Source of the DNA: Akkermansiaceae bacterium
GTDB lineage: Bacteria; Verrucomicrobiota; Verrucomicrobiia; Verrucomicrobiales; Akkermansiaceae
DNA length: 37,633 bases
Direction of reading: 5' to 3'
Assembly: GCA_011524615.1 (NCBI GenBank)
Contig: WTJZ01000071.1
Coordinates: forward strand, 4,481-42,113
Part shown: positions 1-37,633 of the stretch, in pieces
Position numbering within the stretch: position 1 is the first letter of the stretch
Layout of the letters: every line of letters starts with the position of its first letter
Made by a program: the position numbers and the translations under genes
The notes under the pieces: model-generated
Databases searched by the model: none
The model's input: only the letters and a program-made list of their open reading frames with translations
What the model was told of the DNA's origin: nothing

Positions 1-2240
1 AGCGTCAAGCGAATGTCACTGAGCTTAGCACCCGCTGAGACGATACGACATACTGACTGCGTGAGTGCATAGACAGCACCGTGGAATGGACTCCAGCTCG
101 CGAGACGCGGGTTATAGCCCCATGAGAAGAAGGTCGCTGCATCTGTGTTGCCACCTAGTACTGGAATCTTAGCAACCATGGCATCCGTCTGAGTCAGCTG
201 AGTCTGTCCACCGAGTGGGTGCAGAACAGAACCGGCTCCGATCGTCCCGTCAAAGCGCTCCATGAGCCCCTTCTGGGAAGTAAAGTTGAGATCCGCAGCC
301 TGTGCGAGGAACTGCTCCTCTAGAGTTGCACCAGAGATCTGCTCTGCGATTGGTTCAGCGACCTTACCAAGAGGGCTCTCACCTACTGGAGCCTCGATCT
401 TAGCGCTGCTGGACTGCTGGACACCATTCGTATCGAGGAACTCACGCTCGAGATCGACGATCACCTTGCCTCTCCAGGTCATGGTGAGACGACCATCGTC
501 AGTCACATCTGCGACCTTGTAGCACTCTAGGTTTTCCTTATCAGCCTCTGCGATGAAGTAATCCATATCCGCAGGATCAATGATCACCGCCATACGCTCC
601 TGAGACTCAGAGATCGCGATCTCTGTTCCATCGAGACCATCATACTTCTTACGCACTTGGTCGAGATCGATCTTAAGGCTCGGCGCGAGTTCGCCAATCG
701 CTACCGACACACCACCAGCACCGAAGTCGTTACAAATCTTAATCTTTGGCGCGAGTACCGGATTACGGAAGAGGCGTTGTAGTGCACGCTCTACCGGAGG
801 GTTACCCTTCTGGACTTCTGCAGAATTCTCGAGAGCGGTCTCGGTATGCTCCTTGGATGAACCGGTAGCTCCACCGACCCCATCACGACCGGTACGACCA
901 CCCATTAGGAGGATCACATCACCTGTGGCTGGTGCTCCACGGAAGACATTCTTCTTAGGCGCAGCCGCGACCACTGCACCGATCTCCATACGCTTCGCTA
1001 CGAAGTTAGGGTGATAGACCTCTGCGACACATCCAGTCGCGAGACCGATTTGGTTACCGTAGGAGGAATATCCCTCTGCCGCCCCAACACAGATCTTCTT
1101 CTGTGGGAGCTTACCTGGCATCGTCTGATCGTATGGCACCGTTGGGTCTGCTGCTCCAGTAACACGCATCGCTTGGTAGACATAAGAACGACCTGAAAGC
1201 GGGTCACGAATCGCACCACCTAGACAGGTAGCAGCCCCACCAAATGGCTCGATCTCAGTCGGGTGGTTATGCGTCTCGTTCTTGAACATGACGAGATAGT
1301 CTTCCATCTCACCATCGATCTCAATTGGGACGACGATCGAAGCCGCGTTGATCTCCTCTGACACCTCGAGGTTATCGAGCTCGCCAGACTTACGGAGCTC
1401 CTTCATCGCGATACATGCCATGTCCATCATTGTCTCTGGACGTGGCGTATCTGCGCCATAGACATAGTCACGTGCTTCCTTATAGCTCGCATACGCCTCC
1501 GCGAATGATGGAGGACAGTCTGCGGCAAATTCAATGTGATCGAGAGCCGTCAAGAAGGTCGTGTGACGGCAGTGGTCAGACCAATAGGTGTCTAACATCT
1601 TCAGCTCCGTAATCGTCGGATTACGCTCCTCCTTATCGCGGAACTGCGTCTGAATGTGTACTAAGTCCGCTAACGACATCGCCAGCCCAAAGCCCTTTGC
1701 AAGTTCCGCTAACTCCTCTTCGGTAGAAGTGATGAAGCCCTCTAGGATCGCTACATCTGCAGGTACAGCAGCCGCCTTGATGAGACTTGTTGGTAACTCA
1801 AGTGAGGCCTCTCTAGAGTCGACAGGGTTGATCACATAGTTCTTGATCTCATCGAGCTCCGTACGATCGAGTGCTCCGTCTAGGATATACACCTTAGCGT
1901 GTGAGACCACAGCCGTATCATTCCCGGTCAAAATCTTAAGACATTGAGCCGCCGAGTCAGCACGCTGATCGAATTGACCAGGCAAGTACTCTACGGCAAA
2001 TGCCGTCTCCTCATGCGTCTTAGGCATCTCTAAGAAGAACTGATCCACCTGAGGTTCCGAGAATACCGTACGGCATGCCTCAGCAAACTCTTCCTCACTG
2101 AGTCCTTCGACATCATAGCGCTGAAGCACTCTCAGATTATACACACTAGCAACCCCAAGACTCTTGCGAAGCTCTTGGAATAACGAATTACCTTCATGAG
2201 CGAAGGCCTCTTTCTTTTCAACGTATACGCGATGGATCAT
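1..2240 (-). CDS. purL: Phosphoribosylformylglycinamidine synthase (FGAM synthase), N-terminal portion; 3' end beyond the window
   Basis: Reverse-complement translation from ATG at 2240 reads MIHRVYVEKKEAFAHEGNSLFQELRKSLGVASVYNLRVLQRYDVEGLSEEEFAEACRTVFSEPQVDQFFLEMPKTHEETAFAVEYLPGQFDQRADSAAQCLKILTGND..., which is PurL-like. Absent from the ORF track because it is open at the window edge; only short antisense ORFs are listed there. Confidence 0.9.
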   Translation of the reverse strand, partial: MIHRVYVEKKEAFAHEGNSLFQELRKSLGVASVYNLRVLQRYDVEGLSEEEFAEACRTVFSEPQVDQFFLEMPKTHEETAFAVEYLPGQFDQRADSAAQCLKILTGNDTAVVSHAKVYILDGALDRTELDEIKNYVINPVDSREASLELPTSLIKAAAVPADVAILEGFITSTEEELAELAKGFGLAMSLADLVHIQTQFRDKEERNPTITELKMLDTYWSDHCRHTTFLTALDHIEFAADCPPSFAEAYASYKEARDYVYGADTPRPETMMDMACIAMKELRKSGELDNLEVSEEINAASIVVPIEIDGEMEDYLVMFKNETHNHPTEIEPFGGAATCLGGAIRDPLSGRSYVYQAMRVTGAADPTVPYDQTMPGKLPQKKICVGAAEGYSSYGNQIGLATGCVAEVYHPNFVAKRMEIGAVVAAAPKKNVFRGAPATGDVILLMGGRTGRDGVGGATGSSKEHTETALENSAEVQKGNPPVERALQRLFRNPVLAPKIKICNDFGAGGVSVAIGELAPSLKIDLDQVRKKYDGLDGTEIAISESQERMAVIIDPADMDYFIAEADKENLECYKVADVTDDGRLTMTWRGKVIVDLEREFLDTNGVQQSSSAKIEAPVGESPLGKVAEPIAEQISGATLEEQFLAQAADLNFTSQKGLMERFDGTIGAGSVLHPLGGQTQLTQTDAMVAKIPVLGGNTDAATFFSWGYNPRLASWSPFHGAVYALTQSVCRIVSAGAKLSDIRLT

Positions 2241-2470
2241 GGTGGAGACCGCGTTTTAACCACACTTCTCCCGCCATGGATAGACCAATTTTCATTTTTT
2301 CCGGTTCCACAGAGGATCCACAGGCACCCCTCTCTCGACTCACTTCTTCGAAAAGATCCAGAAGATAATTCCACTCATGTGAAAATAAAAATAATGCCCC
2401 GCATAGGATGGCAAAATCCGAAGAGATGACGGTGAAACCACAAAGAAATCCATCGCCGTCCAAAAGCTAA

Positions 2471-2503
2471 AATTGCCCATGCTCTCAAGTAGCATGGGCA
2501 ATT
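2471..2503 (-). terminator. Intrinsic terminator downstream of beta-helix gene 1
   Basis: Perfect 13-bp stem AATTGCCCATGCT / AGCATGGGCAATT with a 7-nt loop; on the minus strand it is followed by TTTAGCTTTT. Confidence 0.75.
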
Positions 2504-2558
2504 CTCTGCAACGAGGCCTAAAACTCTCAGTCATTAGCCCCCATAAGGATGCGGCTCC

Positions 2559-5500
2559 TTACTCCGCAACAATGATTCTGGCGTACATCATACTACTATC
2601 CGGCACCTCTTCAGGTAAGATAACACTGACGGATTGCACTTCAGAATTCTCATCCGAGAGCTCCTCTTCGACCTCTAGAATGAACCAGTCGATCAGATTA
2701 CTGCTATATTCAATGCTGAATTCGACTTCATCCCTAGAGTTAGCCCGTCTTGGGTAGTGCAGCTTACATACTCCTTCTTGTTTAGTCATAGAGATTGCTC
2801 CTGCATTTTTCTCCAGAGGGTCGAGCCCTAGGGCGTATTCTAGAATATTAGGGTACGAGTCTGCATCAGAATTACCGTTCAGCTCACTGTCTATCAAATC
2901 AGGATATCCCTCCAGCCACGCTTTATAATTTTTACTCGCACTACCGATGATATCGAATTCTCTAGCGACTACGACCCCACCTGCGTTTGCGTCCTCTGAG
3001 ATTTCTATACTCATTGATTTAACATTCTGCGCTATTGGTCTGCCACTAGCCCTCTCCAGACCGACAGTAGTCCACATACTCGCTGGGTCATTCGGGAGCC
3101 AGTGCGTATTCACGATCTTGACTAATGAGTCATCAATCAGAGTAAACGTGATACCATAGCCCTGATTAGATCGTCCGCCACCGTGTATCCCCCAAGAAAA
3201 TGTAGATTCCAGACTGCTGATATCGTAGCCACCTGGGCTATTCTCGAGATCAAATGCGATCTCGATAGTATCTCCTGTGGACAACATCACCTCATCAACC
3301 GTACTTCCTGAGAACAAGCCTGCGGCAGAGACAGTTGCCCATTCGGATTGCCCCAAGTCATCATTAGAGACAGTAGGTTCTACCGACATCTGGTTCGTCG
3401 TGACACTCAGATCTGCGACAGCAATCTTTGGAGTCGTATCATATTCGATCGCAAAGGAGTCCAGACGTAGTGCTGCATTGGCATTATTCTCAATAGTGAG
3501 TGTATACTCTGCCAAATCTAATCCCTGTATTTCATACGCCACGCTATTATAATTAGTAGCGGCCGCGTACAGTGATACGACGTCTTGCAACACACCATCC
3601 AGATACACGTTCAACTCACCAGCATCGCTCCCCGCAACAGCATAAAACGTCACTCCTGTTCCGTAAAAGGTAATCTCAGCAGAGTCCCCCTGAGTATTCG
3701 TGACCGCTAGATCAGAATAGTACGCTTGGTCATCCGCTTCCTCTGTCCAGCTTCCCGTATAGACGACTCCAGAGCTCTGATTGTTCAGCTCTTCATCAGG
3801 CTCAAGCTTGGTGAAGGTATGATCCATCTCGCTTTGATCTCTCAACAGAACCACCTCTACCGTCTCTCCTGCTGGTATCTTATGATACTCAACCCAGAAA
3901 CTCTGAGGATCTGTAACGTCTACTCCTCCAATTTCTAGAATCAAGTCCAGGGTCTGAAACCCTTGAGCCTCAGCATAGCTGCCAGAGGGAACACTCGAAA
4001 AGTACACCCCATCAGTGTCTCGAGCCCCTAGTGCAGACTGAATCGAGATATCATAGACTAGACCAACGACCGCTCCCATGAGAGGCTCTGGGTTAAGAGG
4101 GCTTTCACTAGAGATCGTCGCGTACTCCACTGGCGAGGGCTCAGGAGCCCCCGCTCGACCAAATGAGGTAGGGATATTCTCATAACCAAAGGCCAATACT
4201 GGTGAACTATCGCTCACCGTGTAATCATTCCCCTGAGGATTGATAAACTGCGGATCTGCGGTCACAGAATTACTATCGTGATCAACTGAGGGCCACGTTT
4301 GAGAGGTCACTGTCACCCCTCCTCCATGGTTATAAAAGACGTTATTATCAATATAGGCACTCTTCCCCGCGATATTGGAATCATTGATCAAGGCGAAGGT
4401 ATAGACTCGGTCGTTTACGACAATATTGTTGTAGATCTCATCTCGACAATTATCAAACCAAACATGGCAATCAAACCGGCCTGAGATAATAACGTTGTTA
4501 TACGCCTTACGGCCGAATCCATCTCGGAGCTTAATCCCTGTGTTCAGGCAGAGGTTACCGTACACCTCGTAGTTAGAAGCCCCATCATCCAAATCGATCC
4601 CAAAGTGTCGAGGCTCGTCGTAGTGAAAGCGATTATACCGCACGTGCGTGGTCTTCCATGCATCCAGGAAGGCGTAGGGCTCCTTTTCTGTACCTAAATT
4701 GCCTCTTGAGTCAAACCCGAGATACGACCAATAGCGGTCTCTCCCCCAGGCATTGAAAGGTCCGTGATCGTACGTCTCCTTCACACAGTCAAAGACATCA
4801 TTATACTCAATAATGTGTCCCCCCCAAGTACCATCACAAATATTGATCCCCGCTCGTGGGCAATCATGGATTGTATTATAGCTTACATTGATGCTCTCAG
4901 ACATAGAGATATTCACCCCCGCGACCTGCTTCTCTACCCGCCCGAATCGTGTCATGTAGTTATGAGAGACCGTTAACTCTCGCGGGTAATCCTCAGATTG
5001 CGGACCAGGCTCTAGGTCCAGGATATCTACTTTATGGTCTTCATTATCCCAGAAAGAGGGATAACGAACCGCCGAAATTTGCCCCACGATATTCACACAC
5101 GTCGCACCGACTTCGTAGAATTCATTATCCGTGATTAAGTGGCCCTTATTATAACCGCTTAAGAAGACGGCATTACCTCCCAAATAGGAGAAGACATTAC
5201 CGCTCAGCGTAATATCATCACAGTTCTCCAAAAATATGGCCCCAGCTCTTGCCACGCCCCAATCACTCCTTAATGGGCGCTCATACTCTCTGGAGAATAA
5301 TGTCCGGTGAGTTTTGGTAAACTGAATATTTTGAAAGGCTAAGTTCTGGACCTTATCATCTTCTGTACCGACCACCTTAATTAACTCTTCGGTCACCGCC
5401 ACCTCGACCTGACTAGAATCCAGGTCCACTCCCTCTTCTGGATACACATAGAGATGACCACTATTAGTGTCGTAATACCACTCCTTGGGAGCATCTAGTT

Positions 5501-6188
5501 CTTCAAAGATATTTTCTACCATACGATACGTATGATGCATCGCACTTCCTCGGTTATTATCCCCTACCCATTCTAGGTCAAATACGCCCGCTCCTGTGAA
5601 GTTGACGATCTTGTATGATTGGCCTCCCCATTGACCATTATGCAGTGCTCTCACATACCCATTCTCAGGGTTACTCCAGCTCAACCTCCTCTCATTTGAG
5701 AGAATATCTCCTGCGTAGCCGTTCAAGACATCTTCATTTTCATCATAATTCGGATACCTCGCCATCACCTGCTGATCACTATTGATGAATACAGAATCAA
5801 GGTCTAAGCCCGCCCCAATGTTAGCGACCATAATCTCGCCGGCATGGACCTCCCACGTAGGACTGATCTCTATCGCCCCACATACTTCCACCACTTCACC
5901 CTCATATCCGCTATACGTTACCGATATATCCGCTGAGCCACTGTCACTGGACGTGAATTCCAGAGGTGCAGTGAGCCGGTAGACGCCTTCCCTGATCCAT
6001 ACGGTAATATCCTCGGTAGCCGTAGGTAACTCATACGCCACGGCTTCCTTGGCTCTCGCAATTGTCAGAAAGGGTGTATCAACCCCACCAGCATTGAGAT
6101 CACTCCCACTAGGAGACACATAAAAATCTACCCCAAAAGCCACATGCACCAGTAGCAAAAATAATATAACCTTCATAAAAAAACTCAT
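2559..6188 (-). CDS. Secreted right-handed parallel beta-helix protein with internal PDZ-like region and a C-terminal D-rich EYALGLDP-type domain (alternative start MKVILF at 6176)
   Basis: 1209 aa; signal peptide MKVILFLLLVHVAFG; DFYVSPSGSDLNAGG start typical of beta-helix carbohydrate-active proteins; repeated NxI/NxF rungs; PDZ-like GVYFSSVPSGSYAEAQGFQTLDLILEIGGVDV; C-terminal NSDADSYPNILEYALGLDP. Confidence 0.85.
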   Translation of the reverse strand: MSFFMKVILFLLLVHVAFGVDFYVSPSGSDLNAGGVDTPFLTIARAKEAVAYELPTATEDITVWIREGVYRLTAPLEFTSSDSGSADISVTYSGYEGEVVEVCGAIEISPTWEVHAGEIMVANIGAGLDLDSVFINSDQQVMARYPNYDENEDVLNGYAGDILSNERRLSWSNPENGYVRALHNGQWGGQSYKIVNFTGAGVFDLEWVGDNNRGSAMHHTYRMVENIFEELDAPKEWYYDTNSGHLYVYPEEGVDLDSSQVEVAVTEELIKVVGTEDDKVQNLAFQNIQFTKTHRTLFSREYERPLRSDWGVARAGAIFLENCDDITLSGNVFSYLGGNAVFLSGYNKGHLITDNEFYEVGATCVNIVGQISAVRYPSFWDNEDHKVDILDLEPGPQSEDYPRELTVSHNYMTRFGRVEKQVAGVNISMSESINVSYNTIHDCPRAGINICDGTWGGHIIEYNDVFDCVKETYDHGPFNAWGRDRYWSYLGFDSRGNLGTEKEPYAFLDAWKTTHVRYNRFHYDEPRHFGIDLDDGASNYEVYGNLCLNTGIKLRDGFGRKAYNNVIISGRFDCHVWFDNCRDEIYNNIVVNDRVYTFALINDSNIAGKSAYIDNNVFYNHGGGVTVTSQTWPSVDHDSNSVTADPQFINPQGNDYTVSDSSPVLAFGYENIPTSFGRAGAPEPSPVEYATISSESPLNPEPLMGAVVGLVYDISIQSALGARDTDGVYFSSVPSGSYAEAQGFQTLDLILEIGGVDVTDPQSFWVEYHKIPAGETVEVVLLRDQSEMDHTFTKLEPDEELNNQSSGVVYTGSWTEEADDQAYYSDLAVTNTQGDSAEITFYGTGVTFYAVAGSDAGELNVYLDGVLQDVVSLYAAATNYNSVAYEIQGLDLAEYTLTIENNANAALRLDSFAIEYDTTPKIAVADLSVTTNQMSVEPTVSNDDLGQSEWATVSAAGLFSGSTVDEVMLSTGDTIEIAFDLENSPGGYDISSLESTFSWGIHGGGRSNQGYGITFTLIDDSLVKIVNTHWLPNDPASMWTTVGLERASGRPIAQNVKSMSIEISEDANAGGVVVAREFDIIGSASKNYKAWLEGYPDLIDSELNGNSDADSYPNILEYALGLDPLEKNAGAISMTKQEGVCKLHYPRRANSRDEVEFSIEYSSNLIDWFILEVEEELSDENSEVQSVSVILPEEVPDSSMMYARIIVAE

Positions 6189-6194
6189 TAAAAA

Positions 6195-6217
6195 AGAGGT
6201 GAAAAAACTCCACCTCT
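6195..6217 (-). terminator. Hairpin plus U-tract between PEP-CTERM gene 1 and beta-helix gene 1
   Basis: Minus strand AGAGGTG-gagtttttt-CACCTCT followed by TTTTTT. Confidence 0.65.
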
Positions 6218-6247
6218 CATATCAGTTATTAATATTGTTAATTAATA

Positions 6248-6916
6248 CTATCGCTTACGTCTTGCAAGGAGTGTAATACCTGCCAAACCTAGTAAAGCGG
6301 CCGACGTCGGCTCAGGAGCTAACACATAGCCTCCACTAACTGTAATATCATCAATATTCCCAGTCCCCGTATAAATATCAGTACTCTCCATGTAAATATT
6401 CCATGTTACTTCCTCATTCGACCAGAAGTTATCAAAATCGATAGTGATCAACTCAAAAGAGTTCTCAGAAAACGCTGTTCCCTCCGTAGCCGCTGTACCA
6501 GAAACAAATGTTTCTTCACCGCCGATTGTGTATGAAACTGCGTAATCAAAAGGTCTCACAGTACCACCATAGAAGCTGATCGAGTCATATGCAGCTGTGT
6601 AGTACTCATCCGCCTCTGGCCCTGCAGCGTAGACACCTGTCGTCGTGAACGAAATTGATGCGTACTCTCCTGGAGCAACGTTACCATCAATTCTACCTCC
6701 ACGAATACCATTAAAAAGGTCATAGTTAGGATCAACTAGGTTATTAAACGACCAATGATAAGTTACCCCACTAAGATCGGAAGCAACAACATTAGCATTC
6801 CCAGCTGAATCTTGTAAGTATTGATCACCATAAACTGCATCGATATTATAGTATGCAAGTGTAGTTGCAGAGAGAGAGGAGCAGATTCCGAGCAATGGTA
6901 AGAGTATATTCTTCAT
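6248..6916 (-). CDS. Small secreted PEP-CTERM sorting domain protein, copy 1 (start revised to MKNILLPL)
   Basis: Signal peptide MKNILLPLLGICSSLSA; C-terminus APEPTSAALLGLAGITLLARRKR is a PEP-CTERM tripartite signal. The ORF-track start at 6949 precedes the likely real ATG at 6916. Confidence 0.85.
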   Translation of the reverse strand: MKNILLPLLGICSSLSATTLAYYNIDAVYGDQYLQDSAGNANVVASDLSGVTYHWSFNNLVDPNYDLFNGIRGGRIDGNVAPGEYASISFTTTGVYAAGPEADEYYTAAYDSISFYGGTVRPFDYAVSYTIGGEETFVSGTAATEGTAFSENSFELITIDFDNFWSNEEVTWNIYMESTDIYTGTGNIDDITVSGGYVLAPEPTSAALLGLAGITLLARRKR

Positions 6917-6932
6917 ATTATTTTCGTAGTTA

Positions 6933-6947
6933 GACACATGCCGTGTC
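6933..6947. promoter_or_regulatory. Leader dyad GACAC-N5-GTGTC upstream of PEP-CTERM gene 1
   Basis: Inverted repeat in the 5' leader, with an equivalent at 16942-16957 at matching distance from the start codon. Confidence 0.4.
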
Positions 6948-7058
6948 ACTACTCGGTATGCATCCTTCTCAAAAAATTACCCTCAATACTCATTTTTTTC
7001 TCACCAAGGGTATCATGAACACTCAACTCAAAACTCAGCCAAACCCACAAATAATCAA

Positions 7059-9071
7059 CTATAGACTAGAAGAGACAAAAGAAAAATCACAACCCAGCGC
7101 TTTCAACTCATCCACATACTTTTCTCTTTTTTCTCTGTCGTGTAATATTAAACGACTTAACGAGTCACACGTCTGCGGGTCAGTACAGACGACTCTAGGG
7201 ACTCCGCCTAAATTGAGCTCATCTACCTGAATGCCGCGCAAGTCTGCCAAATCGAATTCTATCGCATGCTCAAACTCCAGGGATAAGGTCTTAAGATTAA
7301 GATAAGATAGTAAAGAACCAGCCTGTATGACGGACGTATGGACGAGCCCCTGTGTACTAGAGAAACTCAAGTCTCCAGAATCTGGTTGATATGAAGCAGA
7401 ATAACTTTCTTCAGGTGAATTAAAGTAATTCAACACCGCGATAATGCATTGGTTTTGCGTAATGCTGTCTGACTCAGATGAGTACAGTTGATAGAAGAGC
7501 ATGGCTTCAATAATCGTCCTATCATCTTTGCTCCATACCTCTTCTAAACGGAGAAATACGCGCTCAAACTGATCTATGCTAGGCCTGTCATCTGCATCAA
7601 ATTGAAACTCAGGGTAGTCCTGCGCTACATGCATGATTCTCTCATACCACGCAGTATCTGTGACCGCCCCTATCTCTAACACCCGCTTGAAGTCCATCTG
7701 AACCGCATTAATCCAGAATAACTCCGCTGCTGCAGCTCGGTTGTCCGGTGCTAGTATCAGGGCCTTTTCGAACAAGAGTTCTGCATCCCCTAAGAGCTTA
7801 ACCATATTTGGCCCGGTAGGGGTACCAGTTCTCCCTAATGCCTCTTGGACCAAATCATGAGCGATACGCACTAATTTAATGGATAAGCTTTGCTGACTAT
7901 CAGCCATCACAGAGGCAAAGACCTCATACTCGTGAGTCACCTCCTCTACCTCATCATTGAGAGTACTCGCCTGTTGCTCCGAGTATGCTCTAATCGCCTG
8001 TACTCGATGCTGTTGTATCCCGATGCCTGCCATCAGTAGAACCAGAAATGTGACAAGAGCAATGACACTACGATGGTGACGCTTGAGAAAAAGGTAGCAG
8101 AACCTCAGGTAGTCTGGTCGTTCCGCTCGTGTCGCATACCCGTCGGAGTATCTCTTCACATCCTGTTTTAACTCTCGCACAGACTGATACCTCTCCTCTG
8201 GGTTAGCGGAGAGCGCCTTAGCACAGATATCAACAAGCCCCTTAGGAATTGACGCAGACAATAACTCTGCTCGAGAGACTCCCTTGAGCGTCATCTCTAA
8301 GCACTCACTCTCCTCTCCTGTGAAAGGGGCTCGACCACAGACAATGGTGTAGAGGATGGCCCCCAGAGAAAAGATGTCTGTACGTTCATCCTTGGGCCTC
8401 TCTGAATGAATTTGCTCTGGAGCCATGTAACCAGGCGTCCCCTGAACGACACCGTACATTGTGAGCATCCCCCCCACCTCTAAGTGTGAGCGCTGGGCAC
8501 TATCATGGTGGTCTAAATCCATATACTTACCTAGCCCCCAATCACACACGAGAACCTCTCCGAATTGATCACACTGGATATTACACGGCTTCAGGTCGAG
8601 GTGAATCACTCCTCGATCATGCGCATATAATACGGCATCACATACAGTCAGGAAGGTAGCTAGGAGATCCTCCTCTGAGGCGCCTTCTCTGATCACCTGC
8701 TCTAACGTGCGATTGGCCTTCAAGTCCATTGTGAAGTATGGACGCCCATGGTCATCCAGTTCGACCTCAAAGACCTTAATAATATTAGGATGACTCAAGG
8801 ACGTCGTCAACCAAGCCTCATAGATGAAAGCCTCATAGAAGTCCTTATCAAGACCTTCCCTCAACTTTGCCAATGCAATATATCGACGAGTCTTCTGGTC
8901 GTAGCACTTATATACCTCCTTCAGCGCGCCCGCCCCCAATAATTCTGGATCCGTATACTTCTCATCAACATTCTGTAACTGTAAGAATGAGGGTGATACG
9001 AGCTCCCAATCCGTCTCTTCCTCTACCGCCTCCTCAAAGAATGAATGTAACTGATCTCCCCACTTATCCAT
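7059..9071 (-). CDS. Transmembrane Ser/Thr protein kinase, copy 1
   Basis: Kinase motifs GAGALKEVY, IALAKL, HLDLKPCNIQ, CDWGLGKY, GTPGYMAPEQ; single TM SVIALVTFLVLLMAGIGI; diverged C-terminal domain. Confidence 0.95.
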   Translation of the reverse strand: MDKWGDQLHSFFEEAVEEETDWELVSPSFLQLQNVDEKYTDPELLGAGALKEVYKCYDQKTRRYIALAKLREGLDKDFYEAFIYEAWLTTSLSHPNIIKVFEVELDDHGRPYFTMDLKANRTLEQVIREGASEEDLLATFLTVCDAVLYAHDRGVIHLDLKPCNIQCDQFGEVLVCDWGLGKYMDLDHHDSAQRSHLEVGGMLTMYGVVQGTPGYMAPEQIHSERPKDERTDIFSLGAILYTIVCGRAPFTGEESECLEMTLKGVSRAELLSASIPKGLVDICAKALSANPEERYQSVRELKQDVKRYSDGYATRAERPDYLRFCYLFLKRHHRSVIALVTFLVLLMAGIGIQQHRVQAIRAYSEQQASTLNDEVEEVTHEYEVFASVMADSQQSLSIKLVRIAHDLVQEALGRTGTPTGPNMVKLLGDAELLFEKALILAPDNRAAAAELFWINAVQMDFKRVLEIGAVTDTAWYERIMHVAQDYPEFQFDADDRPSIDQFERVFLRLEEVWSKDDRTIIEAMLFYQLYSSESDSITQNQCIIAVLNYFNSPEESYSASYQPDSGDLSFSSTQGLVHTSVIQAGSLLSYLNLKTLSLEFEHAIEFDLADLRGIQVDELNLGGVPRVVCTDPQTCDSLSRLILHDREKREKYVDELKALGCDFSFVSSSL

Positions 9072-9082
9072 GGCGCTCCTTA

Positions 9083-9715
9083 CTAATACGATTCCAACTC
9101 GTCTACGAGACTCCTAATCTCGAGCATTAAACTCCTTTGAACCCGTTTCCTAAAGTTATAAACGGAGGATTCCTGGAGCCCTAACTGATCAGCAATCTCC
9201 TTCGCCTTCAACCCTGTTAGAGAAAGCTTAAACACCTCGATCGCACGACCTCTGATCGTCTTCTCAACGCGAGCGAGGGCCTGATCACTAATATAAGCCT
9301 CCCACTGCTTCTCGATGATCTGATCTAGGACCTCATCTTGCTCCTCGAATAAGACCAGATGATCCTTAAAGCGATCGTGCTTCTTCTCGATCGACTGCAT
9401 CTTACGGTAATGCATCTGGAGAGTACTCCTCGTAACCATGGCGAGCCATGACCTAAACCGCCCCTTATTAGAGTCATAATTCTTCAGCTTTTTCATGAGG
9501 GTAATCATCACCTCCTGAACTAGGTCATTCGCATCACTCGGCGAAACCCTCAAGCGTTGTAAAGTGAAATGAATAAAACCAGCATAATGATCATGTAACT
9601 CCTGCCATGCCGTATGATCATCTAGGTTTAAGGCTCGCCCTAGTAGCGAATGCCTCGTCTCTTGTGAATTATTCATATCCATATTTACCGTTTTTGGGCA
9701 GGGGGAATCAATCAT
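9083..9715 (-). CDS. ECF-like sigma-70 family RNA polymerase sigma factor, copy 1
   Basis: Region 2 (ANDLVQEVMITLMKKLKNYDSNKGRFRSWLAMVTRS) and region 4 HTH (LSLTGLKAKEIADQLGLQESSVYNFRKRVQRSL). 11-nt gap to the kinase. Confidence 0.9.
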   Translation of the reverse strand: MIDSPCPKTVNMDMNNSQETRHSLLGRALNLDDHTAWQELHDHYAGFIHFTLQRLRVSPSDANDLVQEVMITLMKKLKNYDSNKGRFRSWLAMVTRSTLQMHYRKMQSIEKKHDRFKDHLVLFEEQDEVLDQIIEKQWEAYISDQALARVEKTIRGRAIEVFKLSLTGLKAKEIADQLGLQESSVYNFRKRVQRSLMLEIRSLVDELESY

Positions 9716-9784
9716 TTTAGATGACGACTCCCCTCCTTCGCGCCCATTCTTTTACGAAGAGCGAGCAGGGAGGTGAGACACCCC

Positions 9785-9829
9785 CTTTATATCTCGTATG
9801 CAAGCAATGAGCAATTCTCTACTCTTTTG
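9785..9829 (-). promoter_or_regulatory. Conserved promoter-like block upstream of sigma factor copy 1
   Basis: Minus strand CAAAAGAGTAGAGAATTGCTCATTGCTTGCATACGAGATATAAAG, closely matched upstream of copy 2 at 19834-19880. Confidence 0.5.
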
Positions 9830-9879
9830 AGAAGAAAATCTCTAAAAAAGCAAAAAACTGCCCCTCCTACAAAAGAGCA

Positions 9880-10557
9880 CTAAGGCCTCGCCTGTCCTTC
9901 TGTCTCCGTGATCAACGCTTGGATCTCCCTAATTAGGCTACGCTTCACACGTAGCCTAAAGTTGTACACGGTAGACTCTCTCAGATTCAGCTCCCCCTTG
10001 ATCTGCTCGACAGATTCGCCGGCCAGTGAACGCTGAAAGACCTCTATCGCCTTCCCTTTGATCATTTGCTCCACGCGTACATACGCCTTTTCGCAAAGAT
10101 AGTTCTCCCACTGATGTTTAATCATTCTGTCGAGCGTATCATCTGAATGCGCGCACAACTCCTGGAAATGCTGATATTCATCATACTTGCGTTGTATCGA
10201 GCCCAGCTTTCGATAATGCATCTGCAAGACTCTCCTCGTAATCATAGCGAGCCACGGTCTGAATTGCCCTCGCCGAGCATCAAAAGTATGGAGATTCTTC
10301 ATCAGACTAATCATCACCTCTTGTACTAAGTCATCTTCATGAGAGGCCTCCACATGGGCCCCTCTTAAGAAGTAGTGGAGAAAGGATCTGTAATGCCTAT
10401 AGAGCTCGACCCAAGCATCTTCACTATCGGCCTTGCTGGCTCGCGCCAGTAAGGAGTAGCGTGTCCCCTCTGAGTCTCTCATTGCCTCACGAAGCATCTC
10501 CCCCCAAACTCTCTGAGGAGGAATAGGCGACGCGGAACCTTCGTCACGATCACTCAT
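9880..10557 (-). CDS. ECF-like sigma-70 family sigma factor, third paralogue without its own kinase
   Basis: Homologous to the 9083-9715 product: DLVQEVMISLMKNLHTFDARRGQFRPWLAMITRR and LRESTVYNFRLRVKRSLIREIQ. Confidence 0.88.
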   Translation of the reverse strand: MSDRDEGSASPIPPQRVWGEMLREAMRDSEGTRYSLLARASKADSEDAWVELYRHYRSFLHYFLRGAHVEASHEDDLVQEVMISLMKNLHTFDARRGQFRPWLAMITRRVLQMHYRKLGSIQRKYDEYQHFQELCAHSDDTLDRMIKHQWENYLCEKAYVRVEQMIKGKAIEVFQRSLAGESVEQIKGELNLRESTVYNFRLRVKRSLIREIQALITETEGQARP

Positions 10558-10946
10558 AGCCCTCTATCTCGTCAGGAACAGCAGCCCTAACTCGCCCGCA
10601 CTTAATCCGTATACGTTCTTATTCACATGATTACGTTTGCACTCTAACCCGGATTTTACCCTCAAAAGCAGTCGCACAGTCTGATTCCAATGACTTCTGA
10701 GCGCTCCAGACCACCAGAACATCCCCTATCAACTGCAGCCCCTACACACGCTTAATCAGGGGGCATTCTCAGATGATCCACCCCAACCACGCCCCACTTA
10801 AGCACTCTAGTAAGAGATAAAAGTAGCCTCAACGTGCAATACGGAGAGTAATTTGCACCGCTCGGATCAAACAAACTTTTAGACGGGGCTGACCGATCAC
10901 AGCTTCCGCCTCACTATTACCCGCTCTCTGGCTGCACCCTTATCTT

Positions 10947-13553
10947 ATGTTACCTATGCGTTTGTTGATTACACTCTTGCTCACCATCTGCTCTGTCTCC
11001 GCAGAGATTGTTACGACCTCAGAATCTTCTACGACCTCTCTGGCCTTCTCAGAACATGTTTCCTCACAAGACCTGATTAATAATGGACAAACCTCTCTGT
11101 CGAGCTCTGCAACAACCGCTACTGTCTCTAACTACCCAGCCAGTAACCTCAATAGCGGCGGTTACTCGAACAGTAATAATACCTATTACCAGACCTCCGC
11201 CGGACACTTTCCCGCGACTGCTACGTACTACTTAGACCTCACTTACTACCCCAATGGATATGACATCACCCAGATCTCTACCTTTGCGGGTTGGTCAAAT
11301 GGGCTCCAATTAAGAGCGAATCAACTATATTCTGTCTATGTGAGCTACATCGATTCCGATGAGTTCGTAGAAGTAGCGTCCGTTTCATATGAACCCTTTA
11401 GCGGATCAGGTGGATCATATGAGACGATGGTCACCATCACAGAAGATGAATCTGGAGTCATTGCGAGTGGCGTCGATGCCGTCCAATTCATCATTCAAGA
11501 TCCGGGGGGATATGCATTCTATCGTGAGCTAGATGTACACGGAGAGCCTACAGGTCTCGACCTCACCATTACATCTCCAGCTACTAGGGCGATTATCCAG
11601 CGCGATGCCTATGACCTGGCAGACATTACGATCACAGGGACCTACCAGACTCAACCTGACCGTATCGAGGCCAGAGCCATTCTCCGCGACGAGTCCACCC
11701 CAGGCGCCACTACAGCATGGGAAACCATTGAGAGCGCACCTAGTGGCAATACCTTCTCCGGTACTCTGAATAATGTGTTGGCAGGTGGATGGTACCTCAT
11801 TGAGGTGCGCTCCATTGTCAATGATGAAGCCCTCACCTCATCCTATATAGACAACGTAGGAGTTGGAGACATCTACCTCACAGCAGGTCAATCCAATTCG
11901 GCCAACTGGGGGCGTGGAGGATATGTGCCGACCGATGACCGTATTTCGGCTCGGGAGAGTCTCACGACTAACACCTGGCGTCACGCGTACGATCCTATTC
12001 CGATTGCGAATGGAGGAGGTGGATCTCCATGGGGAAGGCTCGGTGATTTACTGATCGCGGAGCATGGGATTCCGATCGGCATCATGGCTGTCGGAGTCGG
12101 TGGCACCTCCACCTTAGACTGGATCAACACGCTCTACACATCCAACTTACAACCCGCGATACAATCCTTTCCGGTTCAAGGCTTCAAGGCGATTCTGTGG
12201 CACCAAGGGGAAAAAGATAATGTCACAAATACCAGTTACGATACATACCTCTCCAGAATCAACTCACTCATCAGCCAAAGCCGCACGGATGCTGGGTGGG
12301 ACATCCCCTGGTATCTATGTGAAGCGGGGTATGCGGGCAATTTCCCTCTCGAGCGAGAGGAAGCGATCCAAGCCGCACAACGAGCGGCGGCCGAAGCGGA
12401 TCCACTCGTCTACTATGGTGCTCGTACCAACGACTTTCACCTAGAGGTCGCAGATGGAGGCAAGCTCTCAGACTCTGTTCACTTTAACGAGGCTGGTCTC
12501 GATGACCACGCTCAACAATGGAGCGAGATCCTTACACAAACCGCGTCCATCTCCCCGCTTAATGGGAACTTCGAAGATAATACCGATCTCACTATCACCG
12601 AGACTCCTTCACTCGCAGATAATGAAGTACACATTGTAGATAACTCTGATGTCCTTTCGCAAACGATCATCGATTGGCATATTCTCGCCACCTCAGGAAC
12701 AGCTGGAGCCGATGGGGTGAATGGCTTCTATAATCCAGGGGCAGACACGTACAGCCAAGCGGTCGATTCGCTTAATGGAGGAGTAATGGCTAATATGGAT
12801 GGGCCCCATGTCGCCTACCTCTCTGGCGGCTCAGCTGGTAACTACCTACTCAATAGCTCTCGCCAGCATGCTACCCCTAATACGATTTACACCCTTACTG
12901 CTGCTATAGGAGTCAGAGATGACAGCAGTACCTTTGGCGGAGTTACGCTAGAAATCCTATCGGATAATGTCGTAATGGCCAGCAGCTCATACACCAAAGC
13001 CGATCTCGACTTGCTCGTAGGCGGTGACACCTCAGGCACCTTTAACGACATCTCCGTCTCTTGGGACACAGGCTCAGACCTTACCGAAGGTCAATCTCTG
13101 CAATACCGTATTATCAAGAACAATGGAGACGGCACCGTCCTGGATGTCGATAACATCAGAGCGACTCAGACCAGCACCCTCACCTCATACCTGAACTTCC
13201 AGTTACAATACTGGGGCAACGATACCACCCCTCACACCTCTGAGCTGGAGGATTACGACCAGGACCAAATTCCCAACATCATCGAATTTATGTCAGGAAC
13301 AGACCCGACCACCGCAGACAACATCTTGAGTGTCGATCCAGATACTAGTTCTGCGACTGTCTCTCTACCGCTTAACAAAGAGGCAGACCACTCAGGACTT
13401 CAGCTTGAATATTCTCATGACCTAATCAATTGGTTACCAGCTGGTAGTAACGACAACAGTGGTCTCGTCACGACCAAGACCAACGAACTCTGGTCTATCT
13501 CTCTGGACCAATCACTCCTAGAGAAAACCTTCTTCAGAGTATACTCAGAGTAA
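10947..13553 (+). CDS. Secreted multidomain SGNH/SASA-type (sialate O-acetylesterase family) carbohydrate esterase
   Basis: Signal peptide; GDIYLTAGQSN catalytic block; ILWHQGEKDN; DSVHFNEAG; C-terminal DYDQDQIPNIIEFMSGTDP domain. Confidence 0.8.
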   Translation: MLPMRLLITLLLTICSVSAEIVTTSESSTTSLAFSEHVSSQDLINNGQTSLSSSATTATVSNYPASNLNSGGYSNSNNTYYQTSAGHFPATATYYLDLTYYPNGYDITQISTFAGWSNGLQLRANQLYSVYVSYIDSDEFVEVASVSYEPFSGSGGSYETMVTITEDESGVIASGVDAVQFIIQDPGGYAFYRELDVHGEPTGLDLTITSPATRAIIQRDAYDLADITITGTYQTQPDRIEARAILRDESTPGATTAWETIESAPSGNTFSGTLNNVLAGGWYLIEVRSIVNDEALTSSYIDNVGVGDIYLTAGQSNSANWGRGGYVPTDDRISARESLTTNTWRHAYDPIPIANGGGGSPWGRLGDLLIAEHGIPIGIMAVGVGGTSTLDWINTLYTSNLQPAIQSFPVQGFKAILWHQGEKDNVTNTSYDTYLSRINSLISQSRTDAGWDIPWYLCEAGYAGNFPLEREEAIQAAQRAAAEADPLVYYGARTNDFHLEVADGGKLSDSVHFNEAGLDDHAQQWSEILTQTASISPLNGNFEDNTDLTITETPSLADNEVHIVDNSDVLSQTIIDWHILATSGTAGADGVNGFYNPGADTYSQAVDSLNGGVMANMDGPHVAYLSGGSAGNYLLNSSRQHATPNTIYTLTAAIGVRDDSSTFGGVTLEILSDNVVMASSSYTKADLDLLVGGDTSGTFNDISVSWDTGSDLTEGQSLQYRIIKNNGDGTVLDVDNIRATQTSTLTSYLNFQLQYWGNDTTPHTSELEDYDQDQIPNIIEFMSGTDPTTADNILSVDPDTSSATVSLPLNKEADHSGLQLEYSHDLINWLPAGSNDNSGLVTTKTNELWSISLDQSLLEKTFFRVYSE

Positions 13554-13581
13554 CAACAGTTCATTTTCACTCTATTCGCCC

Positions 13582-13615
13582 CCCTCCTGCAGAGTTACCT
13601 CTACAGGAGGGTTTT
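13582..13615 (+). terminator. Intrinsic terminator of the esterase gene
   Basis: CCCTCCTGcAGAG-TTAC-CTCTaCAGGAGGG followed by TTTT. Confidence 0.85.
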
Positions 13616-13973
13616 GCTTTCAATGCCCCTTTCTCTGATCACTGGAGATCCTGGATGCCTGAAGACACATTTGAATCCTCAGAGCCCAATGGACTGACTG
13701 TCCTCCCCTACTGAATAGCCACTCCACTATCAGCAGATAGAGTTGAACAACCGAAGAACTATGTGGCCTTAACCCATCAGAGTTATGCGTGAACCGTTAA
13801 AGGGTGCTATCAATTAGTCTCAATCCCCCCTCTGATAATGAGTAGAACTCTCGTAAATCTGATATTCTTAGCCCCCCCTCTGATCACTTAGGCTGTAGTT
13901 TAGAGGGCAATATGCCCCCTCATAGAGCCGCCAGTAAGAGAGCTCGGCTCACACGATTTACTCTGGAGATCTC

Positions 13974-16184
13974 TTATAGTTCGAGTTCATCAACATCAGC
14001 CCCTTTGGTCTTTTGACGCTTCAATGGTAGTTTGCCTCTATACCTAGACAGAAAGGAATCTCTCGTAGTCCCCATCTGAGACACGATCTCAACCGACATG
14101 GGCTCTATTCCTAACTGATGAGCTACAGACTCTTTTCTAAAGGAAAAGTCACCATGTGGCATATCCATGAAGAGAGGATTCTCTACTCGGCTATGATGGT
14201 CTGCACTCTTGGTCGCATTCCCCTGACGTAGAGTCTCCAGAGCCTTTTGCATCCCCCCTTGTTCACTGAAATAGATGTTATAATCGAGCCCCGCTCTCAC
14301 CTTATTCAGCCCGGTGTGATACCCTTTTTCGACCAGTTCAGTGTGGTACAGTACATTATGACTCAAGTCACTATTAGGATCCACGGTGTTTCCGGCCCTT
14401 CCAGTCAGTAGACTCGCATTGATTAGGACGTTATGAGAAGCGGTATTCAGCCCTTTGACGCAGATCCCAGATGTACTAATGGTACCAAAGAGCAGGTTAT
14501 TCTTAATCAGTGCTCCATGGCTATCATCATCAGTACGAATCATCGCGCCCCCCTCATGATTATAGAGCACATTACACCGTACGACATTCCCATCACCATT
14601 CCCTGACAAGTATATGCCATTGCCGTCATGCAATAACTTCAAGCAATCATGTACTTCATTATATTCTATAAGATTCCCTCTGGCATGCATGTAGGGCTCA
14701 AATGCATCCCAGTCTTTATTAGAATCTAATGAGATCTCAGACCACCTCATCGTCGGTAAGTTCTCACGAGTCCCCTCTGGAAACATCCACTTCTTTGCGT
14801 AAGGGTTACTCATAGAATGCTTCTGATAGTACTGATCAAAGAAACGGCGACGTACCCCTGATACGACGATCCCTGTGTAGGCTAAGTCGTATACATGGTT
14901 GCGGGAAATCGTATTATGACCGCTCTGCCAAATAAAAATACCAGGAGAATGTAAGAAGATCTGCCCCACGCGTACGATTTCATTGTCGTGAATGGTATTA
15001 TACTTGTTCACATCCTTTTTCCCTGGGCCATACCCCGCGAGGAGAATAGCACTACCTCCTATGTCTCTAAACGTACAACCTGCAACCTTGTTATACTGGG
15101 CATGGAGATCCATCCTAACACCATCACTCCCCCCATCCGCAAAGGTGCAGTTCACGATCTCACACTGTTCTACACTTCTTAACCGAATCATCCCACTATC
15201 CTTATCCAGCATGTTCCAATCATGCTGTAAACCTGCATCACTTGGTAGCCACTTAGCCCGATCTGTATGCATGAAGGTTAACCCTTCGAACTGAAGCCCT
15301 CTGACTGGAACCTCATCAGCTCCAGACAAAGATGGGTCTGTATTCCCCTTTATCGAGATTAATTCATCAAGCCTCGGAGCGATAATTTGGTCGCTAGGGG
15401 CGCCTGATTTTGGGTAATAATATAGCATCCCCTCTTCAGAATTGAGCACCCATTCCCCTGGCTCGTCTAGATGGTCGATACAGTTCTCAATATACCAAGC
15501 CCCACTCATGGTATAGGTGGCAGGAATCTCTAAGTGGACCACTTTTTCACTCAAGTTTACTGACTCTATGCCTAGATAGTTGACCAACCACTTTCGTGTC
15601 GGTTGTCCATAGATCTCGAGGTCTTGTAAATTCTTCCACGACTTAAATACATCACCATCGTAGCGAAACTGATTACGGTACTGCATGATGTTGGCATATT
15701 TCTGAGTCTCCTCCCCTTTGATAACGAACCTATTCGACCTCGCACGAGGGAGTAACTCCTGCCCGTCGTAGAGGCAATGAAAGAAGGCTTCTCCTGTCGC
15801 CCACGGAACAGGCGCCTTCCAGACCTTGCCACCTTGGAGTTCGGTCTGTTGCCAATCGGTAATCCGTACTCCTCCACTCACGATCGGCTTAGCTTGAGCC
15901 GCAGCCTTATAGATGGTCACAGCAGATTCCGGAGCACTATCTGTGATGCCAAATTCTAAGGTCTGCTCAAGCTGATACACTCCATCACCAATACTCACTA
16001 TAATATCTCCCGACTCACCCGCCTCTCGCAGTTCACGAACTTTATCTCTAGCCGCATCCAGAGTATTGATCTCTCCTGTAGGTGAAACCTCTAATCTCAC
16101 CGCTGCAGAAATAGAAGTCGCAGGCCAAAAAACAAAAAGGAGAAAATTAAAAAAGAATTTCATAAGTGATCTGATTATATACAT
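13974..16184 (-). CDS. Secreted right-handed parallel beta-helix protein, copy 2 (alternative start MKFFFNFLLF at 16163)
   Basis: Signal peptide; LEVSPTGEINTLDAARDKVRELREAGESGDIIVSIGDGVYQLEQTLEF; repeated beta-helix rungs; same overall organisation as the N-terminal part of the 2559-6188 product. Confidence 0.85.
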   Translation of the reverse strand: MYIIRSLMKFFFNFLLFVFWPATSISAAVRLEVSPTGEINTLDAARDKVRELREAGESGDIIVSIGDGVYQLEQTLEFGITDSAPESAVTIYKAAAQAKPIVSGGVRITDWQQTELQGGKVWKAPVPWATGEAFFHCLYDGQELLPRARSNRFVIKGEETQKYANIMQYRNQFRYDGDVFKSWKNLQDLEIYGQPTRKWLVNYLGIESVNLSEKVVHLEIPATYTMSGAWYIENCIDHLDEPGEWVLNSEEGMLYYYPKSGAPSDQIIAPRLDELISIKGNTDPSLSGADEVPVRGLQFEGLTFMHTDRAKWLPSDAGLQHDWNMLDKDSGMIRLRSVEQCEIVNCTFADGGSDGVRMDLHAQYNKVAGCTFRDIGGSAILLAGYGPGKKDVNKYNTIHDNEIVRVGQIFLHSPGIFIWQSGHNTISRNHVYDLAYTGIVVSGVRRRFFDQYYQKHSMSNPYAKKWMFPEGTRENLPTMRWSEISLDSNKDWDAFEPYMHARGNLIEYNEVHDCLKLLHDGNGIYLSGNGDGNVVRCNVLYNHEGGAMIRTDDDSHGALIKNNLLFGTISTSGICVKGLNTASHNVLINASLLTGRAGNTVDPNSDLSHNVLYHTELVEKGYHTGLNKVRAGLDYNIYFSEQGGMQKALETLRQGNATKSADHHSRVENPLFMDMPHGDFSFRKESVAHQLGIEPMSVEIVSQMGTTRDSFLSRYRGKLPLKRQKTKGADVDELEL

Positions 16185-16194
16185 TATTTAATAA

Positions 16195-16223
16195 CAAAAA
16201 GAGAGGTATAGAAATACCTCTCT
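16195..16223 (-). terminator. Strong intrinsic terminator between PEP-CTERM gene 2 and beta-helix gene 2
   Basis: Minus strand AGAGAGGTAT-4 nt-ATACCTCTCT (perfect 10-bp stem) followed by TTTTTG. Confidence 0.8.
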
Positions 16224-16253
16224 TACGATACTATGTAAATTATAATTTTCGAA

Positions 16254-16925
16254 CTACGCTCTCTTACGTCGGGTAATGAGAGTAATACCTGCAAGACCTA
16301 GTAGCGCCGCAGAAGTTGGTTCAGGGGCTAGCACATAACCTCCAGATACTGTGATATCATCGAAATACGGTGTTTGAGTGTAAACACTAGTATTTTCAAA
16401 GTAGAGGTTCCATGTGACTTCCTCATTGGACCAAAAATTATCAAAATCAATGGTAACCAAATCAAATGAATCGGTTGAGACAGCTGTGCCGTCTGTCGAT
16501 GAGGTCCCAGAGATAAAGGTTTCAACCCCACCTATAGAATAGGACACCGCGTAATCAAAAGACCTAATTGTACCGGTGTAAAAGCTGATCGAGTCGTATG
16601 CAGCGGTGTAATACTCATCTGGGTTTGGTCCCGCAGCATATACACCTGTAGTTGTAAATGAGACCGTTGCAACGCTACTAGGAGCAACCGTCGATGATAG
16701 TTGACCACCGCGCACATCGTTATAGAGAGTAACGTTTGGTGTAACTAAGTTATTTGTCGCAGTAGCAGCCCCAACACCTACTAAATCTGTAGCAACTACA
16801 TTAGCATACCCCGCTTGGTCCTTTAAGTGAGCGCTTTCGTAAATGTAGTTAATATCATAGTAGGCCAAAGTAGTAGCAGATACTGATGAACATAGTGCAA
16901 GTAGTGGTAAGAGTGTATTCTTCAT
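16254..16925 (-). CDS. Small secreted PEP-CTERM sorting domain protein, copy 2 (start revised to MKNTLLPL)
   Basis: MKNTLLPLLALCSSVSATTLAYYDI signal; C-terminus APEPTSAALLGLAGITLITRRKRA; clear paralogue of the 6248-6916 product. Confidence 0.85.
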   Translation of the reverse strand: MKNTLLPLLALCSSVSATTLAYYDINYIYESAHLKDQAGYANVVATDLVGVGAATATNNLVTPNVTLYNDVRGGQLSSTVAPSSVATVSFTTTGVYAAGPNPDEYYTAAYDSISFYTGTIRSFDYAVSYSIGGVETFISGTSSTDGTAVSTDSFDLVTIDFDNFWSNEEVTWNLYFENTSVYTQTPYFDDITVSGGYVLAPEPTSAALLGLAGITLITRRKRA

Positions 16926-16941
16926 AATAATTTTAGTAGTT

Positions 16942-16957
16942 TGACATTTTCGTGTCA
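16942..16957. promoter_or_regulatory. Leader dyad TGACA-N6-TGTCA upstream of PEP-CTERM gene 2
   Basis: Inverted repeat aligned with 6933-6947, same distance to ATG. Confidence 0.4.
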
Positions 16958-17107
16958 TTACATCGTTTGCGGCTCCCCTCACATTCTCCCCTAGAATTTC
17001 CATTTTTTTTCAGCCGCATCATTATTTCAAATGATGACATCTATTCATCCCGCCCTAGATTCACTACTCAACACGGCAAACACCATTAGATAATGGGAAG
17101 GGGTCAC

Positions 17108-19114
17108 CTAGTTGTCTGAACTAGAAAATTCCACTCGGACACCTGCATTCTGTAGCTCTTTTACATAATTGGCATTCCTCTCCCTCTCATGAAGTAAAAT
17201 TTTTCGCAGTCCATTGACTGATAATTCCCCATTTTTATAGAGTCGACAAACTCTCGTACAATCGAGGACTTCCACTCTCATACCATTGAGGTCACATAAA
17301 TTAAGACCGTAATTCTGCCCCGTCCCGACGGATAACTGATCCAACGATAGATACGACAGCAGCCGCTTTTGATTCATCGTCGTGGAGTAAACGAGGCGCC
17401 CATCTGAGTATAATGAAAGCGTATTCTCCGTACTGTTGTAGGATGACTGATAACTAGGTTCTTGATGATTAAAGTAATCGAGCACCGCCTTAACGCTCTC
17501 ATTTCTCGTAGCTGTATGGCTATTAGACACGAGCTCATAGAGAAGCATCGCCTCCACGCTCGCTCGATCTTCTAGTGCCCAATCATCCGCAAGCGCATCG
17601 ATGTAATCGGTAAAGCTTACTTTCGCGCCTAATGCTTTCCGGTCATTTAACCTGTTCGCTACATTATAGAATCGCCTTTCTTTCTCAGACATGGGCTCTT
17701 GCCCTAAGTCTAGTAAGCTGACCATATCCCTCTGGACGATATTGACATGCCGTAAGAGACTGACGGCAGCCCTATTTACCTCATAGACGTCACAGGCCTT
17801 TTCCAGTAATAACTCCGCCTCCCTTAAGAGAATAACCATTTCAGGGCCAATCTCGTCCCCATCCCTCCCCAGTGCATCCTGAATTAAATCATTCGCAGTA
17901 CGGACTAACTTGATAGATAAGCTTTTCTTACTATCTGCCATAGCAGAAGCGAACACCTCATACTCGTAAGTCAACTCGTCTACCTCCTCACTCAGAGTCG
18001 TCACCTGGCGCTCTGATAGCGCTCTGCTCTCCTGTTCTCGTTGTACCCTGCGCTGCTGAATCCCAATTCCAGTCATCAGTAGAATCAGAAAGACACTCCC
18101 CGCGATCACACTTCTGTGATGACGCTTGAGGAAGAGTAGGCAGTACCTGAGGTAATCAGGGCGCTCCGCTCGAGTGACATAGCCCTCTGAATACCTCTGA
18201 ACATCCTGTCTGAGGTCCCTCACAGACTGATACCTCTCCTCTGGCTGCGCCGAGAGTGCTTTGGCACAGATATCGACGATCCCCTTAGGAATAGGTGAGG
18301 CCATCAGGTTCTCTCTAGAGGCCCCCTTGAGTGTACGCTCAAGGCACTCTTCTACCTCTCCCGTAAAGGGAGGTTCTCCACAGACAATAGTATAGAGGAT
18401 CGCCCCTAACGCAAAGACATCCGCACGCTCATCTTTGGGCATCTCAGCATGGATCTGTTCAGGAGCCATATAACCAGGTGTCCCCTTTATATAACCATAC
18501 ATCGTGACCATCCCTCCAGCCTCTAAATGGGAGAGCGGATCTCGTCTCACCTCTTCAGAGTCTAGATATTTCCCTAAGCCCCAATCACACACGAGTACCT
18601 CCCCAAATTGGTCGCATTGGATATTACTCGGTTTCAGGTCGAGATGAATCACCCCTCGATCATGGGCATAGGAGACCGCATCACATACGGTAAGAAAGGT
18701 CTCCAACAACTCCTTCTGTGACACCCCCTCCTCGATCACCTGCTCAAGAGTCTGATTCGCCTTTAAGTCCATGGTGAAATAAGGACGGCTCTCCGTATCT
18801 AATTCTACTTCAAAGACCTTAATAATATTCGGATGACTAAGAGAGGTCGTCAACCACGCCTCATAGATGAAGGCTTCATAGAAGTCCTCATTAAGGTCCT
18901 CTCTCAGCTTGGCTAATGCGATATGTCTACGGGTCTTCCTGTCGTAGCACTTATAGACCTCCTTAAGCGCTCCTGCACCTAACAACTCCTGCTGCGAATA
19001 CTTCTCGTCAACATTCTGTAACTCTACAAAAGAAGGAGAAATGAGGTCCCAGTGAGGCTCCCCATCTGTGGCTAACTCAAAGAATGAGTGCAGCTGATCA
19101 CCCCATCTCTTCAT
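17108..19114 (-). CDS. Transmembrane Ser/Thr protein kinase, copy 2
   Basis: GAGALKEVY, HLDLKPSNIQ, CDWGLGKY, GTPGYMAPEQ; TM VIAGSVFLILLMTGIGI; start overlaps the 3' end of the sigma gene. Confidence 0.95.
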   Translation of the reverse strand: MKRWGDQLHSFFELATDGEPHWDLISPSFVELQNVDEKYSQQELLGAGALKEVYKCYDRKTRRHIALAKLREDLNEDFYEAFIYEAWLTTSLSHPNIIKVFEVELDTESRPYFTMDLKANQTLEQVIEEGVSQKELLETFLTVCDAVSYAHDRGVIHLDLKPSNIQCDQFGEVLVCDWGLGKYLDSEEVRRDPLSHLEAGGMVTMYGYIKGTPGYMAPEQIHAEMPKDERADVFALGAILYTIVCGEPPFTGEVEECLERTLKGASRENLMASPIPKGIVDICAKALSAQPEERYQSVRDLRQDVQRYSEGYVTRAERPDYLRYCLLFLKRHHRSVIAGSVFLILLMTGIGIQQRRVQREQESRALSERQVTTLSEEVDELTYEYEVFASAMADSKKSLSIKLVRTANDLIQDALGRDGDEIGPEMVILLREAELLLEKACDVYEVNRAAVSLLRHVNIVQRDMVSLLDLGQEPMSEKERRFYNVANRLNDRKALGAKVSFTDYIDALADDWALEDRASVEAMLLYELVSNSHTATRNESVKAVLDYFNHQEPSYQSSYNSTENTLSLYSDGRLVYSTTMNQKRLLSYLSLDQLSVGTGQNYGLNLCDLNGMRVEVLDCTRVCRLYKNGELSVNGLRKILLHERERNANYVKELQNAGVRVEFSSSDN

Positions 19115-19733
19115 TTGCGCTCCTTACTGGCACCACCTCAGATTCTAATTCCTCCACAAGACTTCTGATCTCCAACTTTAACTTCCGCTGAACCCTCTGC
19201 CTAAAGTTATAAACAGACGACTCTTGGAGGTCCAGTCTCTCCGCGATTTCCTTCGTTTTCATCCCGGAGAGAGAAAGCCTAAACACCTCAATCGCCCGGC
19301 CTCTAATGGTCTTCTCTACTCGGGCTAACGCTTTCTCACTGATGTACGTCTCCCATTGCTTCTCGATCATCTTATCCAGCACCTCATCCTGCTCTTCGAA
19401 CACCACCATATGGTTCTTATAACGATCATGCTTTTTCTCAACCGACTGAATCTTACGGTAATGAATCTTGAGAGTACTTCTCGTAACAATAGCGAGCCAC
19501 GATCTAAACCGCCCCTTAGCTGAGTCATAATTCTTCAGATTCTTCATGAGCGCGATCATCACCTCTTGGACCAGATCATGAGCGTCACTCGGCGAGACTC
19601 GGGCTCGCTGTAAGATATAATGAATAAAACCAGCATAATGATCATGTAGCTCCTGCCACGCAGTGTGATCATCTAACTGTAAGGCTCGCCCTAATAGCGA
19701 ATGCCTCGTCTCTTGCGAATTATTCATACCCAT
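19098..19733 (-). CDS. ECF-like sigma-70 family sigma factor, copy 2
   Basis: Near-identical organisation to the 9083-9715 product: MNNSQETRHSLLGRALQLDDHTAWQELHDHYAGFIHYILQRARVSPSDAHDLVQEVMIALMKNLKNYDSAKGRFRSWLA. Confidence 0.92.
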   Translation of the reverse strand: MGMNNSQETRHSLLGRALQLDDHTAWQELHDHYAGFIHYILQRARVSPSDAHDLVQEVMIALMKNLKNYDSAKGRFRSWLAIVTRSTLKIHYRKIQSVEKKHDRYKNHMVVFEEQDEVLDKMIEKQWETYISEKALARVEKTIRGRAIEVFRLSLSGMKTKEIAERLDLQESSVYNFRQRVQRKLKLEIRSLVEELESEVVPVRSANEEMG

Positions 19734-19833
19734 ATTTACTTTTTTTGATTGGCTTGATCAATCACCGATTGCTCACAAAACGCCTCCGAACATTACTTTT
19801 TATCACCTCCTGGAGGCTGATGCTCGATCGCGT

Positions 19834-19880
19834 CCTTTTATATTCGTATGCAGCCTAATAGAGATTCTCTACTATTTTGT
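19834..19880 (-). promoter_or_regulatory. Conserved promoter-like block upstream of sigma factor copy 2
   Basis: Minus strand ACAAAATAGTAGAGAATCTCTATTAGGCTGCATACGAATATAAAAG, matches 9785-9829. Confidence 0.5.
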
Positions 19881-19910
19881 GAGCTTTTGACAAAATTAGT
19901 TTACCCGAGG

Positions 19911-19943
19911 CTACATGACAGCCCCACGAATCAGGTCATGTAG
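19911..19943. repeat. Perfect 9-bp inverted repeat CTACATGAC/GTCATGTAG
   Basis: CTACATGAC-15 nt-GTCATGTAG between the BASS transporter 3' end and the sigma-2 promoter region. Confidence 0.6.
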
Positions 19944-20044
19944 TGCACTTAAACTCCGCGATATACCTACGATACACCCTCCGCCTCAGAGCTTCTGTAG
20001 CAGGCTCAGCCTCTCCTAAACACGAGACACCTACTAACGCTCAA

Positions 20045-20950
20045 TTACTTCTTCGTGCGCCAAATACCAGCGAGCAGACTCCCAACGAGGCAGTGACAAA
20101 ATGCCGAAATAGCAGAAGGAACAGGCGCTAGAGGGTTCGCCAAGCAGGCAGCGAGACATGCTCCTAGCCCGCTGTTTTGCATCCCGACCTCTATACTCAC
20201 GGTACGCCTATCGTCTTCGTTACATCCACAGAGCTTAGCAACGAGGTATCCAAGAGCGAAGGCGGTAATATGGAGCGTAAAGACAGCGATAATCAGGTTC
20301 CAACCCGCTCCAACGATAGCATCCTTCTTGAGCCCTATGATACACCCTACGATCATGATGATAGCGATTACGGAGACGATTGGTGAGTATTGGGAAATCG
20401 GTTTCACCCAGCGGCTTCCCCATTGATTCAAGGCTAACCCTGCGAGCACAGGTAACAGCACAACCGTTAAAGTCTTCTTCAATAGAGCCAACTCATCAAT
20501 AGGAACATGTTCTCCCGCGAGCCATCCTGTTAAGTACGGAGTCAAGAAGACCGCTAGAACAGTCGAAGTCATGGTCATCAAGACACTTAAAGAGACATTA
20601 CCACGCGAGAGGAAAACGATCACATTACTCGCGGTCCCCCCAGGGCAACAACTCACGAGAATCAGCCCAGCCGCTAACCCTGGTTCTAAGCCAAAACCTT
20701 TTGCGATAAAGTACCCGAGGGTAGGCATAATCACGAACTGTGCCGCGACTCCTATCCCCACACCTACAGGACGCTTAAAGACAGCTAGGAAGTCTCCCCC
20801 TGTCAATGTCATCCCCATCCCTAACATAATCACTCCCAGAGCAGGAGTAATGTAAGGAGCGAACCAGGTAAAAGCCTCAGGCATGAGCCACGCCCATCCT
20901 ACACCTAAGATAGTCCAAAGCCAAAAGAGGTTTGTAATCTTGCTCACCAT
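20045..20950 (-). CDS. Bile acid:sodium symporter (BASS) family transporter
   Basis: Multi-TM protein; LGVIMLGMGMTLTGGDF, LVSCCPGGTASNVIVFLSRGNVSLSVLMTMTSTVLAVFLTP, VSIEVGMQNSGLGACLA are BASS hallmarks. Confidence 0.92.
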   Translation of the reverse strand: MVSKITNLFWLWTILGVGWAWLMPEAFTWFAPYITPALGVIMLGMGMTLTGGDFLAVFKRPVGVGIGVAAQFVIMPTLGYFIAKGFGLEPGLAAGLILVSCCPGGTASNVIVFLSRGNVSLSVLMTMTSTVLAVFLTPYLTGWLAGEHVPIDELALLKKTLTVVLLPVLAGLALNQWGSRWVKPISQYSPIVSVIAIIMIVGCIIGLKKDAIVGAGWNLIIAVFTLHITAFALGYLVAKLCGCNEDDRRTVSIEVGMQNSGLGACLAACLANPLAPVPSAISAFCHCLVGSLLAGIWRTKK

Positions 20951-21000
20951 AGGCGCACCGTAAATGAAGCGCGCCCCCTAAACCAGTGAAAAGATAAAAG

Positions 21001-22530
21001 TTACATTCCCTTCTTCTCTAGCCTGATCTCTACTGCGTTCTTTAATGGCTTCCCAGTAGTGCTACGCCCATTCTCAATGTACTGCATCATGAGAGCGTGT
21101 AGCTCTTTTACCTTACCGGGATGAGAGTCATAGAGATTTGTTGCCTCACCTATATCGTTTGCCAAGTTGTAGAGTTGCCACTTAGGCGTCCCCTTAACAT
21201 GTTTTGCAGGGTGCGAAAATCCACCCGATCCACCACCAAAACAGAGCTTCCAATCCCCCTGCCTGATGGCAAAGGTTCCACGGAATGAATGCATCACGAT
21301 CGCAGAGCGTTCATCTTGCGCCTCCCCCATAATGGTCGGCAAAAAGGAAATACTATCTGCAGCCTCCTTACTATCTTCTCCGATTATATCAGCAATAGTC
21401 GCATATACATCCGCCAATGAAATAAGCCGGTCAGTAGATGTTCCCGCCTCTACTTTACCAGGCCAACTAACTATTGTGGGAACACGGTGTCCGCCTTCAA
21501 AAATGTCTGCTTTTGTTCCTCGGAGTGGGCCTGATGGGAAGTGGTTATATTCCGCTAGCTTCTTGAAGTCAGCTTTAGGCGAGGCACCATTATCAGCCGA
21601 GAAGAGGACGAATGTCTCATCAGCAACTCCACTCTCCTCTAGAGCGGCCTGCACCTGACCTACGACCCAGTCCGTCTCCATCAGGAAGTCTCCATACGTA
21701 TTAATCCCAGACCGTCCTTGCCATTGAGCACTTGGAGTGTGAGGGGTATGGGGAGAGGTCAGGGAAAGATAGAGAAAGAAAGGCTGCTCCTTGGCCGCTG
21801 AAGACTGGATAAACTCGACCGACTTTTGTGAAAAAGTTGGTAATACCCCCTCCGCGGTAAAGCTAGGATCAGCAGGTCCAATTCGGCCTTCCGCTTGAGC
21901 AGCAGAAAGTAAACTACCTTGATTAGACTTCATATACCCCTTTGACACCGTCGGGTTTGACACAGCTAGGTCCTGATCAATATAGACATAAGGAGGCATA
22001 TCCAATGAGGCCAATATACCAAAGTGGTAATCAAATCCGTTCCTAAGTGGAGATCCTGCAGCTTTGGTAAAATCGATTTCCCATCCAGCACCTTGCATAT
22101 GAGGTGCTTGTTTAAAGTTTCTCTTTCGCGTCCACTTATATCCCATATGCCATTTCCCAACCATACCTGTGTAGTAGCCAGCTTCTTTGAGCAATGTTGC
22201 TAACGTCTGCTCATCCTTCTCAATTAATGGAAGACTTAACGGGTGAAAGAAGACCGACGACTGCAAGCGTGTACGCCAATTATAGCGTCCTGTCATCAGT
22301 CCATAGCGAGATGGAGTACATACCGCAGAGGTCGTATGAGCGTCCGTCAATCGCATACCATTCGAGGCCAACTTATCCAAAGCTGGAGTTGGAACCACTC
22401 CACCATTGTGAGAGACATCTCCCACCCCCATATCATCTGCAAATATTACAACAATATTAGGCAGGCTCGAAGCACTCACTCCCCCCAGAGCCATCAGTAA
22501 CGGTAATAGTATTTTTGTAAAATAGTCCAT
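21001..22530 (-). CDS. Secreted sulfatase (arylsulfatase family), Cys-type
   Basis: PNIVVIFADDMGVGDVS; active-site CTPSRYGLMTGR (C-x-P-x-R); VGKWHMG; signal peptide. Confidence 0.93.
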   Translation of the reverse strand: MDYFTKILLPLLMALGGVSASSLPNIVVIFADDMGVGDVSHNGGVVPTPALDKLASNGMRLTDAHTTSAVCTPSRYGLMTGRYNWRTRLQSSVFFHPLSLPLIEKDEQTLATLLKEAGYYTGMVGKWHMGYKWTRKRNFKQAPHMQGAGWEIDFTKAAGSPLRNGFDYHFGILASLDMPPYVYIDQDLAVSNPTVSKGYMKSNQGSLLSAAQAEGRIGPADPSFTAEGVLPTFSQKSVEFIQSSAAKEQPFFLYLSLTSPHTPHTPSAQWQGRSGINTYGDFLMETDWVVGQVQAALEESGVADETFVLFSADNGASPKADFKKLAEYNHFPSGPLRGTKADIFEGGHRVPTIVSWPGKVEAGTSTDRLISLADVYATIADIIGEDSKEAADSISFLPTIMGEAQDERSAIVMHSFRGTFAIRQGDWKLCFGGGSGGFSHPAKHVKGTPKWQLYNLANDIGEATNLYDSHPGKVKELHALMMQYIENGRSTTGKPLKNAVEIRLEKKGM

Positions 22531-22668
22531 CTACTCACATTACGAACTCTGAGCCAAAATTCTATACCACAAACAACACTTCTCCTAAAAATTAGTCAAT
22601 ATCGCTTCTAATCACAAATCAAACCCACCAACAATGAGATAATTTGCGTCAAAAAAAGAAAGGACACC

Positions 22669-23619
22669 TTATGTCGCCGGAGCAACACGCTGTAGCAGTA
22701 ACGCGAGGCCAAAAAAGACAATAAATATCGCTAGAGAAACTGGCAAACCAAGAACAACAGCCCCTGCACTCAGCCAGAATAGGACATCAACACAACAAAT
22801 ACCCGCAAGACATTGGCTGACAAAGCACCCTACACTCTGCTCTACTTGATTCTTCATCCAGAACATAGTCCCGACCGCACCTGCAATGAAAACGAATCCC
22901 ACGCTCCCTAGAGAGCACTGTGCCACGCCATGTGTCAGATATGGGCTCACTAATAGGATCAAACCTAGCCATTTCGCTCCAGCTGGTAATGTATTCGTCG
23001 CCTCTGAGCGAGCCACCAGAGTAATCCCTGCGATGTAAGACATCAGCCCAACTGCGGGAAGAAGATACGGGGTAAGCGCTCCCGACCTAAAGAGCTCTCC
23101 GAGATAGATCATATTATACTCTGAGAGCGTGGGGACATCGCGCACTACCGATAACCCCAATAAATACAAGCCTGCTCGACATACCCCCATCGGAATAATG
23201 GCGAGTGGAGTCTGCTTATGCGTTCGGGTATAGATAAAGATAAATAGCGCGATTAGCAATGAGACAGCAGTGGCAGCAGCCCCTAATAGCAAAGAGAGTA
23301 CAAATCCGCCTAGCCCTAACCCCATAATAAGCTGCGCCATCAAGACCACTGACAGCCTCCCCGAGGGGATCGCCCGATCAGGCTTATGCTGAGCATCCCA
23401 GTGCCGATCATAGAAGTCATTATAGAGACATCCCGCTGTGTACAGTAATGACCCAGCCAAGAGAGCTATGAATAACCTCCCGGCACTCCCCTCTAGACTC
23501 CCTCCAGATACGGAGAGCGCAATAACAGCGCCGGTGAGTACATTACTCCAGACCGTTGGTAAGTTGGCGATACGCCCCGCAGCCAAGAGGTCAACAATAG
23601 CCTGTCTCATAGGATGCAA
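22669..23619 (-). CDS. UbiA-family prenyltransferase (TTG start, or internal ATG at 23610)
   Basis: Multi-TM; YNDFYDRHWDAQHKPDRAIPSGRLS (N-D-x-x-D-x-x-x-D prenyl diphosphate binding motif). Confidence 0.85.
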   Translation of the reverse strand: MHPMRQAIVDLLAAGRIANLPTVWSNVLTGAVIALSVSGGSLEGSAGRLFIALLAGSLLYTAGCLYNDFYDRHWDAQHKPDRAIPSGRLSVVLMAQLIMGLGLGGFVLSLLLGAAATAVSLLIALFIFIYTRTHKQTPLAIIPMGVCRAGLYLLGLSVVRDVPTLSEYNMIYLGELFRSGALTPYLLPAVGLMSYIAGITLVARSEATNTLPAGAKWLGLILLVSPYLTHGVAQCSLGSVGFVFIAGAVGTMFWMKNQVEQSVGCFVSQCLAGICCVDVLFWLSAGAVVLGLPVSLAIFIVFFGLALLLQRVAPAT

Positions 23620-24462
23620 CTATCGACGCTTACGGTTATTCTTACTACGGCGAATTCCAGCCTTCTTAGCACGCTCATGACGTCGCTCTCGAGCCTTCTT
23701 AGCCTCTCCCGTGAGGACCTGTTTCTTCTCAGGCTGACGCTTATGGGTCGGATTCCTGAGGAGTGCTCCGATTTCACCATCGGCCATCTCACGAGCTTCA
23801 CCAGGCTCTAGATCCATCCCTGTATAGGCACCTATGCGGACTCTGACGAGTCGCTTCACTTGATAGCCGAGAGCACGACACATCATACGAATCTGGCGCT
23901 TCATTCCAGTCTCTAGCACCATCGAGATTCGACGACCACTGAGACGAGTCACCTTCTTAGCTCGGGCTGTCCCTTCCTCTAAGTAGATTCCCTTCAGGAA
24001 CTGCTCGAGATGCTCGTCTTCAAAGGGCTGGTTAGCAGATACGATGTATTCCTTCTCAATCTTTTGCTTAGGGTGAGTAAGCTTATTAGCTAAGTCACCA
24101 TCATTAGTTAAGACGAGTAAGCCTTCAGACTCTTGGTCTAAGCGCCCAACATGATTCAGGTGCGCATACTTCTGAGGTAGTAGATCATAGATCGTCTCAC
24201 GGTTAAACTCGTCACTCTTAGTCGTAACGTAGCCAGGTAGCTTACTGAAGATCACCGTGGTCGTCTCCTTAGATCGTACTGAGCGACCATTGAGCTTCAC
24301 ATGGTCATCAGGTTTGACGAGATACCCTGGGGTCAGGCATGGTTCATTGTTGACGGTTACATTACCGTCGAAGATGAGCTGATCAGCTCCTCTACGTGAT
24401 GCGAGTCCTGACGAGGCGATAAACTTGTTGAGGCGCGTGCCTTCTTTAGATGCGTTATTCAT
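23620..24462 (-). CDS. RsuA/RluB/RluF-family pseudouridine synthase
   Basis: S4 domain TRLNKFIASSGLASRRGADQLI; catalytic HVGRLDQESEGLLVLTNDGDLANKLTHP; ETGMKRQIRMMCRALGYQVKRLVRVRIG; very basic C-terminal tail. Confidence 0.92.
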   Translation of the reverse strand: MNNASKEGTRLNKFIASSGLASRRGADQLIFDGNVTVNNEPCLTPGYLVKPDDHVKLNGRSVRSKETTTVIFSKLPGYVTTKSDEFNRETIYDLLPQKYAHLNHVGRLDQESEGLLVLTNDGDLANKLTHPKQKIEKEYIVSANQPFEDEHLEQFLKGIYLEEGTARAKKVTRLSGRRISMVLETGMKRQIRMMCRALGYQVKRLVRVRIGAYTGMDLEPGEAREMADGEIGALLRNPTHKRQPEKKQVLTGEAKKARERRHERAKKAGIRRSKNNRKRR

Positions 24463-24522
24463 GTTTCCGAAATTTCACAATTTGGGGGAGTTGTGGTAGA
24501 GATCTACCGAAAAAACTAAAAC

Positions 24523-24546
24523 AGCGGACACATGATTGTGACCGCT
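24523..24546 (-). terminator. Terminator downstream of the small basic protein gene
   Basis: Minus strand AGCGGtCAC-6 nt-GTGtCCGCT followed by GTTTTAGTTTTTTC. Confidence 0.65.
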
Positions 24547-24588
24547 TGTTTAGTAATAAGGATTAGCTAGTAATTACTAGCGAGAAGG

Positions 24589-24744
24589 TTATCCGACAAC
24601 CTTAGTCTTTGGGAGACCGATTGGGCTACGTCCCTCTTCCCATTGACCACGCTCGCGGAGTGCCTTGATGCGCTCGAAACGCTTCATTACGGACTTCTTA
24701 CCGCCTGCTGATCCAGATGCTTTGAGACTGTTGTGCTTTGACAT
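24589..24744 (-). CDS. Small basic protein of the Chlamydiae/Verrucomicrobia-conserved type (start revised to MSKHNSLK)
   Basis: MSKHNSLKASGSAGGKKSVMKRFERIKALRERGQWEEGRSPIGLPKTKVVG; resembles the short basic protein family I recall as TIGR04137 (from memory, not searched). Confidence 0.75.
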   Translation of the reverse strand: MSKHNSLKASGSAGGKKSVMKRFERIKALRERGQWEEGRSPIGLPKTKVVG

Positions 24745-24874
24745 AATTAAAAAGTTTTCGATTAGGGGAGACGTGTATAGCGCGATTATCACTCAGAGGG
24801 CAAGGATTAATTTCATATAATCCCTTTTACAATATTTTGCTGATCACCTAGACGAGCTGTTTTCGGTCTCGATC

Positions 24875-25258
24875 CTATGCCCGATCACTAGATTCGCCTC
24901 GAGGATTCAGCTGCCTCATGGCCCAGAATATGATCGCGACTACCATGATGAGACTCGTACCAAAAACGACCACCATCTCTAACAAGACTCCGTGCGAGTA
25001 CCCTTGTACATGAGCTAACCTTAACAACGGGCGTACCTTCTGCGCCTCTACCGCATCTGGGCTCGCCTGCTTACTCTCATGACCGTAAGTGACAGTCCGC
25101 ACGCCCAATGAACTGGGCAACGGTTGCTGGTATTGAACGTGGGAACGTTCCCTTGTGACGGAATCTACTCCGACCGTCAGTTCCCCTCCATTCGCATGAG
25201 CACCGAGTATCAGACTGATCACCAGACACTCCCAATATGTTCTCCATCGTCCCCTCAT
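24875..25258 (-). CDS. Hypothetical protein with N-terminal signal-like and C-terminal TM segment
   Basis: 127 aa; hydrophobic N-terminus CLVISLILGAHA and TM MVVVFGTSLIMVVAIIFWAM. Confidence 0.5.
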   Translation of the reverse strand: MRGRWRTYWECLVISLILGAHANGGELTVGVDSVTRERSHVQYQQPLPSSLGVRTVTYGHESKQASPDAVEAQKVRPLLRLAHVQGYSHGVLLEMVVVFGTSLIMVVAIIFWAMRQLNPRGESSDRA

Positions 25259-25463
25259 ACACTTATCTCGGTTTCTCGCAGCACCTCAGAATATGGTCAC
25301 GACGCTCACCTTCTACCATGAGTACCTGAACCATCTCCGCACGCTACTACACCGAAATACGCCTCCAGACCACAATCGTCAACAAAACACAAAGAGTCCC
25401 ACCACAAAATGATCTTCCTAAGATAAAAAACGACAAAATAGACAACTCTCATTCCCACACAAC

Positions 25464-26753
25464 TTAAGAGCGACATGCACGAGCCTCCGCCCCGCTCGCA
25501 TCCAATGCGGCTTGCAGGACGCGATCCATCATAGGCATCTTCATCACCCAGCCTATGTATGCAAACCTCACATCCAGGTGCTGAAAGGCCTCCGCTACGG
25601 CTCTCACACCATCCTCGACGACATCCCCGCGCTCATACCTGATTCGACTTAATATCTCGTGATGCTCCTCCGCATCCCTCATCTCGAGCGCTTCAGGGTT
25701 TTGCTTTTTTAACCATAGCCTCAACTGACCACAAATCCCACAAGTTTGAGAAATATATAGCTGCCCCTCAGGATAACTCACAGGCGTTAATCTAACCATG
25801 TAAGGTCTCCTCCCTTTCCGGTAACTGCCCCACTCAGCTCCAAATCGGCGTTGCATATCCTCTCCTTCTGACCAATTCGCTATCCCCAGCGAGTAAACCA
25901 CAGACATCACCGCCACCACAACTGGCACCCAACTGCCAATCATCCATCCCCAGACTAGCAAGCAGAAACACATTGAGAGCTGCATCGGATTACGGCAATA
26001 CGCGTAAACTCCGGTAGTCACTAACTTAACGGGAGGGTCATAAGGAATAGGCGTTCCGCCCCCTCGGGTCGCAAACTCAATCACACCCGACACTCCAGGA
26101 ACCGCCAAGAACAACAAGACTACTACAAACATCCCATTCTCGATCCGCCCTCTTTCCCCGATTCGTTCCATAGCAGCAGACAACGCAGAACTCTCCACCA
26201 TAAAGGGAAGCAGGAACGTAGCGAGTAAGATAAAGGTCAAGGAGACAAACAAAGCCCTAAACTCCACCCAGTGGTACTCTATTACCGCATAATTCATCAC
26301 CAGCGAAGGAACTAATACTAACAATATTAATAAAGCCTCACCAATCAACCACCCCTCCTCTAATTCGAGTAAGGGAGATAGCATGGGCATCAGCAGGAGA
26401 TCGATGACTAGAGACAACACTACAGTCACCACGGTCGCCATTAACCACCCTAATCTCCGTATGAAGAATTGCAAAAAGGTAGCCAAACTCCCCCATAGAA
26501 CGACCCAGCCCAGATAGAGCCCAACAGGCATCCCCAAGACCAGACTCCCCTCACTAGGAAATCCCCAACCTCCGGCACTCACCATCCACAGGTTCACCAC
26601 AGGGAGCATCACAGCGTGCCATACTACCGACACAAGCACAGCAACCCATACTCGCTGATGCCAAGCTCCTAGTATACCCACCAATAACGCGGATACGAGA
26701 GGCAGGTACAGAGCCACCCCTTCGACCAAGAGAGCCCGATCCATGTTACTCAA
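25464..26753 (-). CDS. Multi-TM isoprenylcysteine carboxyl methyltransferase-like protein fused to a C-terminal DCC/DUF393-like thiol-disulfide domain
   Basis: TGVYAYCRNPMQLSMCFCLLVWGW...ANWSEGEDMQRRFGAEWGSYRKG (ICMT/PEMT-like), then LYISQTCGICGQLRLWLKKQNPEALEMRDAEEH with a C-x-x-C motif. Confidence 0.7.
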   Translation of the reverse strand: MSNMDRALLVEGVALYLPLVSALLVGILGAWHQRVWVAVLVSVVWHAVMLPVVNLWMVSAGGWGFPSEGSLVLGMPVGLYLGWVVLWGSLATFLQFFIRRLGWLMATVVTVVLSLVIDLLLMPMLSPLLELEEGWLIGEALLILLVLVPSLVMNYAVIEYHWVEFRALFVSLTFILLATFLLPFMVESSALSAAMERIGERGRIENGMFVVVLLFLAVPGVSGVIEFATRGGGTPIPYDPPVKLVTTGVYAYCRNPMQLSMCFCLLVWGWMIGSWVPVVVAVMSVVYSLGIANWSEGEDMQRRFGAEWGSYRKGRRPYMVRLTPVSYPEGQLYISQTCGICGQLRLWLKKQNPEALEMRDAEEHHEILSRIRYERGDVVEDGVRAVAEAFQHLDVRFAYIGWVMKMPMMDRVLQAALDASGAEARACRS

Positions 26754-27618
26754 AGGTTTGATCCACTAAATACTCACCCGCCAACTTCACCCCATATCGC
26801 TCCAACGGTTTAAAGTACCATGCGGGATCTAGTAACCGATCATACTTCATCTCTATCTGCACTACACATCCATTGTCACCTTCCTCCCGTAGAGACCAAG
26901 TAATCGTCTTCCAGTCCAACCAGTGAGCGATGTGGCTCTCATCCCTCACACACGTATACTTAATCATATCCCCCTCCTGCTCCTCTACACGCAAGACCAA
27001 ATCTCCCGGCTCCCCCTCTCCACCTGCAAAGTGGATTACCTTCTCCCCGGCACGACCCTCTACACTCTGGGGGAGCGGAAAGCCTAACCTAAAAAACGCT
27101 GGGATCTCGTCTAAATCAAACTGAGGCCCCTGAATCAACAACTCCCGAGCCTCCTCTATTGGCAACTCAACTTCACACTCCACCGTAACCGATTCTGCCC
27201 GTTCGAAAGATAACGCATCCACTACCCCCTCTAGACTACACACTAACAACACCCCTACTATACAGCTATTCAACTTCTTCCGCTCCTTCGCCCGATCTAC
27301 ATTATGCCCTATCACTCCACCGACCAAATAAAACAAGGGCGCAGCCATTAAGATACAGACCACTCCCTCAATTAATAGGATCCCTGATAATAATAACGCC
27401 AATGTGATCCCCTTCATAATGACTCCTGTTGCACTCTTCGGCTTGGGCGCACACGCTAGTGCAATCGAGAGAAACAGCGGTATCCCAATAAACAGTAAGC
27501 TACTCTGCTCCAAATGATTCCTATCCAGAATCCGATATCCCAGTGACGCCATAGCCACCACTACACAGATCACAATCCAACTCTTAACCGACTTTGACAT
27601 CTCTCTCTGCTGCTTCAT
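26746..27618 (-). CDS. Membrane protein with C-terminal SRPBCC-like soluble region (start revised to MKQQREM)
   Basis: Several N-terminal TM segments then a polyketide-cyclase-like stretch; stop overlaps the start of the downstream gene by 8 nt. ORF-track start at 27654 is TTG. Confidence 0.5.
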   Translation of the reverse strand: MKQQREMSKSVKSWIVICVVVAMASLGYRILDRNHLEQSSLLFIGIPLFLSIALACAPKPKSATGVIMKGITLALLLSGILLIEGVVCILMAAPLFYLVGGVIGHNVDRAKERKKLNSCIVGVLLVCSLEGVVDALSFERAESVTVECEVELPIEEARELLIQGPQFDLDEIPAFFRLGFPLPQSVEGRAGEKVIHFAGGEGEPGDLVLRVEEQEGDMIKYTCVRDESHIAHWLDWKTITWSLREEGDNGCVVQIEMKYDRLLDPAWYFKPLERYGVKLAGEYLVDQTFE

Positions 27619-27653
27619 TAATCCACCTCTAAGCAAAACCAAACACAATATCA

Positions 27654-27672
27654 AGTATTTTCAGAAAATACT
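27654..27672. promoter_or_regulatory. Dyad AGTATTTT-CAG-AAAATACT in a divergent intergenic region
   Basis: Perfect 8-bp inverted repeat with a 3-nt centre. Confidence 0.45.
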
Positions 27673-27801
27673 GAAACAAAATAAAGAGCGCGCCACATTT
27701 ACAGACTAAATGCTTTACATTAACCCCACTTATAATTAACAAAACTCATCTCTATCATCATTCAAACTTATATAAGAATATAGATATTGAGACCCATTAT
27801 C

Positions 27802-27819
27802 ATCAGTTGATAAACTGAT
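27802..27819. promoter_or_regulatory. Dyad ATCAGTT-GATA-AACTGAT upstream of the redox operon
   Basis: Perfect 7-bp arms, about 67 bp upstream of the TTG start of the flavoprotein gene. Confidence 0.5.
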
Positions 27820-27885
27820 ACCTTTCATCAAAAAATCGCATAGCTCCAAAACCTTAATTGGAGTGCCAAGTGCTAATAGTAGTCG

Positions 27886-29907
27886 TTGGCTACTTCATTT
27901 ACATCTCGAACCAAAGGGCAGAACGCGACCAAACTAACTGGCATCAAGGGTGACGAAAAGATCCTGGTGATCGGCAATGGTATGGTCGGATTGCACTTCT
28001 GTAAGTCTCTCATCAAAAGAGGTCTAAATAAGACGCACCGCATTCAAGTCATCGGTGCGGAGAAGGAGCCTGCCTACGACCGCATTCACCTCTCTGAATA
28101 CGTCGAAACCAAGACCGCAGACAACTTAATCTTCCAGCCTAAGCACTGGTACTCCGAGAACCATATAGATCTCACACTAGGTGAAAAGGTGATCAAAGTA
28201 GACTCAGATGATAAGTGTGTCTATACGAATAAGGGTGATCGCCATGAATATGACATCTTAGTTTTCGCCACGGGCTCAAGAGCCTTCGCGCCACCGATCG
28301 ATGGCATCGATAACAGCAAAGTAATTCTCTACAGAACGATCGAAGACGTCCAAAAGATCGTTTCCCTCTCAGAAGGTAAGGAGCACGCCACCATTATTGG
28401 AGGAGGACTCCTCGGTCTAGAGGCCGCACAAGCGGTCCAAAAGCTCCAACTCTCCTCGACCGTCATTCACCTTGGTGGGCACCTCATGCCCGCACAACTC
28501 AACCCCGCAGCGAGTACACGCCTCAAGAATATCGTCGAGTCTCAGGGCATAGAAGTCCTCCTCAAGGGGAACACCACTCAGATCAAAGAGTCTCATGACA
28601 GACTGACCCTCACACTAGATGACGGTCGCACCAAGGAAACAGACCTCGTCATCGTCTCTGCGGGGATCAGACCAAACTCAGAGGTCGCGCAAGAAGCAGG
28701 TATCAAGTGCGGTATCCGCGGAGGAATCGTCGTGGATAACCATATGGCGACCAGTGTCGACGGGATCTTCGCGATCGGAGAGTGCGCGCTCTTCAGAGGA
28801 AACATCTACGGCCTCGCTGCCCCTGGTTACGCGATGGCTGCCCACTTGGTCGCACGCCTAGCAGGTGACAAGATCGCTCCAATGCAGAAGCCAGACCTCT
28901 CGACCAAGTTAAAGATGGTCGGAGTAGACGTCACGACCATTGGTAACGCCCTCAATGATGGAGTACTCATCGAGTATAAGTCGGAGGACACCTACCGCGC
29001 CGTCACCATGACACCAAAGGGTGACCTCGTCGGTGCTCTCGGAGTAGGCGACTGGCCCGAAGCAAACCGAATTCAATCTCTCTACCAAGAAGGCGCCGTC
29101 ATCTCACAGAAGGAGAAAGACCTCTTCATCAAAGAAGGGATCCTCCGTGATGATACCGGTGAGGAGAACTCCGTACAACAATGGCCCGATAATCGCATCC
29201 TATGTAACTGCATGGGTGTGACCAAGGGCGAGATTGTTGACTGCTTCAAGACCTGTGGCGTCGATCCTGACGCGATCGCTAAGAAGACAGGAGCATCTGA
29301 TGTCTGTGGCTCATGTCGCCCACTGCTCGAGGAGCTCTGTAATAAGCCACCTTCTACCCCGACTAAGCCTGTCGCGATCAAGCGCCTTCTTACCCTCTCT
29401 ATCATCGCCTTAGTAGGCATCGCCGCCATCCTCATTCTCCCACCAGCTCCAATCGCTGACTCTGTAGAGTCATGGTACTATAAGATCGATAAGCTCTGGC
29501 GTAGTAACGTGGTCAAGCAAATCACTGGCTATGCCGTCATGCTAGTCTTCCTCCTCGGGCTACTGATCTCACTGCGTAAGAGGTTCAAGTGGTTCCGCTT
29601 CGGACACTTTAACCGTTGGCGTGTATTCCATGCCCTGTTCGGGGTTATTTCCGTGATCACCCTCTTCTTCCACACAGGATTCCACTTCGGGGATAATCTA
29701 AACTACTGGCTGATGCTCTGCTTCGTGCTCATTAATCTCCTTGGAGGAGTCGCGGGCATCGTCTCTGCGATAGAGTCCTCTGGTACGTCAGAGCTCGCTC
29801 TCAAGATGCGTAACTACAGACCGATCCTAGTCTATCTACACATCATCCTCTTCTGGCCTCTCCCTATCCTCTTAGCCTTCCACATCGCAGCAGCTTACCT
29901 GTATTAA
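27886..29907 (+). CDS. NirB-like FAD/NAD(P)-binding oxidoreductase with BFD-type [2Fe-2S] domain and C-terminal cytochrome b-like membrane domain (TTG start)
   Basis: ILVIGNGMVGLHFCKSL and ATIIGGGLLGLEAA dinucleotide-binding motifs; CNCMGVTKGEIVDCFKTCGVDPDAIAKKTGASDVCGSC; C-terminal multi-TM segment with several His; no siroheme nitrite reductase half. Confidence 0.88.
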   Translation: MATSFTSRTKGQNATKLTGIKGDEKILVIGNGMVGLHFCKSLIKRGLNKTHRIQVIGAEKEPAYDRIHLSEYVETKTADNLIFQPKHWYSENHIDLTLGEKVIKVDSDDKCVYTNKGDRHEYDILVFATGSRAFAPPIDGIDNSKVILYRTIEDVQKIVSLSEGKEHATIIGGGLLGLEAAQAVQKLQLSSTVIHLGGHLMPAQLNPAASTRLKNIVESQGIEVLLKGNTTQIKESHDRLTLTLDDGRTKETDLVIVSAGIRPNSEVAQEAGIKCGIRGGIVVDNHMATSVDGIFAIGECALFRGNIYGLAAPGYAMAAHLVARLAGDKIAPMQKPDLSTKLKMVGVDVTTIGNALNDGVLIEYKSEDTYRAVTMTPKGDLVGALGVGDWPEANRIQSLYQEGAVISQKEKDLFIKEGILRDDTGEENSVQQWPDNRILCNCMGVTKGEIVDCFKTCGVDPDAIAKKTGASDVCGSCRPLLEELCNKPPSTPTKPVAIKRLLTLSIIALVGIAAILILPPAPIADSVESWYYKIDKLWRSNVVKQITGYAVMLVFLLGLLISLRKRFKWFRFGHFNRWRVFHALFGVISVITLFFHTGFHFGDNLNYWLMLCFVLINLLGGVAGIVSAIESSGTSELALKMRNYRPILVYLHIILFWPLPILLAFHIAAAYLY

Positions 29908-29911
29908 TCTC

Positions 29912-31351
29912 ATGATCTCTTTCCTTAAATCTTACAAGAACACCCTCATCTGGTTCGTGCTTGCAGGCGTCCTTGGAGGATACTTGAGCTATATCTTCTT
30001 CTACAGTGAGGATAAGACTGCCATCCTACCCGGTACCACCACTAACGGTCACCACCAGATCGAACAACAGTGTGATGTCTGCCATACTAATGAGAAGAAG
30101 AAAAACGTCTTCACCAGCTCTGGAGTACCGAACTCCGCTTGCACCAATTGTCATGGAGAAGACCTTGAGAACTTCAGTGACTCTCACCCGACGCGCAAGT
30201 TCAAGAACCCAGAGAATGCGATCTTCACCCAGCATATCGATGCCCTCAGCTGTGTCGAATGTCACTCCGAGCACAATGCCAAAATTACAGAGAATATGGG
30301 CGTCACCATCCCTGAGGACTTCTGCGCACACTGTCACGAGGTCACGCTGGAAAACCTCGAGTCGCACCAAACCCTCGCCTTCAATACCTGTGACGCTTCA
30401 GGCTGTCACAACTACCATGATAATGTCGCGCTAGCACCAGGCTTCCTCCTCAAGCAATTCAATGTCGCTGACCACAAGGAGGTGAAGATCAGACCTACTG
30501 GCGACTTACTCGACCGTATGGCCGAAGAAGGTATCCGACTCAAAGACCCTCTCACCGCCTCACAAGCAAACGCACCAGCCGATAAACTAGAAGACGGGAC
30601 ACACCTCGATGACTGGGATCACTCTGCACATGCTCGAGCTGGAGTCAACTGCATGGACTGCCACACCGATCGTCGTAATGCTCCTGGAGTAGCATGGATC
30701 GAGAACCCAACACACAAGACCTGTGCCAAGTGTCACGATGTCGAAACTGAGGACTTCTACAAAGGCAAACACGGCATGCGCCTGAAGGAGGACTTAAGCC
30801 CGATGACTCCTGCTATGGCCCGTATCGCCATGCATACAGATGCGGCGCACCAAGAACTCGACTGTAACTCCTGTCACACCTCTCACCGCTACGACCGAGA
30901 GTTCGCCTCCTATCAAGCGTGTATCCAGTGTCATGACGATGAACACACTCAGAACTACGAGAAGTCCAAGCACTTCAAGGCATGGAAGAGTGAGATCAAA
31001 CACGCATCCCCGACCGGCAGCGGAGTCTCCTGCGCTACCTGCCACATGCCGACAGTCGAGCGCGGTGGTAGCCTAGTGGTGAACCATAACCAAAGCGAAA
31101 ACCTTACCCCGAACGAAAAGATGCTGAAGAACACCTGCCTACACTGCCACGGTGCAGAGTTCGCCATGAGTGCGCTCGCAGATGAGAACCTGATACAGAA
31201 GAACTTCTTCGGTGAACCAGAGCGCCGCCATCCAGGTGTCAGTTGGGCCGTAGAGGCGGCTGTCAAGCGAGGGCATGAAGCTGAGGAAGAAATGAAAGCA
31301 TACCTAGAAGCCTTTAAAGACAACGAAGTCATCGAATACAACCAACGATAA
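29912..31351 (+). CDS. Membrane-anchored multiheme cytochrome c (11 predicted heme c sites)
   Basis: 10 CXXCH (CDVCH, CTNCH, CVECH, CAHCH, CMDCH, CAKCH, CNSCH, CIQCH, CATCH, CLHCH) plus one CX4CH (CDASGCH); N-terminal TM anchor. Confidence 0.93.
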   Translation: MISFLKSYKNTLIWFVLAGVLGGYLSYIFFYSEDKTAILPGTTTNGHHQIEQQCDVCHTNEKKKNVFTSSGVPNSACTNCHGEDLENFSDSHPTRKFKNPENAIFTQHIDALSCVECHSEHNAKITENMGVTIPEDFCAHCHEVTLENLESHQTLAFNTCDASGCHNYHDNVALAPGFLLKQFNVADHKEVKIRPTGDLLDRMAEEGIRLKDPLTASQANAPADKLEDGTHLDDWDHSAHARAGVNCMDCHTDRRNAPGVAWIENPTHKTCAKCHDVETEDFYKGKHGMRLKEDLSPMTPAMARIAMHTDAAHQELDCNSCHTSHRYDREFASYQACIQCHDDEHTQNYEKSKHFKAWKSEIKHASPTGSGVSCATCHMPTVERGGSLVVNHNQSENLTPNEKMLKNTCLHCHGAEFAMSALADENLIQKNFFGEPERRHPGVSWAVEAAVKRGHEAEEEMKAYLEAFKDNEVIEYNQR

Positions 31352-31480
31352 CCCCTTTCTCTCCCGCCCTGCGGGAATGAAAAAATCGGAGAATCGGCTC
31401 ACCAGTTTGATTCTCTTTCCACAAACAACCAACCAATAGAGCCGATCTCCAGAGAGGCTACTAACCTAAAAAACAAGACT

Positions 31481-32104
31481 ATGAAACTGAAAAAGCAAAT
31501 CGCTAGCGCACTTATTGCGCTCGGAGCAAGCTCAATGCTTCTCGGACTCTGCTCATGCGGCGGAAGTTCAGAGGCTACAACAGATGCAGATTACTCAGCA
31601 GAGCAGGTCGCAGAAGCACTCTACACCGTACTCTTCGCTGACCGAAAAATGTATGCCTCTAAGATCGTTAACCGTCTCGTAAAAGAAGACAAGGTGATCA
31701 AGGCCCACGAAGAATGGAAAGAAAACAAAGCGCTTCTCCTCCCAGCACAGATGTTCCGTGAAGGAGCAGAAACTGTTGACGGTATGGACAAGCCTTTCGA
31801 GTTCTCTTACTCACTCCAGTCACTCTGGCCTCTCAACATGGAGAATGCTAAGAAGCGTACTCCAGCAGTAATGGAAGGTCTCGCAGCCGTATCAGACGAG
31901 TCATCTGAGTTCTACGGTAAGAAGTGGACCGGTGAAGAAGTCATCGGTGGGCAAAAGTACTTCGTCGGTGTTTACCCAGACCGTGCAGTCGCTCCAGCAT
32001 GTTGGACATGTCACAACAACCACGACAACCGTCAGCCTGACTATCCTGAATTCAAGAAGGGTGATGTTATGGGTGGTATCGTGATCCGTCTACCTAAGAG
32101 CTAA
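31481..32104 (+). CDS. DUF3365/Tll0287-like c-type heme lipoprotein
   Basis: Lipobox LGLCSCGG; single CWTCHNNH; KYFVGVYPDRAVAPACWTCHNNHDNRQPDYPEFKKGDVMGGIVIRLP typical of the family. Confidence 0.8.
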   Translation: MKLKKQIASALIALGASSMLLGLCSCGGSSEATTDADYSAEQVAEALYTVLFADRKMYASKIVNRLVKEDKVIKAHEEWKENKALLLPAQMFREGAETVDGMDKPFEFSYSLQSLWPLNMENAKKRTPAVMEGLAAVSDESSEFYGKKWTGEEVIGGQKYFVGVYPDRAVAPACWTCHNNHDNRQPDYPEFKKGDVMGGIVIRLPKS

Positions 32105-32121
32105 GCCATATTGTTCTCATG

Positions 32122-32151
32122 GAGTAGGGGGATGGTTAGCCCCCCCTACTC
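32122..32151 (+). terminator. Intra-operon terminator after the DUF3365-like gene
   Basis: GAGTAGGGGG-10 nt-CCCCCTACTC (10-bp stem) followed by AATTTTATT. Confidence 0.75.
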
Positions 32152-32172
32152 AATTTTATTCCCACACTCCCT

Positions 32173-32583
32173 ATGAAAAAGTTCGGACACCCAATCTACC
32201 TTCTCAGTGTTGGCCTCACCTTCGCCACCACCACCTTCCTGTCATGCCAGAAGGAAGAAGAAACCGCTCACGCACCCGCTAAGACACATCACCTCGCCGC
32301 AGATTGGGCTCCCTCTGACCCAGAACTCATTCTCGGTAAGAAAATCTATGATGCAGAGTGCGCCCTCTGCCACGACCATGGCGAAGAACAATCTCCCAAG
32401 TTAGGCAAAGAAAAGGAATGGGCCCATCGCAAGACCCAGCCTGTAGACGTCATTATCAAGAAGGCCATCGACGGCTTCCTCGGAGAAGACGGTGAAATGC
32501 CAGCCCGAGGCGGATCAGACTACCTCACTGATGAAGAGGTCGCAGCTGCTGTTAAGTTCATGCTCGCTACCCCCACCCACTAA
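32173..32583 (+). CDS. Small monoheme cytochrome c (class I-like), lipoprotein
   Basis: Lipobox TTFLSCQ; GKKIYDAECALCHDHG; GEMPARGGSDYLTDEEVAAAVKFML. Confidence 0.88.
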   Translation: MKKFGHPIYLLSVGLTFATTTFLSCQKEEETAHAPAKTHHLAADWAPSDPELILGKKIYDAECALCHDHGEEQSPKLGKEKEWAHRKTQPVDVIIKKAIDGFLGEDGEMPARGGSDYLTDEEVAAAVKFMLATPTH

Positions 32584-32630
32584 TCAACTTTCTCTACTCT
32601 TACTCAAGAACCCACAAAACCAAAAACATT

Positions 32631-33104
32631 ATGTCATTATTCAACTTCAAGAAAAAGGAAGCAGAAGCAGCACCAGCACAAGGACCACTTACCGAGGCTC
32701 AAAAAGACCTCGTCCAGTCTAGCTGGGAAAAGGTTGTCCCAATCGCAGATACCGCTGCAGAACTCTTCTACGGTAAGCTCTTCGAACTCGACCCAGCCGT
32801 TAAGCCTCTCTTCGCTAACAGCGATATGTCAGAGCAAGGTAAGAAGCTTATGCAAATGATCACCGTCGCAGTCAAAGGACTCGATAACCTCGGTGAACTC
32901 GTACCAGCAGTACAGAAGCTCGGCGAACGCCACAATGGCTACGGAGTCACAGCAGAGCACTACGATACCGTTGGTGCGGCTCTCCTCGACACCCTCGAAA
33001 AAGGACTCGGTGAGGCCTTCACTCCTGAGACTAAAGAGGCTTGGACGATCACATACACCACTCTCGCTTCTGTCATGAAGGAAGCTCAGTTCGGTAAGGC
33101 ATAA
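32631..33104 (+). CDS. Bacterial single-domain globin
   Basis: LTEAQKDLVQSSWEKVVPIADTAAELFYGKLFELDPAVKPLF, LGERHNGYGVTAEHYDTVGAALLDTLEKGLGEAFTPETKEAWTITY: globin fold with proximal His region. Confidence 0.92.
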   Translation: MSLFNFKKKEAEAAPAQGPLTEAQKDLVQSSWEKVVPIADTAAELFYGKLFELDPAVKPLFANSDMSEQGKKLMQMITVAVKGLDNLGELVPAVQKLGERHNGYGVTAEHYDTVGAALLDTLEKGLGEAFTPETKEAWTITYTTLASVMKEAQFGKA

Positions 33105-33154
33105 GCCCCGAACACCGCATATTCTGACCCACAGTTCAGTCTTGTCAACAAACG

Positions 33155-33191
33155 GTGCTACGTCTGGGTCAGGCGTAGCACTTCTTTTTTT
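33155..33191 (+). terminator. Terminator of the globin gene / redox operon
   Basis: GTGCTACG-11 nt-CGTAGCAC followed by a T-rich run. Confidence 0.85.
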
Positions 33192-33211
33192 CACATCTCC
33201 TCTCTCTCGCT

Positions 33212-34096
33212 ATGAACTCCATTCTCACTCTCCTCAGTACTATCACGCTCGGTCTCGCTACCCCGTTGACCACCTTTCTCGATTCCACCCCATCCGCGGG
33301 AGACTCACTGGAGACTCCACTCCTCACCCTCAACTACATTCCTGCGGGACAATTCACCATGGGGAGTCCGGCCTCTGAACAAGGTCGCCGCTCAGATGAG
33401 AATCAAGTCGAGGTTACACTCACCTCACCCTTCCTAATGGCTACCACCGAGGTCTCCCAAGGACTCTGGCTCGCCATCATGGGACAAACTATCGATGAAC
33501 TCATCGCCTCCAAGGCCGACCCTCTCGGACGTGGGGCTAATCTCAAGAACTATCCCTCCGCCACCGGACCAGATCAGCCGATGTGCTTCGTCAGTTACTT
33601 CGATTGCCTAGAGTTCTGCCAAAAGCTCACTGCGCAGTATCAAGCCGATGGCCTCATCCCTGCAGACTATCACTTCACCCTTCCCACAGAAGCTCAATGG
33701 GAATTCGCGGCCCGCGCAGGGACGCAAACCGTCTTTAGCATCGGTAACGTCCTCACAAGTAATGATGCTAACTTCTACGGTAAGATGCCCTACGGTACAG
33801 AGGTGAAGGGCGAATACCGAGAGAAGACCACCCCCATCAAGTCCTTTGCCCCGACCCCATGGGGACTCTATGATATTCACGGCAACGTCTATGAGTGGTG
33901 CCTCGACTGGTATACGGAAGAGCTCACGGGAGGAACGAACCCCGCAGAAATGACCACAGGTGACTCCCGTTGCATCCGTGGAGGGCCATGGAACCGAAAG
34001 GCTACCTCTCTTCGCTCCGCCTACCGCTACAGCTACGACCCGACCCAACGTACCAATAACATCGGGTTCAGAGTGGTCCTACAGAAGCAAGGATAA
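33212..34096 (+). CDS. Secreted SUMF1/FGE-sulfatase-domain family protein
   Basis: IPAGQFTMGSPASEQGRRSDENQVEVTLTSPFLMATTEVSQGLW, LPTEAQWEFAARAG, GLYDIHGNVYEWCLDWY, CIRGGPWNRKATSLRSAYRY, NNIGFRVV. Confidence 0.92.
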   Translation: MNSILTLLSTITLGLATPLTTFLDSTPSAGDSLETPLLTLNYIPAGQFTMGSPASEQGRRSDENQVEVTLTSPFLMATTEVSQGLWLAIMGQTIDELIASKADPLGRGANLKNYPSATGPDQPMCFVSYFDCLEFCQKLTAQYQADGLIPADYHFTLPTEAQWEFAARAGTQTVFSIGNVLTSNDANFYGKMPYGTEVKGEYREKTTPIKSFAPTPWGLYDIHGNVYEWCLDWYTEELTGGTNPAEMTTGDSRCIRGGPWNRKATSLRSAYRYSYDPTQRTNNIGFRVVLQKQG

Positions 34097-34104
34097 CTCA
34101 GCTA

Positions 34105-34131
34105 AGAGGGACGCATAAAGACGCGCCCTCT
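34105..34131. terminator. Possible bidirectional terminator between convergent genes
   Basis: AGAGGG(a)CGC...GCG-CCCTCT between convergent stop codons; no strong T-tract. Confidence 0.4.
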
Positions 34132-34147
34132 GCTTACTCTCGTGGTC

Positions 34148-36997
34148 TTATTGCTCAGTAACGGATAACCTCCAGAACAGATGCTGGTCAGTCTGCACAT
34201 TTCCAGGCAAGGAGATCGTCACGGGCTCCATTCCATCTACCGCAGAGCCAATAGAGGCTTCGCTACCGATCGTGCCCGTAAGGTTCACATCATTCCATAT
34301 GTTGAGATCATAGCTATATTGAAAGACTTGTATGGTGTCAGAGGTCGACTCCTCCAGTCGATCGAAGCTAAAGGTGAGATTAACGCCATCGCCAGTAAGG
34401 TCCCCCCAGCGTGAATCCGAATTCAGAGGGTTTCCGCCCAACACATACTCTAACCCGTTGACCACCCCGTCACCATCAGGGTCTGCCATGAAGGAGGTCT
34501 CCACAATACTTGTGTGCTGCTGCAAGAAGGCTTGGTACCCAACAGCGGTCTCTCTAATCGTGATAGTCGCGAGCGCACTATTGACCACCCCATCATTCAG
34601 ATAGTAAGAGAAGCTGTCGGAACCTGAAAAGGTCTCATCTGGGGTATAGACTAAGTTCGGCGCTACTCCAGAGAGGCTTCCGCTCGTAGGAGCGGCAGCC
34701 AAGATATAGATAAGAGCATCTCCATCGGTGTCGAGAGAGTCTAGAGTAATGGAGAGCCCACTCTCATTCACCGTCAGTATATCGCTGCTTAACGTCGGAG
34801 GCGAATTCCCATACAGACGACTAACATCACTCTCTGACAGAGCGTAATCATAGAGAATGACATCATCAATAGCCCCTGTATAATTAGAACTACTCTCCGT
34901 AGCCACCCCGCCAATAAAGGCGCTCGTCACCTCGACAAAGCTACTCGTTTTGCCCGTACCAGTATGCCAGACCGCTCCGTTTAAGAAAATCTTCATGTCC
35001 CCAGTCAAGCGGTCCTTAGTGAAGACCCAATGATTCCATCCTCCTTCATAACTCTCCGCACTCGCTAGCTGGTTAATGCGATCATAGCCTGGAGAACCTC
35101 CCGCATCCCAGTACACATTACTATTACTCCAAGGCAGGTGCATCTGAGCGACCCGTTGCCCACTACTCCCCATCGCCGAAAAGACCGTCTCACTGCGAGG
35201 TTGATTATCAGCCCCATAGACCCAAAGTGAGATCGAGATCGCATCACTGATGGTGGAAAAGGCTCCTGCCGGAAGTTCAATCGCTGAAGTCGTTCCGTTA
35301 AAAGAACGTGCATTACCAATCTGCCCTGTAATCACCTCCGTGGTAGCAGTCGCTGCCCCCTCATACCCATTATACGTACGGTCCTCTACCACAGTCTCTC
35401 CGGAGAGTTCATCTAATGGCCAGTGAGCTACTGGTGGGATGAGTGCCCCTGGAGCCAACACCATAAGGTTCACCGTCGCCACCTCACTATCCGCAGTACC
35501 ATCATTGACCACATAGGTGAAGCTATCTGCCCCCACATAGTCAGCATTCGGCGTATAGGTCAGGTTAGGAGCCGTTCCTGATAGGACTCCTCCCGATGGT
35601 GCAGTAACGACTTGATAGGTAAGATCATCACCATTCGCATCCGAGCCAAATAACGTCACTGCGATTGCAGTGTTCTGCTCGGTAGAAGTATTAATATCGG
35701 ATGCTACAGGCGCATATTCTACGAAGGAACTCACAGACACCCCGTAGAACTGCGTCCATCCTGAACCAGCCCAATTCGTTCGAGTATAGGTGAATTCTTC
35801 TGCATCATTCGCATCCGAATCATCTCCCGTGACCGCGATATAATACGTACCAGCCGAGAGACTAATGCGTGCCGATTCAGTCCCGCCAATTTCTTCCGCA
35901 TCCACAGTAGTCAGAGCACTGCCATTCTCATCGTAGATGACAAAGGATAAGTCACTAGACTCTCTTGGATATGCGGTCCCACTACTATTACTGGATGTCG
36001 AATAGTTATAATAGTAGGAATAGGTCATCGGCCCACGAGGCGAGACTTGAACATCCACTAAAACACTATCAGTGAGGGTAAAGCTGTAATAATCCGTATC
36101 AGTGTCATCATCGATCGACACGATATCCGTATACGCCTCCAGGATCGTCGTATAAGCATCCGCCGCTGGCATATCCCCTCCTATCTCGAGAGGCGTTCCC
36201 TCGACCAAGGTACCAAGATCATTCGCCGTCGCGCGAGTATCGTTGCCGCCGTTCTGCTCGTTCTTATCCCCATGAGCTCGGTGTAAACAACGTAGGTCAT
36301 CAAACTGAGGGCCATTCCCATTATACCCCATGATACTCGTACCACCACTGCCATTGACCCCATAGTGATCCATCCCAAAGGAATGTCCCATCTCATGCAT
36401 CAAGATCCCCCTGATATTTGAGTAATACAGATCCCCAGTAGAAGCATTATAGAAGGTGGAAGCCACTGTATTCATAATGATATTAGAGGCCCAGCCATCA
36501 TTATAGGTGGAGGAATAAGCACTCGCCCCACTCAGCTCGATTCCGCCGATCCGGACATCCGCCTTTACCCCCACCTCAGCGAAGCTCCCGCTAGGCGAAC
36601 CATCCTGAATGACGCCCACAGGCGTTCCAGAATCATATGTCACATACTCAAAGTTCACCCCCGTCTTGCTGCTAAAGATCTCAAAGCACTCTGCCATCGC
36701 CTGAAACCACAATCGGTTCGTCAAATCAGTCGTACGCTCCTCCACAGGAACCCCTTCGTAGTCATCCATCGTCTCTATCCAACTACTAATCAATGACGCC
36801 CCATCTGCCGCATACCCCGTACTATCTACTACCGTACCGTCAGCTACCACCGTCCATGTCAACGTGATAGAATCCCCGACATCCACCTCTCCATCCGTTG
36901 CAGATGTATCGATGCGGTATTGCTGGAAGTAAGCCTGTAGCATGGTGCTGCTAATCAGTATAACAACAGTGACTAGAGTAGTAAGTGAGTTCTTCAT
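34148..36997 (-). CDS. Secreted multidomain metzincin-type metalloprotease with two cadherin/Big_9-like repeats, a LamG-like domain and the C-terminal EYVLGGNP-type domain
   Basis: HEMGHSFGMDHYG (HExxHxxGxxH); two similar repeats ending VNDGTADSEVATVNL and LNDGVVNSALATITI; LamG-like VAHWPLDELSGETVVEDRTYNGYEG. Confidence 0.85.
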   Translation of the reverse strand: MKNSLTTLVTVVILISSTMLQAYFQQYRIDTSATDGEVDVGDSITLTWTVVADGTVVDSTGYAADGASLISSWIETMDDYEGVPVEERTTDLTNRLWFQAMAECFEIFSSKTGVNFEYVTYDSGTPVGVIQDGSPSGSFAEVGVKADVRIGGIELSGASAYSSTYNDGWASNIIMNTVASTFYNASTGDLYYSNIRGILMHEMGHSFGMDHYGVNGSGGTSIMGYNGNGPQFDDLRCLHRAHGDKNEQNGGNDTRATANDLGTLVEGTPLEIGGDMPAADAYTTILEAYTDIVSIDDDTDTDYYSFTLTDSVLVDVQVSPRGPMTYSYYYNYSTSSNSSGTAYPRESSDLSFVIYDENGSALTTVDAEEIGGTESARISLSAGTYYIAVTGDDSDANDAEEFTYTRTNWAGSGWTQFYGVSVSSFVEYAPVASDINTSTEQNTAIAVTLFGSDANGDDLTYQVVTAPSGGVLSGTAPNLTYTPNADYVGADSFTYVVNDGTADSEVATVNLMVLAPGALIPPVAHWPLDELSGETVVEDRTYNGYEGAATATTEVITGQIGNARSFNGTTSAIELPAGAFSTISDAISISLWVYGADNQPRSETVFSAMGSSGQRVAQMHLPWSNSNVYWDAGGSPGYDRINQLASAESYEGGWNHWVFTKDRLTGDMKIFLNGAVWHTGTGKTSSFVEVTSAFIGGVATESSSNYTGAIDDVILYDYALSESDVSRLYGNSPPTLSSDILTVNESGLSITLDSLDTDGDALIYILAAAPTSGSLSGVAPNLVYTPDETFSGSDSFSYYLNDGVVNSALATITIRETAVGYQAFLQQHTSIVETSFMADPDGDGVVNGLEYVLGGNPLNSDSRWGDLTGDGVNLTFSFDRLEESTSDTIQVFQYSYDLNIWNDVNLTGTIGSEASIGSAVDGMEPVTISLPGNVQTDQHLFWRLSVTEQ

Positions 36998-37010
36998 AGC
37001 GTCGAGCGAA

Positions 37011-37631
37011 TTAGAGGTTAGGATAGTAGTCGTTACGTAAGATATTGATAATGTTGCTCGCAGAGGGCGCGCTCACGACCACGTCTACTCGAGTATTCTC
37101 AGCATCTCCTAGGAAACTAGGCACCGCCCTCACTGTGGGATGCTCTTGTAGTGCCACTAAGTTAGGTATCAGACAGGTACCACAGCGGTTATGATCATGG
37201 GCTGAATGAAAGACGAACCGCTGTAACTGACCTGCCGACTCGACTCCTTGTCCGTGTAATGCCTGTAATGCCGCCTGTAATGGAACACCTCTAGGGAAAT
37301 GCACCTCCGGCCCAGTACGACCAGAACGAGATGGCTCGATTGTCGCATCTAGACGATGAACGATAGTGGAAACCTCGTCCTCTGAGGTCTCGGGAGCTAA
37401 CAAGAGCACTACTCGACCCGCGGTAACTTCACTCACCTCATGCGTTCTCGTCTCCGTCACACTTTTGCTCTGCGAGACCTCTCTGACATCCAGCTCAGGC
37501 GCTACCGCCACGCTCCGGACTCCCGCATACTCAGGTGAGACCTGAGACTCCCCTCCGTTCCCTCGTATTAAAAAGAAACATAAGCCCCCTAACAATAGGG
37601 CTAAACAGCAAATAGTTAATCGAAATTTCAT
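37011..37631 (-). CDS. Secreted or membrane-anchored hypothetical protein, possible protease prodomain/inhibitor-like
   Basis: N-terminal hydrophobic segment; RVVLLLAPETSEDEVSTIVHRLDATIEP...PLQAALQALHGQGVESAGQL; 13 nt upstream of the protease gene, same strand. Confidence 0.5.
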   Translation of the reverse strand: MKFRLTICCLALLLGGLCFFLIRGNGGESQVSPEYAGVRSVAVAPELDVREVSQSKSVTETRTHEVSEVTAGRVVLLLAPETSEDEVSTIVHRLDATIEPSRSGRTGPEVHFPRGVPLQAALQALHGQGVESAGQLQRFVFHSAHDHNRCGTCLIPNLVALQEHPTVRAVPSFLGDAENTRVDVVVSAPSASNIINILRNDYYPNL

Positions 37632-37633
37632 AG

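Follow-up and report, generated by a model that had tools for sequence, protein, structure and literature searches.

Sigma factors paired with receptor-like kinases of WNK-like catalytic pattern adjoin PEP-CTERM and glycan-acting genes in an Akkermansiaceae bacterium

Introduction

The closest described systems in gene arrangement are the ECF43 pairs, EcfP/PknT of Vibrio and EcfK/PknS of Xanthomonas, in which the sigma factor is regulated by, and encoded with, a transmembrane Ser/Thr kinase (PMC13147305). The acidic DxxD of sigma2.2 is replaced in ECF43 (QTTA-like), and a phospho-Thr restores the charge (PMC13147305). With respect to kinase chemistry, the nearest counterparts are the eukaryotic WNK kinases, whose catalytic Lys takes the place of the third glycine in the glycine-rich loop with none in beta3 (PMC1821047; PMC12599244), a relocation that, according to a 2007 survey, sets WNK apart from all other functional eukaryotic protein kinases. 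In WNK1 the HRD arginine is R348, which in the inactive enzyme makes contact with the alphaC Glu (PMC1821047). Sequences without beta3 Lys/HRD arginine are classed as pseudokinases by the usual rule; the DLHK bacterial pseudokinases lack the beta3 Lys, carry basic residues in beta2, for which arginines are used, have no TM helices and are mostly proteobacterial (PMC12599244). PEP-CTERM/exosortase systems are recognized by a protein tail made up of a PEP motif, a hydrophobic stretch and a basic end (Haft 2006, 2012, cited in PMC4960237).

Control of the very large sulfatase and glycosidase gene sets of Verrucomicrobiota and Kiritimatiellota has hardly been addressed in the literature searched. 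A matched sigma–kinase pair beside such clusters represents an answer that can be tested, and Pontiella sulfatireligans, a cultured species, has a related pair. The open literature searched yielded no description of WNK-like receptor kinases in bacteria, nor of sigma–kinase pairs located next to genes for sulfatases.

Two Gene Sets in the Window

The window, a stretch of 37,633 nucleotides from a contig in the draft genome of a small marine Akkermansiaceae bacterium, carries two sets of genes, A and B, together with the following neighbors.

2559..6188, minus strand: GH141-like beta-helix protein A, which also has a PDZ-like stretch and a C-terminal tail (PF13229 E=4e-13; 5mqp E=8e-14; 9rx2 E=3e-22)
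6248..6916, minus strand: PEP-CTERM protein A, start MKNILLPL (TIGR02595 21.1 bits, cut-off 16)
7059..9071, minus strand: kinase A, with a Ser/Thr kinase domain at the N terminus, a single TM near residue 335 and a sensor region at the C terminus (PF00069 E=2e-39)
9083..9715, minus strand: sigma factor A, ECF-like, sigma2 and LuxR-like sigma4 (PF04542 E=2e-15; TIGR02937 E=2e-19)
9880..10557, minus strand: third sigma factor of the same family, unpaired, directly upstream of sigma A
10947..13553, plus strand: SASA-type carbohydrate acetylesterase, secreted, with an HpiC1-like domain, between copies A and B (PF03629 E=9e-18; PF22825 E=7e-18)
13974..16184, minus strand: beta-helix protein B, GH141-like (9rx2 E=1e-124; 5mqp E=1.5e-18; PF21231 GH141_M 25.6 bits, cut-off 27)
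16254..16925 (longer ORF to 17003), minus strand: PEP-CTERM protein B, start MKNTLLPL (TIGR02595 21.8 bits, cut-off 16)
17108..19114, minus strand: kinase B, overlapping sigma B by 17 bases (gap -17) (PF00069 E=9e-41)
19098..19733, minus strand: sigma factor B (PF04542 E=3e-15)
20045..20950, minus strand: SBF (sodium/bile-acid-type) transporter, adjoining the sulfatase (PF01758 E=1.5e-41)
21001..22530, minus strand: sulfatase, upstream of copy B (PF00884 E=2e-56)

ORF coordinates and Pfam/NCBIfam matches agree on the duplicated order, sigma factor, membrane kinase, PEP-CTERM protein and beta-helix protein on the same strand, that the original prediction had proposed. That prediction also took every position to be paralogous, which holds for the first three genes: pairwise protein identity between A and B is 83% for the sigma factors, 60% for the kinases and 68% for the PEP-CTERM proteins, similarity far above chance, and the two kinases are sisters in the tree (support 100/100). 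These are true duplicates, whereas the beta-helix proteins, of unequal sizes and 22% identical (E=8e-16), are remote homologues only, so that the cargo differs between the copies. Both match GH141 BT_1002 (PDB 5mqp) and 9rx2 by sequence and are GH141-like, predicted glycosidases, but both fall under the Pfam GH141_M cut-off (protein A scoring 13.9 bits). The overlap between sigma B and kinase B makes translational coupling likely. The third sigma gene, absent from the earlier description of the locus, is 47-49% identical to sigma A and B.

The Sigma–Kinase Pair as the Recurring Unit

It is the two-gene pair of sigma factor and kinase that proves robust, and the four-gene cassette did not hold up as a conserved whole: the pair recurs across the genome, while 14/35 kinase loci have a PEP-CTERM gene no more than 3.5 kb away, to either side and on either strand, and few have a beta-helix gene. 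The 2.7-Mb draft (86% complete) contains 41 sigma matches and approximately 36 related kinase matches, forming at least 32 pairs, of which 30 are adjacent on the same strand with intergenic gaps of -20 to 99 bases and two (C257 and C276) were recognized by coordinates. Co-phylogeny, suggested earlier as a check on the pairing, bears it out; distances among the sigma factors correlate with those among the kinases (Mantel r=0.64, none of 5000 shuffles as high; r=0.58 once copy A was removed), showing that sigma factor and kinase are co-inherited. The signal resides in the kinase domain (r=0.61), the kinase C-terminal region (481-668) giving r=0.05.

A search of related genomes for the same gene order had also been suggested. 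In relatives within the phylum the sigma–kinase adjacency is kept (36/49 loci), but a PEP-CTERM tail occurs in only 1/49 of the short flanking loci. A Pontiella-like genome encodes 66 such kinases; two congeners (93% and 88% complete) yielded no such kinase or pair at the same cut-off. Assembly chimerism as the source was rejected, the PurL protein of this contig being 83-84% identical to those of both congeners.

Comparison with ECF43 and WNK

With at least 30 adjacent sigma–kinase pairs and a single TM, the genome displays the ECF43-like trait. Unlike in ECF43, the sigma factors here keep the DxxD of sigma2.2, with acidic residues at both positions in all 28 paired sigma factors of this genome and the second Asp in 39/39 sigma factors of relatives, and the kinases have their Lys moved to the glycine loop. 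The sigma2.2 residues rule out an ECF43-type charge rescue by phospho-Thr. The conserved N-terminal Thr9 and Ser12 of the sigma factors were considered as phospho-sites and set aside; both are kept in unpaired sigma factors too and hence are not diagnostic.

Across the 76 kinases examined from the sigma-paired family, the glycine-rich loop Lys is invariant and the beta3 catalytic Lys is missing throughout, replaced by Ala (75/76) or Val (1/76). In kinase B the loop residue is Lys51, the beta3 position is Ala68 and the catalytic Asp is Asp159. The alphaC Glu and the catalytic Asp and Asn are present in all, as is the DxG Asp in 75/76; none has the HRD arginine, the position being Leu in 74/76. 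Kinase A follows this pattern, with HLD and DWG motifs, and 0/10 outgroup kinases combine a glycine-loop Lys with the lack of one in beta3. Judged by alignment, the family has the WNK arrangement, with Lys at the third glycine of the loop, and the new observation is that this holds in every member examined while the other catalytic residues are kept. It provides a bacterial case of WNK-type lysine relocation in 76 natural sequences with the rest of the active site almost unchanged. The eukaryotic enzymes differ in retaining the HRD arginine, whereas the kinases here have HLD for HRD and DWG in DxG, are predicted bacterial membrane receptors with a C-terminal sensor region, and are linked to a sigma gene; the relocation is likely to have had a separate origin. 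The DLHK pseudokinases are distinguished by the TM helix and invariant Lys of the sigma-paired kinases.

The joint loss of beta3 Lys and HRD arginine would, by the usual rule for pseudokinases (PMC12599244), point to a catalytically dead protein, which might act as an anti-sigma-like tether, holding the sigma factor at the membrane and freeing it on cue. What has been kept, namely the glycine-loop Lys, alphaC Glu, Asp, Asn and DxG Asp, corresponds to an active WNK-type pattern and not to decay, making such a tether improbable. Catalysis would instead employ the Lys moved to the glycine-rich loop, and, speculatively, this residue might confer ion sensitivity as in WNK.

One clear TM near residue 335 was predicted in nearly all kinases tested. 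The best PDB matches of the kinase are to mycobacterial PknB; its C-terminal region has no PDB match at E<=0.001 and was modeled as one long helix plus helical repeats and a minor beta portion (pLDDT 76, pTM 0.52). A role in defence was discarded, PADLOC matches being confined to the kinase domain with none for the sigma factor or PEP-CTERM protein.

Neighboring Genes and Proposed Role

The expectation that PEP-CTERM and glycan-acting genes adjoin the pairs was confirmed well above chance in this genome, where 17 of the 52 PEP-CTERM genes are at most 3.5 kb from a pair (3.1 expected, P ~4e-9) and 13 within 1.5 kb (1.6 expected). Sulfatases show the same tendency in a proximity count (11/62 beside pairs against 3.7 expected, P ~1e-3). 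The 89 nearest neighbors of pairs include 13 PEP-CTERM, nine sulfatase, five LamG, five SASA, five beta-helix, three GH95 and one GH29 genes.

The PEP-CTERM proteins had been read as exosortase substrates and the unit as a matrix-export system. The tails are canonical, those of A and B passing the TIGR02595 cut-off along with others to a total of 52 in the genome, but no TIGR02602 or PF09721 match to an exosortase was found in this genome (86% complete), nor a PF09721 match in the two congeners, although 20 of the 29 genomes searched have an exosortase. This departure from known PEP-CTERM/exosortase systems leaves matrix export very unlikely. A structure model of the PEP-CTERM protein was unusable (pLDDT 38).

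On balance, we lean slightly toward receptor kinases, each exerting local control over the sigma factor it is paired with and over surface-glycan genes close by. The kinase would be a single-pass membrane receptor: its kinase domain would lie in the cytoplasm, followed by the TM helix and, on the predicted outer side of the membrane, a C-terminal region that diverges fast. On sensing a cue from the envelope or a substrate, it would alter, perhaps by phosphorylation, how active the sigma factor is whose gene immediately precedes its own in the operon. Once activated, that sigma factor would bring RNA polymerase both to the operon that encodes it and to the adjoining genes for secreted PEP-CTERM proteins and glycan-degrading enzymes, so that every sulfated-glycan gene cluster would have a local switch of its own.

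Alternatively, the pairs may be general stress or envelope regulators that share a variable part of the genome with secreted-protein genes and exert no control over their neighbors. Such a reading would accommodate the differing position and strand of PEP-CTERM genes between loci, the lack of any of these genes around purL in congener G001, and the weak tendency of sulfatases to lie near kinases in the Pontiella-like genome, where 18/66 kinases have a sulfatase within 5 kb against 12.6 expected by shift (247/4000 shifts as high), weaker still against local shifts. The approximately 8-fold PEP-CTERM enrichment within 1.5 kb is, however, tighter than a loose accessory-region effect, and genes farther from pairs on the same contigs are mostly housekeeping; we therefore regard general regulation as unlikely, if less so than the tether or matrix export. 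Extending local control beyond this genome is more tentative: possibly, active receptor kinases with the WNK-type Lys act on the neighboring sigma factor in several Verrucomicrobiota/Kiritimatiellota lineages, one switch per surface-glycan-degradation cluster, in place of the SusR/HTCS or sigma/anti-sigma systems of Bacteroidetes.

Candidate Promoter Block

A candidate promoter block, GTAGAGAAT-N11-TGCATACGA, precedes both sigma genes.

9794..9822, minus strand: candidate promoter block upstream of sigma A, 18/18 common to copy B
19844..19872, minus strand: candidate promoter block upstream of sigma B, 18/18 common to copy A

No shared motif was seen when the DNA upstream of other sigma genes was read by eye, and the block was not found before the PEP-CTERM gene of copy A; ahead of a PEP-CTERM gene the closest match, 14/18 in copy B, is at chance level for the whole window. 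Within the window the block is strong only before the sigma A and sigma B genes, where it is identical though the rest of the upstream DNA has diverged.

Duplicated cassettes in the window

The system of sigma factors and receptor kinases described here is real and unusually expanded, and its links to PEP-CTERM and glycan-degradation genes are statistically supported; its function, signal and biochemistry we infer. Open reading frames and domain models agree on two cassettes of identical gene order and strand, as originally predicted.

9715 to 2559, minus strand: copy A, encoding sigma factor, membrane kinase (7059-9071), PEP-CTERM protein and beta-helix protein
19733 to 13974, minus strand: copy B, same order (kinase 17108-19114)
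9880-10557: third sigma factor, without a paired kinase, just upstream of copy A
33212-34096: formylglycine-generating-enzyme-like gene

Paralogy had been proposed for every position, and pairwise protein identities bear this out for the sigma factors (83%), kinases (60%) and PEP-CTERM proteins (68%) but not for the beta-helix proteins (22%); the first three genes are duplicated together and the beta-helix gene is a different cargo. BT_1002 (5mqp), a GH141 enzyme, is a match for both beta-helix proteins, and the copy B protein matches 9rx2, a solved beta-helix protein, at E=1e-124. Between or beside the copies lie genes for a SASA-type acetylesterase, a sulfatase and an SBF-type transporter, and the formylglycine-generating-enzyme-like protein could act in sulfatase maturation.

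The sigma–kinase pair as a recurring unit

The draft genome of this bacterium (2.71 Mb, 315 contigs, 86% complete) holds 41 sigma and about 36 kinase matches of the pair's families, including 30 same-strand neighbor pairs whose genes are -20 to 99 bases apart; two further pairs, C257 and C276, were recognized from the coordinates of sigma and kinase matches. What recurs as a unit is the sigma–kinase pair and not the four-gene order. The draft sequence has undetermined bases near pair loci, at L087:3331-4830, L065:2575-2919 and L082:7675-7995, either as gaps in scaffolds or as masked sequence; certain neighbor genes are incomplete. Extra sigma genes stand in tandem with or flank some pairs, in sigma-sigma-kinase and sigma-kinase-sigma orders (window 9880-10557; L090:537-1827; L062:1697-4925).

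Checked for the suggested co-phylogeny, the kinase and sigma distance matrices correlate at r=0.64, a value that none of 5000 label shuffles reached, and at r=0.58 with copy A removed. Shuffling of this kind cannot tell functional coupling from mere co-duplication. By kinase part, correlation with sigma distances was 0.61 for the kinase domain, 0.51 for the TM/stalk and 0.05 for the C-terminal part (481-668), the pattern expected of an output half that must keep to its sigma factor and an input half under no such constraint.

Kinase active site

The active site is the most surprising part of the system and is directly testable. All 76 kinases compared (27 from this genome, 49 from relatives) have lysine in place of the third glycine of the GxGxxG loop, and the beta3 lysine position is alanine in 75 and valine in one, followed by a variable position. 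The alphaC Glu, HxD Asp, APE Glu, and catalytic-loop Lys and Asn are retained in 76/76 and the DxG Asp in 75/76; HRD has become HLD in 74/76 and DFG has become DWG in 76/76. Every sigma-paired kinase examined (A, B and 74 related) thus shows a WNK-like relocation, with the catalytic lysine in the glycine-rich loop instead of beta3. An outgroup found by similarity (two other kinases of this genome, eight from other phyla) has no loop lysine and keeps a VAxK-type lysine.

PMC1821047 describes WNK as the sole functional eukaryotic kinase family to lack the beta3 lysine, and notes a similar shift only for a choline-kinase-like bacterial group. A 2025 review of bacterial pseudokinases records, in part of its text, beta3-lysine loss in several families, none described in that part as combining a loop lysine with kept catalytic residues (PMC12599244). 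Other bacterial kinase groups may share the pattern of loop lysine and no beta3 lysine.

Sigma factor and candidate promoter

The sigma factor scores above cut-off with the general ECF model TIGR02937, and with specific subfamily models only below theirs; its sigma4 is LuxR-like. In ECF43, the charge absent from sigma2.2 is supplied by kinase phosphorylation (PMC13147305). Here the acidic sigma2.2 motif is intact, ruling out charge supply of that type, and the kinase–sigma coupling step must therefore differ; it could be phosphorylation at another site, or binding. A 29-base block, GTAGAGAAT-N11-TGCATACGA, precedes sigma A and sigma B with 18/18 fixed bases identical amid diverged upstream DNA, with no other occurrence above chance; it is a candidate promoter, possibly autoregulated.

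Neighboring genes

Of 52 PEP-CTERM tails over cut-off in this genome, 17 have a pair at 3.5 kb or less, where 3.1 would be expected (P about 4e-9), and 13 have one at 1.5 kb or less (1.6 expected), and 11 of 62 sulfatases lie near a pair (3.7 expected, P about 1e-3), in tests that assume uniform gene placement and take neighboring tails as independent. The 89 nearest neighbor proteins include 13 PEP-CTERM, nine sulfatase, five LamG, five SASA, five beta-helix, three GH95 and one GH29; genes farther away are for the most part housekeeping. From family knowledge, GH95, GH29, GH141-like proteins and sulfatases suggest fucose-containing sulfated polysaccharides as candidate substrate. The pair–sulfatase association is weak in a Pontiella-like genome, and a PEP-CTERM tail occurs in one of 49 short loci of relatives.

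The proposed exosortase/PEP-CTERM system lacks a detectable exosortase: TIGR02602 and PF09721 have no match in this genome (86% complete), nor PF09721 in either congener (G001, G002), while exosortase scores strongly in 20 of 29 genomes searched. These three genomes nonetheless encode 34, 10 and 8 PEP-CTERM proteins at E<=1e-4; either these models miss an exosortase that has diverged too far, or the tails stay in the membrane or undergo some other processing. Two other genomes of the family, G010 and G013, have 93 and 76 tails at that threshold, an exosortase, and only one kinase of the sigma-paired family apiece.

Distribution and expansion

One query at E<=1e-60 found 33 kinases in this genome, 0-2 in other relatives and none in the two congeners; at E<=1e-75, 15 of 390 genomes of a phylum sample had a match. 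At E<=1e-30, 66 kinases were counted in the Pontiella-like genome, and Pontiella sulfatireligans F21 has the pair. In the kinase tree, those of this genome form almost a single group (2 changes), those of the Pontiella-like genome require 5 changes versus about 24 in shuffles, and A groups with B as its fully supported sister; the family therefore seems to have expanded repeatedly and mainly within single lineages. PurL encoded on the window's contig is 83-84% identical to that of the congeners, and the contig therefore belongs to the genus; in G001, no other window gene was found in the 40 kb upstream or 7.5 kb downstream of purL.

Other features

In the window, the gene cluster at 27886-33104 resembles a nitrogen-oxide or electron-transfer module: its products are an FAD-dependent reductase with a BFD domain, a globin-like protein, a multihaem cytochrome and small proteins similar to cytochromes. 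By eye, many of the large secreted proteins, among them those at window 2559-6188, window 34148-36997 and L078:3181-6450, have a C-terminal tail in common, in which a D-x-D-x-D repeat and 'EYALG.DP' occur together with an 'FFRL'-like end; this tail may be another surface-sorting signal.

Follow-up and report, generated by a model that had tools for sequence, protein, structure and literature searches.

In Bradyrhizobium japonicum, the narK-bjgb-flp-nasC genes link the assimilation of nitrate with the detoxification of NO, for which they encode an NAD(P)H flavoprotein and a globin (PMC4724949). Flp was proposed to feed NasC, and flp mutants did not grow on nitrate (PMC4724949). The system is under NasS-NasT control. 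The nas cluster of R. capsulatus includes nsrR and hcp (PMC1274295). Tll0287/heme-Cache domains include NO sensors, and a characterised stand-alone heme-Cache protein of P. putida showed weak NO binding (PMC12889525).

Here, we analysed a locus from an Akkermansiaceae bacterium (GCA_011524615.1, contig WTJZ01000071.1) in a window of 37,633 nucleotides, by which we mean the whole stretch of DNA under analysis. Five genes (FUS, MHC, TLL, CYC, and GLB), all on the + strand, span positions 27886–33104. The module resembles the B. japonicum system by gene content, namely a single-domain globin and an NAD(P)H flavoprotein among nitrate-assimilation genes. These two genes lie inside nitrate-assimilation genes in the related loci L089, L090, and L005, and NasT is found beside the module in several loci. 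However, a membrane heme domain, a multiheme cytochrome, and a heme-Cache protein were not reported in B. japonicum, and no description or name of the five-gene set was found in the literature searched. We give about even weight to the reading that the module is an accessory of assimilatory nitrate metabolism, which would remove NO or related species by NADH-driven transmembrane electron export and a globin.

Gene organization and conservation

The features of the locus were as follows.

27886..29907, + strand: FUS, 673-aa fusion of a NirB-type NAD(P)H/FAD and BFD [2Fe-2S] oxidoreductase with a membrane cytochrome-b-like domain; TTG start tentative
27958..29091, + strand: FUS FAD/NAD(P)H domain (Pyr_redox_2 and Rubredoxin_C by domain match; Foldseek matches to NADH:ferredoxin reductases)
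29197..29337, + strand: FUS BFD-like [2Fe-2S] domain (Fer2_BFD), Cys440/442/474/477 invariant in a 47-row alignment
29374..29901, + strand: FUS membrane domain of five helices; His pairs 582/596 and 652/666; weak DUF4405 matches
29912..31351, + strand: MHC, 479-aa c-type cytochrome with 11 hemes and an N-terminal anchor
30050..30367, + strand: MHC N-terminal tetraheme domain, Cytochrom_c3_2-like, hemes 1-4
30389..30409, + strand: MHC heme 5, unusual CX4CH motif, with the same spacing in 81/81 homologues
30629..31150, + strand: MHC C-terminal part with six hemes and a distant likeness to the heme modules of NrfA/ONR/HAO
31481..32104, + strand: TLL, lipoprotein of the Tll0287-like (DUF3365, heme-Cache) type; single CXXCH heme
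32173..32583, + strand: CYC, small cytochrome c of class I; lipoprotein-type signal, CXXCH, Met109 invariant
32631..33104, + strand: GLB, cytoplasmic single-domain globin with TyrB10/GlnE7/HisF8; its nearest match in the PDB is Hell's Gate globin I
33154..33182, + strand: intrinsic-terminator-like hairpin and T-run closing the operon

The five same-strand open reading frames named in the preliminary description were all recovered, and its domain calls agreed with the domain matches of all five proteins. The gene-neighbourhood search that it had suggested showed that the set recurs. Among the best 80 of 280 GTDB stretches, FUS and MHC adjoined in 80/80 loci and TLL was present in 78/80. The same globin as GLB was found in 54/80 loci and a truncated globin instead in 6 more, giving any globin in 60/80 and none in 20/80, where some of the contigs are incomplete. 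A CYC-type small cytochrome was found in 25/80 loci. The set is no chance juxtaposition but a real unit, as it recurs in every retrieved locus (80/80) and includes TLL in 78 of them and a globin in 60. The hosts came from about eight phyla and were aerobic and marine bacteria; Alcanivorax and Rhodopirellula, for example, are ordinary aerobes. The cofactor sites were nearly invariant. No relative was found in the plasmid records and viral contigs searched.

Linkage to nitrate assimilation and regulation

Genes for NrtABCD, NasS/T, or NirA/B were located within 8 kb of the module in 24 of the best 80 loci, a count in which FUS itself was not taken as NirB. The other 56/80 had no nitrate gene within this distance. 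The linked loci belonged to Verrucomicrobiota, Planctomycetota, Lentisphaerota, and Pseudomonadota, and a separate NirB-like gene was present only in L014, L016, L026, and L080. In L089 and L090 (Verrucomicrobiota), one co-directional run contained nrtA-B-C/D, a porin, FUS, MHC, TLL, GLB, cysJ, nirA, and dmsBC, with a nitrate reductase just past the dmsBC end. In Roseibacillus, the module was placed between nrtB and nrtC/D-nirA-dmsBC-nitrate reductase.

An NsrR-like Rrf2 regulator gene was adjacent to the module in 6 loci, with matches below the NCBIfam cut-off and in a near tie with RirA. General FNR control is not proposed; an FNR/Dnr-type box upstream of FUS was absent in the window and present in 3/73 homologous loci.

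The preliminary description had suggested NO/hydroxylamine/nitrite detoxification or reduction as one possibility. The link to NO or nitrite is favoured because of the nitrate-assimilation clusters, the NsrR-like regulators, and the NO-dioxygenase-type pocket of the globin; a reduction module is not established, as described for MHC below, and the preliminary interpretation as a whole was partly supported. As a nitrate-assimilation accessory, the module would most likely remove NO, perhaps also nitrite-derived species, that arise as side products of nitrate assimilation, and it would probably shield growing cells from reactive nitrogen when nitrate is their nitrogen source. If the accessory reading is right, a membrane electron-export branch is missing from the textbook picture of bacterial nitrate assimilation, and the way in which aerobes handle NO from assimilatory nitrate reductase could be tested in cultured hosts such as Roseibacillus persicicus, Alcanivorax nanhaiticus, or Rhodopirellula.

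The fusion protein FUS and the predicted electron route

FUS shares with the N-terminal half of NirB an input module of FAD/NAD(P)H, Rubredoxin_C, and BFD [2Fe-2S] domains. The domain search recovered both the FAD/NAD(P)H and the BFD [2Fe-2S] parts, and the NirB model TIGR02374 matched residues 26-486 with 412 bits, under the family cut-off of 578. Whereas NirB continues into a siroheme catalytic half, the match stops at residue 486, the siroheme (NIR_SIR) domain is absent from FUS, and a four-His membrane domain stands in its place.

His 582, 596, 652, and 666 of this membrane domain were essentially invariant in the alignments. Both pairs are spaced 14 residues apart on predicted helices, as in the membrane domains of NADPH oxidase, ferric reductase, and cytochrome b, where two such pairs on two helices are expected to bind a stacked pair of b hemes. 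By this likeness, the FUS membrane domain would be a bis-heme b domain. FUS differs from NADPH oxidase and ferric reductase in three respects: Pfam Ferric_reduct had no match in the membrane domain, which gave only weak DUF4405 and Ni_hydr_CYTB matches; the input is Pyr_redox-type and not of the ferredoxin-NADP reductase type; and the acceptor would be a dedicated multiheme cytochrome. In a fold search with whole FUS, the FAD domain alone was matched, and the membrane domain had no independent match.

Electrons would pass from cytoplasmic NAD(P)H through FAD and [2Fe-2S] to two membrane b hemes and on to the periplasmic, membrane-anchored MHC, with TLL and CYC as putative periplasmic partners. 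This route, already outlined in the preliminary description, fits every conserved cofactor site.

The eleven-heme cytochrome MHC

MHC carries ten CXXCH motifs and one CX4CH motif, and the count was the same in 78/81 homologues. The C-terminal heme modules are alike to the NrfA/octaheme nitrite reductase/HAO superfamily by both profile and fold. The C-terminal half matched NrfA and octaheme nitrite reductase profiles at E about 5e-11 and, by fold, the Brocadia fulgida hydroxylamine oxidoreductase (E 7e-4, prob 1.00, TM 0.3), and in one alignment heme 9 coincided with the CXXCK heme that is catalytic in ONR/NrfA. Together with the nitrate-assimilation context, these matches argue for catalysis at MHC. 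It would then itself be a periplasmic nitrogen-oxide reductase for nitrite, NO, or hydroxylamine, NADH-fed via FUS, which we regard as unlikely. The broader proposal is a hitherto unrecognised complex, shared across phyla, in which NADH reduces a nitrogen oxide at MHC via FUS and which is dedicated to partnering assimilatory nitrate reduction in aerobes; this is possible but doubtful.

In contrast to members of the superfamily, MHC has eleven hemes, no CXXCK catalytic heme was present across 81 homologues, and the catalytic residues were not found. The position of the proximal (catalytic) Lys of NrfA is His in MHC. The distal His of NrfA is a catalytic residue; in a distant alignment, the corresponding residue is Gly in 85% of homologues. 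The alignments made, which are also distant, contained no conserved counterpart of the distal Tyr or a CHVEYY-like motif. Besides the 11 heme His, 11 further His were near-invariant across the 81 homologues, so all-bis-His ligation of the 11 hemes is possible. Furthermore, the heme-module alignments were mutually inconsistent and the model TM-scores were low. The reduction module is not established, given the replaced Lys, the lack of a conserved distal His/Tyr counterpart in these alignments, and sufficient His for all-bis-His ligation.

Other possible destinations of the electrons

The main role of the cytoplasmic FAD/[2Fe-2S] part of FUS might instead be to supply electrons to an assimilatory reductase of nitrate or nitrite, and the cytochromes would then serve as an overflow. 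The NirB-type electron-input domain, the operon position, and the nitrate growth defect of B. japonicum flp mutants (PMC4724949) agree with this. However, both reductases come with partners of their own in L089, L090, and L091, namely a flavodoxin or CysJ-like protein for nitrite reductase and DmsBC for nitrate reductase, and the invariant membrane His and strict pairing with MHC point outward, which makes such feeding quite unlikely.

We consider it very unlikely that the module is a redox-overflow, ferric-reductase, or extracellular electron-export device without nitrogen specificity. The putative bis-heme membrane domain recalls ferric-reductase/NOX logic, a multiheme cytochrome is present, and an Alginate_exp outer-membrane porin occurs near the module in about 15 loci. 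Nevertheless, neither an MtrB-like barrel nor an outer cytochrome was found, the DmsE/MtrA-type decaheme model scored 48.5 bits with MHC, far below the cut-off of 192, the hosts include ordinary aerobes, and the linkage is to nitrate genes. The preliminary description had raised another trans-membrane electron export system; general export of this kind to minerals is not favoured.

TLL, CYC, and the globin

TLL passed PF11845 with 53 bits (cut-off 24.1), and its CXXCH corresponds to C174-H178. It shares with the Tll0287/sCache_heme family a single CXXCH in a Cache-type domain, as a stand-alone lipoprotein lacking a signalling domain. Unlike redox-type Tll0287 members, it has no axial Cys; no other Cys occurs in the mature domain in 77/77 CXXCH-bearing homologues. 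A periplasmic nitrogen-oxide sensor built on TLL, whose heme the electron chain keeps reduced, agrees with the NO sensors of this family (PMC12889525), the presence of TLL in 78/80 loci, and the missing Cys ligand, but is hardly credible for a stand-alone protein with which no dedicated kinase or chemoreceptor co-occurs. The weak NO binding of the P. putida protein counts against NO removal (PMC12889525).

From its motifs, CYC is a predicted His/Met cytochrome c. Tyr47, Gln69, and His101 of GLB were 98-100% conserved in the homologue alignment, and GLB has the globin fold and the TyrB10, GlnE7, and HisF8 of NO-dioxygenase-type single-domain globins. The pocket is accordingly classed as NO-dioxygenase-type and the activity is predicted. 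Hell's Gate globin I of Methylacidiphilum infernorum is the closest solved relative, and its Tyr29/Gln50 positions are kept; unlike it, GLB is encoded inside a redox operon, with a putative cellular function. GLB could take electrons from the FUS flavoprotein. Its cytoplasmic location leaves the reason for electron export unexplained under NO removal.

Nitrate-assimilation genes in the same genome and phylum

The genome of the window encodes NrtBCD on contig C273 and NirA, DmsBC, and a nitrate-reductase-type enzyme on contig C212. Because these genes lie on other contigs of the assembly, the nitrate-assimilation link was missed in the preliminary description. For NrtB, only position and score were used, as the ntrB family search matches all controls. 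The NasC-type reductase scored below the NasC cut-off and slightly higher with formate dehydrogenase alpha; therefore, its nitrate-reductase function rests on context.

At E<=1e-60, nitrate reductase was detected in 45/50 genomes, a count that likely includes formate dehydrogenase or NapA relatives. The stricter survey of 241 phylum genomes and the gene linkage were preferred. MHC was present in 6/241 genomes, and nitrate reductase in 6/6 of these compared with 31/241 overall (hypergeometric 3e-6, but only 3 genera). The remaining 25/31 genomes with nitrate reductase lacked the module, which is therefore dispensable for nitrate assimilation.

Organization of the predicted redox operon

ORF reading of the window placed five genes in succession on the + strand, separated by gaps of 4, 129, 68, and 47 nt. 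The genes encode a NirB-type NAD(P)H/FAD/[2Fe-2S] oxidoreductase fused to a membrane domain (FUS), an 11-heme cytochrome (MHC), a Tll0287-like lipoprotein (TLL), a small cytochrome c (CYC), and a single-domain globin (GLB).

27886-33104, + strand: FUS, MHC, TLL, CYC, and GLB genes
33154-33182: terminator-like hairpin with a T-run, after GLB

Based on the gaps and the hairpin, the five genes of this module were read as one putative operon. The 129-nt MHC-TLL gap (31352-31480) contained a strong RNA fold (-35.4 kcal/mol, z -4.5), which may serve in mRNA processing or in tuning expression. A gene for a SUMF1/FGE-sulfatase-domain protein lies right behind the operon (33212-34096), and its homologues in the retrieved loci L005, L008, L009, and L010 are located upstream of the FUS gene. 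NirV, a SUMF1-domain protein, accompanies nirK in denitrifiers.

Conserved sites of the encoded proteins

In a family search, FUS (673 aa) contained Pyr_redox_2, Rubredoxin_C, and Fer2_BFD domains followed by a membrane part, for which DUF4405 matches were weak and nothing stronger was found. The AlphaFold2 model (mean pLDDT 90) predicted five membrane helices (residues 497-517, 541-563, 575-597, 605-631, and 636-672). In a 47-row alignment, the BFD cysteines 440, 442, 474, and 477 and histidines 582, 596, and 652 were invariant, and His666 was conserved at over 90% (99% in a larger set). These histidines form pairs 14 residues apart on the predicted helices 575-597 and 636-672, the pattern expected, by analogy with cytochrome b and NOX/ferric reductase, for two b hemes stacked across the membrane. 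The input half matched NirB with 412 bits (residues 26-486) and the NADH:flavorubredoxin reductase NorW with 163 bits. FUS is thus a NirB-like front end in which a predicted membrane conduit takes the place of the siroheme half. In Polyangium (L049:4179-7985 and L067:4140-7982), the fusion ORF reaches 1268 aa, roughly double the length, and its NADH/FAD and [2Fe-2S] domains, the same as in FUS, extend over residues 27-533.

MHC (479 aa) has a single N-terminal helix (residues 2-31) and 11 heme motifs; the set of ten CXXCH and one CX4CH was kept in 78 of 81 sequences. Hemes 1-4 have a flavocytochrome c3/STC-type tetraheme look (Cytochrom_c3_2 match). Beyond the 11 heme histidines, 11 others are near-invariant (47, 92, 121, 152, 169, 240, 287, 325, 345, 354, and 392), and this count would be enough for all-bis-His ligation.

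The family search assigned the smaller proteins as Tll0287-like (TLL), class I cytochrome c (CYC), and globin (GLB). Lipoprotein-type signals were present in TLL and CYC and absent from GLB. Met109 of CYC was invariant in homologues, as is usual for a high-potential carrier. TLL has no counterpart of the axial Cys of Tll0287 (77/77 homologues with a CXXCH). In GLB, Tyr47 (B10), Gln69 (E7), and His101 (F8) were 98-100% conserved; of these, Tyr47 and Gln69 correspond in alignment to Tyr29 and Gln50 of Hell's Gate globin I.

Distribution of the gene set

A scan of GTDB species genomes retrieved 280 stretches with relatives, and the best 80 were kept. The preliminary description of the five genes as a coupled same-strand set was borne out: FUS and MHC were neighbours in 80/80 loci, TLL was present in 78, a globin in 60 (the same globin in 54, a truncated one in 6), and CYC in 25. 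The module is therefore a real unit. The truncated hemoglobin replaced the single-domain globin in L021, L045, L055, L056, L059, and L063 (Cerasicoccus, Neptuniibacter, and an Opitutales MAG), which points to a requirement for globin function as such rather than for a particular globin. TLL and/or globin preceded FUS in seven loci (L021, L024, L027, L045, L059, L077, and, with globin alone, L016).

The hosts were Verrucomicrobiota, Planctomycetota, Lentisphaerota, Pseudomonadota, Nitrospirota, Myxococcota, Binatota, and a Dadabacteria MAG. MHC was rare among near relatives (4/58 genomes). Its tree mostly followed the phyla, Verrucomicrobiota being split over three places, and would allow an old spread plus a few transfers or losses.

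Association with nitrate assimilation

When the neighbours in the 80 loci were clustered, the commonest families were nitrate ABC transporter ATPase, NrtA/NasS-type binding protein, Alginate_exp porin, and NrtB, together with response regulators, NsrR/RirA-type Rrf2 regulators, truncated globin, NasT-like ANTAR proteins, and NirA. Nitrate-assimilation genes lay within 8 kb in 24 loci (corrected count; many contigs are short). Against a guessed chance rate of 2% per locus, the binomial probability was near 1e-21, a large excess. An Rrf2 gene directly flanked the module in six loci, with NsrR as the best model, below cut-off, in five of them.

In the Verrucomicrobiota loci L089 and L090, one strand carried nrtA, nrtA, nrtB, nrtC/D, porin, FUS, MHC, TLL, GLB, cysJ-like, nirA, and dmsBC in this order, and a NasC-type molybdopterin enzyme (the reductase) came next, 6-8 kb from MHC. 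The order in Roseibacillus (L005 and L091) was nrtA-type, SUMF1, nrtB, FUS, MHC, TLL, CYC, GLB, nrtC/D, nirA, flavodoxin-like, dmsBC, and the reductase. In the window's own genome, the same nrtB-C-D genes are on contig C273 (L087), and contig C212 (L088) carries nirA, dmsBC, and the reductase, so that linkage to the module is not seen in this genome. On C212 the reductase adjoins a fused DmsB-DmsC-like protein and NirA (L088:2577-6989), an arrangement that points to an assimilatory nitrate reductase attached to the membrane and linked to quinol.

Of 241 genomes sampled from the phylum, 31 encode the reductase, and all 6 that have MHC belong to these (hypergeometric probability 3e-6 by genome and 0.006 by genus). 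Since the other 25 hold the reductase without the module, the module is accessory.

The NrtB permeases at L087:2128-3756 and L005:4056-5747 carry a long charged insertion ahead of the transport domain. The Alginate_exp-type outer-membrane porin, possibly a nitrate/nitrite porin, was near the module in about 15/80 loci (e.g., L015:4663-5925, L037:4649-5926, and L089:9066-10442).

Proposed role

Electrons would pass from NAD(P)H through FAD, [2Fe-2S], and two b hemes to MHC and then to periplasmic TLL or CYC. The cofactor sites of this route, already proposed in the preliminary description, were conserved, whereas the flow along it we only infer. NO can arise from bacterial assimilatory nitrate reductase, and in B. 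japonicum a single-domain globin and an NAD(P)H flavoprotein accompany this enzyme as a defence against NO; NorW has been noted as a possible source of electrons for a single-domain globin (PMC4724949). By this precedent and the reductase-made NO, removal of NO or related species is the favoured function, in which the globin would act in the cytoplasm and MHC/TLL outside. Heme-Cache proteins are reported to have NO-sensor properties in signalling-fused members and redox properties in stand-alone ones (2026 preprint, PMC12889525).

The main rival is that MHC itself is catalytic; its hemes 6-11 resembled NrfA/ONR/HAO modules by profile and, weakly, by fold. The module is unlikely to be the main donor to the nitrate and nitrite reductases of the same operons, because these already have electron partners (DmsBC for the former, CysJ-like or flavodoxin-like proteins for the latter).

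By the tests made, the module is not a member of the NirB, NrfA, or DmsE/MtrA systems, and full-text searches, which covered the subscription literature only in part and so give no proof, yielded no description of a set with these features. It would act much as a trans-membrane NADH reductase coupled with an NO defence based on a globin.

Elsewhere in the window, ECF-type sigma factor genes are paired with genes for PknB-like serine/threonine kinases with tail domains (7059-9715 and 17108-19733). Further pairs at L087:5576-8170 and L088:15815-18386 make this a paralogous family in this genome.
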